This document shows positions 1 through 64,000 of a DNA stretch of 64,000 nucleotides, piece by piece; position 1 is the first letter of the stretch, and every line of letters begins with the position of its first letter. The DNA lies in the NCBI GenBank assembly GCA_016794525.1, contig JAEUJY010000141.1, positions 124,001 to 188,000 on the forward strand. The letters are read 5' to 3'. The stretch comes from Myxococcales bacterium (GTDB lineage Bacteria; Myxococcota_A; Polyangia; Haliangiales; Haliangiaceae). Position numbers and translations under genes: made by a program. A model generated the notes under the pieces. It ran no database searches and had not been told where the DNA came from. It saw nothing but the letters and a program-made list of their open reading frames with translations.

Positions 1-63
1 GGGGCGGCAAAACCGCCTTGTCGCCTTTACCGACCGGGGGCGACCGTATACGTTCCGCCCGCC

Positions 64-1908
<1,845 letters not shown>

Positions 1909-1913
1909 GGGGA

Positions 1914-2002
1914 GCGGGATCGGGATCGGAGACGGGCACGGGCACGGGCACGGGCACGGGCACGGGATCGGGGACCGAGACGGGCACGGGCACGGGGGCG
2001 AG
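1914..2002. repeat. GGGCAC-type hexanucleotide tract
   Basis: Between the ligase and the inositol-phosphatase gene lies a run of six-base units, mostly GGGCAC with GGGATC and GGGACC variants. It ends about 15 bases before the next start codon. A longer hexamer tract of different units occurs at 62942-63265. Confidence 0.8.
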
Positions 2003-2016
2003 GTACGCTGTGACCG

Positions 2017-2829
2017 ATGAGTGAGCTCGATGAACTGCTCGCGCTGGCGCGGGCGACCGCGGCGGAGGCGACCGCGTTGTTGCGCGACGTGCGGCCGGAT
2101 CACGTGCGCACCAAGTCCAGCCCGCGCGATCTGGTGACCGAGTGGGACACACGGTGCGAGGCGCTGGTGCGGAGCCGGCTGGTGGCAGCGCGGCCCGACA
2201 TCGCGGTGGTCGGCGAGGAGGACGGCGGCGATCGCGGGGCGGCGCGACGGTGGCTGGTCGATCCGATCGACGGCACGGTCAACTTCACCCACGGCCTGCC
2301 GCTGTGGTCGGTGGCGATCGCGCTCGAAGGGCCGGCCGGCCTCGAGGTCGGCGTGGTGGCGGCGCCCGCGCTCGGCTGGACGTTCTGGGCGCGGCGCGGC
2401 GGCGGCGCGTTCGCCGATCGCGGCCGCGGCGTCGAGCGGCTGCAGGTCAGCGCGGTCGATCGCCTCGACCACGCGATGCTGGTGAGCGGCTTCCCCTACG
2501 ACCGCGCCACCAACCCCGACAACAACTTCGCCGCGTGGGAGCACTTCCAGCGGATCGCCGGCGCGTGCCGGCGGCTGGGCTCCGCCGAGCTCGATCTGTG
2601 CCTGGTGGCGACCGGCGCCATCGACGGCTACTGGGAGTCGCGGCTGGCGCCGTGGGACCTGGCGGCCGGCGCGCTGATCGTGATGGAGGCCGGGGGCACT
2701 GTGACCGACACACGCGGCGGGCCGTTCCGCGCCGAATCGGGCGAGGTCATCGCCGCCGGCGGTGGTATCCATCAAGCGATCGTCACCGAGCTGGCGCGGG
2801 TGCGCGCCACGACCGAGGAGTCGCCATGA
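2017..2829 (+). CDS. Inositol monophosphatase family protein
   Basis: A 270-residue cytoplasmic protein of the Mg-dependent inositol monophosphatase/SuhB fold. All metal and catalytic motifs are present: GEE (66-68), DPIDGT (82-87) and WDLAAG (213-218). Length matches the family. The substrate could be inositol phosphate or another sugar phosphate, and the sequence does not decide this. Its stop overlaps the start of the next gene (ATGA at 2826), so the two are probably translated together. Confidence 0.9.
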   Translation: MSELDELLALARATAAEATALLRDVRPDHVRTKSSPRDLVTEWDTRCEALVRSRLVAARPDIAVVGEEDGGDRGAARRWLVDPIDGTVNFTHGLPLWSVAIALEGPAGLEVGVVAAPALGWTFWARRGGGAFADRGRGVERLQVSAVDRLDHAMLVSGFPYDRATNPDNNFAAWEHFQRIAGACRRLGSAELDLCLVATGAIDGYWESRLAPWDLAAGALIVMEAGGTVTDTRGGPFRAESGEVIAAGGGIHQAIVTELARVRATTEESP

Positions 2830-4541
2830 TCCGCATGCCAGGCGTCGCGATGTTCGCCGTGTTGGCGCTGGCCGCACCGGCGCTGGCGCAGCCGGTCGAG
2901 GCACCGGTCGATCCGTACGCCGAGCCGACCAAGCCGGCGCCCGTCAAGCCGACCAAGCCCGCCAAGCCCGCCAAGCCCGCCAAGCCCAGCGCCGCGCCGG
3001 CCGATCCGACGCCGGTCGATCCGTACGCCGACGCGGTGGCGGCGCCGCCGGTCGAGGCCGCGCCGGTCGATCCCTACGCCGCGCCCGTCAAGCCGGCGAA
3101 GCCCGCCAAGCCCGCCAAGCCGACCAAGCCCGCCAAGCCGACCAAGCCGGCGCCGCCGCCGAGCACCGCGCCGCTCGATCCCTACGCGGCGCCAGGGTCG
3201 ACGGTCGATCCCAACGCGGCGCCGACCACCAAGCCGGTCGATCCCTACGCTGCCCCGGGGGCGACGGTCGACCCCTACGCGCCGGCCACGACGGCGCCGG
3301 TCGATCCCTACGCCGCGCCGACCACCAAGCCGGTCGCGCCGACCGCGCCGCCGGCCACCACCGTCGCCGGGCGCATCGACGTCGCCGCCGTGCAGGGCTT
3401 GCTCGCGGTGCAGAACCTCGACGGCTGGCTGCTCGCCGATCACGGCGGCATGAACCCGGTCGCGCGCAGCCTGGTCGACGCGACCGGCGAGCCGACCCGG
3501 CGCTGGTTCTACCTGGTGCCGCGCCAGGGCGAGCCGACGCTGGTGGTCCACGCCTCCGAGGTCGCCAGCTTCGCCGCGGTGCCCGGGAAGCGCGTCGTCT
3601 ATACCGGCTACCGCGATCTCGATCCGATCCTGAAGAAGCTGCTCAAGGGCAAGAAGACCCTGGCGATGGAGTACTCGCCGCGCGGCGCGCTGCCGTCGCT
3701 GTCGCGGGTCGACGCCGGCACGATCGAGCTGGTGCGCGCCGCCGGCGTGACGGTCAAGCCGTCCGACGCGCTGGTGCAGTTCAGCAAGGCGAGCTGGGGG
3801 CTCGAGGGGCGCAAGGCCCACTACCTGGCCGCGCACCACCTGGCCGAGCTGCGCAAGGACGCGCTGGCGTTCCTGCGCGAGCGGCTCGCGGCCAACCAGC
3901 CGGTGACCGAGCGCGAGGTCGCCGATCGCATCGCCAAGGGCATGGCCACCCGCGGGGTGATCGGCCCGCCGCCGGTGGTCGCGTTCGGCGCGCACACCGC
4001 CGATCCGACCTACGCGCCGCCTGCCATCGGCTCGGCCACGCTGGCCCGCGGCGACCTGGTCTTGCTCGGCGTCGCCGGCAAGGTCGAGGGCGGCATCTAC
4101 GCCGCCGCCACCTGGGTCGCGCTCGCCGACGCCATCGTCACGCCGCGGATCGCCGAGCTGTTCGCCGCCACCGCCGGCGCGCGCGACGCGGTGATCGGGA
4201 TCATCCGCGATCGGGTCAAGCGCCGCCGCGCGATCGCCGGCTGGGAGGTCGACAAGGCCGCCGGCGAGTCGCTGCTGATCGCCGGCGTCGGTGATCTCGT
4301 CCTGCACCGCACCGGCCACTCGCTCGACGTCGATCTGTTCGGCTCGGGCACCGACCTCGACGACCTCGAGATCCACGACGCCCGCTCGCTCGTCGTCGGC
4401 ACCGGCTTCACGATCGGCCCCGGCGTCTACAGCCCCGGCGAGCTCGGCCTGCGCACGGAAGTCTCGGCGTATCTCGGCAAGGACGGCCTGGAGATCACCA
4501 CGCCGGCGCAGATGGCGATCGAGCTGCTGGTCGCGCAGTAG
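2826..4541 (+). CDS. Secreted M24-fold protein with degenerate metal site and Pro/Lys-rich N-terminus
   Basis: The 571-residue product starts with a signal peptide (cleavage near ALA, residue 21). Residues 22-180 are low complexity, with about eight VDPYA-type repeats and runs of KPAKP/KPTKP. The rest is an M24 (Xaa-Pro aminopeptidase) domain. The usual metal aspartates are gone: the LIDLWGK-like strand reads LLGVAGK and YADITW reads YAAATW (about 412-429). The glutamate of IEPG is glycine in TIGPGVY (about 530). Only the histidine in HRTGHS (about 493) and the glutamate in LRTEVS (about 544) remain. It is probably a non-catalytic cell-envelope protein. Overlaps the preceding gene by four bases. 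Confidence 0.75.
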
Positions 4542-4676
4542 ACGGACGACGAGGACCGGGACGGCCGATCCCTCACCGTCACGCGTCGACGGCGCGGCCG
4601 GCCTCACCGGGCCGCGGCGAACTGTCGCCGCAGAACGCTGGCGCCCGACGCCGGCGTGATGTAGTTAGCCGTCGTG

Positions 4677-5198
4677 ATGGATTCCTCTCCAGCGGGTCGC
4701 GGGGCCAAGGGCCGCCGCTGGAGCTGGCCGCTGGCGGCGGCGTTCGCGCTGGCCTTGTTCGCGGGGCTGTCGTTGTTCACGATGATCGAGGGCCAGGCCT
4801 TCTCCTACTTCAGCACGCGCTCCGAGGCCTGCGCCAACTGCCACGTGATGCAGGCCCAGCTCGAAGGCTGGCAGCGCGGCAGCCACCACGCCGTGGCGTC
4901 GTGCAGCGACTGCCACATCCCGACCACGCTGGTGGCGAAGTACCTCGCCAAGGCCGAGAACGGCTGGCACCACTCGCGGGCGTTCACCACCGGCGGGTTC
5001 AGCGAACCGATCCGCATCAAGGCGAAGAACGCCGCGATCCTCGAGGCGAACTGCCGACGCTGTCACGCCGACGCCATCGCGCACACCAACCCCGGCCCGC
5101 GTGCGCCGATCCCGTGCGTGCACTGCCACGCCCACGTGGGGCACCCGTCGCCGGCTGGCATCGGGGGCCCCCTCGCCCCCTCTGGAGATTCACCATGA
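4677..5198 (+). CDS. nrfH: Cytochrome c nitrite reductase small subunit (quinol-oxidising NapC/NrfH family)
   Basis: A 173-residue membrane-anchored tetrahaem cytochrome. One N-terminal membrane helix (about 15-36) precedes four CXXCH haem sites at 52-56, 76-80, 126-130 and 147-151. The first is followed by VM, the CXXCHxM arrangement typical of NrfH. It should take electrons from menaquinol and pass them to NrfA on the periplasmic side. The stop overlaps the nrfA start by four bases. A GTG one codon upstream (4674) is an alternative start. Confidence 0.92.
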
Positions 5199-6748
5199 GT
5201 GACGGCAAACCCGCTCCTGAACCCTCTCCACAGCGGACCCGGCGGCGGCGGATCGTCTGGATCGCCGTCACCGTCGCGGGCCTCGTGGCCTCGGCCGGGG
5301 TCGGCGCGATGCTGGTCAGCATCACCCGCCACAAGACCGAAGCCAAGACCACGTTCGTGCGGCTGGTCGAGGTCGGTGAGGACGACACCGATGCCGCCAC
5401 GTGGGGAACCAACTGGCCGCTCCAGTACGACGGCTACAAGCGCACCGCGATCAAGACCGCGACCCGCTACGGCGGCCACGGCGGCAGCGAGGCGATGCCC
5501 GACGAGAAGATCGAGCGCGATCCCTGGCTCAAGCGGATGTTCCTGGGCTACGCGTTCTCGATCGACTACCGCGATCGCCGCGGTCACGCGTACATGCTGG
5601 TCGATCAGCAGAGCACCGACCGCCTGAGCAAGCCGCAGTCGGGCTCGTGCCTGCACTGCCACGCCTCGGTGATGCCGCTGTACCGCAAGCTCGGCAACGG
5701 CGACGTGTTCGCCGGCATGGACGCGACCCACAAGCTGACCTATCAAGAGGCCAGCAAGGAGCTCGCGGCGGTCGGCGCCGCGCACCCGGTCAGCTGCGTC
5801 GACTGCCACGATCCCAAGACGATGGCGCTGCGGGTGACCCGACCGGGGTTCCTGCGCGGCATCGCCGCGCTCGCCGCTTCCGACGCGCCGGTGCCGGCGT
5901 TCACCAGCATCGCCGAGTGGCGCCAGGCCGGGCGCAAGGGCACGTACGACGCCAACGCCGAGGCCACCCGCGGCGAGATGCGGTCGTTCGTGTGCGGCCA
6001 GTGCCACGTCGAGTACTACTGCTCGACCAAGCAGCCGCTGACGTTCCCGTGGGGGCTCGGGCTGTCGGCCGAGGCCATCGAGGCCTTCTGGGACCAGACC
6101 AAGTTCCCCGATGGCGCGCCGTTCTCCGACTACAAGCACAAGGAGACCGACGCCCCGATCCTCAAGGCGCAGCACCCGGAGTTCGAGCTGTGGAGCCAGG
6201 GCGTCCATGCCCGGGCCGGCGTGTCGTGCGCCGATTGCCACATGCCGTACGCGCGGATGGGCGCCACCAAGATCAGCGATCACTGGGTGCGGAGCCCGCT
6301 GCTCAACGTCAACCGCGCATGCCAGACCTGCCACCGGGTCAGCGAGGGCGAGCTGACGGCGCGCGTGGCGGTGATCCAGGATCGCAACTACGCGCTCCTG
6401 CAGCGGGGCGGGGTCGCGATCGTCGACCTGATCGACACGATCGTCGCAGCCAAAGCGGCGGGCGCGACGCCGGCGCAGCTGGCGCCGGCCCAGGCGCTGC
6501 AGCGCAAGGCGCAGTGGCGGCTCGACTTCATCGCCGCCGAGAACTCGATGGGCTTCCACGCGCCGCAGGAGGCCGCGCGGATCCTCGGTGAGGCGCTCGA
6601 CTTCGCGCGCCAGGGGCAGCTCGCCGCCCGCGCGCTGCTGCCGGCCGGCCCGGTCCTGCCGGCCGCACCACCGCCGCCGCCCGCGCCGCCGACGCCGCCC
6701 GCGCCGCCGCCGCCCGCGCCGCCGACGCCGCCCACGCCGACGCCATAG
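5195..6748 (+). CDS. nrfA: Pentahaem cytochrome c nitrite reductase, ammonia-forming
   Basis: A 517-residue enzyme that reduces nitrite to ammonium in the periplasm. A membrane helix (about 19-42) is probably an uncleaved anchor or a signal peptide. Haem sites are CLHCH (152-156), CVDCH (201-205), CGQCH within CGQCHVEYY (267-271), CADCHMP (345-349) and CQTCH (376-380). The active-site tyrosine (HVEYY) and histidine (QHPEFE, near 327) are present. The first haem site is CXXCH rather than the CXXCK of enteric NrfA, a variant known in other NrfA lineages. A tail of about 40 residues made almost only of Pro, Ala and Thr is unusual. The ribosome site GGAG lies 7 bases before the ATG. Confidence 0.95.
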
Positions 6749-6813
6749 TCGCAGCCCGCCGCCAACCGCGTCGCCGCCCTGGCGGGATCACCGGGTCGGA
6801 GGTCGCGCGCGTG

Positions 6814-7656
6814 TCAGAACGTCTTGGCGCCCCAGACCTGGAGACCGCGGAAGTCGAGGCCCTTCACCGCGGGCGCCGGATCCGGCGGGTTGTCGACGCC
6901 AGCCAGCACCTTGCCGAAGATCCAGGACGCCCCGACCGTGGTGGTCGGGTCGATCGCGTAGGTGCCGACGGCGCCCAGCGACACCTCCCAGCTGTCACCA
7001 GCCGCGGACAGATCGACGATCTTGAGCCCGGTGCCAAGGCCGACGGTCAGCTCGGGCGTGGCCTTGTACGTCGCCAGCACCGGGACCCACAGGCTGTCCT
7101 TGTTGACGCGGGCGCCCGCCACCTCGCGCTCGGTCACCGCGACCAGCACGCTGGGCATGACGTGCACGCCGAGCTTGCCCATCGCGTGGCGCAGCTTGGC
7201 GCCGACCTTGAGATCGTAGAAGCCGCCGTCCAGGCTGATCGCGTGGACGCCACCGCCGACCGCCACCGCGGTGGGCCCACGCGCGACGCTGTACCAGGCC
7301 TCGGCGCCGACGTTGTCGTAGACGTTGGGGCAGCCGTTGTCGGTGCCGGTGACGCAGATGCCCGCCCCGGCCTTGGCCCGGAAGCCGGTCAGCGCGTACA
7401 GCGAGTGGACGACCGCGACCGTCAGATCCGGCGTGACGCCGTAGCTCACGTCGGGGGCGATCGAGATCGGCTTGCCGACCTTGTCGGCGCTCATGTTGAC
7501 CTCGACGTTGACCGCGACGTTGATCTTGCCGGCGGGCAACGTCAGGCCGGGTGGCGGTGGGGCGCTCGGCGCGGCGGCGGGCTCGTCGTCGGCGGCGGCG
7601 GTGAGCGCGGGGGTGATGATCGCGGCGAGCGCGATCGCAACGGGGAAGGACTTCAT
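6814..7656 (-). CDS. Putative outer-membrane beta-barrel protein of the nap operon
   Basis: A 280-residue product with an N-terminal signal peptide (AIALAAIITPALTAAA) and, after a Pro/Ala-rich spacer, alternating polar and hydrophobic strands as in small outer-membrane barrels. There are two cysteines in CVTGTDNGC. It is the last gene of the minus-strand nap operon and overlaps the one before it by four bases (ATGA). Position suggests a pore or surface partner for nitrate respiration; this is inference, as no specific family was recognised. It converges on nrfA with a 65-bp gap. Confidence 0.6.
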   Translation of the reverse strand: MKSFPVAIALAAIITPALTAAADDEPAAAPSAPPPPGLTLPAGKINVAVNVEVNMSADKVGKPISIAPDVSYGVTPDLTVAVVHSLYALTGFRAKAGAGICVTGTDNGCPNVYDNVGAEAWYSVARGPTAVAVGGGVHAISLDGGFYDLKVGAKLRHAMGKLGVHVMPSVLVAVTEREVAGARVNKDSLWVPVLATYKATPELTVGLGTGLKIVDLSAAGDSWEVSLGAVGTYAIDPTTTVGASWIFGKVLAGVDNPPDPAPAVKGLDFRGLQVWGAKTF

Positions 7657-8030
7657 GACTCTCCTTGGCAGCGCGGCTCGACCGCGAGCGCGCGCGTATG
7701 GCTGATGCGGATCAGCCGAAACCCTGCGGGGGTGTGCACGACCGTGTCCCACCACTCTTCGCCGGCGTGGCGGTAGCGCAACTGCACGCCGGCGGCGGTG
7801 CCCGCGCGCAGCGCGCGGTGGGCCGCGGCCAGATCGGGCGCCGCGTCGTCGGCGCGCTGGGCGCCGGGCGCCTTGAGCATCACGGCGACCAGCTCGGCGG
7901 CGGCCCCGATGTCGAAGAACAGCTGATCGACCGTCGCGTCGTCGATCAGCACGTCGCAGATCGGCGGCAGCGCCTCGTCGAACGGCGCGCCGCCCGCGGC
8001 CGGCGCGCGCGTGGCCGCGCACGTGCTCAC
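7653..8030 (-). CDS. Unknown small protein of the nap operon
   Basis: A 125-residue soluble protein beginning at a GTG that overlaps the stop of the ferredoxin gene (GTGA) and ending in an ATGA overlap with the next gene. No family was recognised. It has a mixed alpha/beta composition: a helical first half (LPPICDVLIDDATVDQLFF) and a second half with aromatic strands (YRHAGEEWWDTVVHTPAGF). Tight coupling on both sides supports translation and suggests a job in assembly or function of the periplasmic nitrate reductase. Confidence 0.65.
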   Translation of the reverse strand: MSTCAATRAPAAGGAPFDEALPPICDVLIDDATVDQLFFDIGAAAELVAVMLKAPGAQRADDAAPDLAAAHRALRAGTAAGVQLRYRHAGEEWWDTVVHTPAGFRLIRISHTRALAVEPRCQGES

Positions 8031-8353
8031 GAGGCACCCCGCGGCGCGAGCCCGATCGCCAGCGTCGGCGCGGGACAGGTGGCGATGCAGCGACCGCATC
8101 CGTCGCACGCCGCTTCGACGATGCGCGGCACGCGCCCGGCGAGCACGATCGCGCCCGGGCGCGGGCAGCGCTCGCTGCACACCGAGCAGAACGAGGTCGT
8201 CGCCAGGCACGCCGCCGCCGCGATGACCGGCACCAGCGTGGGCGGTAGGGCGCGGCCGGGCGGCGCCGGGGGCGGGCTCGGCGGTGGCGCGGCCGGGGTC
8301 GGCCGCGGCCCCGGCCGCAGAAACGACAGCAGCTCGCGCCGGCTCAGGCTCAT
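8027..8353 (-). CDS. NapF/NapG-like small ferredoxin
   Basis: A 108-residue protein. An N-terminal SRRELLSFLRP segment resembles the RR-containing start of NapF/NapG proteins, followed by a Pro-rich stretch. One complete [4Fe-4S] motif, CDGCGRCIATCP, is present, plus a second cysteine group CSVCSERCP. That is fewer than the four clusters of classical NapF or NapG. It lies between napB and an unknown gene and overlaps both by four bases. Likely role: electron transfer to, or Fe-S maturation of, NapA. Confidence 0.72.
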   Translation of the reverse strand: MSLSRRELLSFLRPGPRPTPAAPPPSPPPAPPGRALPPTLVPVIAAAACLATTSFCSVCSERCPRPGAIVLAGRVPRIVEAACDGCGRCIATCPAPTLAIGLAPRGAS

Positions 8354-9096
8354 GGCGCCGCTCCGCGCGGGCCCGCGCTGCGCTGATCGAACGTCGCGCT
8401 CGGCGCGTGGCACTGCTGGCACGACTGCTGGCCCGGGTGCGGCGTGCGCAGGCCGTTGCGCCCGCGCGGCCCGTGGCAGCTGTCGCACCGCTCGCGCATC
8501 CAGGTCGGGTGCGGGATCACCGGCGGCGCGCCGGTCCACGCCTGGGCGCCGCCACCCGCGCGGCGCAGCCCGACGAACGTCGTCTCGGGCACCGCCACCG
8601 CCGGCGCCGCGACCCGCGGATCGGCGGCGACGACGTGGCACTGCAAGCAGCTGGCCTGCGGGGTGTGGCTCATCGGCGGCGCGTGCTTGCCGGCGATCGC
8701 CAGCCCGCGATCGTGGCAGGTCAGGCACGCCGGCGCCGCGAGCTGATCGACCGCGTGCGGGATGGTCGGCGGGGCGCCCTCGTACGCGCGGCGCCCGTCG
8801 CGCTCGGCGAGCGCGGCGGCGCGCTCCTCCGGGGTCCCCGCGCGCGGCGCCTCGGTGGTCGCTTCCTTGGCCGCCAGCTCGCGCCACCACGCCGCCGGCA
8901 GCGCCGCGTTGGGGCCGTACTGCTTGGCCCGCATGTCGCGGTACGAGCGCGCCTCGGCCACCTCGGGCGACGGCGCCTCGACGCGTCGGTACGACGCGAC
9001 CTCGCGCCCCGAACTCTCGACGCCCGAGATCAGCCCGACCGCGGCGACCGCGACCGCCGCGGCGAACAGCATGTGCAGGCCGCGTTGTTGCCTCAC
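8350..9096 (-). CDS. napB: Tetrahaem NapB-like electron donor of periplasmic nitrate reductase
   Basis: A 248-residue protein with an N-terminal hydrophobic helix (about 8-24). Residues 108-160 look like NapB (PPTIPHAVDQL, then CLTCH at 124-128 and CLQCH at 150-154). A second, NapB-like half follows: PPVIPHPTWM, CDSCH (204-208) and CQQCH (226-230). Ordinary NapB carries two haems, so this looks like a duplicated, four-haem form. GTG start overlaps the napA stop (GTGA). It should hand electrons to NapA. Confidence 0.82.
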   Translation of the reverse strand: MRQQRGLHMLFAAAVAVAAVGLISGVESSGREVASYRRVEAPSPEVAEARSYRDMRAKQYGPNAALPAAWWRELAAKEATTEAPRAGTPEERAAALAERDGRRAYEGAPPTIPHAVDQLAAPACLTCHDRGLAIAGKHAPPMSHTPQASCLQCHVVAADPRVAAPAVAVPETTFVGLRRAGGGAQAWTGAPPVIPHPTWMRERCDSCHGPRGRNGLRTPHPGQQSCQQCHAPSATFDQRSAGPRGAAP

Positions 9097-11492
9097 GGCG
9101 TCGCCTTTCGGCGCAACCGCACCGCGCACTTCTTGTAGTCGGGTTGCTTCGACAGCGGATCGTGGGCCTCGAGGGTCGTGAAGTTGATCGCGATCGACTC
9201 GTCGAAGAACGGCACGAACACCGTGCCGCGCGGCGGCTGGCCACGGCCCTCGAGCCACACCGGCAGCTCGACCTTGCCGCGCCGGCTCTCCAGCACCACC
9301 ACCTCGCCGTCGGCGATGCCGAGCGCGCGCGCGTCGTCGCGGTTGACCTCGACGTAGGCCTGCGGCATCGCCCGCGCCAGCTGCGGGATGCGCATCGTCA
9401 TCGTGCCGGTGTGCCAGTGCTCGAGCACGCGGCCGGTGCACAACCACAACGGGTACTCGGCGTCGGGCCGCTCGGGCGGGGCCTCCCACGGGTGGAACCA
9501 GATCAGCGCGCGGTCGTCCTTGGTGACCGAGTGGTAGAACTGGATGTCGGCCTTGGTGGCGTAGGGATCGTCGAACTTGGCGAAGCGGAACTTGGTCTCG
9601 CGCCAGGTCTTGTCGGCCTGCTCGACCACCGGCCAGCGCAGCCCGCGCGCCTTCACGTACTCGCCGTAGGGCGCCAGGTCCTTGTGCTTCTTGCGCGAGA
9701 ACTTGCGGTACTCCTCGAACAGCTGCTCGTCGACGTTGACGCTGTAATAGCGCGGCCACTCCCACACCGGCACCGGCTGGCCGGCCGGGTCGACGATGTG
9801 GAACAGGAACTTGCCGTCCTTGTCCTTGAGCCCGGCGTGGCCCCGATCGTGGAGCCGGCGCGCCACCGCGATGGTCTGCCAGCAGTCGTCGCGGGCCTCG
9901 CCCGGCGGCAGCACCTGGCGGAACCACTGCTGGGTGCGGCGCTCCGAGTTGCCGAACATGCCGTTCTTCTCGACCCACATCGCGCTGGGCAAGACCAGAT
10001 CGGCCGCCATCGCGGTCGCGGTCGGGTACACGTCGGAGACGATCAGGAACTTCCCGGGGATCTTGCGGCTCGGGTAGAACAGCAGGTCGACGTTGGGCAG
10101 GCTCCGCGCCGGGTTGGTGGTCTGGACCCAGATCGTGTCGATGTCACCCCCCTTGTCCGCGGGGGTCGAGAACCGCTTCCACATCTCGACGGTGTGGTAG
10201 CCGGGCTTGTCCTTGATCCGGCCCTCGGGGAGGTTCCACAGCTGCTCGGCCTCCTTGCGATGCTCCGGCTTGGCCACGACCATGCCGCCTGGCAGCGCGT
10301 GGGCCAGCGTGCCGACCTCGCGCACCGTGCCGCACGCCGACGGCTGGCCGGTCAGGCTGGTCGGCGCGTCGCCGGGCTTGCCGAAGTGCCCCGACAGCAG
10401 GTGGATGCCGTGGACCAGGTCGTTGATCGCCGTGCCGCGCGTGTGCTGGTTCATCCCCATGCACCACAGGCTGGTGACCTTGAGGCCGCGGTCGCCGAAC
10501 AGCGTGGCCAGGTACTCGAGGTCGGCCGGCGCCACCCCCGACAGCTCCTGCACCCGGGCCGGCGTGTACTCGGCCATCGCCGCCCGGTACTCGTCGGCGG
10601 TCATGACCTGGCCATCGAGCGTGGGCGGATCGGTGCGCTTGCGGAAGTTGCAGTACTTGGCGACGAAGTCCTTGTCCCAGGTGCCGCGCTCGAGCAACAG
10701 GTGGGCGATGCCGTTGGCGATCGCCAGGTCGCCGTGCGGCGTGAAGAAGATCGTCCGATCGGCGAACGCGCTGGTGCGGGTGCGCCGGGTCGTCAGGTCG
10801 ATCAGGATGACCTTCTCACCGCGGCTGCGGCGGTCGACGATGCGCGAGAACAACACCGGGTGCATCTCGGCCGGGTTGTTGCCCCAGCACAGGATGACGT
10901 CGGCCGCGTCGAGGTCGTCGTAGCAGCCGGCGGGCTCGTCGACGCCGTAGGTCGACAGGAAGCCGGTCACCGCCGACGCCATGCACAGGCGCGCGTTGGG
11001 ATCGATCTGGTTGTTGGCGATGCCCGCCTTCATCAGCTTCTGGGCGGCGTAGCCCTCGGGGATGGTCCACTGGCCGCTGCCGTAGAACGCGAAGCCCGCG
11101 GGGTTGGCCATGACGCGATCGGCGACGATGTCGAGCGCCTGGTCCCAGCTGATCGGCTCGAGCTTGCCGTTCTTGCGCAACAGCGGCCGCGTCAGCCGGT
11201 CCTTGCCGTAGATCGCGAGGCCGACGTGGTAGCCCTTCACGCACAGGAGGCCCTTGTTGACCTCGGCCTGCTGGTCGCCGGCGATGGCGACGATGCGGCC
11301 GCCCTTGGTGCCGACCTGGACGTGGCAGCCGGTGCCGCAGAAGCGACACGGCGCCTTGTCCCAGGTGACGCCGTCGTCGGTCGTCCGGGCGGCGGGCTGC
11401 GCGCTGGCGCGGTCGTCGTCGAAGGCCAGCCGCGCGGCGGCGGCGGTTGCGGTGGCCATCGCGGTGGCCTTGAGGAAGTCGCGGCGATCCAT
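9093..11492 (-). CDS. napA: Periplasmic nitrate reductase catalytic subunit
   Basis: A 799-residue Mo-bis-MGD enzyme reducing nitrate to nitrite. The twin-arginine export signal DRRDFLKAT is at the start. The [4Fe-4S] cysteines follow (CRFCGTGC at 49-56 and a fourth near residue 84 in GLLCVKG). The molybdenum-ligating cysteine sits in ARLCMASAV (near 170). Length fits NapA. The start used is ATG 11492, overlapping the napD stop; a GTG at 11495 is possible. It needs the cofactor-maturation genes mobB and mobA found nearby and export by the Tat system. Confidence 0.96.
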   Translation of the reverse strand: MDRRDFLKATAMATATAAAARLAFDDDRASAQPAARTTDDGVTWDKAPCRFCGTGCHVQVGTKGGRIVAIAGDQQAEVNKGLLCVKGYHVGLAIYGKDRLTRPLLRKNGKLEPISWDQALDIVADRVMANPAGFAFYGSGQWTIPEGYAAQKLMKAGIANNQIDPNARLCMASAVTGFLSTYGVDEPAGCYDDLDAADVILCWGNNPAEMHPVLFSRIVDRRSRGEKVILIDLTTRRTRTSAFADRTIFFTPHGDLAIANGIAHLLLERGTWDKDFVAKYCNFRKRTDPPTLDGQVMTADEYRAAMAEYTPARVQELSGVAPADLEYLATLFGDRGLKVTSLWCMGMNQHTRGTAINDLVHGIHLLSGHFGKPGDAPTSLTGQPSACGTVREVGTLAHALPGGMVVAKPEHRKEAEQLWNLPEGRIKDKPGYHTVEMWKRFSTPADKGGDIDTIWVQTTNPARSLPNVDLLFYPSRKIPGKFLIVSDVYPTATAMAADLVLPSAMWVEKNGMFGNSERRTQQWFRQVLPPGEARDDCWQTIAVARRLHDRGHAGLKDKDGKFLFHIVDPAGQPVPVWEWPRYYSVNVDEQLFEEYRKFSRKKHKDLAPYGEYVKARGLRWPVVEQADKTWRETKFRFAKFDDPYATKADIQFYHSVTKDDRALIWFHPWEAPPERPDAEYPLWLCTGRVLEHWHTGTMTMRIPQLARAMPQAYVEVNRDDARALGIADGEVVVLESRRGKVELPVWLEGRGQPPRGTVFVPFFDESIAINFTTLEAHDPLSKQPDYKKCAVRLRRKATP

Positions 11493-11728
11493 CACTGCAC
11501 CTCGAAGTCGATCGAGACCACGTCGACACGCGCGACGCCGTCGTGCTGGGTCAGCTCCTCGACCAGCGCCGCGCCGGCGTCGGCCGAGCTCGCCTCGGTC
11601 ACGATCGGGACGCGATCGCGCTGGGGCGTGCCCAGCGTCAGGCGCGGGTCAGCGGCGAGCCGCGCGAGCGCGGCGGCCCGGTGCGCCGGATCGGGAGACA
11701 GCGTGACGACGAGAGCGCTGACGACCAT
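11492..11728 (-). CDS. napD: NapD, chaperone for NapA export
   Basis: A 78-residue cytoplasmic protein with the NapD pattern: an opening VSALVVTLSPD strand, then GVARVDVVSIDFEV near the end. NapD binds the Tat signal of NapA until cofactor insertion is complete. The start is the ATG before the conserved strand; ten further codons upstream are open but do not look conserved. First gene of the minus-strand nap operon, 74 bp from a divergent + operon. Confidence 0.88.
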   Translation of the reverse strand: MVVSALVVTLSPDPAHRAAALARLAADPRLTLGTPQRDRVPIVTEASSADAGAALVEELTQHDGVARVDVVSIDFEVQ

Positions 11729-11802
11729 CGCGCCCCGGTTCAGCAAGAGCCAGGCCACGGCGCCTGCCGCGCGCTGGCGCAGGAGGTGCAGCAGCGCGGC
11801 GC

Positions 11803-12393
11803 GTGCCCTGGCTCCGTGTCGTCATCGCGATCAACCTGGGGGCGCTCGCGGCGTGTCGTGCTGATCAGCCTTCACGCCACCGTCCGCCCCCCGGCCCCGC
11901 AACGTTTTCGGTCGAGATCCACCAGCCCGAGCGCCTGACCGGCGTCGCGACGGGCGACGTCGATCCGCTGGGAAGGTCGGTCCGCGCCTCTTGCGTGTCG
12001 TGCCACTCCTTGCGCGAGGCCGCGCCGCTCCCCACCTCGACGGCGGCGCTCGACGAGTTCCACCAGGGGATCCAGTTCGCCCACGGCGAGCTGACCTGCG
12101 CGAGCTGTCACCTCGCCGGCCCGACGCCGAGCCTGCGTCGCGCGGACGGCGAGCGTATCGATCTGCGCGACGCCATGGTGCTGTGCCGGCAGTGCCACGG
12201 GCCCCAGGCCCGCGACTACGACCACGGCGCCCACGGCGGCATGACCGGATCGTGGGACCTGTCGACCGGCGGCCGAACGCGCAACCACTGCGTCGACTGC
12301 CACGACCCCCACGCGCCCCGCTTCCAGCCGTCCTGGCCGGTGCTGCCCCCGCGCGACCGCGGGCTCACCGCCGCCGCGCCGAGGAGAAACTGA
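11803..12393 (+). CDS. Tetrahaem c-type cytochrome lipoprotein
   Basis: A 196-residue protein with a short signal sequence ending in a lipobox (LAAC, Cys18), then four CXXCH sites: CVSCH (64-68), CASCH (99-103), CRQCH (128-132) and CVDCH (163-167). It is the first gene of an operon with a ferredoxin and an NrfD-type membrane protein. Probable role: periplasmic electron carrier between that quinol module and the Nap or Nrf enzymes. GTG start; the next gene's ATG overlaps its stop (TGATG). Confidence 0.82.
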   Translation: MPWLRVVIAINLGALAACRADQPSRHRPPPGPATFSVEIHQPERLTGVATGDVDPLGRSVRASCVSCHSLREAAPLPTSTAALDEFHQGIQFAHGELTCASCHLAGPTPSLRRADGERIDLRDAMVLCRQCHGPQARDYDHGAHGGMTGSWDLSTGGRTRNHCVDCHDPHAPRFQPSWPVLPPRDRGLTAAAPRRN

Positions 12394-13295
12394 TGTCAGG
12401 ACCTACTCGTCGCGTCGCGCTCAAGGTCGTCGGAGCCACGCTCGGCGCCGGCGCGTTCGCCTACGCCGGCCGCCCGGTCGCGCAGTGGGCGGCGTCAGTC
12501 GATATCGACGATCTGCTGCGCCGCCACTACAAGGAACTCACCGCCGACGAACTCGCGCAGATCCTGCGGCGGATCGAGGACGAGACGCAGAAAAAGTACG
12601 GCGTCGAGGTGCGGGTCGAGGACATCCCGGCCCAGGACGGGGTCAGCTTCGGCTACGCGCTGAACCTCAGCCTGTGCATCGGTTGCCGCAAGTGCGCCGA
12701 GGCCTGTCATCACGAGAACAACCACGACCGTCCGACCAACAACAGCTACATCCGCGTGCTCGAGATGCAGCAGGGCTCGTTCGACATGGAGCACGGCACG
12801 GTCGACTACGACCACGCGGTGCCGGCGCCGGGCAAGTACTACATGCCGGTGCAGTGCCACCAGTGCGACAACGCGCCGTGCGTGAAGGTGTGCCCGGTCG
12901 AGGCGACGTGGAAGGAGAAGGACGGGATCGTCGTGGTCGACTACAGCTGGTGCATCGGCTGCCGCTACTGCGAGGCGGCGTGCCCGTACCACGCGCGGCG
13001 GTTCAACTGGCGCGCTCCCGAGATCCCGGCTGACGAGATCAACCCCGACCAGGGCTACCTCTCGAACCGCATCCGCCCTCAGGGCGTGGTCGAGAAGTGC
13101 ACGTTCTGTCTGCACCGGACGCGCAAGGGCCTGTTGCCGGCGTGCCTCGAGGCATGCCCGACCGGCGCCCGGGTCTTCGGCAACCTGCTCGATCCCGCGA
13201 GCTCCATCCGCTACGTCCTCGAGCACAAGCGCGTCTACGTGCTCAAGGAAGAGCTCGGCACCCGCCCTCGCTTCTTCTACTTCTTCGACAAGTGA
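12393..13295 (+). CDS. NrfC/PsrB-like iron-sulfur subunit with four [4Fe-4S] sites
   Basis: A 300-residue protein of the DMSO reductase/NrfC ferredoxin type. A twin-arginine-like start (TRRVALKVVG) suggests Tat export. Cysteine groups CIGCRKCAEAC, CHQCDNAPCVKVCP, CIGCRYCEAACP and CTFC followed by CLEACP give four clusters. It pairs with the following NrfD-type protein, 8 bp away, to oxidise or reduce quinol. Its haem partner is encoded just upstream. Confidence 0.9.
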   Translation: MSGPTRRVALKVVGATLGAGAFAYAGRPVAQWAASVDIDDLLRRHYKELTADELAQILRRIEDETQKKYGVEVRVEDIPAQDGVSFGYALNLSLCIGCRKCAEACHHENNHDRPTNNSYIRVLEMQQGSFDMEHGTVDYDHAVPAPGKYYMPVQCHQCDNAPCVKVCPVEATWKEKDGIVVVDYSWCIGCRYCEAACPYHARRFNWRAPEIPADEINPDQGYLSNRIRPQGVVEKCTFCLHRTRKGLLPACLEACPTGARVFGNLLDPASSIRYVLEHKRVYVLKEELGTRPRFFYFFDK

Positions 13296-13303
13296 AGACC
13301 CCC

Positions 13304-14593
13304 ATGGCTGACCCCGTCGACACCGTCGCGCCGCCGGCGCCGCCCTCGCTGGCCCCGGGCCTGACCTACCTCCGGTTCCTGTCGGCGGCGCTGCGCCGCT
13401 CGTTCAGCGGCTCGTGGCGCTTCTACGCCTGGATGACCGTGCTCACCGCGATCGCGCTGGTCGGGCTCAACGGCTGGGGCCACCAGCTGCAGCAGGGCAT
13501 GCAGGTCACCCGCATGTCCGACCACGTCTCGTGGGGCCTGTACATCGCGAACTTCACGTTCGGCGTCGGCCTCGCCGCCGGCGCGGTGATGATGGTCATC
13601 CCCGCCTACCTCTACGACGACCACGACATGCACGACGTCGTGATCATCGGCGAGCTGCTGGCGATCGCCGCGATCGCGGTGTGCATCGGGTTCATCGTCG
13701 CCGACATGGGTCGCCCCGATCGCATGTGGCACATCCTGCCAGGCATCGGGCGGTTCCACTGGCCGGTGTCGATGCTGACCTGGGACGTGCTGGCGCTCAA
13801 CGGCTACCTGCTGATCAACCTGCACATCGCCGGCTACCTGATGTACCAGCGCTACCGCGGTAAGGCGCCGCGCAAGCGCTGGTACCTGCCCTTCGTGTTC
13901 CTGTCGATCGGCTGGGCGATCTCGATCCACACCGTCACCGCGTTCCTGTACCAGGGCCTCGGCGGCCGGCCGTTCTGGAACTCGGCGCTCTTGGCGCCGC
14001 GCTTCCTCGCCACCGCCTTCATCAGCGGCCCGGCGTTCGTGATCGTGCTCCTGCACGTGGTCCGCTGGAGCGGGCGGCTGACGTTCGGCGACGGGCCGAT
14101 CCGCACGCTGACCTCGATCATGCGGGTCACCGTGCTGCTCAACCTGTTCATGCTGATGTCCGAGCTGTTCACCGCGCTCTACACCGGCGGCGCCCACGCC
14201 GCGGCGGTGAAGTACCTGTTCTTCGGCAGCCACGGCAAGCACGCGCTGGTCCCGTACATCTGGACCGCGGTCACCCTCAACGTGACGTCGGCGGTCCTGC
14301 TGTTCCTGCCGCGCACCCGGGTCGATCGGCGGTGGCTGCTCGCGGCCTGCGCCTGCGCGTTCGTCGGCGTGTACATCGAGAAGGGCATGGGCCTGATCAT
14401 CCCCGGGTTCGTCCCGTCGACCTTGCACGAGGTGGTCGAGTACACGCCCAGCATCACCGAGTGGAAGGTGACCGCCGGCGTGTGGGCGCTGGGGTTGTTG
14501 ATCCTGACCGTGGCGCTCAAGGTCGGCCTGGCGATGTGGACCGGCAAGGTGCGCGCCGCCGACGCGCCGCCGATGGTCGACGGCGCGCCGTGA
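13304..14593 (+). CDS. NrfD/PsrC-type polytopic quinol oxidoreductase subunit
   Basis: A 429-residue inner-membrane protein with about nine to ten hydrophobic helices. The opening segment SWGLYIANFTFGVGLAAG is typical of the NrfD family. These proteins bind menaquinol and exchange electrons with the partner ferredoxin. As no NapC is present in the nap operon, this module is the best candidate for quinol oxidation upstream of NapA. The stop overlaps the GTG of mobB. Confidence 0.9.
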   Translation: MADPVDTVAPPAPPSLAPGLTYLRFLSAALRRSFSGSWRFYAWMTVLTAIALVGLNGWGHQLQQGMQVTRMSDHVSWGLYIANFTFGVGLAAGAVMMVIPAYLYDDHDMHDVVIIGELLAIAAIAVCIGFIVADMGRPDRMWHILPGIGRFHWPVSMLTWDVLALNGYLLINLHIAGYLMYQRYRGKAPRKRWYLPFVFLSIGWAISIHTVTAFLYQGLGGRPFWNSALLAPRFLATAFISGPAFVIVLLHVVRWSGRLTFGDGPIRTLTSIMRVTVLLNLFMLMSELFTALYTGGAHAAAVKYLFFGSHGKHALVPYIWTAVTLNVTSAVLLFLPRTRVDRRWLLAACACAFVGVYIEKGMGLIIPGFVPSTLHEVVEYTPSITEWKVTAGVWALGLLILTVALKVGLAMWTGKVRAADAPPMVDGAP

Positions 14594-15072
14594 CGACGCC
14601 CGGCCGTCCGCGCGCGCCGGTGCTGGCGATCTGCGGCCACTCCGGCGCCGGCAAGACCACGCTGATCGAACAGCTGATCCCCGCGTTCGCCGCGCGCGGC
14701 CGGCGCGTCGCGGTGCTCAAGCGCACGCACCACGCGGTCGACGTCGACGTGGCGGGCAAAGACAGCGACCGGTTCTTCCGCGCGGGTGCGACCGTCTGGT
14801 TGCAGGCGCCGGGTCAGGTGTTCGTCCGCCAGCCGGTGACCGCGGCCGACGCCGATCACGGGTGGCGTCGGGCGCTCGCCGAGCTGGCGGGGACCCACGA
14901 CGTCGTGCTGGTGGAGGGTCACAAGGAGACGCCGCTGCCCAAGGTGTGGCTGCTGGGGCCGGACGAGGCGGCGCCGCCCGCCGGGGTGTGCGACGTGCTC
15001 GCCGTCCTCGCGCGCGACCAGCCGCGCCTGGCGATCACGCTGGCGCTGTGCGACGCCCTGCCGGCCCCGTGA
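14590..15072 (+). CDS. mobB: MobB, molybdopterin-guanine dinucleotide biosynthesis adaptor
   Basis: A 160-residue GTP-binding protein with the P-loop GHSGAGKTT (17-25) and the family features KRTHHAVDVDVAGKDS and DVVLVEGHKETPLPKV. It assists MobA in making the bis-MGD cofactor used by NapA. It starts with a GTG overlapping the NrfD-type gene, so it is expressed with the respiratory operon. Confidence 0.9.
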   Translation: MTTPGRPRAPVLAICGHSGAGKTTLIEQLIPAFAARGRRVAVLKRTHHAVDVDVAGKDSDRFFRAGATVWLQAPGQVFVRQPVTAADADHGWRRALAELAGTHDVVLVEGHKETPLPKVWLLGPDEAAPPAGVCDVLAVLARDQPRLAITLALCDALPAP

Positions 15073-15139
15073 TGCGTCGTCGAGGCGGCGCGAACCACGG
15101 GACCGCCCGACGCCCCCGCCGCGCCGCGTCGATTCCATC

Positions 15140-15168
15140 TTGACACCGCGCGGTGTCACAGTTATCAA
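15140..15168 (+). promoter_or_regulatory. Promoter with 18-bp palindromic operator before the desaturase-MerR operon
   Basis: TTGACA at 15140-15145 and TATCAA at 15163-15168 are separated by 17 bp. The perfect palindrome TGACACCGCGCGGTGTCA (15141-15158) fills the spacer and overlaps the -35. This is where MerR-family regulators bind, and the operon encodes one, so autoregulation is likely. The spacing and palindrome are seen; the regulator match is inferred. Confidence 0.6.
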
Positions 15169-15245
15169 TGACGCATCGCTGAGTGCCGAGATCGTGGGCC
15201 TGACGCCCGCGGCGGTGGCGCTCGCCCCTGCGCTCAGGAGTCGTC

Positions 15246-16448
15246 ATGACGTCCGCGTCGTTCGCCGTTGCCACGCCCCCCTCCACGCCCCTCGCCCCTC
15301 CCGCGTCCGCGCCGGCCACCACCACCGCCGCGGCCTCGGCCTTCCCCACCCTCGCCGAGCGTCACCGCGCGCTGGGCCGCGAGCTCGACGCGCTGAAGGC
15401 GCGGGTCATGGCGCAGCTCGGCGAGCGCGACCTCGCCCACGCCCGCCGGGTGCAGGCGGTGTCGACGGCGGCCGAGGTGGTCGGGCGGACGCTCTTGCAC
15501 GTCAGCCTCGATCCGCTGACCTGGACCGCGGGCGTGATGGCGCTGTGGCTGCACAAGCAGCTCGAGGCCACCGAGCTGGGCCACACCGCGCTGCACGGCG
15601 CCTACGACAAGCTGCCCGGCGGCGAGCGCTGGCACAGCGAGGGCTACGCCTGGGACGTGCCGATCGACGAGGAGGCGTGGAAGCACGGCCACAACCACAA
15701 GCACCACGGCAACACCAACGTCGCCGGCAAGGACCCCGACATCCACTTCGGGCCGATCCGCCTGACCGAGCAGACGCCGCACCGCGCGGGCCACGCGCGC
15801 CAGGCGTGGTACCTGCTCGCGCTGGTGCCGACGTTCACGTTCGGCATGAACCTGCACTTCACCGGCGTCGCCGACGCGCTCGCCGACAACGGCCTGCCCG
15901 GCAAGCTCGACGTGCTGCCCGATCGTTCGCCGGCCAGCGTGCGCGCGGCGTGGCGCAAGGCGCTGCGCAAGTACGTGCCGTACTACGCGAAGAACTACGT
16001 CTTCTTCCCGGCGCTCGCCGGCCCGCTGTGGTGGAAGGTGCTGGCCGGCAACGTCGCCGCCGAGGTGCTGCGCGACGTCTACTCGGCGGCCACGATCTAC
16101 TGCGGCCACGTCGGCGACGACGTCGCCAGCTGGCCCGAGGGCACCAAGCCGGCGAGCCGCGGCGAGTGGTACGCGATGCAGCTCGCCGCGACCAACAACT
16201 TCGAGGTGTCGACGCCGGTGTCGATCCTGTGCGGCGGCCTCGACCGGCAGATCGAGCACCACCTGTTCCCGACCCTGCCGCCCAACCGGCTGCGCGAGAT
16301 CGCGCCGGAGGTGCGGGTCATCGCGGCGCGCCACGGCTTCGCCTACAAGACCGCGAGCTGGGGCAAGACGCTGGGCAAGGCGCTGCGCCACATCCGCGCG
16401 CTGGCCAAGGCCGACGGCGCGCGCGCCGTGCTGCGGGAGGCCGCGTGA
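15246..16448 (+). CDS. Membrane fatty-acid desaturase
   Basis: A 400-residue di-iron desaturase with all three histidine boxes: HTALH, HGHNHKHH and QIEHHLFP. The last, with Q-x-x-HH, is typical of front-end and linoleoyl-CoA-type desaturases. Hydrophobic stretches flank the boxes. The first 35 residues are Ala/Pro/Thr-rich. The stop overlaps the MerR regulator start (TGATG), so it is probably controlled by it through the palindrome about 90 bp upstream. Function: membrane-lipid unsaturation. Confidence 0.9.
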   Translation: MTSASFAVATPPSTPLAPPASAPATTTAAASAFPTLAERHRALGRELDALKARVMAQLGERDLAHARRVQAVSTAAEVVGRTLLHVSLDPLTWTAGVMALWLHKQLEATELGHTALHGAYDKLPGGERWHSEGYAWDVPIDEEAWKHGHNHKHHGNTNVAGKDPDIHFGPIRLTEQTPHRAGHARQAWYLLALVPTFTFGMNLHFTGVADALADNGLPGKLDVLPDRSPASVRAAWRKALRKYVPYYAKNYVFFPALAGPLWWKVLAGNVAAEVLRDVYSAATIYCGHVGDDVASWPEGTKPASRGEWYAMQLAATNNFEVSTPVSILCGGLDRQIEHHLFPTLPPNRLREIAPEVRVIAARHGFAYKTASWGKTLGKALRHIRALAKADGARAVLREAA

Positions 16449-17239
16449 TGCTACTACTCGCCGCAGGCATGCCGGCTCCCGCCTCCCCCGCTCCGCCCGC
16501 TGCGCCGCCGCCGGCGACCGCGCTCACGATCGACGAGCTGGCCGCGCAGGTCGGCGTGCCGACTCGCACGATCCGCTTCTACCAGGCCCGCGGCGCGCTG
16601 ATGCGCCCCGAGATCCGCGGCCGCGTCGCCTACTACGGCGACGCCCACGTCGAGCGGCTCAAGCTGATCGCGCAGCTGCAGGACCGCGGCCTGCGCATCG
16701 ACGCGATCCGCGACCTGGTCGCCGGCATCGACAAGGGCGAGCTCGATCTCGCCGAGTGGCTGGGCATCGAGCAGGAGGTGCAGGCGCCGTGGGCCGACGA
16801 CGCCGCGCGCACCGTCGACGAGGACGGCCTGTACGCGCTGGCCGGCACCCGCCGCCCGGGGCTGATCGCCGACCTGACGCGGGCCAAGCTGGTCGAGCGC
16901 AAGGGCGAGGTCTACCTGGTGGCGAGCCCGGCGCTCCTGACGATCGCGATGCGGCTGGTCGCGGCCGGCATCGATCTGCCGACCGCGACGCGCTCCGCCG
17001 AGGTGCTGCGCAAGCACCTGGGCCGCGCGGTGCGCGAGCTGGTCGAGCTGTTCGTCGACGGCATCAAGGACGGCGGCGTCGCGCTCGCGGATCCCGAGGT
17101 CACCTTCGCGACGCTGCGACCGCTGGGCATCGAGGCGGTGAAGGTGCTGTTCGCCCGCGAGATGGAGCACGAGCTGCGCAAGCTGATCGAGTCGGGCGCG
17201 GTGCGAGCGCTGCGGGGTCGGAAGCGATCCCGTCGGTAG
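16448..17239 (+). CDS. MerR-family transcriptional regulator
   Basis: A 263-residue DNA-binding protein. After a Pro/Ala-rich leader, residues 26-95 form a MerR winged helix (LTIDELAAQVGVPTRTIRFY, then a GRVAYYGD wing). The C-terminal 150 residues are helical with no metal-binding cysteines, so a non-metal effector is likely. It is coupled to the desaturase, which suggests lipid or membrane-state sensing. A start at 16469 would give the same domain. Confidence 0.88.
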   Translation: MLLLAAGMPAPASPAPPAAPPPATALTIDELAAQVGVPTRTIRFYQARGALMRPEIRGRVAYYGDAHVERLKLIAQLQDRGLRIDAIRDLVAGIDKGELDLAEWLGIEQEVQAPWADDAARTVDEDGLYALAGTRRPGLIADLTRAKLVERKGEVYLVASPALLTIAMRLVAAGIDLPTATRSAEVLRKHLGRAVRELVELFVDGIKDGGVALADPEVTFATLRPLGIEAVKVLFAREMEHELRKLIESGAVRALRGRKRSRR

Positions 17240-17314
17240 GCACGCCTACGCTCGCATTTGCATCAGATTTCTTCCTACGCCTTTGGCCGATATGCGAGGG
17301 TCCGCGCCAGGACC

Positions 17315-18709
17315 ATGCGCAGCCTCCTCCTCTTATCGCTCGGCCTCTCGCTCACCCTGACCGCGTCGTGCTTGATCGCCGACGGCACCGACCCCGACGC
17401 GCTCGAGCGCCGCGCGCCGGCGGTGAAGGTCAAGGTCTGCCACCTCCCGCCCGGCAACCCCGGCAACGCGCACACCATCGAGGTGAGCCAGGCCGCCCTG
17501 CCCGCTCACCTCGGCCACGGCGACCACGTCGGTCAGTGCGAGTGCCCGCCCGGTGAGGAGTGGGTCTGCTACAGCGGCCCGGCCGAGACCGACATGGTCG
17601 GCGCGTGCGTGCGCGGGGTGAAGACCTGCGCCGCCGACGGCATGAGCTACGGCCCGTGCGTCGGCGAGGTGACGCCGGTGGCCGAGGTGTGCGGCGACGG
17701 CGAGGACAACGACTGCGACGGCGCCGTCGACGACGGCTGCGCCGTCTGCACGCCCGAGGTGTGCGGCGACGGCCTCGACAACGACTGCGACGGCGTCGTC
17801 GACGACGGCTGCGTCGTCTGCACGCCCGAGGTGTGCGGCGACGGCCTCGACAACGACTGCGACGGCGCCGTCGACGACGGCTGCGTCGTCTGCACGCCCG
17901 GCGCGGTCGCCGCTTGCTACGACGGCCCGGCCGGCACCGCCGGCGTCGGCACCTGCGCCGCGGGCGCCCAGACCTGCGACGCCGACGGCCTGGGCTACGG
18001 CGCCTGCGTCGGCGCGGTCGGCCCCGCCGCCGAGACCTGCGGCGACGGCCTCGACAACGACTGCGACGGCGCCGTCGACGACGGCTGCGTCTGCGCGCCC
18101 GGCGCGGTCGCGGCTTGCTACGACGGCCCCGCCGGCACCGCCGGCGTCGGAACCTGCGCCGCCGGCGCCCAGACCTGCGACGCCGACGGCCTGGGCTACG
18201 GCGCCTGCGTCGGCGCGGTGGTCCCGGTGGCCGAGGTGTGCGGCGACGGCCGCGACAACGACTGCGACGGCGCCGTCGACGACGGCTGCGTCGTGTGCAC
18301 CGCCGAGGTGTGCGGCGACGGCCTCGACAACGACTGCGACGGCCAGGCCGACGAGGGCTGCATCGGCGACCGCGCGTGGCGCGACAGCGATCGCGACGGC
18401 CTGCAGGACGCCGGCGAGATCGGCGTCGGCGGCGCGACCTTCTTGCTGCGGAACGCCGCCACCGGCGGCCTGATCGCCGTCGCGGTCAGCGACGCCACCG
18501 GCGCGTACTGGTTCACCAGCATCCCTACCGGCACCTACTACATCGAGGTCATCGCGCCGTTCGGCTTGACGCCGACGCTGCTGGACGCCGGCCCGGACGA
18601 CCTCGACAGCGACGTCGACTTCGAGGCGGGGGCGACCGCGCCCTTCAGCTTCAGCGGCGCCGCGCTCCCGACGATCGACGTCGGGTTCATCCCGACCGCC
18701 GATTCGTGA
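17315..18709 (+). CDS. Surface lipoprotein with MopE-type Cys/Asp repeats and SdrD-like B domain
   Basis: A 464-residue lipoprotein (lipobox TASC). Six repeats of the CGDGxDNDCDGxxDxGC type, resembling metal-binding repeats in MopE-like proteins of this phylum, alternate with two almost identical modules that start GAVAACYDGPAG; an earlier module is degenerate. The C-terminal part (from IGDRAWRDSDRDGLQDAGE) is an SdrD-B/Cna-B-like beta-sandwich. It is probably a Ca- or Cu-binding outer-surface protein. The ATG chosen is the one directly before the signal peptide; an upstream ATG at 17258 adds a non-signal extension. Confidence 0.8.
   Translation: MRSLLLLSLGLSLTLTASCLIADGTDPDALERRAPAVKVKVCHLPPGNPGNAHTIEVSQAALPAHLGHGDHVGQCECPPGEEWVCYSGPAETDMVGACVRGVKTCAADGMSYGPCVGEVTPVAEVCGDGEDNDCDGAVDDGCAVCTPEVCGDGLDNDCDGVVDDGCVVCTPEVCGDGLDNDCDGAVDDGCVVCTPGAVAACYDGPAGTAGVGTCAAGAQTCDADGLGYGACVGAVGPAAETCGDGLDNDCDGAVDDGCVCAPGAVAACYDGPAGTAGVGTCAAGAQTCDADGLGYGACVGAVVPVAEVCGDGRDNDCDGAVDDGCVVCTAEVCGDGLDNDCDGQADEGCIGDRAWRDSDRDGLQDAGEIGVGGATFLLRNAATGGLIAVAVSDATGAYWFTSIPTGTYYIEVIAPFGLTPTLLDAGPDDLDSDVDFEAGATAPFSFSGAALPTIDVGFIPTADS
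17898..18212 (+). repeat. Near-identical tandem DNA modules inside the MopE-repeat gene
   Basis: Two copies of a module of about 110 bp (from about 17898 and 18092), separated by a CGDG repeat, are nearly identical in DNA as well as protein. This suggests recent duplication or gene conversion. Confidence 0.75.
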
Positions 18710-18724
18710 GCTAGGCTGCGCGCC

Positions 18725-19309
18725 GTGCTGGCGCCCGCCGACGTGACCGCGTGCATCCTGGCCGGCGGGCGCGCGCGGCGGATGGCCGGCGCGACCAAGC
18801 CGCTGCTCGTGATCGACGGCGCGACGATCCTCGACCGCCAGCGCGCGGTGCTGGCGCCGCGGGCCCGCGAGGTGATCGTCGCGGTGGCGCGCGCCGGGTC
18901 CGGCGTCGCCCCCGATCTGCGCGAGGTGGTGGACGCGGTGGCCGACGCCGGCCCGCTGGCCGGCATCGTCGCGGCGCTGGCGGCGATCGACACGCCGTGG
19001 CTCTTGGCGGTCGCCGGCGACATGCCGACGCTGGCGCCGGCGGTGCTCGATCTTGCCCGGGCCGCGGCGCGCGACGACGTCGACGCGGTCGCCGCGCGGC
19101 TCGGCGGCTGGCCCGAGCCGCTGTGCGCGCTGTGGCACCGCCGCGCGCTCGCGCCGCTGGCGGCGCGGCTGGCCGCCGGCGACTACAAGGTGGCCGCGGC
19201 GCTGACCGCGCTGCCGGTGGCGTGGCTCGACGAGGCCACGGTGCGCGCGGTCGATCCGACGCTGGCCTGCTTCGCCAACGTCAACCGCCCCGCCGACCTG
19301 CCGCGCTGA
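18725..19309 (+). CDS. mobA: MobA, molybdenum cofactor guanylyltransferase
   Basis: A 194-residue nucleotidyltransferase. The signature LAGGRARRMAGATKPLL at the start, DAGPLAGI in the middle and VAGDMPTLAP are those of MobA, which attaches GMP to molybdopterin. With mobB it supplies the cofactor for NapA. GTG start 15 bp after the preceding gene. Confidence 0.88.
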   Translation: MLAPADVTACILAGGRARRMAGATKPLLVIDGATILDRQRAVLAPRAREVIVAVARAGSGVAPDLREVVDAVADAGPLAGIVAALAAIDTPWLLAVAGDMPTLAPAVLDLARAAARDDVDAVAARLGGWPEPLCALWHRRALAPLAARLAAGDYKVAAALTALPVAWLDEATVRAVDPTLACFANVNRPADLPR

Positions 19310-19316
19310 GTTCCTC

Positions 19317-19435
19317 GAGGGCGTGTCGCCACGCCCTCCCCGTCGGGTCATGCCCCGACGGGGCCCCCTCCCAAGACGCGAAACGCCCGGCGCATGGGTC
19401 GGTGCTCGGCCGAAAGACCTACAAGCGCTGAGCGG
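19317..19435 (+). repeat. Double-hairpin intergenic repeat, copy A
   Basis: Hairpin I at 19317-19338 has a 9-bp stem (GAGGGCGTG) and loop TCGC. Hairpin II at 19338-19363 has a 10-bp stem (CCCCGTCGGG) and loop TCATGC. A conserved arm follows (19364-19435, containing CCCAAGACGCGAAACGCCC and GGTGCTCGGCCGAAAGAC). It sits just after mobA and may act as its terminator. A half hairpin I in opposite orientation is at 19441-19458. Confidence 0.75.
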
Positions 19436-19481
19436 AACTACGGGGAGGGTTTGTCGACGATTCGGCGCGGCCCGGCGTCGA

Positions 19482-20126
19482 TCACGCCGGGGTCGGCAGC
19501 GCGCCGGCGAGGAACGCCTTGGCCAGCGCCGGCTTCGCCATCAGCCGATCGACCGCGAGGTCGAGGTTGGCGTCCCACTGCGAGGTGATCTGGCGCTCCA
19601 CCTCGACGTAGAGCGGGTACATGATCGCGACCTCGGGCCGCTGGGGCTCGGGCCGCATCTCGAAGCCGGGCACCTGGATCGCCACCAGCTCCTGCTGGAT
19701 CATGCCCGAGGTCAGCATCCAGTCGGCGAGCGCGCCGCTCGTGAGGTCGGCGATGCGGATGGCGAGGTTGCCCTCGACCGCGGCGACCGTGGCATCCTTG
19801 CCCCAGTCGGCGCTGATCATCGTGGCGGCCGCGCACAGCCGACCGCTGGCGTCGATCCAGATGTGCTGGCGGCCGGGACCGGGGCTGAGCGGGTAGACCC
19901 GGGCCTCGCGGTAGGCGATGAAGCGCTCGAAGTTCGCCTGGCGGCGCGCCGCCAGCTTGGCCTTGAGCGCGGCGCGGTCGATCGCCGGCCGCGCGATCGG
20001 ATCGGGGCGGTGGATCGGCGTGGCGATCGGGTCGGGGTGGTGGGCCGGCGGGGCCGCCGGGCCCCTGGCGTGGCAGGCGGTGAGCGCGAGGGAGGCAGCG
20101 AGGAGGAGGGAGGACAGGGCGCGCAT
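19482..20126 (-). CDS. Unknown lipoprotein
   Basis: A 214-residue product with a clear lipoprotein signal (LALTAC). A linker repeating HxPDPIA follows, then a mainly helical region and a mixed domain (HIWIDASGRLCAAATMISADWG, IADLTSGALADWMLTSG). No family was recognised. It stands alone on the minus strand between the repeat element and a divergent NADAR gene. Confidence 0.72.
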   Translation of the reverse strand: MRALSSLLLAASLALTACHARGPAAPPAHHPDPIATPIHRPDPIARPAIDRAALKAKLAARRQANFERFIAYREARVYPLSPGPGRQHIWIDASGRLCAAATMISADWGKDATVAAVEGNLAIRIADLTSGALADWMLTSGMIQQELVAIQVPGFEMRPEPQRPEVAIMYPLYVEVERQITSQWDANLDLAVDRLMAKPALAKAFLAGALPTPA

Positions 20127-20245
20127 CGGGACCTCTGAGGAACGGGTTGATGTCCGGGGATGCGCGTACCAACGCGGCGCGGCAGCGCGAGGTCTGAGTC
20201 ATTTGCGCGACATCCACCCTCGAAGATCTGAGGCTTGCCCGGCGG

Positions 20246-20770
20246 ATGCAGTTAGTGTACATGATACACATCATGCCGACCGACACCCGCGCGGGCTTCA
20301 CGTTCTTCTGGCGCCCCGACTCGCCGTTCTCGCAGTGGCACCCGTGCGCGTTCGTCGTCGACGGCGTCGCGTTCAGCTGCGCCGAGCAGTTCATGATGCA
20401 CGGCAAGGCGCGGCTGTTCGACGACGCCGAGATCGCCGCCGAGATCCTGGCGACGCCGGATCCCCGCACCCACAAGGCGCTGGGGCGCAAGGTGCGCGGC
20501 TTCGACGACCGCCGCTGGAAGGCGGCGCGCGAGGGCATCGTCTACGCCGGCAGCCGGGCGAAGTTCACGCAGAACCCGGCGCTGCGCGCGGCGCTGCTGG
20601 CGACCGCTGGCACCCGGCTGGTCGAGGCCAGCCCGATGGACCGCATCTGGGGCATCGGCCTGGCGTCGTCGAGCCCGGCCGCGACCGACCCGACCCGGTG
20701 GCGCGGCCTCAACCTGCTGGGCGCGATCTTGACCCGGCTGCGCGACGAGCTGGTCGCGGAGGCCGCCTGA
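20246..20770 (+). CDS. NADAR-family protein (YbiA-like)
   Basis: A 174-residue protein with the NADAR hallmarks FWRPDSPFSQWHP, FSCAEQFMMHGKARLF and the closing WRGLNLLGAIL. Characterised relatives are N-glycosidases acting on riboflavin precursors or ADP-ribose-type compounds. ATG 20246 and ATG 20273 are both possible; the second lies just after a 15-bp palindrome, and would leave that palindrome in the promoter. Confidence 0.85.
   Translation: MQLVYMIHIMPTDTRAGFTFFWRPDSPFSQWHPCAFVVDGVAFSCAEQFMMHGKARLFDDAEIAAEILATPDPRTHKALGRKVRGFDDRRWKAAREGIVYAGSRAKFTQNPALRAALLATAGTRLVEASPMDRIWGIGLASSSPAATDPTRWRGLNLLGAILTRLRDELVAEAA
20255..20269. promoter_or_regulatory. 15-bp palindrome at the NADAR gene start
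   Basis: GTGTACATGATACAC is a perfect 5-bp inverted repeat with a 5-bp centre, AT-rich for this genome. It lies 4 bp before ATG 20273. It is a possible operator if translation starts there. Confidence 0.4.
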
Positions 20771-21238
20771 TCACGCCGGGCCAGCGAGCCGCGCGCGCAG
20801 CTCGGCGGCCAGCTGATCGAAGGCCCGCTGGTGGCGCGCCACCGCGGCGGGCGCGAAGTCGTCGGCGGTGATCAGCTCGAGCAGGCGCATCAGCAAGACG
20901 CGCTCAACCTCGCTGCAGCGCGCGACCAGCAGGCCCAGCTCCGCGCCGACGTCGTCGCCGGCGACCTCGTCGAGCGCGACGGGCGGCAGCCACGCCGCGC
21001 GCGCCTGGGCGCGCTCGAGGTTGGACACGATGTCATCGGCGAGCACCTGCCGGTCGTGCACCCGCCGCATCGGCTCGGCGGCGGGCTCGGTGAACAGCGG
21101 CGGCGGCTCCATCCGCGCGATCGCCGGGGGCGCGGGCGGGGCGTCGCGCGCCGCCAGCTCGCCGCGCAGGCGATCGACCTCGGCCTGCAGGGTGCGGGCG
21201 CGGTGGAACAGCGCGTCGACGTCGTCGCGGTAGCTCAT
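20771..21238 (-). CDS. Unknown coiled-coil protein
   Basis: A 155-residue cytoplasmic protein. The start (DALFHRARTLQAEVDRLRGELAAR) is a heptad-rich coiled coil, followed by a Pro-rich spacer and a helical second half. No family was recognised. It overlaps the stop of the CapA-like gene by four bases (ATGA) and converges on the NADAR gene. Confidence 0.7.
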   Translation of the reverse strand: MSYRDDVDALFHRARTLQAEVDRLRGELAARDAPPAPPAIARMEPPPLFTEPAAEPMRRVHDRQVLADDIVSNLERAQARAAWLPPVALDEVAGDDVGAELGLLVARCSEVERVLLMRLLELITADDFAPAAVARHQRAFDQLAAELRARLAGPA

Positions 21239-22308
21239 CGGCAGCCTCCATCGGTGACCAGCGCGCCGCCGTCGGCGGTCCAGGTGGTGGCGCGGTCGGT
21301 CGACAGCGCGACCAGCCGGGCGCGCCCGGCGTCGCCGCGCGCGTCGAGCGCCAGCTCGGGATGGAACACCGGCCCGGGGGTGATCACCGTCGGCGTGAAC
21401 CGCGCCGCGGCCAGGCACGGCGCCGCGCCGCGCCGCGCGAACGTCAGCGCCAGCACGCCGCCGTCGCGCTGCACCGGGCGCGCGTTGTCGAACAGGAAGT
21501 TGCCGAGCGAGTAGGCGATCACGCCGCCGCGGTAGCGCTCGATCGCCTGCACCTCGTGCGGGTGGCTGCCGATCAGCGCGTCGGCGCCGGCGTCGATCAG
21601 GCGGTGGGCGATCGCGACCTGCGCGGCCGACGGCGCGTCGGCGTACTCGCGGCCCCAGTGCACGACCACCAGCACGACGTCGTGATCGGCGCGGGCCCGC
21701 CGCACCAGCGGCGCCACCTGCTTGACCAGGCGGTGCTGCTCGACGTGGGGCAGCTGCGGCCCGGGGCGCGGGTCGCCGTTGCGCACGGTGGTCACCGCGA
21801 CGACCCCGAGCCGCCACCCGCCGCGCGCGAGGGTCTCGACGCGCACCGGCGCGCGCCGCCGGACCGCGCCGATCGCGGTCAGGCCCGCCGCGGCGACGTG
21901 GCCGGGCGTCTCGGCCACGCCGCGGCCGCGCTGATCGTAGTGGTGGTTGTTGGCCAGCGACACCACGTCGAAGCCGGCGGCGGCCAAGGTCGCCAGCCGC
22001 GCCGGCGTCGCGACGAAGCGCATCCGCGTGCCCCACCGGCTGACCGGGTCCGGAGTCGCCAGCACCGGCGTCTCGAGGTTGGCGAACGCCAGGTCCGCGG
22101 CGCCGACCACCTCGGCCACCGCCGCGAACGGGTCGTGGTGCTCGGCGGCGATCGGCGCCAGGCCGCCTGGCACGTAGCGGCCGAACATGACGTCGCCGAC
22201 GAACGCCAGCGTCAGCGCGTCGTCGGCCCGCGCCGGGGTGGCCGAAGCCACCACGGCGGCCGCCAGCGCGAGCCCGCCCAGCCGCCGCATGCACCGACCG
22301 GGCCGCAT
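21235..22308 (-). CDS. CapA-family periplasmic metallophosphatase-like protein
   Basis: A 357-residue protein with a signal peptide and the CapA/PgsA-type domain: LAFVGDVMFGR, FANLETPVL, DVVSLANNHHYDQRG, VVHWGREY and LIGSHPHEVQ give the conserved Asp, Asn and His residues of this calcineurin-like fold. Relatives act in poly-gamma-glutamate capsule or envelope polymer processing. A start at 22290 would shorten the signal peptide by six residues. Confidence 0.85.
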   Translation of the reverse strand: MRPGRCMRRLGGLALAAAVVASATPARADDALTLAFVGDVMFGRYVPGGLAPIAAEHHDPFAAVAEVVGAADLAFANLETPVLATPDPVSRWGTRMRFVATPARLATLAAAGFDVVSLANNHHYDQRGRGVAETPGHVAAAGLTAIGAVRRRAPVRVETLARGGWRLGVVAVTTVRNGDPRPGPQLPHVEQHRLVKQVAPLVRRARADHDVVLVVVHWGREYADAPSAAQVAIAHRLIDAGADALIGSHPHEVQAIERYRGGVIAYSLGNFLFDNARPVQRDGGVLALTFARRGAAPCLAAARFTPTVITPGPVFHPELALDARGDAGRARLVALSTDRATTWTADGGALVTDGGCR

Positions 22309-22611
22309 CCGCCGATTGTCCACCGTGGCGCGGCGGCCCGACAAGCCTGCCGCGCGGCACCCGGGGGCGTAGGGCCCGGGAAAGGGGAAGTCGCTCGTTC
22401 TCGCGGTCGATGCATCCCCGCTGGCGGCGTTGCCGGCTCCGGTCCTCACGTCACGTCCAACAAGGACGCTCGGTTCCGGTCCTCGCCGGCGCCTTGCCAT
22501 CGGGGCGCCTCGACCGCGATCATCGACCGCCTTCCCCATTCCCAGGCCCTTACCCAGCGGCTACCGGTTCGGGCTTGCCTTGCCAGGCCGATCCATTATC
22601 TTCGGCGGCCC
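22309..22611. other. Intergenic region with imperfect inverted repeat
   Basis: About 300 bp between divergent genes. No gene was seen. It contains two 20-base arms in inverse orientation (22371-22390 and 22531-22550) matching at 18 of 20 positions, 140 bp apart. Promoters for both flanking genes must lie here, but no clear -35/-10 pair stands out. Confidence 0.6.
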
Positions 22612-23666
<1,055 letters not shown>

Positions 23667-23667
<1 letters not shown>

Positions 23668-24695
23668 TGCGGCCCGACGCCAACCCCCGCGACTACCTGG
23701 TCGCGGAGAGCCCGGCCATGCGCGCGGCGGTGGCCCACATCGAGCGCATCGCCGACTCCGACGGCCCGGCGCTGGTGTGCGGCGAGCACGGCACCGGCCG
23801 CGAGCTGGTCGCCCGGCTGCTGCACCAGCTGTCGCCGCGGCGCGCGGGGCGCTTCGTCGCGGTGCGGCCGACGTTCGAGGCACCGGGCGGCGACGGCGAC
23901 GACGGCGAGCGGGCGCGCCGGGCGCTGCGCGCGGCGCAGGGCGGCACGCTGCTGGTGAAGGACGTGTGCGACGTCGCGGCGTCGGGCCAGAAGGCGCTGC
24001 GGCGCGCGATGCGCGTCCCCGAGCGCGAGCGTCGGCCCGACTCGTCGGGCGAGGTGTTCGACGTGCGCGTGGTCGGGTCGGCCGACCTCGACCTCGAGCG
24101 CGCGGTGGCGGCCAAGATGCTGTCGCCCGAGCTGTACGAGTCGATGGCCAGCCGCCGCGTCGACGTGCCGCCGCTGCGCGAGCGCGGCGGCGACATCCCG
24201 ACCTTGGTCGAGCGCTGGGTCCGCCACTACGCCGACGAGATCGGCCGCGGCAAGCTGACCATCTCGACCCGCGCCCACGAGCGGCTGGTGAAGTACCCGT
24301 GGCCAGGCAACGTCGCCGAGCTGAAGAACCTGTGCCGCCGGCTGGTGATCCACACCACCGGCAGCCGGATCGAGGCCGGCGACGTCGACGCGGTGCTGCC
24401 GGTGGTCGCCGAGCGCGTGCCGATGGAGGAGCTGTCGTTCGAGGAGATGGTCAAGGCCAAGCTGGTCGGCTTCCTCCAGCGCATGGACGGCTACCCGCTG
24501 CACGACCTCTACGACAAGGTCGTCGAGCGCGTCGAGCGCCCGCTGTTCGACCTGGTGCTCGAGAAGACCGGCGGCAACCAGCTCAAGGCGGCGGAGATCC
24601 TCGGGCTGAACCGGAACACGCTGCGCAAGAAGCTCGACGCGCTGGGCGTCGCGCGCCGGGGCAAGGGACGCGAGGACCGCGCGCTGGACGATTGA
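23667..24695 (+). CDS. Degenerate NtrC-like AAA protein with Fis-type DNA-binding domain
   Basis: A 342-residue protein with the AAA core of sigma-54 activators but altered key parts. The P-loop reads [10 protein letters not shown], Arg replacing the usual Lys. The GAFTGA segment that contacts sigma-54 is absent: about 20 residues of GDGDDGE replace it. Walker B reads TLLVKDVCD instead of [20 protein letters not shown] and [11 protein letters not shown] remain. A Fis helix-turn-helix ([20 protein letters not shown]) closes the protein. There is no receiver domain. It is probably a DNA-binding regulator that does not drive sigma-54 promoters. Confidence 0.8.
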
Positions 24696-24697
24696 CA

Positions 24698-24790
24698 GGG
24701 AGGTCTGTCGCCAGACCTCCCCTCGATCCCGGCAAAGCCGGGATCGAGCCTCCCCGCCAAGACGGCTGTCCGCCTGGCCTCCCGGGTGAG
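24698..24790 (+). repeat. Double-hairpin intergenic repeat, copy B
   Basis: It begins two bases after the stop of the AAA gene. Hairpin I at 24698-24721 has stem GGGAGGTCTG and loop TCGC. Hairpin II at 24722-24748 has a perfect 12-bp stem (CTCGATCCCGGC) and loop AAA. The arm is only partly similar to other copies (GCCAAGACGGCTGTCCGCC). Placement suggests a transcription terminator. Confidence 0.7.
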
Positions 24791-24871
24791 GCATGGCCGT
24801 CGGGCGGGTCGCGCGACGGGAACCGGATGTCGAGCGGGCACGCGGTGTGGCGGTGTGGCAGGCTCGCCGGC

Positions 24872-25255
24872 ATGCGCAGCCTTGTTCTGTGTGTCGTGCT
24901 GGTGCTCGGATCCCTGGCCACGCCGGCGGCGGCGGGGCCGACCAAGGCGGAGGCCCGGGTGGCGGCCGCCGCGGCCGCGTTCGCGACGGCGTCGACGCGC
25001 CAGCAGGCGGGCGCGGCGCCGGTCGACACGGTCTACGTGTGGTCGGTGCGGTGGCTCGACGCGCAGCGCGAGCAGCCGCTCAAGGGCAAGGCCCTGGCCG
25101 CGGCCGCGGCGGCGCACCTCGAGCGGATGGTCGCGCTCGAGGCGGCGGTGACCAAGGCGGTGGCGGCGGGGGCCGCGCCGGCGAGCGACCGCGAGGCCGC
25201 CGCGTACTACCGGGCCGAGGCCGAGCTGTGGGTCGAGCGCAAGGGCAAGCGCTGA
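24872..25255 (+). CDS. Unknown small secreted protein
   Basis: A 127-residue product with a signal peptide ([20 protein letters not shown]). The mature part is Ala-rich and helical ([46 protein letters not shown]). No family was recognised. It converges on the PAS gene with a 10-bp gap. Confidence 0.65.
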
Positions 25256-25265
25256 CCCGCCCGCG

Positions 25266-25823
<558 letters not shown>

Positions 25824-25847
25824 CCCGCCGATCGTACCGGATCGCTC

Positions 25848-26016
25848 AGAGCCTGTGCGTCTTTCGGTCGAGCAATGGCCCGCGCGTCAGGCGTCTCGCG
25901 TCTTGGGACTCGGAGGGTTGATCCGCTTCCAATCGGCGCTGTGGGCTCTCGCGTATCGGGAGGGGGACCCACGGGGGCGTGACCCCGTGGGGGAGGGTTT
26001 GTCGACAAACCCTCCC
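25848..26016 (-). repeat. Double-hairpin intergenic repeat, copy C (compound, reverse orientation)
   Basis: Read on the minus strand: hairpin I at 25991-26016 has stem GGGAGGGTTTG and loop TCGA. Hairpin II at 25968-25991 has stem CCCACGGGG and loop TCACGC. The arm at 25848-25910 matches copy A (CCCAAGACGCGAGACGCC, GCTCGACCGAAAGAC). About 55 bp of extra DNA, including a second partial arm end (25949-25965), separates arm and hairpins. It directly follows the export lipoprotein gene. Confidence 0.72.
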
Positions 26017-26022
26017 AGTAGC

Positions 26023-26631
26023 TCAGGGTACGAACAACGTGTCGCCGGTCATCATCACCAGGTTCATCTCCGGGTGGCTGCCGTCGGCGAGGAAGTCGTA
26101 GGCGATCGGGATCGTGCGCGACTTGCCGGACTTGGGGTCGCGGCGCAGCAGCTTCATCTCGTTCTTCGAGGCGAAGCGGGTGAAGCCGCCGGCCATCGCC
26201 AGGGCCTCGACGACGGTCACGTAGTAGCCGAGCTGGACCACGCCGGGGCGGGTGACCTCGCCGACGATCGTGAAGCGGTAGCTGTTGGCGCCGCGCACCG
26301 CGACCGTGATCTCGGAGCCCGAGCCCAGCTTGACGAAGTCGGTCAGCCGGCCGCGGATCATCGCCTTGAGGCTCGACGGCGTCTCGCCGACCGCCCGCAG
26401 GTCGCCGACCAGCGGCATCGTGATGTTGCCGTCGGGGCGGATCGTCGCCTCGGTGGTGAGGCCCGGGTTCTCCCAGACGTTGATCGTGATCTGATCGCCG
26501 ACGCCGAGGATCCACTCGGCGTTGCGCGGATCCGGCTCGGCCGCGTAGTTGTACTTGGGCAGCGTCGGCTTGCAGCCGGTCACCACAGCCAAGAGGAGCG
26601 CGAGGGCGAGAACGGGGAGCAAGCGCCGCAC
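26023..26631 (-). CDS. Polysaccharide export lipoprotein (Wza/OtnA type)
   Basis: A 202-residue lipoprotein (lipobox VVTGC). Residues 38-110 are a Poly_export domain (GVGDQITINVWENPGLTTEATIRPDG). An SLBB-like domain follows (FTIVGEVTRPGVVQLGYYVTVVEALAMAGGFTRFA). These proteins form the outer-membrane exit for capsule or exopolysaccharide. GTG start directly before the signal sequence. It is flanked on both sides by double-hairpin repeats; no synthase genes adjoin it. Confidence 0.88.
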   Translation of the reverse strand: MRRLLPVLALALLLAVVTGCKPTLPKYNYAAEPDPRNAEWILGVGDQITINVWENPGLTTEATIRPDGNITMPLVGDLRAVGETPSSLKAMIRGRLTDFVKLGSGSEITVAVRGANSYRFTIVGEVTRPGVVQLGYYVTVVEALAMAGGFTRFASKNEMKLLRRDPKSGKSRTIPIAYDFLADGSHPEMNLVMMTGDTLFVP

Positions 26632-26640
26632 GCTACCCAA

Positions 26641-26760
26641 GAGGGTTTGTCGCCAAACCCTCCCCCGCGGGGTCACGCCCCCGCGGGGCCCCCACCCAAG
26701 ACGCGAGACACCAGCCGCGGAGGTGACGGACACGCCAACGGTCGCCATCGGGTGCAGTCT
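26641..26760 (+). repeat. Double-hairpin intergenic repeat, copy D
   Basis: Hairpin I at 26641-26662 has stem GAGGGTTTG and loop TCGC. Hairpin II at 26663-26688 has stem CCCCGCGGGG and loop TCACGC. The arm starts with CCCACCCAAGACGCGAGACA. It lies between the export lipoprotein gene and the last minor pilin gene, inverted relative to both. Confidence 0.78.
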
Positions 26761-26786
26761 CGACCATCCCCGGCGGCGGCGCAACG

Positions 26787-27365
26787 TCACCACGAAGTGA
26801 ACGTGACCGGGGTGCCGCCCAGCGGGAGCAGCACCATGCGGGCGCGGCGGTTGCCCCGGCTGGCCGAGAAGTAGACCATGATGCCGGTGCACCGGCCGTT
26901 GGCCTCGCAGTAGATCGACTTGGTGGCGCCGGCGCCGAGCGTGGTGGTGGGGCCGGCGGTCGCCGACACGGTCGGGGTCTCGGAGTAGCCAGCGACGAGC
27001 ACGCGCTTCGACAGCGCCACCCGGCGCAGCTCGATCCACGAGGCGTCGGTCGAGGTCGGGCTGGGGTCCTCCTCGAGCCGCTCGAGGGAGAGGATCACCG
27101 GCGAGCCGCCCTCGATCGTGATCCGGGTCCGGGCGGTCACGCCCAGCGCGCTCGCGACGTTGGCGCGCACCGCGCCACCCGACACCGCGCGCCGCGACGC
27201 CTCGGACACCATCGTCGACAGCTGATCGGCGGCGTCGATCGGCCGCGGATCGGGCCGCAGGTAGCTCCACCCGGCCACCACCAGCACGCCGACCATCGCG
27301 ACGACGATCATCAGCTCGATCAACGTGAAGCCGCGGGCCGCGCGGCCGCGCCGGATCGGGGTCAT
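26787..27365 (-). CDS. Minor pseudopilin, GspH/FimT type
   Basis: A 192-residue type IV pilin-like protein. The prepilin site is in ARGFTLIELMIVVAMVGVLV (cleavage after the Gly, conserved Glu5). The C-terminal domain is beta-rich, with a Cys pair (YCEANGRC). It is the last gene of the minor pilin operon and overlaps the PilW-like gene by four bases. Role: priming of type IV pilus or type II secretion pseudopilus assembly. Confidence 0.88.
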   Translation of the reverse strand: MTPIRRGRAARGFTLIELMIVVAMVGVLVVAGWSYLRPDPRPIDAADQLSTMVSEASRRAVSGGAVRANVASALGVTARTRITIEGGSPVILSLERLEEDPSPTSTDASWIELRRVALSKRVLVAGYSETPTVSATAGPTTTLGAGATKSIYCEANGRCTGIMVYFSASRGNRRARMVLLPLGGTPVTFTSW

Positions 27366-28555
27366 CGGGCCACCGCCAGGTTGCGGACGTCGGAGCCGAC
27401 CGTGGCGAAGCGGTAGATGGCGTCGCCGCGCAGCTCCTCGGATCGGCTGGCGTCGGGGACGCCGGCCAGCGTGACCGCGGCGCGGTTGCCGAGGTCGTTG
27501 TTGTTGGGCCGGGTCGCGTCGACCAGGGTCGGCGTGCGCGCCGCGCCGACGGCCTGCAGGTTCTGCCGGGTCCGGACCACCAGCGTCACGCGCACCTCGG
27601 TCAGCAGCGACCGCCGGTCGTCCCAGGTCAGCGCGGCCGCGGTGAGCGTGTCCTGGTCGCCGCCCGAGTACCAGTCGCGGGCCGGGTCGGTGTCGACGTC
27701 GGCGGTGTCGGCGGTGGCGCGACCGCCGGGATCGTCGTCCTCGCCCTCGTACCAGCGCGACGCGATCTGCAGGTCGGTGAAGCCCAGGCCCAGGTCTTGC
27801 CAGTCGTCGAGCACCCCGCCGGTCGGTGACAGCTGCAGCACGCCCAGCGCGCGGCGGGTCGGGTCGATGCGGTAGCCGCGGGCGACGAAGCGGTAGACCA
27901 TCGTGCTGGGCTGCCCGGCGACGACCCCCGAGGTCGGGTGGCTGGCGCGGACCTCGTCGCACTGGTCGTTGTTGGTCTCGCCCCAGGTGCCGTCGGTGCG
28001 GAGCGAGAACACGCTGGCGGTGATCACCGCGATCTGCGCGACGCACGCGCGGTACCGCGAGACGATCACCTGGTTGGGCGGCACGCCGATCGCCTCGGTG
28101 CGGTAGTTGGTGATGACGACGACGTCGCCGACCGCGAAGTTGTCCTGGTTGTCGACGGTGACCGTCGCGAACGGGTTGCCGGGGTTGGTGTCGATCGTCA
28201 TCACCCGCGCCTGCGCCGACGAGTCGGCGTAGAACACGTGGAGCTCGTCGGGGGTGGTCGCGTGATCGCGGATCTCGACCGCGGGGAAGACGAACTGGCT
28301 GCCGCTCTTCTTCCAGCCGTCGGGCAGCCCGAACCCGGCCTGGCGGACGTCGTGCTGGATCACGTCGTGGCCCGCGGTGAGCGTGCGCTGCAGGTCGGCG
28401 ACGTACTGCTGGGTGCGGTACGCCGTCGACATCCGCGTGAAGATCGACAGGATCATGCCGATCAAGAGCGCGCTGATCGTCAGCGCGATCATCAGCTCGA
28501 TCAGCGTGAAGCCGCGGCCCGCGGCGCCCGGCCGGCCGGGCTGGCGCGGCCTCAC
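27362..28555 (-). CDS. Minor pilin, PilW-like
   Basis: A 397-residue protein with prepilin signature GRGFTLIELMIALTISALLI and a long C-terminal domain. SxxxxDVRQAGFGLPD is a pattern seen in PilW proteins (RxAGF). GTG start overlapping the PilV-like gene's stop. It is part of the minor pilin complex that caps the pilus with PilY1. Confidence 0.85.
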   Translation of the reverse strand: MRPRQPGRPGAAGRGFTLIELMIALTISALLIGMILSIFTRMSTAYRTQQYVADLQRTLTAGHDVIQHDVRQAGFGLPDGWKKSGSQFVFPAVEIRDHATTPDELHVFYADSSAQARVMTIDTNPGNPFATVTVDNQDNFAVGDVVVITNYRTEAIGVPPNQVIVSRYRACVAQIAVITASVFSLRTDGTWGETNNDQCDEVRASHPTSGVVAGQPSTMVYRFVARGYRIDPTRRALGVLQLSPTGGVLDDWQDLGLGFTDLQIASRWYEGEDDDPGGRATADTADVDTDPARDWYSGGDQDTLTAAALTWDDRRSLLTEVRVTLVVRTRQNLQAVGAARTPTLVDATRPNNNDLGNRAAVTLAGVPDASRSEELRGDAIYRFATVGSDVRNLAVAR

Positions 28556-29046
28556 AGGCTGTCTCCGATCGTCCGGATCAGCTCCAGCGAGACGGTGTGG
28601 TCGAACGCCGCCGCCGCGCCGGTGCCGCTGCCGGCGCCGTTGGCGTTGTCGTCGCTCCAGGCGATCTCGACGCGGATCTTGATCAGGTCGGGGCTGACCG
28701 CGGTCAGCTCGGTGACGATGACCCGCCGCCGGAACGTCGTGCCGGTCGGCCCGGCCAGCGTGTCCAGGTTGGCGTCGATCGGCAGCGTCGTGGTGTTGAA
28801 CGCCGCCAGCAGGCGCTGGACCGGCAGCGAGCGCAGGTCCTCGAGGGTCTGCTGCGCGGCCGCGACCGCGTCGCCGGCGTCGCCGGTGCGCTCGTTGCTC
28901 TTGATGGTGGCGATGTGCAGCGACATCAGCCCGGTCAGGCCGACCACGGTCACCGCCAGCGTCACCAGCAGCTCGATCAGCGTGAAGCCGCGCTGGTGGC
29001 GGCGACCCCGACGGCGCGGCGCGGCGGTCACGGCGACTCCGCTCAC
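28552..29046 (-). CDS. Minor pilin, PilV-like
   Basis: A 164-residue protein with prepilin signature QRGFTLIELLVTLAVTVVGL and the GLTGLMSLHIATIKSNE stretch found in PilV-type minor pilins. GTG start; a second GTG a few codons in is possible. It follows the PilY1 gene with essentially no gap. Confidence 0.85.
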   Translation of the reverse strand: MSGVAVTAAPRRRGRRHQRGFTLIELLVTLAVTVVGLTGLMSLHIATIKSNERTGDAGDAVAAAQQTLEDLRSLPVQRLLAAFNTTTLPIDANLDTLAGPTGTTFRRRVIVTELTAVSPDLIKIRVEIAWSDDNANGAGSGTGAAAAFDHTVSLELIRTIGDSL

Positions 29047-29047
29047 C

Positions 29048-32000
29048 TCAGTACACCTGCCGCCATCCCAGGAGGGTCAGCGGGGAGTTGGTGCCGACGG
29101 TGCCGGTGGTGGACGACTCGTTGCCGGTGCCGAACGGGTTGAGCGTCGTCGACGCCGAGTCGCCGCCGGCGTCGGGCGAGCGCGGCGTGCCGATGCGCGA
29201 CACGTCGCCGGCCAGGGTCGCGAAGTACAGCGCGCCGGCGTCGCCGTAGAGCGCGCCCATGACCGCCGAGGCGACGTTCTGGGTGAAGTCGACGGTGAAG
29301 TCCTCGCCGGCGCCCGGCTCGAGCGCGACGGCGGCGATCTTGGTCGACCCGGTGTCGCAGCTGGTGGTGCCGACCGCCGGGTCGGTGGTGCGGGTGAAGA
29401 TGACCTGCTGCGTGGTCACCACCGCGCCGCCGTAGAACTTCTCGCACATGCTGCCGGCGCAGGCGCCGGCCATCTTCGAGCGGATCTGGCCGGTGTCGGC
29501 GTAGACCGCGTAGAACTCGTTGGGCCGCGTCACCGGGTGGCTCTCGAGGCCGCCGGTGCCGAAGAACAGCACCACCCGGGTGCTGGCGTCGGAGCGGATC
29601 GCCAGCGTGCCGGCGATCGGGCTGTCGGCGCCCAGCGCGTGGCTGGTGAGCCGGGTCGAGAACAGCGCGAACTGGTCGGTGGTGGTCGAGCTGCCGTCGG
29701 GGTGCGAGGTCACGGCGGCGTCGACGGCGATCCCGCCCAGGCCGGTGTTGTCGTTCCAGCCGCCGGCGAGGTCGCGGCCCGGGTCGAGCTTGTAGACGTA
29801 GCCGCAGGCGTCGGCGAACACCGCGCGGTCGGCGTAGCCGTTGAAGCTCGGCGCGCCCGGCTCGAGGTCGTCGTCGGTCTCGAACGTCGCGACGTCGCTG
29901 GTGACCGCGCACTGCGCCTGGAACTTCCACAGCAGGCGCCCGGTCGCCACCTCGTAGGCGGCGACGACGCGGCCCTTGGTGAACGGCGCGGTGGGGTTCT
30001 CGTTGGCGATGCCGGTGGCGGCGATCGCGATGAACTTCTCGGCGCCGCCGATCAGCACGCGCGCGACCGCCGGCTTGGCGTAGGCCTGGCCGGCGTCGGC
30101 CTCGCCCGGCACCGTCGTCCACAGCGGCGTCGGCCCGACGACCGAGCCGCTGGTGGTGATGGTCGAGGTCACGTCGAGCGCCAGCAGGCTCTTGCCGCCG
30201 GCGCCGCTGCCGATCAGCGCCGCGGTGCCGAACGTGCCGTCGGCCTTGCGGTAGTCGGCCAGGGTCGGCGAGCCGTCGGGGAACGACGCGACCTCGGTCG
30301 TGCCGCTCACCAGGCTGTTGGTGTAGTCGGTGAGCATGCCCGACGCGACCTTGGGCGGGACGAACGCCCACGCCTCGGCGCCGCTGGGCGCGGTGGTCAT
30401 CGTCGTCGGCGCGGTCTGGATCGCGTGGATCATGCCGTCCTTCGATCCGAACAGCACGAGGCTGCGCCGGTTCTGCTGGGCGGTCTGGTACGCCTGATGG
30501 CTGAGCTTGTCGGTGGCGCCGGCGTAGACGTACCAGATCGGGAAGCCGGGCTTGGTCAGGATGGCCGGGGTCGAGTTCTGGATCGCGCCGACCCGGCTCT
30601 TCTCGATGCCGTCGTTGCCGATGCCGAACCGCTTGCTGCGCACCCAGTCGATGATGGCCTTGGCCTGGCTGACGTTGGCCGCCTCGAGCGTCGCCAGCAG
30701 GCTGGCGGCGCTGTCGGTGTGGAAGTCGAGCCGCGTCGTGCCCGCCGGGTTGCTGGTGTAGATGTTGCGCGCGCTGTCGTTGGCGTTGTTGATCCAGGTG
30801 GCGGCGTCCCAGTAGGTGTTCGACAGGCCGGCGTTGACCGCGAACAGGTGGCCGCGATCACCGGGCTGGCGGAAGCCGCCGAGGTAGGCGACGCCGTCGT
30901 TGACGATCACGCCGGCGCGGAAGTGCTCGCGCGCGCGGGTGTAGTCGAACGTCGCGCTGACGTTGGACAGCACCGGGGTCTGGGTGTGGCTCGCGTTCGA
31001 GCACATCTCGACCTTCCACTTGACCGTGCGCCCGACCGGGTGCGGGAAGCTGGCGCACAGGTCGCCGCTCGAGTCGGGGCAGGCGGTGGCCAGCACCCAG
31101 TTCTCGGGCGTCTCGTTGGACAGGTAGAAGCGGATCGTGCCGCCGTTGAGCGTGTAGGTCGGGTGGATCCGCGCCGCGGTCACCACCAGCTCGGAGTTCG
31201 ACAGCGTGCCGAGGTCGATCGTGCCCGACGCGGCGTCGCCACACTCGACGTAGCTGGCCGCGACCCGGTTGGCCTGGATGAAGAAGCTGCCGCTGTGGTT
31301 ACCGTCGGCGATCATCACGTCCATCGTGTTCGAGGGATCGTGGTCGTAGTTGAACAAGAAGCCGACGTCGTAGTCGATCAACGTGGTCGAGTTGTGGGTG
31401 CTGAGCTGGGTCGAGGCGTCGGAGAACGGCGTCGCGGTGCCGTTGTTGACCCAGTAGAACAGCTCGCCGCCGTGGCCGGCGTTGTAGTTGTTGTTGTCGG
31501 TGCCGACGACGAGGTCGGGCTTGCCGTCGCCCGAGAAGTCGTTGACGAACACCGCGGTGCCGCCGCCCTGGAAGGTGATCGACTGGGTCGTCGACGACAG
31601 CCCGCCGCCCGACTGGCCCTTCCACAGCCGCAGGCGATCGCCGGCGTTGTCGCAGCAGGCCGGCGCGCTGGCGATCAGGTCGCGGAAGCCGTCGCCGTCG
31701 ACGTCGGTGTACGAGAACACCGGCGAGCGGGCGGTGCCCGAGCCGCCGAGGCCCATGCTGGTGATCAGCACCGAGGCGTAGGTGAAGGTCGGGCTGTTCG
31801 AGCACAGCAGCGGGGCCGGCGCGGCCGGCACCGGGGTCGGCTGCGGCGACGCCAGCGTGCAGTTGTTGAGGAACACCCGGATCGTGCCGCCGTTGTCGCT
31901 CGAGCTGTAGAGCAGGTCGAGCTTGCGGTCGCCGTTGAAGTCCAGCACCTGGGTCGTCGAGCCACCCCAGGCCTGCTCGCCCAGCGCGGTCAGCGAGGTC

Positions 32001-32656
32001 GAGTCGGTCATCGCGTTGTACGAGCCCGCGAACTGCGGGTTGCCGTCGACGTCGTTGGCCCCCTGGTTCAGCCACAGCTTGGCGTTGTTGGGCATGAACT
32101 TCAGCGTGCCGGTCTCGGCGAGGCGGTGCTCGCCGAGGAACACGTCGGCCCAGCCGTCGCCGTTGAAGTCACCGACCGCGATCGGGCGGCGCCGCACCGA
32201 GGTGGTGTTCGAGCCGATCAGCTCGCGCACCACCGGGAAGTTGGGCACGCGGGTGGCGTTGACGTCGTTCCAGTCGGGCGCCGGGTTGTCGAAGGTGCGG
32301 TTGCGGTAGATGCGCAGGAACGAGTCGGTCTCGCCGGCGCCGGCGAAGTCGTCCCAGCCGTCGTGGTCGAAGTCGCCGACCGCGGCGTACACCGTGAAGT
32401 CGGTGATGCCGAGGCTCTGCGAGCGGAACTGGCCGGCGCCGTTCTGCAGCTGCAGCCGGGCGCCGCCGCTGTCGTAGACGATGCCGTTCTTGGTGGTGTC
32501 GGTGTCGAGGAACGACCCCGACCACGCCGACGGCGACGACGTCTGCGGACAGCTGGTGACGGTCGCGGTAGCGGGGCTGACGGCCAGCGTCACCGCGGCG
32601 ACCGCGGCGACGGTGCGGGTGAACGACGAGCGAGCGCGGTGCTGGGTCATGGTCAC
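29048..32656 (-). CDS. pilY1: PilY1-like pilus adhesin with N-terminal VCBS/FG-GAP repeats
   Basis: A 1202-residue secreted protein. After the signal peptide, residues 60-440 hold about five Asp-rich VCBS/FG-GAP repeats (GDFDHDGWDDF, GDFNGDGWADVF, LDFNGDRKLDLL, TDVDGDGFRDLI, NDFSGDGKPDLV), each a probable calcium site in a beta-propeller. The C-terminal half (from about 690, NSTPAILTKPGFPIWY, LVLFGSKDGMIHA, SLLALDVTS) is the PilY1 beta-propeller. Many PilY1 proteins carry a von Willebrand A domain at the N-terminus; here a second propeller takes that place. GTG 32656 overlaps the PilX-like gene; ATG 32650 is equally possible. Confidence 0.88.
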   Translation of the reverse strand: MTMTQHRARSSFTRTVAAVAAVTLAVSPATATVTSCPQTSSPSAWSGSFLDTDTTKNGIVYDSGGARLQLQNGAGQFRSQSLGITDFTVYAAVGDFDHDGWDDFAGAGETDSFLRIYRNRTFDNPAPDWNDVNATRVPNFPVVRELIGSNTTSVRRRPIAVGDFNGDGWADVFLGEHRLAETGTLKFMPNNAKLWLNQGANDVDGNPQFAGSYNAMTDSTSLTALGEQAWGGSTTQVLDFNGDRKLDLLYSSSDNGGTIRVFLNNCTLASPQPTPVPAAPAPLLCSNSPTFTYASVLITSMGLGGSGTARSPVFSYTDVDGDGFRDLIASAPACCDNAGDRLRLWKGQSGGGLSSTTQSITFQGGGTAVFVNDFSGDGKPDLVVGTDNNNYNAGHGGELFYWVNNGTATPFSDASTQLSTHNSTTLIDYDVGFLFNYDHDPSNTMDVMIADGNHSGSFFIQANRVAASYVECGDAASGTIDLGTLSNSELVVTAARIHPTYTLNGGTIRFYLSNETPENWVLATACPDSSGDLCASFPHPVGRTVKWKVEMCSNASHTQTPVLSNVSATFDYTRAREHFRAGVIVNDGVAYLGGFRQPGDRGHLFAVNAGLSNTYWDAATWINNANDSARNIYTSNPAGTTRLDFHTDSAASLLATLEAANVSQAKAIIDWVRSKRFGIGNDGIEKSRVGAIQNSTPAILTKPGFPIWYVYAGATDKLSHQAYQTAQQNRRSLVLFGSKDGMIHAIQTAPTTMTTAPSGAEAWAFVPPKVASGMLTDYTNSLVSGTTEVASFPDGSPTLADYRKADGTFGTAALIGSGAGGKSLLALDVTSTITTSGSVVGPTPLWTTVPGEADAGQAYAKPAVARVLIGGAEKFIAIAATGIANENPTAPFTKGRVVAAYEVATGRLLWKFQAQCAVTSDVATFETDDDLEPGAPSFNGYADRAVFADACGYVYKLDPGRDLAGGWNDNTGLGGIAVDAAVTSHPDGSSTTTDQFALFSTRLTSHALGADSPIAGTLAIRSDASTRVVLFFGTGGLESHPVTRPNEFYAVYADTGQIRSKMAGACAGSMCEKFYGGAVVTTQQVIFTRTTDPAVGTTSCDTGSTKIAAVALEPGAGEDFTVDFTQNVASAVMGALYGDAGALYFATLAGDVSRIGTPRSPDAGGDSASTTLNPFGTGNESSTTGTVGTNSPLTLLGWRQVY

Positions 32657-33303
32657 GGTCCCCCGGGCGAGTAGGTCGCGACGTCGGTCGAGATCACGGT
32701 GGTCAGGCAGTCGTTGCGGCCGGCGCCGTCCTCGGCCATGCCCTTCTGTCCGTAGCTCGGACAGGGCCGACCGAGGCCGGTCACGGCGTCGGCCTGGACG
32801 TGCCAGTCGACCTGGGCGGTGGCCCCGTTGGGGCCGTGGCCGGTCGCGCGGATGACGACGATCTTGTCGGTGTCGTTGCCGGCGGCGAAGCCGGCGTCCT
32901 CGACGTTGTTGAGGATCTCGACCTCGTACCAGGCGTTCATGTCGGTCGAGAACAGGTTGCCAGGTTGGCCGGGCCGGGCGCCGTTGCCGACGATGCCGGT
33001 GGGCTTCTGCGGGTTGACGTTGTTGGGCTCGACCAAGGTCGAGTAGTAGCTGCCGGCGACGATGTTCTTGCGCAGGTAGTCGGCGCCGGCGGCCGCGCCC
33101 GACTCGGCGATGTACAGCGCCACCGACTTCGATCGGTCCTGGCCGACGGCGGTGATGCCGCCCTGGATCGACATCACGGTGATCGACGCCAGCGTGACCA
33201 GCCCGGTCAGGGCGATCATCGCGACCAGCATGGTGCTGCCGCGACGATGGCGATCATGCGCGGGCCGACGTGGAAGGACGATGACGTTTGGGGAGTACCG
33301 CAT
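32653..33303 (-). CDS. Minor pilin, PilX-like
   Basis: A 216-residue protein with N-terminal RRGSTMLVAMIALTGLVTLAS, the PilX_N type hydrophobic start lacking a standard GFTLIE motif, then YIAESGAAAGADYL as in PilX proteins. First gene of the five-gene operon PilX-PilY1-PilV-PilW-FimT/GspH. An in-frame extension to 33453 has no pilin features and was not used. Confidence 0.8.
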   Translation of the reverse strand: MRYSPNVIVLPRRPAHDRHRRGSTMLVAMIALTGLVTLASITVMSIQGGITAVGQDRSKSVALYIAESGAAAGADYLRKNIVAGSYYSTLVEPNNVNPQKPTGIVGNGARPGQPGNLFSTDMNAWYEVEILNNVEDAGFAAGNDTDKIVVIRATGHGPNGATAQVDWHVQADAVTGLGRPCPSYGQKGMAEDGAGRNDCLTTVISTDVATYSPGGP

Positions 33304-33556
33304 AGGGGTGAGGTCTCGAACCGTGTGGACGAGCCCCACCCGACATTCTCGCAGGTTCTTGGCAGCGATCCAATTCGAATCACGCACCTCGATCGCACGC
33401 CGGGCCTGCCACTTCCCGCTGTGATCTCGGGCAAGTAGGAGAAAATCACACATCGCCCTCCCTCACCTCCAGGCCGCCCGTGCCCGCCGTCACGCTATCG
33501 GTTTGCGTGGGCGCGGGGCGGCCGGGGCGACCCCTCTCGGGCGCGCCCTGATCCGC
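33304..33556. other. Intergenic region upstream of the minor pilin operon
   Basis: Some 250 bp with a few AT-rich patches (near 33371 and 33432-33450). It should hold the promoter for the pilin operon. No convincing sigma-54 or sigma-70 motif was recognised and no gene was seen. Confidence 0.4.
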
Positions 33557-35221
33557 CTACTTGGCCGGCTTGCCGTCAGCGTCGAGCACGATCAAGCCGC
33601 CGGCGCCGAGCGCCTGATCGGCCACCAGCTTGTCGAGCGCCTCGCGCAGCGTGAGCTGCTTGCCGCCGACCTCGAGCGGGCGGTCGCTGGCGCCGTCGCG
33701 GACGATCACCGGGGTCTTGCCGTCGCCGACCACCAGGTAGACCGCCTTGCCGTCGTCGAGGTGCTTGGCCGCGGCCTTGGCCACGGCGGCGGCGTCGACC
33801 GCCTCGACCTTGCCGACGTAGCTCGACCAGTAGTCGAGCGGCAGGCCGAAGTACACCAGCGCGCGGAACATGCCGAGCGACGCGCCCGCGGTGGCGAACC
33901 GGCTGGGCAGGCCGAGGATCGCGCCGGCCTTCTCGCGGGTCAGCTCCTCGTCGGTCGGCGGCCGCTGCCCCGACTTCAGCGCGCGCAGCTCGCGCACCAT
34001 CTCGATCAGCGTCTGGTAGGTGGCGTCGCTGCGCACCGACGTGCCGGCGGTCATGACGCCGTAGTCGCGGCTGTAGTTGATGCCGCCGCGCGCGCCGTAC
34101 GAGTAGCCCTTGTCCTCGCGCAGGTTCATGTTGAGGCGGCTGGTGAAGCCGCCGCCGAAGATCGACGACATCACCGAGGTCGCGAAGAAGTCGGGCGCGG
34201 TGCGGCGCGGCCCGAAGTGCGAGAACCCGACCTGCGACTGCGCCGCGCCGGGCATGTCGACGAAGACGATCCGCGCGCCGATCGACTTGGGCGCCGGCAG
34301 CTTCTTGCGGGCCGGGGCCTTGCCCTTCCAGCCGGCCAGCGCCGGCGCGGCGAACCGCGCGCGCACGTCGTCCGCGGTGAGATCACCGACGACGAACAGC
34401 CGCGCGCCGCCGGGCTTGAGGTACTTCTGGTGGTGGGCCTTGCAGTCGTCGATCGTGATCGCCGCCAGCGACGCCTCGGTGACGATGCGCCCCGACGGGT
34501 GACCGGCGCCGAACAGCACCGGGCCGGCGACCCGGCTGGCGACCGCCTCGGGCGAGCCCTTGGCCTGCTTGAGGCCCTCGAGCCGCCGCTTGATGACCCG
34601 GGCGAACTCGTCGGCGCGGAAGCCCGGCGTGCGCAGCGTGTCGGCGAACAGCGCGAAGGTGCTGTCGAGGTGCTTGGTCAGCGACGACAGCGCGACGCCC
34701 TGCGAGTCGTTGCCGGCGTACGAGCTGATGCTCGACGCGGTGTCGGCCAGCGCCTCGGCCAGCTGGATCTTGTCGAGCGCGGCGGTGCCGTCGGACAGGA
34801 GGCCCATGCACACCGACGCCAGGCCCTCCTTGCCGACCGGATCGTTCTCGCTGCCGCCGTCGAACGTCAGGTCCATGCTGACGATCGGCAGCGTGTGCTG
34901 CTCGACCAGGTAGACCTGGACGCCGCTGGGCAGCTTGAAGGTCTGCATCGACGGCAGCCGGAACGGCCGCGGCGGGCCGGGCGGCGGCTGGGTGGCCCGG
35001 AACGGCTCGTCGGGGAACACCAGCGCCTGCGGCTGGGCGGTCTGGGTGGGGAACGCCGGCGGCGGGGGCATGGGCGGCTCCGGATCGACCGGCGGCGGTC
35101 GCGGGGGTTCGGGTTGCGCGACCGGCGGCGGGGTGGTCGCCTTGGTCGGCGGCGTCGGGCAGCAGGCGCCGAGCGGCGACGCGATCGCGATGGCGGTGAC
35201 GAGGCTGGCGAGACGCTTCAC
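33557..35221 (-). CDS. M16-family peptidase homologue, catalytically inactive subunit
   Basis: A 554-residue lipoprotein-like product (signal ending LGACC, then a Pro-rich linker of about 65 residues). Two M16 domains follow. The zinc motif HxxEH is missing: the equivalent helix reads GKEGLASVCMGLLSDG. Residues typical of the non-catalytic partner are kept (LREDKGYSYGARG in the second domain). GTG start overlaps the stop of the active M16 gene, so the pair probably forms a heterodimer in the periplasm. Confidence 0.86.
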   Translation of the reverse strand: MKRLASLVTAIAIASPLGACCPTPPTKATTPPPVAQPEPPRPPPVDPEPPMPPPPAFPTQTAQPQALVFPDEPFRATQPPPGPPRPFRLPSMQTFKLPSGVQVYLVEQHTLPIVSMDLTFDGGSENDPVGKEGLASVCMGLLSDGTAALDKIQLAEALADTASSISSYAGNDSQGVALSSLTKHLDSTFALFADTLRTPGFRADEFARVIKRRLEGLKQAKGSPEAVASRVAGPVLFGAGHPSGRIVTEASLAAITIDDCKAHHQKYLKPGGARLFVVGDLTADDVRARFAAPALAGWKGKAPARKKLPAPKSIGARIVFVDMPGAAQSQVGFSHFGPRRTAPDFFATSVMSSIFGGGFTSRLNMNLREDKGYSYGARGGINYSRDYGVMTAGTSVRSDATYQTLIEMVRELRALKSGQRPPTDEELTREKAGAILGLPSRFATAGASLGMFRALVYFGLPLDYWSSYVGKVEAVDAAAVAKAAAKHLDDGKAVYLVVGDGKTPVIVRDGASDRPLEVGGKQLTLREALDKLVADQALGAGGLIVLDADGKPAK

Positions 35222-36600
35222 TTGCCACCTCCCGGGGTGGTGACGATCACGACGGCGCGCTCGAGGTCGATCACCGACGCGGCGGTGGCGCGGATGCCAT
35301 CGGCGGTCGCGTCGCGGTAGCGCGCGAGGTCGGCGCCGAGGCGGTCGGGCGAGCCGAGGTAGTGGTTGTAGGCCTGGAGCAGGTTGGCCCGGCCCATCAG
35401 GCTCTCGAGGCCGTAGATCATGCGCGCCTCGACCTGGGTCACGGCGCGGCGCAGCTCGGCGTCGGTGAGCGGCGTGGTGCGCGCCTGGGCCAGCGCGGCG
35501 GTGACGACCTGCTCGATCGCGGCGAGGTCGGCGCCGGTCTGGGCGGTGACCGTCACGACGAACATGCCGGAGAACTGCGAGCCGTTCTGGAACACGCTGA
35601 CGCTCTGGGCCAGCTGGCGCTCGTGGACCAGCGTCTTGTACAGCCGGCCGGTGCCCGAGGCGCCGAGCGCGTTGGCCAGGATGTCGAGCTCGGCGTCGCC
35701 GGCGCCGAAGTTGGCCGGGCTGTGGAAGGCCCAGGTGATCTGGCGCAGCTTGGCGAAGCCGTCCTCGACCTCGATCCGCGCGGCGCGCGGCGCCGGCGCC
35801 GGCACCTGCACGAGGGCCGGCTTCTGCGCGGTGGGCAGCGAGCCGAACCACCTGGCGATCGACGCGCGGATCGTCGCCGGATCGTAGTCGCCGACGATCG
35901 TGAGCGTCGCGTTCGCGGGCACGTACCAGGTGCGCCAGAAGTTCTTGACGTCCTCGAGGGAGGCGCCGGCCAGATCCTCGTGGCGGCCGATCGTGAGGTA
36001 CCGGTACGGGTGGCCCTCGGGGTACATCGCCTCGTACAGCGCGAACCGGGCCTTGCCGTAGGGGACGTTGTCGTAGCGCTGGCGGCGCTCGTTGCGGACG
36101 ACCTCGATCTGGTTGTCGAGCGACTTCTGGGTCACCAGCTCGAGCAGGTGGCTCATGCGATCGCTCTCGAGCCACAGCGCGGTCTCGAGCTGGTTGGACG
36201 GCACCACCTCGAAGTAGTTGGTGCGATCCGGGTTGGTGGTGCCGTTGACGCCATCGGCGCCGATGTTCTTGAGGATGTCGAAGTGGCGATCCTCACCGAC
36301 GTTCTTCGAGCCCTGGAACAGCATGTGCTCGAACAGGTGGGCGAAGCCGGTCTTGCCCGGCACCTCGCAGCCGCTGCCGACGTGGTACCAGACGTTGACC
36401 GCGACCAGCGGCACCCGCGGGTCGGGCGCGAGGATCACCTCGAGGCCGTTGGGCAGGACGTACTTCTGGTGCTCGAGGGCCGGGGCGGCCTGCGCCGGAG
36501 CGGGGGCGGCGACCGCGCCGGCGCCGGGCTGGGCCCAAGCGGGCGCGGCGGCCACCAGCGCCAGGCCGATCAGCCAGCCGCGCAAGTTCGATACGTGCAT
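35218..36600 (-). CDS. M16-family zinc metallopeptidase, active subunit
   Basis: A 460-residue secreted protein (signal peptide ending PAWAQ). The inverted zinc motif HLFEH is in TGFAHLFEHMLFQGSKNV, with a downstream acidic helix (NQIEVVRNERRQRYDN) carrying the third ligand. Two M16 domains. Strong ribosome site GGAGG 6 bases before the ATG. Coupled to the inactive homologue downstream. Such pairs degrade peptides in the periplasm or mature secreted peptides. Confidence 0.92.
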   Translation of the reverse strand: MHVSNLRGWLIGLALVAAAPAWAQPGAGAVAAPAPAQAAPALEHQKYVLPNGLEVILAPDPRVPLVAVNVWYHVGSGCEVPGKTGFAHLFEHMLFQGSKNVGEDRHFDILKNIGADGVNGTTNPDRTNYFEVVPSNQLETALWLESDRMSHLLELVTQKSLDNQIEVVRNERRQRYDNVPYGKARFALYEAMYPEGHPYRYLTIGRHEDLAGASLEDVKNFWRTWYVPANATLTIVGDYDPATIRASIARWFGSLPTAQKPALVQVPAPAPRAARIEVEDGFAKLRQITWAFHSPANFGAGDAELDILANALGASGTGRLYKTLVHERQLAQSVSVFQNGSQFSGMFVVTVTAQTGADLAAIEQVVTAALAQARTTPLTDAELRRAVTQVEARMIYGLESLMGRANLLQAYNHYLGSPDRLGADLARYRDATADGIRATAASVIDLERAVVIVTTPGGGK

Positions 36601-36834
36601 GGGATCCTCCGGACGCCGACCGTACGGGCGGCGGTGTCCGACGGCAACCCTGGCGCGGCGCGATCGCGCCTGCGACCGCTGCGACGGATGCGACCCGGAG
36701 GGCTCGCGCCCCTCACCCAGGTTGATCAGGACACGAGCCCGCAAGCCACGAGCTCGCGGTTCGGGTGGGGCGAGCCGGCGTCCCCGACCGACCTTGGCGG
36801 CGCATGCGGCGCCGCGGACCACCTGCCACCACCT

Positions 36835-36853
36835 GGGCCTTTGCGAAAGGCCC
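36835..36853 (-). terminator. Intrinsic terminator after the 36862 lipoprotein gene
   Basis: GGGCCTTTGCGAAAGGCCC is a perfect 8-bp stem with loop GCG, 9 bp downstream of the stop on the minus strand. No long T tract follows, so efficiency is uncertain. Confidence 0.5.
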
Positions 36854-36861
36854 TCTCGAGA

Positions 36862-37584
36862 TCACGGCGCCGGCGCAGCCGGCGGCGCGTCGGTGTAGCG
36901 CGCCGGCGAGTCGGCCTTGATGTGGTCGGGGCCGATCGACTCGCGCGCGACGCGGGTGCAGGCGGCGATCTTCTCGTTGTCGCTCATGCTCGGGCCGCCG
37001 CGGACGCCGATGATGCACTTGGTGTCGGTGTCGAAGAACTTGAACGAGTCGATGTCGAACTCGCCCGAGGGCCGGGTCTCCTTGCAGGCGAAGCCGCCGG
37101 TGTTGCCCTCGTCGGGGGCCTTCATCTCGGTGGTGGTCGCCTTGCAGCGGTCGCGGAACTTGGCCTCGTCCTCGACCACCCAGCAGTAGAGCGTCACGTT
37201 GCAGATCTCGTCGCCGGGCAGCACGCCGAGGCGGCCGTTCTTCTTGAGCAGCTTCTCCTGGGCCTTGGCGTCGGGGCGCAGGCCGCCGCGGATCAGCGAG
37301 CACGACACCGTGGCGTCGGCCATCGCGCCGGTCGAGTCGCGGACGGTCAGCGGGTCGAGCTCGCCGAGCGCCTCGGTGTACGCCGGCGGGTCCATGATCT
37401 GATCGCACTTGAGGCGGGTGCCCTGAGCCACCGGCGGCTTGACGCGATCGACCGGCTTGAGCTCGGCGGCCTGCTTGGCGCGCTCGGCCTCGGCTTCACG
37501 CTTGGCCTCCTTGGCGCCTTCCTCGGCGGAGTTGCAGGCGCTGCTGGCGACGAGCAGGAGGGTGACGGCGAGACGGGTACGCAT
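36862..37584 (-). CDS. Unknown lipoprotein with many cysteines
   Basis: A 240-residue lipoprotein (VASSAC). A charged helical segment (AEEGAKEAKREAEAERAKQAAE) leads to a compact domain with at least seven cysteines (LKCDQIMDPPAY, VSCSLIRGG, EICNVTLYCWVV, RDRCK, FACKE, KCIIGVRGG, ACTRVA), probably disulfide-bonded in the periplasm. No family was recognised. Terminator at 36835. Confidence 0.75.
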   Translation of the reverse strand: MRTRLAVTLLLVASSACNSAEEGAKEAKREAEAERAKQAAELKPVDRVKPPVAQGTRLKCDQIMDPPAYTEALGELDPLTVRDSTGAMADATVSCSLIRGGLRPDAKAQEKLLKKNGRLGVLPGDEICNVTLYCWVVEDEAKFRDRCKATTTEMKAPDEGNTGGFACKETRPSGEFDIDSFKFFDTDTKCIIGVRGGPSMSDNEKIAACTRVARESIGPDHIKADSPARYTDAPPAAPAP

Positions 37585-37949
37585 GGCGGCCGCGAAAATA
37601 CGCCGAGATCCCGGCGGCCGTCGAGTCGATCGCGCGGTGTCTCTGCTCCCGACAGTGTCGTCACCAGCGACGCCGGACGCCCAAGCCGCGGTCGTCGCTG
37701 GCGCCTGCGCCCGCGGTGCACATCGGGTCCAGAGCTTATCCACAGCGGTGTCGGGAGCGCAGACGTCGCCGCGCGCGCGCCGCGACGAGCGCCCGCACAG
37801 TTGCGCCGCGAACGAGGCTGGCACATCGACTGCAATACCTCGCTGCGTTCGGCGGTCGTAACGGACTGCTCGAGCGTGGTGGGCCTCGCCGAGGTCCTCG
37901 GGCAACCGGGGGCAGCGGACGGCCGGAAATCTCGAACGGAAGGATGATC
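37585..37949. other. Intergenic region with a single DnaA box
   Basis: No gene seen. A perfect DnaA-box sequence TTATCCACA is at 37736-37744, but no further boxes or AT-rich unwinding region accompany it, so it is not an origin. It may hold the promoter of the structured block that follows. Confidence 0.5.
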
Positions 37950-38805
37950 TAGAGATAGAGCATCGACGCTGTCGGTCGATCGAAACGCCAGGGCCAGCGC
38001 GCGCAGCACTCGAGCGGTGCGCGAGAAGGTCGAGGGTGGAGCCGCGGTTCATCGCCGGGGCAAGATCGGCAGCTAGAGTCCGAGGGAGACGCAAGCGAAG
38101 GGACACGGACACGGCCGCGGGCTAACCCCTCGAGGTCGCGCACCGGATCCCGGCCTGGAGCAAGGCCCTGAGGTCGACGCGACGCGGCTTGGCGTCGTCG
38201 GGTAACACCGGCGACAGAGGCGCGGCGCCAACGGCGCGAGGGCAGCGGCCACCGACGAGGTGGTACGGCTTGGCCGGGGGAGCAACCCCGACGCGGAATC
38301 CTGGACGTGGCAGCAGAGCGAAACAGATCTGCAAGACTCAGCGAGGAGTAAGCCGTCGAGAGCGTGCGAAACGCTGTGGGCGGAACGTAGGCGAGCCTGG
38401 GACGCTCGCCGGTAAGTGGACTCGCTGGATCGACGTCGCGAAGAGGAACCAGACCCCATGGAAGGCGCCCGGGAACGAAAGCGAACGGGCCGACGCGGAC
38501 ACGACCAACTCTGGAGGAGAGCGAAGCGCACACGAGGATGACCCCGGCTTCTTTGGAACTCGGGACGACGGAACTGCTCGGAACACCATCTCGGTCCGCC
38601 GGAAACGGCGAGGCAATGATGGGAACGGCGTAACCCACAAGCGCCGATACGACAGCTCTTACAACACTCGCAAGCGCAGCCAGCTCCACGAGAGGCAGCC
38701 AGCACGACGGTGACGTCAGGTTGGCTCGGTGCCCACGACTCGCGAACCTTCGAAGGGGACACACCAAGCTCGGCGGCCGGTTACGGCCGCCGAACGCATT
38801 TTCGG
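37950..38805 (+). ncRNA. Candidate long structured non-coding RNA
   Basis: About 850 bases with lower GC and more purines on the + strand than the flanks, and without the GC-rich third-position pattern of genes here. Separable hairpins: 38006-38020, 38078-38110, 38194-38215 (8 bp, loop GTAACA), 38225-38237, 38249-38263, 38275-38290, 38390-38410 (7 bp) and 38597-38610 (5 bp, GAAA tetraloop). The + strand ends in a strong 9-bp stem followed by ATTTTC. No tmRNA, RNase P or SRP signature was found, and no group II intron domain V. The 5' end is a guess. Confidence 0.45.
38770..38805 (+). terminator. Intrinsic terminator at the end of the candidate RNA
   Basis: TCGGCGGCC-type 9-bp stem (38770-38778 with 38785-38793), loop GGTTAC, then ACGCATTTTC. 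It is oriented so as to end + strand transcription leaving the gene-free block; the next gene is on the other strand. Confidence 0.6.
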
Positions 38806-38873
38806 GCCGGGCGGCGCGATGGCGGCGCTCGCCGCGCGGGCGCCAGGGACGCGCCGCGCCGTCGGTCCGTCGA

Positions 38874-39494
38874 CTACGGCCGCGCCGCGAGCGCCGCGCG
38901 CAGCGCCTGGTTGTCGCGCTCGAGCTCGGCGAGCCGCTCGCGCACCGGCGTCAGCGCGCGATCGATCTCGTCCTGCGTGAAGCGCGGCACGATGTGCTGC
39001 GGGCAGTTCCAGTCGAAGCCCTCGACGGTGAGCACGACGCTGCGCTCGACCTTGCCGGCGAACTCCGGCGGGGTCAGGCGCTCGGCCAGCGCGGGGTCGT
39101 CGGCGCGATCGACCAGCCGGGCCCGGGCCAGGAGCTTCAGCCGCGCCTGGGCCGGGTAGTCGACGAGGATCATCGCCACCCGATCGTCGTGGCCGAGGTT
39201 GCCGACCGAGACGTACTGGCGGTTGCCGCGGACGTCGGCGAAGCCGAGGGTGCGCTCGTCGAGGACGCGGAGGAAGCCGCGCGGGCCACCGCGGTGCTGC
39301 ACGTACGGCCAGCCGCCCTCGCCGACCGTCGCGAGGTACGCGCTGTCGCGGTCGGCGATGAAGGCGGCCTCGTCGGGGCCGAGGCGATCGCCGCCGCCGC
39401 GGGCCAGGGCGCGCGCGTAGGCGGCGCCGCTGCCGTGGGCGGCCTGCACCGCCTGCACGCCGGGCGTGAACACCAGCTGGTGGAAGCGCGGCAT
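38874..39494 (-). CDS. Pyridoxamine 5'-phosphate oxidase-like FMN-binding protein
   Basis: A 206-residue protein with the split-barrel flavin fold: FIADRDSAYLATVGEGGWPYVQHRGGP, then LDERTLGFADVRGNRQYVSVGNL and VAMILVDY. The last 30 residues are a coiled coil. It is in one unit with the AhpD-like gene upstream, 4 bp apart, under the LysR-controlled divergent promoter. Likely a flavin-dependent redox enzyme of unknown substrate. Confidence 0.85.
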   Translation of the reverse strand: MPRFHQLVFTPGVQAVQAAHGSGAAYARALARGGGDRLGPDEAAFIADRDSAYLATVGEGGWPYVQHRGGPRGFLRVLDERTLGFADVRGNRQYVSVGNLGHDDRVAMILVDYPAQARLKLLARARLVDRADDPALAERLTPPEFAGKVERSVVLTVEGFDWNCPQHIVPRFTQDEIDRALTPVRERLAELERDNQALRAALAARP

Positions 39495-39498
39495 GGGA

Positions 39499-40047
39499 TC
39501 ACCGGGGGAGCGGCGCGACGACCGGGAAGTCGATCGGCGTCGCCGCGATGGTGTTGACGTAGTTGGTGAAGGTGTTGAGCGCGACGTGGGCGATGATCTC
39601 GAGCACCTCGGCGTCGCCCCAGCCGGCGGCGCGCACCGCGGCGAGGTCGGCGTCGCGGACGTGGCCGCGGGCCTCGACGACCTGCACCGCGAACCGCACC
39701 GCGGCGGCCGCGCGCGGGTCGCGCGAGGTGCCGTCGCGGCTGGCGGCGAGCTCGGCGTCGTCGAGCTTGGCCAGGTTGCGGCCGAGGTAGGTGTGGGCCG
39801 AGAGGCAGTAGCCGCAGCCGTTGCGCTCGGCGACCGCGATCGCGATGCGCTGGCGGGTGGCGACGTCGAGCCGGCCCTTGCCCAGGCCGCCGGCGAGGCC
39901 GAGGTAGCCCTCGAGGGTCGCCGGGCTGGTGGCGACCAGCCGGAACAGGTTGGGGACGCTGCCGAGCTGCTGCTGGACGCCGGCGAGCAGCGGCTGCGCG
40001 GCGGCGGGGGTGGCGGCGACGGTGGCGGGGACGGCGATGCGAGACAT
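39499..40047 (-). CDS. Carboxymuconolactone decarboxylase/AhpD-family protein
   Basis: A 182-residue protein. The AhpD-type active-site motif is CGYCLSAHTYLG (Cys-x-x-Cys with following His). Length and helical make-up match peroxidase-related CMD proteins that act as thiol-dependent alkylhydroperoxidases. First gene of the operon divergent from the LysR regulator, and thus its probable target. Confidence 0.88.
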   Translation of the reverse strand: MSRIAVPATVAATPAAAQPLLAGVQQQLGSVPNLFRLVATSPATLEGYLGLAGGLGKGRLDVATRQRIAIAVAERNGCGYCLSAHTYLGRNLAKLDDAELAASRDGTSRDPRAAAAVRFAVQVVEARGHVRDADLAAVRAAGWGDAEVLEIIAHVALNTFTNYVNTIAATPIDFPVVAPLPR

Positions 40048-40143
40048 GGCGAGCTCCGGGTGAGTGAACGCGGACGAAGCGTCCGTGACCGCCACCATGG
40101 GGCCGCCGCGCGGCTGCAACAATCCTCGGCTTTGACACTAGAT

Positions 40144-40162
40144 TATTTCAATGATTGAAATA
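40144..40162. promoter_or_regulatory. LysR-type operator between the AhpD-like and LysR genes
   Basis: TATTTCAATGATTGAAATA is a perfect 19-bp palindrome containing T-N11-A (TTTCAATGATTGAAA). It is strikingly AT-rich and lies 5 bp before the LysR ATG and about 100 bp before the divergent gene. This is the expected site for autoregulation and target control. Confidence 0.75.
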
Positions 40163-40167
40163 GTGGC

Positions 40168-41076
40168 ATGGATCGCCTCGACGCCATGACCGCCTTCGTC
40201 GCCGTGGCCGAGCTGCGCGGCTTCGCGCCGGCGGCGCGGCGGCTGCGGCTGCCCCCGCCGAAGGTCACCCGCCTGGTCGCCGCGCTCGAGGCGCACCTGG
40301 CGATCCGGCTGTTGCACCGCACGACCCGCGCGGTCGGGCTGACCGACGCCGGGGCCCGGTACCTCGAGCGGGCCCGGCGCATCCTCGGCGAGGTGGCCGA
40401 CGCCGAGGCCAACGCCCGCGCCGAGCGGCTGGCGCCGGCCGGCCGCCTGGTGGTGGCGGCGCCGCGGGTGTTCGGTCGCCTCGAGGTGGCGCCGCTCCTG
40501 TGCGAGTTCCTCGCGCGGCACCCGGCGGTGATCGGCGAGCTGCACCTGAGCGACCACCTGGCCAACCTGATCGACGACGGCGTCGACGTGGCGCTGCGGA
40601 TCGGCCACCTCGACGACTCGTCGCTGACCGCCCGCAAGGTCGGCGCGACCCGGCGGGTGCTGGTCGCCGCGCCGCGCTACCTCGCGGCGCACCGCCGGCT
40701 GCGTGGCCCGGCCGACCTGGCCGCCCACGCGACGATCCAGTTCACCGCGCTGACCCCGACCCGCGAGTGGCGGTTCGTCGCCCGCGGCCGCGAGCTGCGG
40801 GTGCCGGTCGCGCCGCGGCTGGTGACCAACAGCGCCGACGCGGCGGTCGGCCACGCCGAGCGCGGCGGCGGGATCGCGATGGTGCTCGCCTACCAGGCGG
40901 CCGAGGCGATCGCGGCGGGCCGGCTGCAGGTCGTGCTGCCGGGGTTCGAGCCGCCGCCGTCGCCGATCCACCTCGTCTACCCGAGCGCGCGCCTGCTGTC
41001 GGCCAACGTGCGCGCGTTCGTCGAGCTGGCGGCGACGCGCCGCTGGCAGTTCGTCGAGCTGGGACCGGCGCGCTGA
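40168..41076 (+). CDS. LysR-family transcriptional regulator
   Basis: A 302-residue regulator. The winged helix (MDRLDAMTAFVAVAELRGFAPAARRLRLPPPKVTRLVAALE) is followed by an LLHRTTRAVGLTDAG wing and a periplasmic-binding-like effector domain. It is divergent from the AhpD-like/PNPOx-like pair, with a perfect palindrome just before its start. Confidence 0.92.
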   Translation: MDRLDAMTAFVAVAELRGFAPAARRLRLPPPKVTRLVAALEAHLAIRLLHRTTRAVGLTDAGARYLERARRILGEVADAEANARAERLAPAGRLVVAAPRVFGRLEVAPLLCEFLARHPAVIGELHLSDHLANLIDDGVDVALRIGHLDDSSLTARKVGATRRVLVAAPRYLAAHRRLRGPADLAAHATIQFTALTPTREWRFVARGRELRVPVAPRLVTNSADAAVGHAERGGGIAMVLAYQAAEAIAAGRLQVVLPGFEPPPSPIHLVYPSARLLSANVRAFVELAATRRWQFVELGPAR

Positions 41077-41079
41077 CGT

Positions 41080-41550
41080 ATGATTGGCGCCGTGCTCGGC
41101 CGCTGGCTCGCCGCGATCGCGCCGCTCGCCGCGCTGGCGTGCGGGCGGATCGGCTACGACGCGCAGGTCGACGCCGAGGTCGACGCGCCGGTCGACGCGG
41201 GGATCGACGGCCTGGCCGCGTGCCCCCTGGGCATGGTGCCGACCTGCACCGACAGCCGGGTGTGCGTCGACCTGGCCGAGCGCGGCAACGCGTCGTGGAC
41301 CGACGCCCGCGATCTGTGCGCGGCCACCGGCGCGCGGCTGTGCACCGACGCCGAGTGGGCCGAGGCGTGCGGCTGCGCGGTCGGGTTGATCGACATGGCC
41401 AACGACGGCGCCGGCGCCAACCTGGAGTGGGAGTGGGTCGCCGAGGAGAGCGCCGGCATCGCGCAGAAGCGCGGCTACGCGGCGTGCGGCGACACGTCGA
41501 CCCACGCCGTCATCGACCCGTACGACTACCGCTGCTGCGCCGATCGCTAG
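41080..41550 (+). CDS. Unknown lipoprotein with FGE-like cysteine-rich domain
   Basis: A 156-residue lipoprotein (lipobox ALAC). An Asp/Val linker leads to a small domain whose motif SWTDARDLCAATGARLCTDAEWAEAC resembles part of formylglycine-generating-enzyme/sulfatase-modifying domains, common in secreted proteins of this phylum. It is too short for an FGE enzyme, so a structural or binding role is likely. Starts 3 bp after the LysR stop. Confidence 0.72.
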   Translation: MIGAVLGRWLAAIAPLAALACGRIGYDAQVDAEVDAPVDAGIDGLAACPLGMVPTCTDSRVCVDLAERGNASWTDARDLCAATGARLCTDAEWAEACGCAVGLIDMANDGAGANLEWEWVAEESAGIAQKRGYAACGDTSTHAVIDPYDYRCCADR

Positions 41551-41647
41551 CGCGCATCCCGGGACCGGGTCGAGCAGGCCGCGCCCGGCGCGAGTCCGCG
41601 AGCGCCGGCGTTCCCAGCGGCGCGCGCTCGGTGTAGCGTCGGCCGCC

Positions 41648-42310
41648 GTGCCCGAGCACGCCACGCCCACGATCGAAGCCGCCGCCGCCGCGGGCGAGTT
41701 CGCCGTCGCGGCCGGGCCGGCGCTGACCGCCGCCGCGCTCGCGCTGCGCGAGGCGGTGGCCGCGGCCGCCGACGAGGCGCAGCTGCGCGAGCTGGCCCGG
41801 GTGGTGGGCAACGCGTGGGTCGAGACGCTGGTCGACGGGTTCGTGCGCCCGCTGGCGGCGGCGGCGCGCGGCCCCGGCGCCGGCCAGCGCACCGCGACGA
41901 TGATCCGCGAGCTGGCCGAGTCGATCATCGGCTCGTCGGCGCGCCGCACCGACCTGGCCCGCGCCACCGCCTTCGTGGCGTTCCTCGACGCGCACCAGCG
42001 CGCGACCCCGCCGACGATCCACTTCGCGATCGACGCCGACTTCGCGCGGGTGCTGGGGCCGGCGCTGGCCGCCGACGCGTCGCCGGCGACGCTGGCCGCC
42101 GGGCTGCACGCGATGGTCGACGTCACGCTCCGTCAGTTCCTCGACGGCCCGCTGGCGCTGCTCGGGGTCGGGCTGGTCACCCGGACCGCGGTGCGGGTCG
42201 GGCGCCTGGCGATCGCCAGCCGGGTGCGCCGCGAGATCGATCGCGCGGTCGGCGAGCCCACCGCGCGCGCGCGGCTGCGGGCGATGCTGGCGTCGTTCGC
42301 GGGCGGCTGA
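41648..42310 (+). CDS. Unknown helical protein
   Basis: A 220-residue protein, almost entirely Ala/Arg/Leu-rich helices, with no signal peptide. Stretches such as WVETLVDGFVRPLAAAARG, MIRELAESIIGSS and VDVTLRQFLDGPLALLGVG suggest helical packing with a possible membrane-associated segment near the end. No family was recognised. GTG start; it could begin at a later codon. A double-hairpin repeat follows. Confidence 0.6.
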   Translation: MPEHATPTIEAAAAAGEFAVAAGPALTAAALALREAVAAAADEAQLRELARVVGNAWVETLVDGFVRPLAAAARGPGAGQRTATMIRELAESIIGSSARRTDLARATAFVAFLDAHQRATPPTIHFAIDADFARVLGPALAADASPATLAAGLHAMVDVTLRQFLDGPLALLGVGLVTRTAVRVGRLAIASRVRREIDRAVGEPTARARLRAMLASFAGG

Positions 42311-42340
42311 GTTCGCCCGCCGTGGAGATGGGATGAATGA

Positions 42341-42456
42341 TCAGGTCGCCGAGCCCCCCTCGGCGGGTCATGCCCCCGCCGAGCCTCCCCCCGCGACGCG
42401 AGGCTCCCGCCGCGTCGACCGGTGCTCGTCCGAAGCGGCTGGCAAGCGCTGAGTCA
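42341..42456 (+). repeat. Double-hairpin intergenic repeat, copy E
   Basis: The left arm of hairpin I is eroded (only GG TCGC CGAGCCCCC remains). Hairpin II at 42359-42383 has stem CTCGGCGGG and loop TCATGC. The arm contains CCGCGACGCGAGGCTCCC and GGTGCTCGTCCGAAGC, then CAAGCGCTGAG as in copy A. It lies between convergent genes. Confidence 0.75.
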
Positions 42457-42479
42457 TCCCGCGACGCGCGCTCGCCCGA

Positions 42480-43226
42480 TCAGCGCGTCCACGCCAGCCA
42501 CACCTCGCCGGCGCGCAGGTTGGCCGAGTTCTGTGGCCCGAGCAGCTGCGCGAACCCCGCGCGGGCGCCGACGACCGCCGCGCCGACGTGCGTCGAGGCG
42601 CCGATCAGCACCGGGATCTCGAACGCCTCGTCGAAGTCGTCGATCGGGCCGCGCAGCCCCGACTGCATCCACACCGCGACCCGCCCGAGCTCGCGGCCGC
42701 CCCACAGCGGCGCGACCACCGCGTCGCCGTTGCCGCGCGCGCGGTTGCCCAGCGCGATCGCCACCTCGGCCTGCCCGCCCCACCACCAGCGCCCGGCGCG
42801 GCGACCGACCGCGGCGCCGAGCCGCACCACCGGCTTCCACGGCGCGACCCCGTCGACGCCGAGCCGGGCCAGCAGATCGATCCCCGGCAGGCCGGGCGCG
42901 GCCCACCGTGCGTCGAGGTAGCCGCCGGCGTAGGATGCCGCGCAGACGTGCGCGTCACTCTGGCGACACCAGCCGCCGCCCCCACGGGCGCGCCCGAGCG
43001 CGAGCGCGCTGTGGCTCAGCCCGAGCGACAGCCGGCTGGTGACGCCGACGACGGCGTCGATCGCCAGCGACCAGGGCGCGCCCGGCGACGCGGGGGCGAG
43101 GCTGCGCTGCTCGACCGCGGCGATCCGGATCTGGCCGGGCGGCAGCCGCGAGACGTGGGCGTCGTCGGCGGTGGCGGCCGACGCGGCCATGACCAGCGAG
43201 GCGAAGACGGCGAGCGCCCGGACCAT
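42480..43226 (-). CDS. Unknown exported protein, possible outer-membrane barrel
   Basis: A 248-residue product with a signal peptide (ALAVFASLVMAASAATA). The mature part has alternating beta-strand patterns (VVRLGAAVGRRAGRWWWGGQAEVAIALG, VAVWMQSGLRGP) and ends in LRAGEVWLAWTR, an outer-membrane-barrel-like terminus. A Cys pair (WCRQSDAHVC) is present. No family was recognised. It diverges from the deacetylase gene. Confidence 0.65.
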   Translation of the reverse strand: MVRALAVFASLVMAASAATADDAHVSRLPPGQIRIAAVEQRSLAPASPGAPWSLAIDAVVGVTSRLSLGLSHSALALGRARGGGGWCRQSDAHVCAASYAGGYLDARWAAPGLPGIDLLARLGVDGVAPWKPVVRLGAAVGRRAGRWWWGGQAEVAIALGNRARGNGDAVVAPLWGGRELGRVAVWMQSGLRGPIDDFDEAFEIPVLIGASTHVGAAVVGARAGFAQLLGPQNSANLRAGEVWLAWTR

Positions 43227-43271
43227 GATCGGCGGCAGCCTAGCGCACCGCGCGGCGCCTGGGCCGCGGCC

Positions 43272-44003
43272 GTGGCGCTCGCGCTGGTGGCGGCGTGTCG
43301 TTCGCCGCTGGCCGAGGTCGACCAGATCTACTACCGCGGCCCCGGGCCGCGGGTGCTGTGCGCGGCGTCGATCGACCGCGCGGTGCACGAGGACCAGGCC
43401 AGCATCGACGGCGCGCTCGACCGCGCCCGCGACGAGGGCGTCGTGGTCCAGCTCTACGCGCACGCGCCGGGGCGGCTGGTCGACCCGGCGCGGATCGAGG
43501 CGATCGCCGCCGGCGCCGCGCGGCGCGGCCTGGCGAGCGTGACCTACGCCGAGCTGGCCGACGCCCCGCCCGCGCGCGCCGGCCTCGCGCTCAGCTTCGA
43601 CGACGACGACGTGGCCGCGTGGCTGGGGCTGGCGGACATGCTCGACCGCTACCAGCTCCGGGTGACGTTCTTCGTGACCCGGTTCCAGGAGCTCGACGCG
43701 ACCGCGCGCGCCGGGCTCGCCGAGCTGGCCCGGCGGGGGCACGACGTCGAGGCCCACGGCGTCCACCACCTGCGCGCCCCCGAGGCGGTCCAGGAGGCCG
43801 GGCTCGACGCCTACGTCCGCGACGAGGTCCTGCCGAGCGTGGCCGCGCTGACGGCGGCCGGCTTCGCGCCGCGGGTGTTCGCGTACCCGTACGGCGCGCG
43901 CACCAGCACGATCGATCGCGCGCTCCTCGCGCACGTGGCGCTGGTGCGCTCGGTCGCGTACCCGACCGACGGGCTGCTGGTGTCGGACCCCTGCCCCGAG
44001 TAG
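43272..44003 (+). CDS. Polysaccharide deacetylase (NodB-type) lipoprotein
   Basis: A 243-residue NodB-homology protein. LALSFDDDDVAAW carries the catalytic aspartates, RRGHDVEAHGVHHL the metal histidines, and RVFAYPYGART the later motif. A lipobox (LVAAC) sits only nine residues after the GTG, short for a lipoprotein signal, so the true start may be upstream although no standard start codon was found there in frame. Function: removal of acetyl groups from envelope or external polysaccharide. Confidence 0.8.
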   Translation: MALALVAACRSPLAEVDQIYYRGPGPRVLCAASIDRAVHEDQASIDGALDRARDEGVVVQLYAHAPGRLVDPARIEAIAAGAARRGLASVTYAELADAPPARAGLALSFDDDDVAAWLGLADMLDRYQLRVTFFVTRFQELDATARAGLAELARRGHDVEAHGVHHLRAPEAVQEAGLDAYVRDEVLPSVAALTAAGFAPRVFAYPYGARTSTIDRALLAHVALVRSVAYPTDGLLVSDPCPE

Positions 44004-44134
44004 CGCCACCACGCGCGCGGGCGATGGGACCCGCGGGTCCCGCCTGGCCGCCGGGCGCCGGCGCCCACGGATCCCGGTGGCAGAGCGTGCTCGCGCACTT
44101 GCGCGCGCACGCGGCGTGCAAGACCGCCCGGCCC

Positions 44135-45343
44135 ATGCGCACCACCCCGCTCGCCGCCGTGCTGCTGTTCGCCGCCTGCCACGGAGACCCGGTCGACCCC
44201 GGCGTCGACGCCGCCCCGCCCGACCCCGACGCCGCCGTCGCCATCGACGCCGCCCCGCCGATCGACGCCCCGGCGGCGGCCTGCGACGTGAGCGGGCTGG
44301 CGACCGTGCCGACCGTGCCAGTCACCAGCGCGCTCATCCGCCCCAGCGACACCGCGCGCGGCGGCGAGACGATCGACGACGTGGTCCAGATGCAGATGAA
44401 GCGCCACGTCGTGAGCGCGCCGACCAACGCCGCCGATCGCAACGGGCAGCTGTTCGTGTGGATGTCGGGCTCGGGCGCCGAGCCCGGGAACTACGACACG
44501 ATCGTCGCCCTCGGCACCGCCGCCGGCTACGTGACGGTGTCCTTGGCCTACGACAACGAGACCTCGGTCGGCGATCGCTGCGGCGTGCCGATGGATCCGG
44601 TGTGCGGCGTGGCCAACCCGGCCTGCGACGAGGGCGTTCGCCAGGAGATGATCTACGGCAGCGCGGTGCACGACTCGCCGTGCGTCGACGTCAGCCCGGC
44701 CAACGCGATCGAGCACCGCATCCTGCGGCTGGTGCAGTACCTGGCGCAGAACGTCCCGCAGAGCGGCGCCAGCAGCTTCCTCACCGCCGGCGGCACCGGG
44801 CTCGACTGGTCGAAGATCGCCGTCGGCGGCTGGTCCCAGGGCGGCGGCCACGCCGGCATGCTGGCGCGCGATCACCTGGTGGCGCGCGCGATCTACGCGT
44901 CGAAGGGCGCCGACTCGACGCTGTGCCCGCTGACCGTCAGCGACCCGGCGATGTGCGACCTCGACGGCGACGGCATGCTGACGCCGGGCAACGACGACGA
45001 GCTGCTGGTGCCGACGCCGTGGTCGACGACGCCGCGGATGACGCCGGGCAGCCGGCAGTTCGGCGCGGTCCACGGCCTCGAGGGCGCGTGGAACTACAGC
45101 CCCGAGGTGTTCGCGCTGTACGGCATGGGCGCGAAGGGCACCGCGGTCGACCTCGACGTCGTCGGCGGCGACTACGCGGCGTACACCTGCCGCCACACCT
45201 TCGTCACCCGCGCGACGCCGGCGTGCGGCCCAACCGACTACCACAAGTCGATGGCGCTCGACGCGTGCCTGGCGCGCACGCCCGGCGGGACGCCGGTGCT
45301 CGCGCCGTTCTACTGGTACGCGCTGAAGCTGCCGGTGCCGTGA
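44135..45343 (+). CDS. Secreted alpha/beta-hydrolase-like lipoprotein
   Basis: A 402-residue lipoprotein (lipobox FAAC), with a linker of DAAPPDPDAA type. The catalytic domain has the nucleophile elbow GGWSQGGGHAGM and an oxyanion-side strand RNGQLFVWMSGSG. Late histidines, such as in YHKSMALDACL, could complete a triad. It resembles BPSS1187-like esterase/depolymerase proteins. Eight or more cysteines suggest disulfides. Confidence 0.72.
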   Translation: MRTTPLAAVLLFAACHGDPVDPGVDAAPPDPDAAVAIDAAPPIDAPAAACDVSGLATVPTVPVTSALIRPSDTARGGETIDDVVQMQMKRHVVSAPTNAADRNGQLFVWMSGSGAEPGNYDTIVALGTAAGYVTVSLAYDNETSVGDRCGVPMDPVCGVANPACDEGVRQEMIYGSAVHDSPCVDVSPANAIEHRILRLVQYLAQNVPQSGASSFLTAGGTGLDWSKIAVGGWSQGGGHAGMLARDHLVARAIYASKGADSTLCPLTVSDPAMCDLDGDGMLTPGNDDELLVPTPWSTTPRMTPGSRQFGAVHGLEGAWNYSPEVFALYGMGAKGTAVDLDVVGGDYAAYTCRHTFVTRATPACGPTDYHKSMALDACLARTPGGTPVLAPFYWYALKLPVP

Positions 45344-45350
45344 TCGGCGA

Positions 45351-45887
45351 TCACGCCCGGGCGTTGGCGACGACGGTCTCGACGTGATCCTGGATCGCCT
45401 CGAACGTGGCCTGGGCCTCGTCCTGCGACAGCTCGAGGCCGGTCGCGATGACGCCCAGCACGTCGAGCTCGTGGTCGTGCAGCTCGAGGTCGCACAGCAC
45501 CACCAGGCACGCCAGCGTGTACGCCAGCCGCCGCGCCGCGGGATCGAGCACGCCGGCGATCGCCACCAGCCGGGCCTCGCGGCCGTCGGCGTCGTAGGCG
45601 GCGATGAAGCGCTCGATGACGTGCTCGACGGTCTCCTCGGGCAGCTCGGTGCCGAGCCAGCCCGACAGGGTCGCGCCGAGGTTGTCGGCCTCGGCGTCGT
45701 TGATCTCGCCGTCGGCGGCGGCCGCGAGGAACGCGACCTCGAGCATGGCGTAGAGCCGGGTCACCTCGGCCAGCTGCGCGGGGCCCAGGTCGGCCTCGTG
45801 GCTGAGCAGCGCCGCGGCGGCGCCGATCGCGCCCGGCAGCCCGACCCGGGCGCTGATCTCGTGGCGGGTGGTGTCGTTGATCGTCAT
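45351..45887 (-). CDS. TerB-like acidic helical protein
   Basis: A 178-residue cytoplasmic protein. MLEVAFLAAAADGEINDAEADNLGATL and LCDLELHDHELDVLGVIATGLELSQDEA match the TerB pattern of acidic, metal-binding helices found in tellurite-resistance and stress proteins. It converges on the hydrolase gene with a 7-bp gap. Precise role unknown. Confidence 0.75.
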   Translation of the reverse strand: MTINDTTRHEISARVGLPGAIGAAAALLSHEADLGPAQLAEVTRLYAMLEVAFLAAAADGEINDAEADNLGATLSGWLGTELPEETVEHVIERFIAAYDADGREARLVAIAGVLDPAARRLAYTLACLVVLCDLELHDHELDVLGVIATGLELSQDEAQATFEAIQDHVETVVANARA

Positions 45888-45924
45888 CGCGAGACTCCTC
45901 GGGCCGCTGCGGCCGCCGGGCACC

Positions 45925-46788
45925 TTATCGCGATTCCCACGCCGTCTGTGGCACCGCCTCGAGCGTGAAGTACGCGAAGCCGGCGACCGCGAGCCGTCCG
46001 TAGGCGGGATCGGCCGCGAGGTCGGCCGCGAACCGCGCCTCGACGCCACCCAGCCCGAACACCGCGAGGCTGGCCGCCATGTCGACCTCGCCGGTGGCGT
46101 AGAAGATCGGCCACACCTCGACGCCGGCCTCGGCGAACCACGCGTAGCGATCGCGCAGCGGCCCGCCCTTGGCGTGGACGTGGGCCCAGGCGTCGCGCGG
46201 CGACGCGACGCTGTAGTCGAGGTGCACGAAGTCGAGGCGGGCGGCCAGCTCGGCGGCCTCGGCCGCGGTCGGGTACCCGAGGTACGCGCCGATGCGCAGG
46301 GCGTGCCCCGGCGCGAGCGCCGATCCCTGGGCGGCGAGCGCGTCGAGCAGCGCCTCCAGCTCGGCCAGCGCGCCGGCGCGATCGGGCTGGTTCCAGTACT
46401 CGACCTCGGTGACCGCGCCGTCGATCCACGTGCCGGGGTGCTCGGCCACCACCCGCGCCAGCGCGTCGACGCGGTCGATCCCCGCCACCGGCACGATCAC
46501 CTGGCCGCCGGCGCGGTGCACCTCGTCGATCCACCCGGCGAGGCGGGTGCGCCCATCGGCATCGACCAGCAGCGGCGAAAGTTGATAGGGCGCGACGCCG
46601 CGCAGCTGGCCGCGGCCGATGCGGTCGATCAGCGCGGCGCGGGCGGCGGGCGAGGCGATCAGCGCCGCGCCGTCGCGGACGTACGCGGTGCGCGCGACCG
46701 CCGCCGTGGGCGTCGGCGTCGCGACCGGGGCGCAACGACACGCGAAGGCCAGGACCGCGATCGTGAGGAGCCAGCGCCGCGTAGGCAT
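45925..46788 (-). CDS. Putative extracellular TIM-barrel (glycoside-hydrolase-like) protein
   Basis: A 287-residue exported protein (signal near LLTIAVLAFACRCAP; Cys17 or Cys19 may be lipidated). The domain reads as alternating strands and helices: GVAPYQLSPLLVDADG, GQVIVPVAGIDRVDALARV, TWIDGAVTEVEYWNQPD, LRIGAYLGYP, FVHLDYSVAS, VEVWPIFYATGEVDM, VAGFAYFTLEAV. Acidic residues at strand ends (VEYWNQ, LDYS) are those expected of a barrel glycosidase. Family not recognised. It diverges from the exopolysaccharide synthase operon. Confidence 0.65.
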   Translation of the reverse strand: MPTRRWLLTIAVLAFACRCAPVATPTPTAAVARTAYVRDGAALIASPAARAALIDRIGRGQLRGVAPYQLSPLLVDADGRTRLAGWIDEVHRAGGQVIVPVAGIDRVDALARVVAEHPGTWIDGAVTEVEYWNQPDRAGALAELEALLDALAAQGSALAPGHALRIGAYLGYPTAAEAAELAARLDFVHLDYSVASPRDAWAHVHAKGGPLRDRYAWFAEAGVEVWPIFYATGEVDMAASLAVFGLGGVEARFAADLAADPAYGRLAVAGFAYFTLEAVPQTAWESR

Positions 46789-46905
46789 CAGTGGTTGGGC
46801 AGCGTACCAGGCCCACCAACCCCGTGGGGGTGAGATCGGGTAGCGGGCGGGGCTCAACCTTTGGCGCAGCCGGTCGAGCCAGGGAGGTGCCGGGCAACGG
46901 CGCCG

Positions 46906-47967
46906 ATGATGACTCGAGCTGCTCTCACCGCCGTGGCCGTGCTGGCCGCCGTCCGCGGCGCCCGCGCCGACGCGACGTGCGATCGGCTGACCGCCGAGGC
47001 CCGCGCCGAGGCGGCGCTGCTCTACGCGCCGCGGCTCGAGGTCGAGGGCGCGCGCGCGCCGGTGGCCGCCACCGCCGGCGACCCCGCCGCGGTCGGCGGT
47101 GGCCTGCAGGCGCGGGTGGCGCTCGCGGTGTCGCCGATCGACATGCTGCGCGGCCGCGCGATCGAGCGGGTCGCGAGCGCCGAGTGCGTGCGCGAGGCGC
47201 TGGCCGAGACGATCGAGCGCGTGCTGGCGATCGGCCCACGCGCCGGCGAGCGCGCGGCGATCGCCAGCGAGCTCAGTTACCTCGCGGCCCACGCGCCCGA
47301 GGTCGCGGCGCTGGTCGACGAGGCCCGGGCCCGGCTCGCCAGCGGCCGCGGCACCGCGCTCGAGCTCGACGAGCTACGCCAGCGCCAGCGCACGCTGGCC
47401 CGACGCGCGGCCGATCTCGAACACCAGCGGGCGCTGCTCGACGACGAGCCGGCCGCCGACGCGCCGGCGTCGCTGACGGCGCTGGCCGACGGCTACCGGC
47501 GCGCGGTGGCGCAGGTCGATCGGCGCCGCGCCGACACCCGCGCGCTGAGCGCCTGGCAGCTCGAGGTCCGCGGCGGCGCCGCCGGCGGCGAGCGCCTCGA
47601 CTGGTTCGTCGTGGCCGAGGTCGGCTACTCGCTGGGCCGGCCGTGGCAGCGGGCCGCCGAGCGCCGCCTGGCCCGGGCCCGCGCCGGCGAGCTGACCGAC
47701 GACGTCCGCAGCCCGGTGGCGCGGCTGGCCCGGCTGCGCCAGGTGCTGACGGCCAGCGCGACCACGCTGGCCGCCGAGCTGCGCGAGCTCGACGCCGAGC
47801 TGGCCGACCTCGCCGCGCAGGAGGCGCAGCTGGCCGGCCTCGACGGCGACGCCGCCCGCGGGCTGCGCGCCCGCATCACGCTCACCCGCCTCGAGCTGGA
47901 GGCGCGCCGCGCCGGGCTCGAGGTGCTCGAACGCCAACACCGCACGCTGTCGGAAGGTGCCCCATGA
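46906..47967 (+). CDS. Exported coiled-coil protein of the exopolysaccharide operon
   Basis: A 353-residue product with a signal peptide (ALTAVAVLAAVRGARA) and a mature part rich in heptads (LDELRQRQRTLARRAADLEHQRALL, LAAELRELDAELADLAAQEAQL). The overall pattern of two long helical hairpins around a short strand region (VAEVGYSLGRPW) resembles TolC-type outer-membrane efflux proteins. The stop overlaps the start of the membrane-fusion gene (ATGA). Probable role: outer part of a polymer export channel. Confidence 0.68.
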   Translation: MMTRAALTAVAVLAAVRGARADATCDRLTAEARAEAALLYAPRLEVEGARAPVAATAGDPAAVGGGLQARVALAVSPIDMLRGRAIERVASAECVREALAETIERVLAIGPRAGERAAIASELSYLAAHAPEVAALVDEARARLASGRGTALELDELRQRQRTLARRAADLEHQRALLDDEPAADAPASLTALADGYRRAVAQVDRRRADTRALSAWQLEVRGGAAGGERLDWFVVAEVGYSLGRPWQRAAERRLARARAGELTDDVRSPVARLARLRQVLTASATTLAAELRELDAELADLAAQEAQLAGLDGDAARGLRARITLTRLELEARRAGLEVLERQHRTLSEGAP

Positions 47968-49142
47968 CCCAGGCGCTCCGCGTCGTCACCGAGGCCGACG
48001 AGGCCGCCGCCGCGCTCGAACGCGCGCGTGCCATCCCGGCGCTGCCGGAGGTGGTCGCCCCGCGGCAGCCGATCACCGCCGAGATCGCGCCGCTGCCGGG
48101 CGTCGACGCCGGGCCGGCCACGTCGTGGACCGGCCGGCTGTTCGCGCTGTCGCTCTTGGTCGCGACCGTCGGCGGCCTCGGCTGGCTGGGCCGCGAGGTC
48201 TACTTCGTCGTCACCGACTCGTGGATCGCGCCGCTGCACCTGTCGCCCGACAGCGACGGCGTGGCCGCGCTGCGCATGCAGCGCCAGCGCCAGCTGGCCG
48301 AGCTGGCCCGCCTCGACGCCGAGGTCACGCGCATCGACGGCGAGCTGGCGGCGATCGACGCCGCGGTGGTCCGCCTCGACAAGCTGCGCGACCACGCGAC
48401 GACGACGCGGCGCTGGCAGACCGAGGCCAGCGCCCGCGCCGCCAGCGGGCTCGACACCGCGACCGACCTGCTGCGCCGCCAGCGCGCGCTGCTGGTGCAG
48501 CTGGGCCAGCGCCAGACCGAGCTGGTGGCCCGGGCCCGGACCGATCTCGCCGCCGGCATGATCGAGCGGACCGCGCTCGACCGCGAGGAGCAGGTGCGCG
48601 ATCAGCTCGCGCTCGAGCTGACCGAGCTCGACCGCCAGCTGGCCGAGGCCGGCACCCGCAGCGCCGAGACCCGCTCGGCCTTGCGCGCGCTGCGCGGCGA
48701 GGACCGCGACGCCGGCCGGACGATGCCCGAGCTGGCCGCCGGCGAGGAGCACACCGCGCGCGTCGAGCTGGAGATCGAGCGGCTGCGCGCCGAGGCGGTC
48801 GGCCAGCGCGCGCTGCGAGCGGTGGCGATCGACAGCGCCGCGACCCAGCGCGAGCTGCTGGCCGAGCTCGAGGCGCGGCCGTTGTACCGCGCGATGACCA
48901 AGGCCACCGACATCGCGTTCGTGCCGTACGACCAGCTGAGCGGCGTGACGCCGGGCGCGCGGATCATGGACTGCACGTGGGGCGTGTTCCGCTGTCGCCA
49001 GGTCGGCACGATCACCGAGCTGGTGCCCGGCGAGGTCGTGACCCAGGACCCGTGGGGCAAGCTCGCCCGCGGCCAGTACGTCGTGCTGCACCTGACCGAC
49101 GCCGCGGCGGTGCGCGAACGCGTGCTGCGCGTGCGTCGCTAG
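47964..49142 (+). CDS. HlyD/Alg44-like membrane-fusion protein
   Basis: A 392-residue protein. About 50 cytoplasmic residues precede one membrane helix (LFALSLLVATVGGLGWLG). A long periplasmic coiled-coil hairpin follows, and a C-terminal beta domain (IAFVPYDQLSGVTPGARIMDCTWGVF, VGTITELVPGEVV) like HlyD. The cytoplasmic part is too short for a PilZ domain, so c-di-GMP control through it is unlikely. Placed between an exported coiled-coil protein and a glycosyltransferase, it should bridge synthase and outer membrane. Confidence 0.8.
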   Translation: MTQALRVVTEADEAAAALERARAIPALPEVVAPRQPITAEIAPLPGVDAGPATSWTGRLFALSLLVATVGGLGWLGREVYFVVTDSWIAPLHLSPDSDGVAALRMQRQRQLAELARLDAEVTRIDGELAAIDAAVVRLDKLRDHATTTRRWQTEASARAASGLDTATDLLRRQRALLVQLGQRQTELVARARTDLAAGMIERTALDREEQVRDQLALELTELDRQLAEAGTRSAETRSALRALRGEDRDAGRTMPELAAGEEHTARVELEIERLRAEAVGQRALRAVAIDSAATQRELLAELEARPLYRAMTKATDIAFVPYDQLSGVTPGARIMDCTWGVFRCRQVGTITELVPGEVVTQDPWGKLARGQYVVLHLTDAAAVRERVLRVRR

Positions 49143-49157
49143 CCCGCGGAGCCCGCC

Positions 49158-50939
49158 ATGGAGTCGATCTTCTGGAGCCTGGGCCGGGCCGACGGCGTCG
49201 AGATCCTCGGCGGGCTGTGGCGTCCGTTCCTGATCGGCCTGGTGCTGTACTACTCCGGCTACCTCGGCGTGTGGCTGCAGACGCTGGCGCGGGCCGCCGG
49301 GCTCACCCGGTTCCGGCCGCTGGCCGCGGCCGAGGCGGTCGACGTGCTGGTGGTCATCCCGACCCTGCTGAAGACCCGCGACGACGTCGACAGCCTGCGC
49401 GACGCCGCGGCCACCGTCGTCGACAACCGCTACCCGGGCCGGGTCGTGCTGGTGATGGCGATCGACGGCAGCGACGATCGCCCGGCGCTGGTGGCCGAGC
49501 TCGAGGGCTGGGCCCGCGGCTACCGCGGCGCCGCCACCGTGCTGGTCGCCAAGGTGCCGCAGCGCGCCGGCAAGGGCGTCGCGGTGGCCGCCGGGCTGGC
49601 CCGCGCCGAGGCCGCGGTCGCCGGCGGCGAGGTGCCCTGCCTGCCGCCGGTGTTCTTCAACATGGACGCCGACGGCGTGCTCGGGCCGCGCGCGCTCGAG
49701 CGGATGGTCGCGACGCTGGTGCGGCCGGGCTGGCTGACCCGGCAGCGGCCGATGATCGTCGCGTCGAACGTGCTGGTGCGCCGCGCCCACTACTGGGCCG
49801 GGTGGCGCGGCTTCTTCACGATGCGCTACCAGCTCGCGCTGCAGGTGGCGCGCGAGTACATGACGTCGATCAGCATCACCCGCAACAACAACGGCCTCCT
49901 GCCGGTGACCGGCGTGTCGGGCGCGCTGTACGCCACCTGGACCACGCTGCACCAGCACCAGGCGCGCCACGCCGCGTACATGCAGGCGCTCCGCTGGCGC
50001 GACGTCGTCGCGTGGTGGCTGGGCGCGCGCCCGCCGCGGTTCGCCGACTTCCGCGGCGAGCCCAACGTCCACGCCACCGCCGGCCCCGGCGACGACACCT
50101 GGCTGGCGTGGCTGGCGATGTCGGCGCGCTGGCGCGACGGCCAGATCGATCTCGAGCTGCCGCGCTCGCCGCTGCACGCGCTGGCGCGGCTGGTGCGCTC
50201 GTGGTTCGTGCGGCCGATCGCGTACGACCCGCTGGCCCGCGTGTACACCGCGACGCCGACCGCGATCCGCGCGCTGTTCAAGCAGCGGGTGCGGTGGAAC
50301 TCGTCGCGGCCGTGGCTCTTGCACCGCTTCGGTCGGATGCCGTACTTCGCCTGGGATCTGGGCGCGTGGGTGATGGCCGACCTGCTGCTGCTGCTGTTCA
50401 TCCACGCGACGATCCTGGTCGGCGTGCTGCTGTGGCCGCTGGCCGATCGGCCGGCGACCTGGCTGGCGCTCCTGGTGCTGGGCTTCCTGTTCAACCTGGT
50501 CGTGCGCGGCGCGGCGACGCTGCTGGCGATGATCCAGGACCACGACCTGCGCGGCCACTGGCACAAGCTGCTGGCGTTGCCGCTGGCCGGGCCGTTCCAT
50601 TTCGTCTTCAACATCGCGACGACGACGGTCGGGCTGATCCAGGACGTCTTCGGCTTCGGCGTCAACACCCACTTCGCGCCCGAGACCACGCTGGCGGCGT
50701 CGGGCGTGGGCCGGCCGGCGCTCGCCTACCGGGTCACCCGCTGCGCGCGGCTGATCGGGCGCGCGCTGCGCCACGGCGACGTCGCCCCTGGACGCTTCTG
50801 GTTCGGCTGGCACGCCAGCGCGTGGACTGTCGACGGCTACGCCGGGTGGACCGATCGCCGGCGCTGGCGCGGCCGCGGCGGCGTGCTGCCGTCGCCCCGC
50901 GCGCGCCGCCGGACCCGCCCCGACCTCGCCGCCGGCTGA
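49158..50939 (+). CDS. Membrane-embedded family-2 glycosyltransferase (cellulose synthase/Alg8-like)
   Basis: A 593-residue processive-type GT2. One N-terminal membrane helix (about 22-44). Catalytic motifs: LVVIPTLLKTRDDV, MAIDGSDD, the DxD site FNMDADGVLG, GDDTWLAW (in place of the usual ED base region) and QRVRW. At least three C-terminal membrane helices (about 400-500) form the polymer channel. It follows the export genes by 15 bp. Product unknown; Alg8/cellulose-synthase resemblance points to a beta-linked polymer. Confidence 0.88.
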   Translation: MESIFWSLGRADGVEILGGLWRPFLIGLVLYYSGYLGVWLQTLARAAGLTRFRPLAAAEAVDVLVVIPTLLKTRDDVDSLRDAAATVVDNRYPGRVVLVMAIDGSDDRPALVAELEGWARGYRGAATVLVAKVPQRAGKGVAVAAGLARAEAAVAGGEVPCLPPVFFNMDADGVLGPRALERMVATLVRPGWLTRQRPMIVASNVLVRRAHYWAGWRGFFTMRYQLALQVAREYMTSISITRNNNGLLPVTGVSGALYATWTTLHQHQARHAAYMQALRWRDVVAWWLGARPPRFADFRGEPNVHATAGPGDDTWLAWLAMSARWRDGQIDLELPRSPLHALARLVRSWFVRPIAYDPLARVYTATPTAIRALFKQRVRWNSSRPWLLHRFGRMPYFAWDLGAWVMADLLLLLFIHATILVGVLLWPLADRPATWLALLVLGFLFNLVVRGAATLLAMIQDHDLRGHWHKLLALPLAGPFHFVFNIATTTVGLIQDVFGFGVNTHFAPETTLAASGVGRPALAYRVTRCARLIGRALRHGDVAPGRFWFGWHASAWTVDGYAGWTDRRRWRGRGGVLPSPRARRRTRPDLAAG

Positions 50940-50972
50940 CCGCCGCGCCGCGCCGTGCGGTAGGCTCGGCGG

Positions 50973-51758
50973 ATGCGACGCCGCGCGTGGATCCTGACGC
51001 TCCTGGCCAGCGTCGCGGCCTGCGGGCGCGCCCCGCGGCCGGCGACCACCGACGCGGCGCCCCCGGTCGACGCGGCGGCCAGCGACGCCGCGCCGCCGCG
51101 CGCGGTGCTGTTCGTCGGCAACAGCTACACGTACTACTTCGAGCTGCCGGTCGAGGTCGCCGCGCTGGCCGCGCCGGCCGCGCCGCTCACGACCACCAGC
51201 GTCACCGTCGGCGGCGCCGCGCTGCGCGACCACTGGAACGGCGCGGCCCGCGCGGCGATCGCCGCCGGCGGCCACGCGATCGTCGTGCTGCAGGGCCAGA
51301 GCCAGGAGCCGCTGCTCGACGCCGCGGGCTTCGCGACCCACGCCGACCTGCTGGCCGGCGCCGCGACCAGCGCCGGCGCCGAGGTGGTCTTCTACCAGAC
51401 CTGGGCCCGCCGGGCCGGCGACCCGTTCTACGCCGACCCGGCGTCGGGCGGCACGCCGGCGGCGATGCAGGACGGGCTCACCGCGGGCTACGCCGCCGCC
51501 GCGACGCGCACCCAGGCGCGGGTGGCCCCGGTCGGCGAGGCGCGGCGGCTGGCGCTGGCCGAGGCGCCCACCCTCGAGCTGTTCGATCCCGACGGCAGCC
51601 ACCCCAGCGCGGCGGGCGCGTACCTGGCCGCGGCGGTGCTGGTCGAGACGCTGAGCGGCCAGCCGCCGACCGACGCGCCCCGGCTCGAGCTCGACGCCGC
51701 GACCCGCGCCACCCTGCGCGACGTCGCGCACCGCGCGGTGCTCGCGGCCGCGCGGTGA
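50973..51758 (+). CDS. SGNH/GDSL-type hydrolase lipoprotein
   Basis: A 261-residue lipoprotein (VAAC) with linker DAAPPVDAAASDAAPP. Block I is VLFVGNSYTYYF (Ser nucleophile), VVLQGQSQEP is block III-like and FDPDGSHPSAAG supplies the catalytic Asp and His. Such proteins deacylate or acylate polysaccharides and may modify the polymer made by the upstream operon (34 bp apart). Confidence 0.85.
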   Translation: MRRRAWILTLLASVAACGRAPRPATTDAAPPVDAAASDAAPPRAVLFVGNSYTYYFELPVEVAALAAPAAPLTTTSVTVGGAALRDHWNGAARAAIAAGGHAIVVLQGQSQEPLLDAAGFATHADLLAGAATSAGAEVVFYQTWARRAGDPFYADPASGGTPAAMQDGLTAGYAAAATRTQARVAPVGEARRLALAEAPTLELFDPDGSHPSAAGAYLAAAVLVETLSGQPPTDAPRLELDAATRATLRDVAHRAVLAAAR

Positions 51759-51773
51759 TGTAGAACCCGCGCG

Positions 51774-52877
51774 ATGCAGGAACTCAAGGAGCGACTCGGC
51801 GAGCGCGGCGCCGCGTGGGTGGTGGGCAGCGGCGTGCTGGTGCTGGCGATGGTGATCGGCTGGATCGTCGGCGTGCTGATCCACCGCGCGCTGGCGGCCG
51901 CGGCGCGCCGCAGCGAGGCCACCTGGGACGACGCGCTGGTGACGCGGCTGCGCCGGCCGCTGGCGATCGTGCCGGCGGTGATGGCCGGCTGGCTGGCGCT
52001 GCCGGCGCTGCCGCTGACGCCGGCGGCGGCGCGCATCTCGGCCACCGGGCTCAACGTGCTGACCACGCTGGTCGTGATCTGGATGGCGTTCCGGTTCGTC
52101 GACGTGGCCCGGCTGACGCTGAGCAACCGATCGTGGGCCAAGGATCGCCCGGCGACGCTGTCGCTGCTGGCGATGGGCGCGCGCATCGCCAAGCTGCTGA
52201 TCGTCGTGTTCGCGGCGATCACCGCGCTCGCCGCGCTCGGGGTCCCGGTGGCCAGCCTCGTCGCCGGGCTCGGCATCGGCGGCCTGGCGGTGGCGCTGGC
52301 CGCGCAGAAGACGATCGCCAACCTGTTCGGCGCGCTGTCGATCGGCGTCGACCGGCCGTTCCGCGAGGGCGACTACGTCAAGGTCGGCGAGGTCGAGGGC
52401 ACCGTCGAGGCGATCGGCCTGCGCTCGACGCGGATCCGCACGGTGGCCCGGACGCTGGTGACGATCCCCAACGCCGACCTCGCCGACACCCGCTCGGAGT
52501 CGTTCGCGGCCTGCGATCGCTACCTGTTCGCGACCACGATCGGCGTGGTCTACGACACGCCGCCGGCGACGCTGCGCGCGCTGCTGGGCCAGATCGAGGC
52601 GCGGCTGCGGGCGATGCCGAAGGTGTGGACCGAGAAGCTGCGCGTGCAGTTCGCGGGGTTCGGCGCGTCGTCGCTCGACGTCCGGATCCAGGCGTGGTTC
52701 GTGACCGGCGAGTGGGAGGAGTTTCTGGCGCTGCGCCAGGAGGCGCTGTTCGCGATCATGGAGCTGTGCGCGGCGGCCGACGTGGCGATGGCGTTCCCCA
52801 CCCGCACCGTCCACGTGGTGCCGGCCGCGGCGCCAGCAGCGGCTGAACCGCGCGTGGGCGCCGTTACTCCCCTGTAA
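51774..52877 (+). CDS. MscS-family mechanosensitive channel
   Basis: A 367-residue inner-membrane protein with about five hydrophobic segments. The pore helix GIGGLAVALAAQKTIANLFG is followed by the beta domain (GVDRPFREGDYVKVGEVEGTVEAIGLRSTRIRT, VTIPNADLADT). Opens on membrane tension to release solutes. It starts 15 bp after the hydrolase gene. Confidence 0.92.
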   Translation: MQELKERLGERGAAWVVGSGVLVLAMVIGWIVGVLIHRALAAAARRSEATWDDALVTRLRRPLAIVPAVMAGWLALPALPLTPAAARISATGLNVLTTLVVIWMAFRFVDVARLTLSNRSWAKDRPATLSLLAMGARIAKLLIVVFAAITALAALGVPVASLVAGLGIGGLAVALAAQKTIANLFGALSIGVDRPFREGDYVKVGEVEGTVEAIGLRSTRIRTVARTLVTIPNADLADTRSESFAACDRYLFATTIGVVYDTPPATLRALLGQIEARLRAMPKVWTEKLRVQFAGFGASSLDVRIQAWFVTGEWEEFLALRQEALFAIMELCAAADVAMAFPTRTVHVVPAAAPAAAEPRVGAVTPL

Positions 52878-52940
52878 CAGCGCGGCACAACGGGCGGAAC
52901 GCCGTTGTCTTGCCGACGAAAAAGCCCGTAAGCTCGGGAG

Positions 52941-55553
52941 GTGACCTGGGTCGTACCCCTCAGCCTGGGCGGGCTGGCCATCGCGGTCATGGCGCTGTTC
53001 ACCATGCTCGGTGCGCGCAAGGCCCAGCGCGCCCAGGCCGCCGCGCCGGCCGCCGCGCCGCGCATCCTGATCCACGACATCAACGACGATCGTTGCACCG
53101 GCTGCGACGCCTGCGTCGCGGTGTGCCCGACCAACGTCCTCGACCTGGTCAACAACAAGAGCCGCGTGCTGCGGTTCCACGACTGCATCCAGTGCGAGGC
53201 GTGCATGTGGGCGTGCCCGACCGAGGCGCTGGTGATGTTCCCCGAGGGCAGCGAGCCGCAGCCGCTCAAGGTGCCCGAGCTCGACGACAGCTACCAGACC
53301 GGCGTGCCCGGCCAGTACCTGATCGGCGAGGTCGCGGGCAAGCCGCTGGTCAAGAACGCCGCCAACCTCGGCCGCGGCGTCATCGAGCACATGCTGCGCA
53401 CCGGGCTGCGGCCGCGCGGCCTGCCGGGCGGCGTCGACGTCGCGATCGTCGGCTCCGGCCCGGGCGGGCTGTCGGCGGCGCTGACCTGCATCCAGCGCGG
53501 CCTCAGCTACGTCCTGCTCGAGAAGGAGCAGGAGATCGCGTCGACGATCACCCGCTACCCCAAGGGCAAGCTGGTGATGGCGGAGCCCTACGACACCCGC
53601 AACCTGTCGCTCCTGCCGGTGTTCGACTCGAGCAAGGAGCAGCTGGTCGCGATCTGGCGCGAGCTGATCGAGCGCGCCGGCGTGACGATCAACCAGGGCG
53701 AGGCGGTCGAGTCGGTGCAGCGCCTCGGCGACGGCACGTTCGACGTGCGGACGACGGTCGCGCAGTACCGCGCGCAGCGGGTCATCCTGGCGACCGGCAC
53801 CCGCGGCAAGCCGCGCACGCTGCAGGTGCCCGGCGAGAACCTGCCCAAGGTGGCCAGCCTCCTCGAGGACCCCGACGACTGGCGCGGCAAGGACGTGCTG
53901 GTGGTCGGCGGCGGCGACTCGGCGGTCGAGGCCGCGGTGGCGCTGGCCGACGCCGGCGCCCGCGTGATCATCAGCTACCGCGGCAAGTCGTTCAACCGCG
54001 CCGCGCCGAAGAACCGGCAGACCATCGAGGGCTACGCCGCGCAGCAGCGGCTCAAGGCCAAGTACGGCTCGCAGGTGGTCGCGTTCGAGCCCGAGGCGGT
54101 GATCCTGCAGCTCGACGACGGCTCGCAGAAGCGCTACGCCAACCACGGCGCGTTCGTGCTGATCGGCGCCGACCCGCCGGTGACGTGGCTCGAGAAGCTG
54201 GGCGTGCGGTTCGTGCTGCGGCCGCACCAGTACTCGCTGGGCAAGTCCGACGACTTCCTGCGCCGGCTGCTGGGCGACGTCACCGATTGCCCCGAGGACG
54301 CGGCCCAGGCCGCGCAGGCGGTGACCGGCCGCGCCCAGGCGCCGTCGGCGCCGGCCGGCGACCGGCTGCCGTCGGAGGTCGAGCGCGCGCTGGCCGCGGT
54401 GTCGCTGCCCGACGCCGCCAGCGGCCCCAAGAAGTGGCTGCGCGCCGCGACCGGGCTGTTCGCCACCGGCAAGAAGGTCGAACAGCCGATCCCGCTGTCG
54501 GAGTTCGCCAAGCGCCAGCGCACCGGCGCCGCGGGCCGCCGCGACCAGCTGTCGGCCGGCGAGCGCACCCGCGTGCTGCGCATGCTGCGCGACGAGGGCG
54601 GCCGCCTGGCCGACGAGGAGTCGCGGGTGTCGTACGTCGACTTCGCCGCGATCCGCTCGGCGCCGCCGAGCCGCGACGACACCCCGCCGCCGCAGCCAGT
54701 GGCGCGCCCCCGGGCCAAGGCGCCGAGCGCGGCGCCGCCGGTCGACGACATCGTCGCCAAGCCGGCGGTGATCGTCGGGCTGGCCAAGGCCACCGCCGCC
54801 GGGCCGCGCAACCGCTCGGGCAAGGCCGACGAGATCGAGCTCGGGCCAGGCGTGCGGATGAAGCCGGGCAAGGCGCAGCGCGCCCCGGCGCCGGCTGCGG
54901 AGCCGCCGACCCGCCGCGCGCCGCCGACCCGGCCGCCGCCGGTGCAGTTCACCGAGGAGCCGACCCGGCAGGTCGACGCCGCGCCGCGCACGCTGCGCCG
55001 CAGCGCCGAGCGGCGGGCCGAGTTCGACCGCGAGGAGCCGACCCGCGCCGCCGACGTCGATCCCCGGCTGCTGGCCGCGTCGGGCGAAGACGCCACCCGC
55101 ATGGCCCACATCGATCCGCGCGCGATGATGCAGCACGAGGACGCCACCCGGCTGGCGCAGATCGACGCCCGCGCGCTGATGGCCTCGGGCGACGCCACCC
55201 GGATGTCGACGATCGATCCGCTGGCGCTGTTCGACGACGAGGCCACCCGCCACGACGGCGGCCACGATCCCGACGGGCTGTACTCGGGCGACAGCGCGAC
55301 CGGCTCGATCGACCTCGGCCCGCGCGATCAGTCGCGGCGCTACGCGCGGCTGCCCGACGAGGACGCCACCCGCATGAGCGACGTCGACGCGCTGGTGGCC
55401 AAGGAGCGCGAGCGGGCCCGGGCCGGCCGCCCGGCGCCGGCGCCGTCGCGCCCGCCGCCGCCGTCGCGGTCGTCGGTCCACGACGAGGCGACCCGCGCGG
55501 TCGACATCGGCCGCACCGGCAGCATCAGCGACGTCGACTGGGATCTGGATTGA
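52941..55553 (+). CDS. Ferredoxin-flavoprotein disulfide-reductase-like fusion with eight ATR/PTR tail repeats
   Basis: An 870-residue protein. Residues 2-24 are a membrane helix. Two [4Fe-4S] motifs follow (CTGCDACVAVCP and CIQCEACMWACP). Residues 163-450 are a two-dinucleotide-domain flavoprotein of the YpdA/thioredoxin-reductase type (FAD site IVGSGPGGLSAA, NAD(P) site VVGGGDSAVEA) without the redox CxxC. The long tail is disordered, and at about 671-855 carries eight repeats like EDATRMAHIDPRAMM. The Shine-Dalgarno GGGAG abuts the GTG start, so a slightly different start is possible. Likely a membrane-bound electron-transfer reductase with a phospho- or protein-binding tail. Confidence 0.85.
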   Translation: MTWVVPLSLGGLAIAVMALFTMLGARKAQRAQAAAPAAAPRILIHDINDDRCTGCDACVAVCPTNVLDLVNNKSRVLRFHDCIQCEACMWACPTEALVMFPEGSEPQPLKVPELDDSYQTGVPGQYLIGEVAGKPLVKNAANLGRGVIEHMLRTGLRPRGLPGGVDVAIVGSGPGGLSAALTCIQRGLSYVLLEKEQEIASTITRYPKGKLVMAEPYDTRNLSLLPVFDSSKEQLVAIWRELIERAGVTINQGEAVESVQRLGDGTFDVRTTVAQYRAQRVILATGTRGKPRTLQVPGENLPKVASLLEDPDDWRGKDVLVVGGGDSAVEAAVALADAGARVIISYRGKSFNRAAPKNRQTIEGYAAQQRLKAKYGSQVVAFEPEAVILQLDDGSQKRYANHGAFVLIGADPPVTWLEKLGVRFVLRPHQYSLGKSDDFLRRLLGDVTDCPEDAAQAAQAVTGRAQAPSAPAGDRLPSEVERALAAVSLPDAASGPKKWLRAATGLFATGKKVEQPIPLSEFAKRQRTGAAGRRDQLSAGERTRVLRMLRDEGGRLADEESRVSYVDFAAIRSAPPSRDDTPPPQPVARPRAKAPSAAPPVDDIVAKPAVIVGLAKATAAGPRNRSGKADEIELGPGVRMKPGKAQRAPAPAAEPPTRRAPPTRPPPVQFTEEPTRQVDAAPRTLRRSAERRAEFDREEPTRAADVDPRLLAASGEDATRMAHIDPRAMMQHEDATRLAQIDARALMASGDATRMSTIDPLALFDDEATRHDGGHDPDGLYSGDSATGSIDLGPRDQSRRYARLPDEDATRMSDVDALVAKERERARAGRPAPAPSRPPPPSRSSVHDEATRAVDIGRTGSISDVDWDLD

Positions 55554-55560
55554 GGCCCGG

Positions 55561-55776
55561 ATGAAGTTCCCGCTCACGCCCCAGCTGATCGACGAAGCGC
55601 GCCGCTACGAGCTGCGCTCGGCGTGCCAGCACTGCGTGTTCTGGCTGGCCGCGCGCGGCGCGTGCCTGCACGGCTGGCCCGACGAGGGCCAGCGGCGCTG
55701 GCCGCTCGACGCCCCCGACGCCAGCGGCGCGGCGCCGACCGACGCCGCGTTCTGCAAGGAGTTCGAGCTCGCGTGA
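55561..55776 (+). CDS. Small cysteine-rich protein coupled to the flavoprotein
   Basis: A 71-residue protein 7 bp after the flavoprotein gene. Four cysteines (CQHC, a third in ACLHGWP and a fourth in AFCKEFEL) look like a metal or Fe-S site. Aromatic residues (FWLAARG, RRWPLD) flank them. No named family was recognised. It may be an electron acceptor or regulator of its neighbour. Confidence 0.72.
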   Translation: MKFPLTPQLIDEARRYELRSACQHCVFWLAARGACLHGWPDEGQRRWPLDAPDASGAAPTDAAFCKEFELA

Positions 55777-55849
55777 GCCACTGCACGTCGGCAACTCGGC
55801 CAAGCTGATGCGCACGCGGCCGGCCTGGTGACCGCCGCGACACACATCG

Positions 55850-55950
55850 GCATTCGGACGAGCATCGGTCGACGCGGCGGGAGTCTCGCGTCGCGGGGGG
55901 AGGCTCGGCGGGGGCATGACCCCGCCGAGGGGGCTCGGCGACGAGCCCCC
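55850..55950 (-). repeat. Double-hairpin intergenic repeat, copy F (reverse orientation)
   Basis: Read on the minus strand: hairpin I at 55929-55950 has stem GGGGGCTCG and loop TCGC. Hairpin II at 55904-55929 has stem CTCGGCGGGG and loop TCATGC. The arm is close to copy E (CCGCGACGCGAGACTCCC, GATGCTCGTCCGAATGC). It directly follows the 55957 minus-strand gene. Confidence 0.78.
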
Positions 55951-55956
55951 TGGAAC

Positions 55957-56349
55957 TCAGTTGCCGCGGGGGGCGATCACCGCGTTGACCGCGCCGGTCG
56001 CGACCTGCGCCGCGTCGCGGGTGGTCGTGCGCGCGGCGCTGGCCGAGGTGCCGACGATCCGCTCGACCGAGCCGAGCAGGTCGGCGGCGGCGCCGTCGAG
56101 GCGCTGGGTCAGGCGGCGCGCGACCGTGAACGCGCTCTTGAGCAGCGCCTCGGTCGAGTCGATCACCGTGATCACGCCGCGCGCCAGCTCGGTGCGGACG
56201 TCGCCGCCGACGCCGAGCGCGGTGGCGGCGCCGATCTCGGCGGTGTCGATCGCCAGCGTCGCGATCGCCGGGATGACCCCGCGCGCGGCCTCGGCGTCGA
56301 CGGTGGTGCGGGAGAGCTTCGCGTCCTTGGTGTCGGTGGGCTTGTCCAT
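55957..56349 (-). CDS. Unknown phasin-like amphipathic protein
   Basis: A 130-residue protein of amphipathic helices (ALLKSAFTVARRLTQRLDGAAADLLGSVERIV) without signal peptide. The pattern resembles phasins or granule-coating proteins, but there is no clear family match. A double-hairpin repeat follows within 7 bp, and two 31-bp direct repeats lie upstream. Confidence 0.6.
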   Translation of the reverse strand: MDKPTDTKDAKLSRTTVDAEAARGVIPAIATLAIDTAEIGAATALGVGGDVRTELARGVITVIDSTEALLKSAFTVARRLTQRLDGAAADLLGSVERIVGTSASAARTTTRDAAQVATGAVNAVIAPRGN

Positions 56350-56419
56350 ATGCGGCCACCCTGCCCGACGACGTCCGCTCAGCCCATCACGACCGTGTGA
56401 AGAGTTGCGCTCACCGCGA

Positions 56420-56491
56420 TGACGCGCGCTCGATCGGTACGCGCGCAGACATCGCCGCGCTGACGCGCGCTCGATCGGTACGCGCGCAGAC
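56420..56491. repeat. Two 31-bp direct repeats
   Basis: Identical 31-base copies (56420-56450 and 56461-56491) are separated by 10 bases. Each holds GCGCGCTCGATCGGTACGCG, near-palindromic around TCGATCGGTA. They lie between the end of the propeller lipoprotein gene and the start of the phasin-like gene, both on the minus strand, so they could be operator sites for the latter. Confidence 0.7.
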
Positions 56492-56505
56492 GGCGCGCCG
56501 GCGGA

Positions 56506-58539
56506 TCAATCGAAGGTGACGCGGACCAGCCCGCCGGCGCCGAGCGTCGCGGTGACGCCGCCGGCCGGGTCGGCGATCAGGTCGACGATCGTCCGGCCGG
56601 TCAGCGCCGGCACCGGCACCGCGCGCGCGACGTTGTCCTCGACCAGCACCAGGCCGCGCGCGGTCGCGACCCACAGCCGGCCGCTGGCGTCGAGCGCCGC
56701 GGCGATCACCGGCGGCAGCGTCACCGGGTACGGCGTGAGGCGACCGGTCGCGGCGACGTAGACCTGCGCGACGCCGCCGGCGATCACCAGCGCACGCTCG
56801 GCGTCGAGGGCGATGACCCGCTCGGCGGCGCCGACGTCGGCGAGCGTCGCACCGCCGCGCCCGCCGATCGTCAGCCGCAACAGGCGCCGGTGCCAGCCGT
56901 CGACGATCAGCCGGTGCGCGCCGACCTGCGCGCCGGCGAGGCGGACCGGCATCGCCACGTCGCCGCGCCGCGGGTGATCGTCGTCGCGCTCGACGTAGTG
57001 GCCGGCCTCCTGCCACGTGCCGTCGGGCTGCCAGCGCCACAGCGTGCCCGCCCCGACGCGCCACACCTCGTCGCCGACGCCGACGACCTGCGGGTACGAC
57101 GCCTCGGCCGGACCGGCGTCGGCGACGGTCGCGGCGCCGGCCCCCCACGCCAGCATGCGGAGCCCGTCCCAGGTGTCGACCGCGACCAGCCCGGCGCCGT
57201 GGGGCTGCTGCACGAACGTCACGTCGGTCGCGCGGGTGATGGTCGCCGGCACGGTCAGCGCCTCCCAGCGATCGGCGACGCGCCGCCACAGCGCGCCATC
57301 GTCGTCGATCACCGCGGCGCCGTCGCTGACGTAGGCCCGGCCCGGCGCGAACGCGATCGGGCCGGCCACCGTGTGGGCGGTGACCGCGCCGCTGCGGTCG
57401 ATGCGGAACAGCCCGTCGCGCACCGTCGCGATCACCGCCGCGCCGTCGGGCAGGACCACCCCGTCGACGATCGCCGGGTAGGCGCCGACCGCGTCGGGGC
57501 GCCCCCACCGCACCCGCGCCGGCAGCGCCGCGAGCCGGGTCCACGACGTCAGCGTTGGGTCGACGGCGTAGGCGATGTTCCAGATGAACACCAGCAGGTG
57601 GTCCCCCTGCGCGATCATCCGGGTGATCGGCAGCCGACGCGCCGGCGCGCCGTCCTCGGGCGGGACCGCCGGCGGCGGCGGCACCGTCGCGTGGCGCACC
57701 AGCGACGCGATCATGCCTTCGGTGTAGCCCATGTGGGTCGTGCCGCCGTAGGCCAGCACGTCGCCGTCGTGGACCAGCAGCCCCATGACGCCATCGTCCA
57801 TGCTCGCGTCGGGCGTGATCGCGCCGGTGGCGAGGTCGACCGCGCCCACCGAACCGCCCCACTCGCCAGCGTCGAGGCCCCACCACAGCCGGCCCGCCGC
57901 GTCGATCGCGAAGGTGGCGCCGCTCACGCCGGCCAGCGGCGCACCGATCGCCGCGCCGGTGCGGGCGTCGAGCCGGTGGGCCAGCGTCGTGCGCGCGCCG
58001 TCGGCGACCACCACCAGCTGATCGCGCCAGCGGCCGATCCATCGCGGCGTCCCCGCGACCGCACCCAGCGGCGTGAGCTGCAGCGAGGGCGCCACCGTCG
58101 CGACGGTGCCGTCGCCGAGCGCCGCCACCGCGCCGCCGTGACCGTCGCTGGTGAGCGCGGCCACCGGCGGCGCCGCCAGCGCGACCGCGTCGACCACGAG
58201 CGCCGGCGTCGTGTGCAGCAGGTTGCCCGACGCGGTGGCCACCACCAGCCCGTCGGCGACCGCGACCACCGCGCGCAGCGCGTCGGCGTCGAAGTCGTAG
58301 CGCGCGGTCGCGGCGCGGCCGTCGGCGAGGGTGATCGGCGCGATGATCGCCGAGGTGACCGCGGCCGCCGGGGCGACCGCGGCCGCCGGGGTGGATGCGA
58401 GGGCGGGCGCCGCGGCCGCGGGCGCAGCCACCGGCGGCACGCGCGGCGCGGGGGGTGGCGCGCCGCCGTGGCACGCCGCGACCAGGACGCACGCGAGGAT
58501 CAGGCGAGACACCAGGGACACCGACGCGCCGAGCTGCAT
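56506..58539 (-). CDS. Large lipoprotein with beta-propeller repeats
   Basis: A 677-residue lipoprotein (VAAC) with a 45-residue Ala/Pro linker. The rest is a series of four-stranded blades (VVAVADGLVVATASGNLL, AIDAAGRLWWGLDAGEWG, ATVRDGLFRIDRSGAV, ALDASGRLWVATARGLVLVEDN) typical of two-component-sensor-type (Reg_prop) or NHL propellers. No catalytic domain is visible. Probably a periplasmic or surface binding protein. Confidence 0.75.
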   Translation of the reverse strand: MQLGASVSLVSRLILACVLVAACHGGAPPPAPRVPPVAAPAAAAPALASTPAAAVAPAAAVTSAIIAPITLADGRAATARYDFDADALRAVVAVADGLVVATASGNLLHTTPALVVDAVALAAPPVAALTSDGHGGAVAALGDGTVATVAPSLQLTPLGAVAGTPRWIGRWRDQLVVVADGARTTLAHRLDARTGAAIGAPLAGVSGATFAIDAAGRLWWGLDAGEWGGSVGAVDLATGAITPDASMDDGVMGLLVHDGDVLAYGGTTHMGYTEGMIASLVRHATVPPPPAVPPEDGAPARRLPITRMIAQGDHLLVFIWNIAYAVDPTLTSWTRLAALPARVRWGRPDAVGAYPAIVDGVVLPDGAAVIATVRDGLFRIDRSGAVTAHTVAGPIAFAPGRAYVSDGAAVIDDDGALWRRVADRWEALTVPATITRATDVTFVQQPHGAGLVAVDTWDGLRMLAWGAGAATVADAGPAEASYPQVVGVGDEVWRVGAGTLWRWQPDGTWQEAGHYVERDDDHPRRGDVAMPVRLAGAQVGAHRLIVDGWHRRLLRLTIGGRGGATLADVGAAERVIALDAERALVIAGGVAQVYVAATGRLTPYPVTLPPVIAAALDASGRLWVATARGLVLVEDNVARAVPVPALTGRTIVDLIADPAGGVTATLGAGGLVRVTFD

Positions 58540-58610
58540 GACGACCTCTGTCCCCGACAGACACCCGCGGTGTCGTGCGGTTCCGCCGATCGCGCGGCGC
58601 GCGTGATCAT

Positions 58611-60005
58611 CTACGCGCCGCCGCACGTGCCTGCGGTCAGGTCACCGACGTCGTAGCGCCCCTGACCGACCAGCGGCACCACGACCACCGTCGGCCGCGC
58701 CCGCCCCTCCCACACCATCGCGCCGTCGAGATCGGGCTCGACCTCGACCCGCACGAAGCCGCGCGCCGCGCGCCGCGCCACGAACCGGCCGTCGGCGCCG
58801 ACCGCCACCTCGGCGCCGGCGATCCGCACCCGCGCGCCGCGCGCCGGCCCGCAGCCGCCCTCGACCACCCGCCCCACCAGCTCCGCGTCCTCGTCCGGCG
58901 CGCTCGGCGGCAAGAGCGTGCCAGCCGCGTCGCCGCCGGCGTCGGCGACGACCGCGCTCGCCGTGGCCCACAGCCGGTACGGATCGCCGCCCAGCCCCAG
59001 CGTCCAGCGCACGGTGCCCGCGCGGCGATCGATGGCCTGCAGCTGGCCACCGGCGAGCGTGACCAGCACGTCGGCGCCGGCCCGCGCCAGCAGCGGCCGG
59101 CCGTCGAACGCGGCGGCCACTCGCCAGCGCTCGCGCCCGGTGGCCAGCTCGACCGCGACCACCGCGTCGGCGTCGATCGCGATCACCTGATCGTCGTCGG
59201 CCAGCAGCGCCGCGTTGATCGGCGCGAGCGGCAGCGTCGCGCGCCGCGCGCCGGTCGGGCCGTCGATCAGCTCGAGCCGATCGTTCCACGCGATCGCGAC
59301 GGTGTCGGCGTGGACCACGAGGCGATCGGGCTCGACGCGCAGATCGTAGGTCCAGCGCGCGCGCCCGGTAGCAAACTCGTACGCGCGCACCCGCCGCGGG
59401 ATGATCACCGTCGGCGTCGGCGCCTGCGGGTCGTACTCCTGCCAGGTGGCGTAGACGCTGGCGCCGTCGGCGGCGATCGTCACGTCTTGCGACCACGCGA
59501 CCAGCGGCGCGCGCCACTGCTCGCGGCCGGTGGCCAGGTCCAGGCGCGCCACCGCCGCGCCGCCGCGCCCCAGCCCGATCACCAGCGCGTCGTCGACGAT
59601 CGCGTGGCTCGCGAACCAGTCGTCGCCGGCGCCGACCCACGCCACCTCGAGCCGATCGCCGACCGACCGCACCAGGGTCGGCGCGTCCCACTGCGCGAGG
59701 AAGCCGCCCGGCACCGGCTCCCAGTACTCGGGCACGCCGTTGATCCGCAGGCCGGCGATCGCCCGGGTGCGCAGCAGCCGGCCGTCGGCGAGGTCGCGCT
59801 CGGCGATGCCGCCGCCGCCGCCGCCGAACGCGCGGTCCCAGGCGAACAGGCGATCGTCGGCGACGCCGACCACGCCCTCGGGGACGCCCTGCCGCCACGG
59901 CGGCGCCGCGCGCGGGCCCGGGGGCGGCCGGTTGGCGGGCGGCGGTGACGCGCCGCCGGGGGAACCACACGCGGCCAGCGACACGACGATCAGCGCCCGG
60001 TGCAT
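58611..60005 (-). CDS. PQQ-like beta-propeller lipoprotein
   Basis: A 464-residue lipoprotein (LAAC) with a Pro-rich linker. Blades show the PQQ/BamB pattern (LDLATGREQWRAPLVAW, YEFATGRARWTYDLRV, VELATGRERWRVAAAF, DRRAGTVRWTLGLGG). A small C-terminal carboxypeptidase-regulatory-like beta sandwich follows (GARVRIAGAEVAVGADGRFVARR). It is upstream of the other propeller gene on the same strand, 71 bp apart. Confidence 0.78.
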   Translation of the reverse strand: MHRALIVVSLAACGSPGGASPPPANRPPPGPRAAPPWRQGVPEGVVGVADDRLFAWDRAFGGGGGGIAERDLADGRLLRTRAIAGLRINGVPEYWEPVPGGFLAQWDAPTLVRSVGDRLEVAWVGAGDDWFASHAIVDDALVIGLGRGGAAVARLDLATGREQWRAPLVAWSQDVTIAADGASVYATWQEYDPQAPTPTVIIPRRVRAYEFATGRARWTYDLRVEPDRLVVHADTVAIAWNDRLELIDGPTGARRATLPLAPINAALLADDDQVIAIDADAVVAVELATGRERWRVAAAFDGRPLLARAGADVLVTLAGGQLQAIDRRAGTVRWTLGLGGDPYRLWATASAVVADAGGDAAGTLLPPSAPDEDAELVGRVVEGGCGPARGARVRIAGAEVAVGADGRFVARRAARGFVRVEVEPDLDGAMVWEGRARPTVVVVPLVGQGRYDVGDLTAGTCGGA

Positions 60006-60045
60006 GCCTCGCGGTAGCGCGGCGCCACCGCCGGCGCAAGCGCGG

Positions 60046-61071
60046 TCACAGCCGGACGCGCAGCCCGAGGCCGACGGTCGCCCCGTCGAACGGCACGAAC
60101 GAGCCCTGCACGACGAGCTTGATCCGCCACAGGTTGGCCTCGGCGCCGAGCAAGAGGTGGTACGCGACCCGCGACGGGCGGCCGTCGCCACGCGCGGTGA
60201 CCGTCGCGCTGCCGATGTCGACCGCCGCGCCGTCCGACGGCCGCACGCCGGTCATCTGGCCGCTCACCGCGATGTCGGCGTCGGCGCTGCCGACCTGGAA
60301 GTCGACGCCGCCACCGACGTACAGGCTGGCGAGGTAGAGGATGCGCACGCTGGTGGTGGCCTCGAGCGGCACCACCGTCGAGGTGGCGTCGAGCTCGAAG
60401 CGCCCGGCGCCGACGGCGGTGACGTCGGTCGTGACGCCGTTGTCGCCGGTGACGCTGAAGTCGCGGGTGAGCGCGTCGCCGGCCGAGAAGCTCCACCGCG
60501 ACCACTCGACGCCGCCGGTCAGGTGCAGGCCGCTCCACTGGAACACCAGCGGGCTGGTGTCCGACGCCGGCCACAGGTGGTACTGCGCGTGGAGGCCGGC
60601 GTTGGTGATCGAGCCCTCGAGCTGATCGAAGCTGGCGCCGCGGTAGAAGCCGTTGCCGTAGATCGTCAGCTCGGGGTGGCCCCAGCGCTTGAGGTTGAGG
60701 CCGCCGACCAGCGACAGGTTGGGCGCCAGGCCGGCCGCCGGGTCCTGCCCCTCCTCGAGGCCGTCCACCGCGGCGGCCAGGTTGGCGGTGATGCCGACCT
60801 CGGCGCCGTCGAACACCGGCGCGTAGTCGACGCCGGTGCCGCGGCTGGCGAACGACGTCGCGTTGGCGAACGCGCGCAGGAAGCCGGCGACGTTGGCGGC
60901 GTCGTAGAGGTCGTCGATCTTGGCCTGCAGGCGGGTCTCGAGCGTCGCGGGATCGAGCCCGAGCTCGGTCGCGAGGGCCTCGCCGTCGGGCGACAGCGTG
61001 ATGTCGACGTCGGCGTGGGCGACGGCGGGGACCGACGCGACGATCGTGAGGGCGAGGCAGGTGGCGCGCAT
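60046..61071 (-). CDS. Putative outer-membrane beta-barrel protein
   Basis: A 341-residue protein with signal peptide (CLALTIVASVPAVAHA). A helical N-terminal part (GEALATELGLDPATLETRLQAKIDDLYD) precedes many amphipathic strands (LTIYGNGFYRGASF, WSRWSFSAGDALTRDFSVTGD, LYLASLYVGGGVDFQVG) ending in LGLRVRL. It is probably a 12- to 14-strand barrel. Function not evident. Confidence 0.7.
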   Translation of the reverse strand: MRATCLALTIVASVPAVAHADVDITLSPDGEALATELGLDPATLETRLQAKIDDLYDAANVAGFLRAFANATSFASRGTGVDYAPVFDGAEVGITANLAAAVDGLEEGQDPAAGLAPNLSLVGGLNLKRWGHPELTIYGNGFYRGASFDQLEGSITNAGLHAQYHLWPASDTSPLVFQWSGLHLTGGVEWSRWSFSAGDALTRDFSVTGDNGVTTDVTAVGAGRFELDATSTVVPLEATTSVRILYLASLYVGGGVDFQVGSADADIAVSGQMTGVRPSDGAAVDIGSATVTARGDGRPSRVAYHLLLGAEANLWRIKLVVQGSFVPFDGATVGLGLRVRL

Positions 61072-61125
61072 GCGACTCCAGGGCAGGACGGTCGGACGAT
61101 CGTAACCCAAGGTAGACTCGCCGCC

Positions 61126-61947
61126 ATGTCGGTCGACCTCGAGCCGCTGTACCGCGCGCCGCTGGCCGCGTGGGTCGCCGAGCGCAAGGCGCTGGCCGCG
61201 ACGGTGAAGGCCGCCGGCGATCGCGACGGCGCGGCGGCGATCGGCAAGCTGGCGCGGCCGACGCCCGCCGCGTGGGCCGCCAACCAGCTGTGGTTCCACG
61301 CGCGCGCGCTGTTCGATCGGCTGATCGAGATCACCCGCGCGCTCGGGCGCGGCGACCTGACCGCCGCCGGCGAGCAGCGCGCGGCGCTGGCGGCGCTCAA
61401 GGCCCGGGCGGTCGAGCTGTGCGCGGCGATCGATCAGCCGGCGTCGGACGCGATGCTGGCCAAGCTCGACACCAACCTGCGCGCGCTGGCCGCCCACGGC
61501 TGGGGCGACGTGGCGCCGGGGCAGCTCGCGGTCGACCTGCCGCCGCCGGGCTTCGACGCGATGAGCGAGTTCTCGCTGGTCGCGGCCGCGCCGACGCCGC
61601 CGCCACCACCGGCCCCGGCGCCGCCGCCCCGCCCCACGCTGACCGTGGTGCCGTCGCCCGACGACGCCGAGGCCCGCCGCCGCGCCGAGGCCGAGGCCGC
61701 CCGCGCCGCCGCCGCCCGCGCCGAGGCCCAGGCCGCGTACCGGCGCCGGGCCGAGCGCGTCACCGCCGCCCGGGCCGCCGAGCGCGCCGCGCAGACCCGG
61801 GCCGCCGAGGCCGCGGCGGCGCTGGCGCTGGTGCGCGCCGAGCTCGATCGCGCCGAGCTGGCGGTCGCCGACGCCCGGGCCCGGGCCGCGGCCGCCGAGC
61901 GCGAGGTCGCGGCCGCCGAGGCGGCGCTGGGCGAACCGCCGGCGTGA
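61126..61947 (+). CDS. Unknown Ala/Arg-rich coiled-coil protein
   Basis: A 273-residue cytoplasmic protein. The N-terminal half is helical, with LEPLYRAPLAAWVAERKALAATV and RPTPAAWAANQLWFHARALFDRL, and resembles proteins annotated only as hypothetical in actinobacteria and myxobacteria. A Pro-rich hinge is followed by a 110-residue coiled coil ([22 protein letters not shown]). Function unknown. Confidence 0.7.
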   Translation: MSVDLEPLYRAPLAAWVAERKALAATVKAAGDRDGAAAIGKLARPTPAAWAANQLWFHARALFDRLIEITRALGRGDLTAAGEQRAALAALKARAVELCAAIDQPASDAMLAKLDTNLRALAAHGWGDVAPGQLAVDLPPPGFDAMSEFSLVAAAPTPPPPPAPAPPPRPTLTVVPSPDDAEARRRAEAEAARAAAARAEAQAAYRRRAERVTAARAAERAAQTRAAEAAAALALVRAELDRAELAVADARARAAAAEREVAAAEAALGEPPA

Positions 61948-62018
61948 GCCGCCGGCGTGAGCCGCCGGCCTGACACGCTGGCTTGACACCTCGGGCGCCG
62001 CGCGCGACAAGCCCGCGG

Positions 62019-62936
<918 letters not shown>

Positions 62937-62941
62937 GGACG

Positions 62942-63265
62942 GCTCCGACTCCAGCTCCGACTCCGGTTCCGGTTCCGGTTCCGACTCCGGCTCCGGTTCC
63001 GACTCCGGCTCCGGTTCCGACTCCGGCTCCGGCTCCGGTTCCGGTTCCGAGTTCCGACGCCGGTTCCGGTCGCGGCCGCGGTCACGGTCACGGTCGCGGT
63101 CACGGTCGCGGTCGCGGTCACGGTCGCGGTCGCGGCCGCGGTCGCGGTCACGGTCACGGTCGCGGTCACGGTCGCGGTCACGGTCGCGGTCACGGTCACG
63201 GTCGCGGTCGCGGTCGCGGCCGCGGTCGCGGCCGCGGTCACGGCCGCGGTCACGGCCGCGGTCAC
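62942..63265. repeat. Long hexanucleotide repeat tract in two phases
   Basis: About 110 bases of TCCGGT/TCCGAC/TCCGGC units (62942-63057) pass into about 205 bases of CGGTCG/CGGTCA/CGGCCG units (63058-63265). On the minus strand these would read as Glu-Pro-Glu-Ser and Arg-Asp repeats, but no gene is supported. The tract ends 40 bp before the next ATG. Confidence 0.85.
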
Positions 63266-63304
63266 AGAGTTGCCCCCCGGCGCGGCTCGTGGCAAACCGA
63301 CCCG

Positions 63305-64000
63305 ATGCGAGCACTGTCGACCGTGGCCGTCGCCGCCGCGCTCCTCGGGCTGCCGGCGGCCAGCGCGCAGCCGGGCAAGGCGCCGCCCAAGATCGTGAAG
63401 GATCCACCGCCGCCGCCGCTGGTGGGGCTGACCAAGGTCGGCGAGCTGCGCCCGGCGCGCGGCTGGGTCGACGACACGATCACCGAGATCGGCGGCGCGC
63501 TGGTGGCGCTGGTGCACGACGGCGCCGACGTCCGGGTCACGCGGGTGTCCTTGACCGACGGCACGGTCGCCGGCGAGCTGGCGATCGGCGCGGCGGCGCC
63601 CGAGGCCCACCACCTGATCCCGGTCGGCGATCGGCTGCTGGTCATCAACGGCGTCGAGAACCCGCGCGGCGCGGTGCTGATCGACGGCACCGGCAAGGCG
63701 CTGCGCAGCTGGAAGCCGGCCGACGCGATCAGCGTGCGCACGATCGGCGGCAAGCCGGTGGTGGTCGCGCACACGTCGACGGTGCGCGGCAAGGCCACCG
63801 TGCACCAGGTCGCGCTGTACGATCTGGCGAGCGGCAAGAAGCTGCCCAAGAAGGGTGCGACCCTGACGCTGGGCGCCGACGGCCGCGACGCCAAGCTCGA
63901 CTTCCGCCCGGTCTACTTCGCCGACGATCTCACGGTCGCGATCGGCGTGCGTGGCGGCGTCTTCCGCAAGGCCGAGAACCAGCGCTCGCCCGACACCTGG
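63305..64000 (+). CDS. Unknown exported protein, truncated by the window end
   Basis: The reading frame from ATG 63305 stays open to the end of the window (232 codons). A signal peptide (ALSTVAVAAALLGLPAASAQ) is followed by a Pro-rich spacer (PPPPPLVGL) and a beta-rich part (GGALVALVHDGADVRVTRV, DRLLVINGVENPRGAVLIDG, GGKPVVVAHTSTVRGKATV) that could be a propeller. Codon use is typical of the region. No family was recognised. A long hexamer tract lies just upstream. Confidence 0.75.
   Translation, partial: MRALSTVAVAAALLGLPAASAQPGKAPPKIVKDPPPPPLVGLTKVGELRPARGWVDDTITEIGGALVALVHDGADVRVTRVSLTDGTVAGELAIGAAAPEAHHLIPVGDRLLVINGVENPRGAVLIDGTGKALRSWKPADAISVRTIGGKPVVVAHTSTVRGKATVHQVALYDLASGKKLPKKGATLTLGADGRDAKLDFRPVYFADDLTVAIGVRGGVFRKAENQRSPDTW

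Follow-up and report, generated by a model that had tools for sequence, protein, structure and literature searches.

A large structured noncoding RNA with four homologous modules, predicted in Myxococcota and Planctomycetota

The gap between two - strand genes of a myxobacterial chromosome almost certainly contains a genuine gene for a long structured noncoding RNA on the + strand, a conclusion drawn from its homologues, from covariation that is very strong and from a consensus fold. The predicted transcript is closed by pairing of its two ends around four homologous modules, follows a putative sigma54-type promoter and has relatives in two phyla. The window analysed is a stretch of 64,000 nucleotides from a 9.8 Mb draft genome (assembly GCA_016794525.1, contig JAEUJY010000141.1), and the positions below are those of the window.

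36862-37584, - strand: left neighbour of the gap, an unclassified lipoprotein-like gene (no Pfam family)
37819-37834, + strand: putative sigma54-type -24/-12 promoter, TGGCAC-N5-CTGCA (from conservation and motif recurrence)
37845-38802, + strand: predicted transcript of about 958 nt, from inferred start to U run (single-sequence folding against shuffles, z -5.2)
37845-37881, + strand: closing helix, 5' strand, pairing with 38762-38797 (two-sided changes in 15 of 30 pairs, 11 sequences aligned)
37882-37924, + strand: small hairpin adjoining the closing helix
37930-38088, + strand: module D1, with outer helix, hairpin 1, long helix and two more hairpins (covariation)
38099-38288, + strand: module D2, branching as D1 and holding the GUAACA hairpin (covariation)
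38299-38447, + strand: module D3 (core 'A'), the most conserved (models R1 and R3)
38454-38465, + strand: D4-enclosing helix, 5' strand, pairing with 38747-38758
38467-38490, + strand: hairpin of variable length
38510-38693, + strand: module D4 ('B'), holding the GAAA hairpin (model R2)
38697-38726, + strand: hairpin with a GNRA-type loop
38762-38802, + strand: closing helix, 3' strand, or terminator stem, then ATTTT
38874-39494, - strand: right neighbour of the gap, a PNPOx-type gene

The sequence-only reading had described 37950-38805 as a gene-free block of lower GC and purine bias that would fit a + strand transcript, and the analysis bears out the lack of a gene, the base composition and the + strand fold. 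Coding signal is absent between 37584 and 38874: substitutions among the homologues are spread over the three positions modulo 3 without periodicity (989/983/933), the majority of indels are not multiples of 3, and no frame in the block is open throughout the homologues; a protein-coding gene in the gap is rejected on these grounds. A long frame on the - strand is present because the + strand is poor in T. Over 37900-38800 the GC content is 0.62-0.74 and the AT skew about +0.28 to +0.44, while the flanks mostly have a GC content of 0.70-0.80 and a skew that is negative or close to zero. Within the earlier boundaries the + strand folds better than its shuffles (z -3.1) and the - strand does not (z -0.1). 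The extent itself has to be revised, as conservation with most relatives begins abruptly at 37819, not at 37950, and ends near 38800-38828. The block as first drawn thus leaves out the promoter and the closing helix's 5' half. Neither of these was recognized in that description, nor were the pairing of the two ends, the repetition within the RNA and its occurrence in two phyla. DNA searches give matches that are about 1 kb long and 70-82% identical, both within the genus and in some of the family's other genera, and the noncoding block is kept in the same gap in most Kofleriaceae homologues. The sole same-genus genome that lacks a full copy (G004) is represented by a contig that starts within the 3' end of the RNA.

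The RNAalifold consensus of 11 full-length homologues contains 242 predicted pairs. Across the 239 transcript pairs, 95.6% of cells are paired in the 11-sequence alignment, from which the structure was itself derived, and two-sided changes are observed in 114 pairs where 47.6 are expected from shuffles (0 of 500 shuffles), so that the covarying stems that had been proposed as a check in related gaps are indeed found. Sliding the partners by 1-3 columns as a control leaves merely 34-43% of cells paired. For the core, a model built from 11 sequences was run on distant loci. The resulting alignment of 63 sequences, itself fitted to the model, shows covariation at 40 of 41 pairs, with 94.9% of cells paired and a covariation score of 0.697 versus 0.207. 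The invariant unpaired positions of the core are exclusively purines (9 A, 4 G) and several hairpin loops keep a GNRA sequence despite substitution, as expected of a compact tertiary fold. Both hairpins picked out from the sequence beforehand exist and are conserved, namely those around GGAAAC (38594-38600/38607-38614) and GUAACA (38195-38201/38208-38214). The D4-enclosing helix is weakly tested because it is mostly invariant. The loop of the 38467-38490 hairpin varies from about 7 to 36 bases among close relatives, and this hairpin is a possible peripheral insertion site.

At the 3' end, the terminator stem recognized earlier (38770-38793, followed by ATTTT) exists and is conserved, but the consensus fold makes it one half of a helix with the 5' end. 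The 3' strand of the closing helix stops at 38797, immediately before AUUUU, and the 3' sequence is also able to form a local 9-bp hairpin. As one 3' sequence would form either the closing helix or the local hairpin, termination and 5'-3' closure may compete. Two loci (L030, L031) have a weak terminator hairpin and a separate hairpin with a T run just downstream, which seems to replace it.

Within the closing helix, the consensus fold of the window's clade consists of four successive like-branched domains, and this fold was computed before the repetition was noticed. Model R2, built from domain B alone (38516-38696), matches B downstream of the core in most loci. In an unfiltered search of both strands of 85 kb from diverged loci it also matches core A in register (L061, E=2.4e-7; L057, 4.1e-7; L056, 1.4e-5; L071, 2.8e-5). 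Core model R3, for its part, picks up B in many loci and detects a further module upstream of the core, with the best match in L064 (E=3.2e-10) and another in L075. It recognizes B (E=7e-9) as well as an upstream module in planctomycete loci, the latter at the D2 position in L175 and L177. A third, upstream copy (D1) is found by the B model in the diverged locus L109 (E=1.3e-4). The corresponding match of D1 in the window's own lineage is weak (E=0.25), and its membership there would follow mainly from shape and covariation. From the cross-matching models, together with the four like-branched domains, we conclude that the modules are homologous, since models of a single module detect the others in two phyla. 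The promoter-to-end alignment of a diverged clade is too gappy for modules to be counted.

Departures from this arrangement are also observed. One locus (L034 of genome G034, 3272-3448, - strand) has module B (E=1e-24) with no core found (best 14 bits), and is by these matches a variant that has been truncated or rearranged. In one genus (L059, 2119-2316; L070, 922-1122) the B-type module is shifted downstream by several hundred bases relative to other loci, which suggests an insertion or an extra module.

The TGGCAC and TGC elements of the putative promoter are unchanged in all 11 close homologues, and the two strands of the 64 kb window contain no sigma54-type site of this kind other than 37819-37834. 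Of 78 loci, 30 have a relaxed form of the motif between 350 and 800 nt upstream of the core, where 0.6 are expected, although the 30 are not all independent because some are closely related; perfect TTGC versions occur in several distant loci. The gene for sigma54 (rpoN) is present in the window's genome and in nearly all relatives, so that both marks of a sigma54-dependent gene are there, correctly spaced -24 and -12 elements and the polymerase factor that would read them. Counting 12 nt on from the -12 element puts the predicted start of transcription at 37845, exactly where the 5'-3' closing helix begins. Control by sigma54 is not universal: no copy of the motif was detected at about 60% of loci, planctomycete ones included, and in Enhygromyxa none was seen at the distance expected. 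A scan for sigma70 promoters gave none; its terminator rule missed the ATTTT site because it has too few T.

The R1 search finds the RNA in 14 of 35 genomes of the order, and the R3 search in about a fifth of the sampled Myxococcota genomes (68 of 379, with 1-6 matches each) and in 27 of 343 Planctomycetota genomes. Five genomes (G059, G106, G126, G243 and G252) have 3-6 diverged core matches each, in different places. A rough core tree unites the Kofleriaceae copies and one member of a sister family in a single clade (support 0.80), suggesting that inheritance within it was mainly vertical; none of the genomes of g5, a large Kofleriaceae genus, carries the RNA. The copies in a Vicinamibacteria and an Acidobacteria record (L119, L163) group with Enhygromyxa in the same tree, which suggests gene transfer or mis-binned contigs, and R3 finds only the seed genome in the phylum of the Vicinamibacteria record (1 of 297). 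Records from Clostridia and Tardiphaga (L145, L152) were pattern matches only and were rejected by the covariance models. A record titled as a Klebsiella pneumoniae MAG (L147, CAMASI010000038.1) carries the myxobacterial RNA, and its title is therefore probably wrong. DNA similarity searches of phage and plasmid records gave no match, nor did an exact-pattern scan of viral contigs, with patterns that catch merely about 40% of members; a phage, viral or plasmid element was accordingly rejected.

The genes next to the RNA vary by lineage, and include glutamine synthetase, an NtrC-type regulator, CarD, TsaE, YaaA and a P450 among others. Clustering of neighbours over the loci revealed just Kofleriaceae synteny and small scattered clusters, with no family widespread beyond local synteny, and a conserved partner gene was thus rejected. 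The differing and unrelated neighbours argue for an RNA that acts in trans. In L086 the RNA lies downstream of the gene for an NtrC-type sigma54 activator and in L087 downstream of a glutamine synthetase gene, which may be a hint of nitrogen control or chance.

At gathering thresholds neither the window nor any of 20 diverged homologues matches one of the 4227 families of Rfam 15, which include tmRNA, RNase P, SRP, group I and II introns and the ornate RNAs in Rfam, and permissive scans gave chance-level matches alone, far below the cut-offs. The proposed Rfam search therefore agrees with the earlier failure to see signatures of tmRNA, RNase P RNA, SRP RNA or a group II intron, and membership of a known RNA family is rejected. 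The ribozyme relic that had been offered as an alternative is unlikely because the RNA is tightly constrained in many species and is not decaying. A literature search, in which coverage of subscription journals was slight, found no earlier report of such an RNA. The class is new and unrelated to any family tested, and as predicted from its homologues it is a long noncoding RNA with an elaborate covarying secondary structure, so that in general appearance it belongs with the loosely defined ornate large RNAs.

We propose that the standalone gene would produce a large, stably folded noncoding RNA, transcribed here by sigma54 polymerase once a signal of some kind has been sensed by an activator. 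The transcript would fold closed through pairing of its 5' and 3' ends, with the four homologous modules inside, each formed from an outer helix, a hairpin, a long helix and two more hairpins. The conserved unpaired purines would be suited to tertiary contacts, and the repeated modules could offer equivalent docking sites for the RNA's own copies, a protein or another RNA. Such equivalent sites would point to a scaffold or a self-assembling particle and not to a cis-regulator or a message. A scaffold or self-assembling RNA is our best guess at the mechanism of an RNA whose function is unproven, and it is put forward tentatively. More tentative still is the wider reading of a new RNA class in which one module has been duplicated repeatedly into a pseudo-symmetric chain, perhaps forming a particle (ring, cage or scaffold) alone or with a repeated partner, and switched by sigma54 in many Myxococcota.

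Two other functions appear unlikely, and equally so. The modules might form the catalytic core of a ribozyme whose substrate, RNA or a small molecule, is cleaved, ligated or modified, and the size, compactness and invariant unpaired purines do resemble those of known ribozymes; however, no ribozyme family matches, a single active site would not be expected to repeat four-fold, and an RNA that lies between genes is not a gene's splicing intron. The second function is that of a sponge whose repeated sites titrate a regulatory protein or small RNA, as CsrB titrates CsrA through repeated binding sites. The repetition of modules is in keeping with this, as is a three- to four-fold enrichment of GGA (33 occurrences in the 958-nt transcript, where the window as a whole has about 9 per kb). 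A sponge for CsrA in particular is contradicted by the absence of CsrA from all 20 same-family genomes searched, the window's own included. CsrB-type RNAs are not known for structural conservation of such depth. Other proteins could be the target.

A role as guide or cofactor for a mobile or defence system, which the patchy presence and the several copies in some genomes might recall, is very unlikely given that no nuclease, transposase or reverse transcriptase gene is common to the loci, that no copy was found in the phage, plasmid and viral-contig collections searched, and that the Kofleriaceae copies are one clade (bar the sister-family member) with mostly conserved neighbours. It is scarcely credible that the block is conserved as DNA or is ordinary spacer, with no function as RNA, when about 240 pairs are maintained through compensatory changes in a structure framed by promoter and U run.

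The homologous modules show that large RNAs can evolve through module duplication, much as repeat proteins do. The family spans two phyla, and its recognizable promoter class points to regulated expression. Members are present in a named isolate, Enhygromyxa salina SWB005, which already makes studies of expression, knock-out and structure feasible.

Several known systems share single characters with the RNA. Group II introns are likewise long, purine-rich and structured, but no intron family matches even at permissive thresholds, the present RNA sits between genes, and neighbour clustering found no reverse transcriptase gene common to the neighbourhoods of the loci. The CsrB/RsmZ sponge RNAs also have repeated GGA-rich motifs, but are small and loosely conserved, and their target CsrA is absent here. 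Very few large, highly structured bacterial RNAs are known, three of them being treated in one study, and their functions are poorly understood (PMC12286853). GOLLD and ROOL, which assemble into RNA-only cages (PMC12286853), are similarly large, ornate and bacterial, with extensive covarying structure and a poorly understood function. Whereas they are linked to phages, the present RNA has no match in the phage and viral collections searched and its neighbours are chromosomal; it differs further in having no Rfam match and in having a putative sigma54-type promoter. The present RNA itself consists of four homologous modules. OLE RNA, of about 600 nt, occurs in Gram-positive hosts, forms an RNA-only dimer and works with partner proteins (PMC12286853, PMC11332333). 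It is, like the present RNA, large, conserved and chromosomal with a defined fold, but no homology between the two was found. By appearance, then, the nearest known relatives in kind are OLE, ROOL and GOLLD.

Follow-up and report, generated by a model that had tools for sequence, protein, structure and literature searches.

A candidate synthase-dependent exopolysaccharide system with a TolC-type channel relative in a soil myxobacterium

Three adjacent genes of a soil myxobacterium, designated A, B, and C, probably encode a synthase-dependent exopolysaccharide system in which a TolC-type conduit encoded in the same operon replaces the TPR-plus-porin exit; we assign this reading a probability of about 0.7. 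According to the proposed mechanism, C would polymerize a nucleotide sugar on the cytosolic side of the inner membrane and thread the growing chain through the membrane helices of the enzyme itself. B, held in the membrane by a single helix, would encircle the exit of C with its beta domain, and its long helical hairpin would span the periplasm, with the tip docking on A, a short outer-membrane barrel of the TolC type. The polymer would leave through a closed conduit, with no involvement of a TPR scaffold and porin.

The genes lie head to tail on the plus strand (46906-50939) of the analyzed window, a 64,000-nucleotide stretch from a Myxococcales bacterium (Table 1). A and B overlap by 4 bp, 15 bp separate B from C, and the downstream spacing is 33 bp between C and D and 15 bp between D and E; upstream, A is 117 bp away from the end of the divergent gene. 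A gene caller based on codon usage, for which six genes of the window served as training set, picked the frames of A, B, and C again, an agreement that is partly circular because these genes belonged to the training set, and placed the start of A 27 bases further in. No sigma-70-like promoter was found at the locus, the single terminator-like site lies within C and represents the chance level, and no Rfam match occurs at 44000-56000. A search of the open-access literature found no description of the A-B-C operon.

Table 1. Features of the A-B-C locus; coordinates are positions in the window
Feature	Coordinates	Strand	Basis or remark
Divergent exported protein, 287 aa	45925-46788	-	Homolog at the same divergent place in loci L025 and L026
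Gene A (353 aa): predicted reduced outer-membrane factor of the TolC type, signal-like stretch at the N terminus	46906-47967	+	AF2, Foldseek, VIA, OEP in relatives
Gene B: periplasmic-adaptor-like protein, 392 aa	47964-49142	+	AF2, Foldseek (EmrA), alignment of 26 relatives
Tip of the B hairpin, LAAGMIERT (approximate family pattern xAGLI[SD][KR]), where A is proposed to dock	48546-48572	+	Docking inferred
Gene C (593 aa): GT2 membrane protein without PilZ, putatively a processive polysaccharide synthase	49158-50939	+	PF13641, motifs
QRVRW motif of C	50283-50297	+	Q376, R377, R379, and W380 invariant in 17 rows
C-terminal region of C, residues 501-570, basic, aromatic-rich	50658-50867	+	BcsA would have PilZ here
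Gene D: SGNH-like, lipoprotein-like start, 33 bp past C	50973-51758	+	Weak DUF4886/GDSL

Predicted products of the three genes

The AF2 model of A has a TolC-like order of strands and helices with four beta strands, and the model, Foldseek, and VIA agree on the topology of outer-membrane factors (OMFs), in which a unit of paired beta strands and long helices occurs twice. When the model was compared with the PDB by Foldseek, all 38 chains at E<=0.001 were TolC/OprM-type OMFs, with VceC as the best (4.0e-9) and with low TM-scores (0.33-0.49). VIA gave Z 14.6 for CusC/TolC versus 7.7 for the first non-OMF. The OEP family (PF02321) gave matches at E<=1 in 8 of 25 relatives of A (best 1.6e-4), and the window's own A has no match to it; the 25-row alignment excludes the truncated A of loci L092 and L063, as well as the A of L030, L036, and L064. 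Single-sequence searches of Pfam and NCBIfam with A gave nothing informative, and a profile search of the PDB with the 25 rows returned coiled-coil noise or nothing, with no OMF relative. Judged by its model, A is a reduced relative of TolC-type channels, in agreement with the preliminary description, in which the first protein was called TolC-like. In two genomes, A forms a fusion with a member of a further family, the fourth in the set, named X.

B resembles adaptors of the EmrA/HlyD type in its predicted architecture and fold, with no membership in their families by sequence. The AF2 model (pLDDT 78.5, pTM 0.51) contains a transmembrane helix (residues 55-85), a helical hairpin of ~100 residues (98-304), and a C-terminal beta domain (316-391), which corresponds to the membrane anchor, helical hairpin, and beta domain of HlyD/EmrA-type adaptors. 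Foldseek ranked EmrA first (1.3e-6) and the unrelated FtsEX-EnvC second (5.3e-4), and VIA did not separate HlyD (12.6) from unrelated coiled coils (12.4). The HlyD/MFP, Alg44, and PilZ families of Pfam match none of the 26 B relatives at E<=1; single-sequence searches of Pfam and NCBIfam with B were uninformative, and a PDB profile search with the 26 rows yielded only coiled-coil noise. The Alg44-like nature ascribed to B in the preliminary description is overstated, as it extends only to the architecture and to a fold match with EmrA/HlyD. Two cysteines of the beta domain, Cys337 and Cys344, are invariant in the 26 relatives (the alignment excludes the B of L066). The tip region, by which B may dock on A, is kept in 23 of the 26 and gapped in three short B proteins, all of which have no neighboring A.

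C appears from its sequence to be a divergent GT2 enzyme. It matches PF13641 at 1.2e-6, over the curated cut-off, and comes closest, among curated models, to PgaC/IcaA (1.6e-7), HpnB (1.7e-6), and NodC (4.6e-4); no cellulose-synthase model is among its curated-model matches, so the initial assignment of C as cellulose-synthase/Alg8-like is not retained. Common to the 17-row alignment, in which the rows of L063 and of the second L087 copy have truncated starts, are D103, D170/D172, D312/D313, and Q376-R-x-R-W380. Hydrophobic windows were observed at residues 19-34 and 409-491. Processive GT2 enzymes typically combine QRxRW with a number of membrane helices near the C terminus. A PDB profile search with the 17 rows found no relative of C; thus, its putative processivity rests on the motifs.

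No PilZ domain was detected in any of the 17 C relatives or the 26 B relatives, as had been expected for both the transferase and the fusion protein. A pattern of the PilZ motif, RxxxR...[DN]x[SA]xxG, hit isolated sites in 2 of 17 C rows as well as in a few rows of A and B; it was rejected, having no match in the window proteins and no shared position in C. The C-terminal region of C (residues 501-570) carries a net charge of about +5, has no Pfam match, and is the most conserved segment of the protein (mean 0.70 versus 0.58-0.66 in the GT core).

Conservation, genomic context, and alternative explanations

The gene set is conserved across families. At 17 C loci (L088 was excluded because it overlaps L087), C is adjoined by B in all cases (17/17) and by A in 16, and the order A-B-C is observed in 15. 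Among 306 genomes of the class, a full-length B stands beside 47 of 49 A places. Short B matches were omitted from the B places, leaving 53 that are full-length or cut by a contig end; for six of them, one located at a contig end, a same-strand A is lacking within 2.5 kb. Genome G521 has C, A, and B, yet it is absent from the lists of A and B places in the 306 genomes. Since A-B-C recurs in other genomes, the arrangement is more than chance. Two findings had been named in advance as speaking against the system, namely A unrelated to outer-membrane channels and a gene set that is not conserved; both were checked, and neither was observed.

A and B also occur beside a NodC-like GT2, together with WbqC and PIG-L, and a plasmid of Paraburkholderia sp. 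PGU19 carries the order B-A-UDP-sugar dehydrogenase-GH16-GT2; no homolog of C was found in 72,556 plasmid records. The neighbors in related loci, which include GH16, a heparinase II/III-type lyase, and UDPG dehydrogenase, suggest a beta-linked, uronate-containing polymer.

Gene D is probably outside the core set. At E<=1e-3, no other C locus that was retrieved contains a homolog of it; the SGNH gene, previously grouped with the system, is thus not a recurrent neighbor. The Pfam matches of D are weak and under the cut-off (DUF4886, 0.0039; GDSL_2, 0.037). Inspection by eye indicates that FVGNSYTYY and DGSHPS are retained in D. The divergent gene, a putative TIM-barrel protein according to the preliminary description, has no match in Pfam or NCBIfam. 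Another family adjoins four other C loci (the L083 group), and a comparison with the divergent gene did not show that they are related (hhalign probability 1.1%).

The alternative that survives best, itself unlikely, is that C is non-processive and produces a glycolipid or small glycoside, which A and B would export in the manner of an efflux pump. C is indeed very divergent, with the Pfam match of 1.2e-6 only and with the hopanoid-associated transferase HpnB (1.7e-6) among its near models, and A and B resemble efflux parts. However, QRxRW and the C-terminal membrane helices fit a processive GT2, the relatives have polymer-cutting neighbors, and no pump gene was recognized among the genes listed for the C loci, although these lists are not annotated gene by gene. 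Less probable is an envelope tether or signaling complex, with A and B as coiled-coil scaffolds and C glycosylating an envelope acceptor: A and B are mostly helical, and unrelated coiled coils match the B model moderately well, but A has four beta strands and a specific OMF match, and the A-B pair recurs with GT2 enzymes of two kinds. A true alginate- or cellulose-type system (Alg8-Alg44 or BcsA-BcsB) with diverged parts would have the same broad layout of synthase, periplasmic partner, and exit, but it is about as improbable, given the lack of PilZ, the TolC-type exit, the absence of the BcsC C-terminal porin (BCSC_C) from the genome, and the proximity of C to the PgaC/HpnB/NodC models rather than to cellulose synthase.

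Beyond the exopolysaccharide system as such, the chances are about even that A-B-C represents a separate secretion class, in which a GT2 synthase substitutes for the pump of a TolC-type tripartite exporter. The short OMF and the adaptor with its ~100-residue hairpin would then form a co-inherited module that swaps synthases (C type and NodC type) and extends from Myxococcota into Burkholderiales. In C, the C-terminal region would act as a novel element, independent of PilZ, with a regulatory or polymer-guiding role, and X would be a fourth part, periplasmic or at the surface.

Comparison with known systems

The crossing of the periplasm and outer membrane by synthase-made polymers is known mainly from TPR-plus-porin systems, and the well-studied myxobacterial exopolysaccharides use the Wzx/Wzy route. 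The present data add a recurrent family of PilZ-free putative synthases to myxobacteria. Because a single operon encodes the channel, adaptor, and synthase, and because A and B are paired with two synthase types, the TolC-type route becomes directly testable, a betaproteobacterial host included.

In the alginate, PNAG, cellulose, and Pel systems, as presented in PMC7112194, an inner-membrane synthase, a periplasmic partner, and an outer-membrane exit are likewise encoded in one operon; canonically, the polymer leaves by way of a TPR scaffold plus an outer-membrane pore, under the control of c-di-GMP. A-B-C differs by the TolC-type exit and the lack of PilZ. In Alg44, PilZ is fused to the periplasmic part, whereas none of the 26 B relatives has it. 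Type 1 secretion systems and pumps of the EmrAB-TolC type have the OMF and the hairpin adaptor in common with A-B-C, but the inner-membrane part here is a glycosyltransferase and not an ABC or MFS transporter.

BgsA from Sinorhizobium, a GT2 encoded beside an HlyD-like partner, binds c-di-GMP without PilZ, through its own tail (excerpts of PMC5567048 and PMC9495663). Since BgsA is a PilZ-free GT2 that binds c-di-GMP, the absence of PilZ is not in itself new; the preliminary description had taken PilZ control as general in known systems of this kind. A non-PilZ site like that of BgsA is conceivable in C or B. The bgsBA system for mixed-linkage beta-glucan in Sinorhizobium/Rhizobium also combines a PilZ-less GT2 with an HlyD-domain partner; the differences are that BgsA is CESA/CelA-like and that a linked outer-membrane channel is not named in these excerpts.

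The nearest precedent is the XcsAB-TolC cellulose system of Thermosynechococcus, which similarly consists of a GT2 synthase, an HlyD-like adaptor, and a TolC-like channel. In PMC12430437, a review, it is proposed as a tripartite exporter, a model without validation in which the genes are scattered and their lack of linkage raises questions. XcsA has PilZ, whereas C has none, and the unlinked genes of that system contrast with the single operon and the dedicated, reduced channel described here. The layout was previously only proposed, from scattered cyanobacterial genes; in A-B-C, its predicted counterparts are encoded side by side.

Conservation and genomic layout of the A-B-C genes

The genes for a TolC-type channel relative (A), an adaptor-like protein (B), and a GT2 synthase-like protein (C) are consecutive in the window, whose genome (G000) comprises 9.8 Mb in 177 contigs. 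The C profile has matches in 2 of the 282 genomes sampled from the phylum, 2 of 30 from the family, and 14 of 317 from the class (17 places). B adjoins C in all 17 C loci and is joined by A in 16 of them, arranged as A-B-C in 15 and as B-A-C in one (L093). One copy in genome G479 is B-C without its own A, located ~4 kb from a complete A-B-C set. Locus L026, which ends inside B, was left out of this count. L087 (G479) and L091 (G486) each hold two A-B-C or B-C copies next to one another; genes for GH16, heparinase II/III-like, and UDP-sugar dehydrogenase proteins are close by.

In the 282-genome phylum sample A occurs in five genomes and B in seven, the two additional Bs being short or partial matches. 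Of the 306 genomes in the class set, 40 contain A and 50 contain B; for 47 of the 49 A places, a full-length B lies no more than 2.5 kb away in the same orientation, and 47 of the 53 full-length B places have an A.

Among the neighboring window genes, the divergent one has homologs in L025 and L026 with a conserved position. A different family, not linked to it by hhalign, adjoins C in 4 of 17 loci (L083, L084, L085, L063). At E<=1e-3, no homolog of the SGNH-like gene turned up in the fetched C loci, which leaves the acylation role proposed for it in the preliminary description unsupported.

Positions of the A-B-C operon, its neighbors, and other features in the window
Feature	Position	Strand	Remarks
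Divergent gene	45925-46788		exported protein; divergent from A-B-C
Gene A	46906-47967	+	TolC-type channel relative (model-based)
Gene B	47964-49142	+	adaptor-like; 4-bp overlap with A
Gene C	49158-50939	+	divergent GT2 (by sequence); 15-bp gap after B
C segment 501-570	50658-50867		best-conserved part of C
SGNH-like gene	50973-51758	+	downstream of C
MscS-type channel gene	51774-52877	+	PF00924, 1.1e-18; downstream of SGNH-like gene
Reductase fusion	52941-55553		4Fe-4S and FAD/pyridine-nucleotide reductase domains; long DEATR-type repeat tail
Pilin-like cluster	26787-33231		several proteins resembling type IV pilins, plus a large exported one of 1202 aa likened to PilY1 solely on its position
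Respiratory cluster (by eye)	4674-14593		CxxCH multiheme-like proteins; molybdopterin-oxidoreductase-like protein with Tat-like start

Predicted folds and sequence motifs

Judging from its model, A is a TolC-type channel relative. A alone yields no useful Pfam match; the outer-membrane factor (OMF) family OEP (PF02321) is matched by 8 of 25 A relatives at E<=1 (best 1.6e-4). The AlphaFold model, built from a three-row alignment (pLDDT 78.9, pTM 0.68), runs from a helix through two strands, helices, and two more strands to further helices. Foldseek found 38 PDB chains at E<=0.001, every one an OMF, with VceC on top (4.0e-9); because the TM-scores are low (0.33-0.49), this assignment concerns topology rather than exact shape. 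VIA retrieved OMFs with Z up to 14.6 (CusC, rmsd 8.9 Å, 326 aligned), the first non-OMF scoring 7.7. With these matches and those of the relatives to OEP, the earlier suggestion of kinship with outer-membrane channels survived a test for unrelatedness. A is shorter than TolC (353 residues versus 428 in the TolC chain).

The model of B (pLDDT 78.5, pTM 0.51) looks like a long periplasmic adaptor, with helix 55-85, a strand, helix 98-196, a turn, and helices 202-304, after which residues 316-391 form a beta domain. Foldseek ranks EmrA first (1.3e-6), followed by the unrelated FtsEX-EnvC (5.3e-4), with MacA and HlyD lower; in VIA, HlyD (12.6) is not separated from unrelated coiled coils. None of the 26 B relatives matches Pfam adaptor families. 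A hairpin-tip region occurs in 23 of 26 relatives, in most of them as xAGLI[SD][KR] and in several rows as a variant of it; it is missing from three short relatives, none of which is adjoined by an A. By analogy, this tip would be the equivalent of the RLS tip motif that a figure legend describes in adaptors (PMC8277102). A solitary short B (about 250-280 aa, without the hairpin tip or an A) occurs in many Kofleriaceae, including the window genome (G000:C133; L024:9492-10244), L038, L067, and others; in L024 it adjoins a methyltransferase-domain protein (PF13679). This form could represent an envelope protein in its own right.

C is, to judge by its sequence, a divergent GT2. Residues D103, D170, D172, D312, D313, and Q376-R-x-R-W380 are invariant in 17 relatives. 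Among NCBIfam models, PgaC/IcaA (1.6e-7), HpnB (1.7e-6), and NodC (4.6e-4) come closest, and no PDB chain matched the C profile. Segment 501-570, basic and Trp/Phe-rich, has no family match and is better conserved than the GT core (mean 0.70 versus 0.58-0.66). PilZ is absent from all 17 C relatives. This does not imply that c-di-GMP control is absent, since BgsA is described as controlled by c-di-GMP without PilZ (PMC5567048).

A second A-B system and polymer-related genes

Many of the A-B pairs of the class set belong to a second system, which the fetched loci reveal and in which B and A stand beside a GT2 close to NodC (TIGR04242, 3.4e-50 in L028), WbqC (4.8e-67), and a PIG-L deacetylase (4.3e-18). 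The window genome also carries this system (G000:C93). A fourth conserved family, X, is found near 6 of 17 C loci and adjoins many second-type A-B pairs; its single occurrence in the window genome is at the second system. X has no Pfam match, and C48-N49, N70-P71-G72, and D145-N146 are invariant in 11 members. In two genomes X is fused to the C-terminus of A (L064, 549 aa, 9276-10925; L065, 544 aa, 3497-5131). By eye, X has the look of a beta-sandwich lectin.

Outside the phylum, a run of consecutive genes on one strand of plasmid NZ_AP023182.1 (Paraburkholderia sp. PGU19) codes for B (24.7% identical to window B, E 9e-7) and A (profile E 3.3e-24), followed by a UDP-sugar dehydrogenase, a protein of family GH16, and a GT2 (Chitin_synth_2, 5.4e-14). 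A partial match to this B (47% over 31%) in Caballeronia sp. SBC2 (NZ_CP049321.1, 34397-34705) is perhaps a remnant. In the class, C loci L087, L091, and L092 are accompanied by GH16 genes. L087 additionally has heparinase II/III and UDPG dehydrogenase genes beside C, and L091 carries close homologs of both. Because such genes adjoin relatives' loci, a beta-linked, uronate-containing polymer is suggested for at least some members. None of these gene types was seen adjoining the window operon.

Proposed mechanism and known systems

Beyond the modeled folds and the observed motifs and gene linkage, we infer the assembly, processivity, and export direction. In the simplest reading, C would produce and extrude a polymer, B would bridge the periplasm, and A would serve as the exit, the long hairpin of B and the short barrel of A jointly crossing the periplasm.

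Canonical synthase systems, as outlined in a survey listing five polymers, rely on TPR plus a pore in the outer membrane, together with a component that binds c-di-GMP (PMC7112194). No published description of the A-B-C operon was found in the open-access literature searched. The nearest precedent is XcsAB-TolC. This system was put forward on the basis of scattered cyanobacterial genes and, in the words of its source, lacks validation (PMC12430437). Unlike the scattered XcsAB-TolC genes, those of the window operon are linked and PilZ-free, and their A-B module is common to different synthases.
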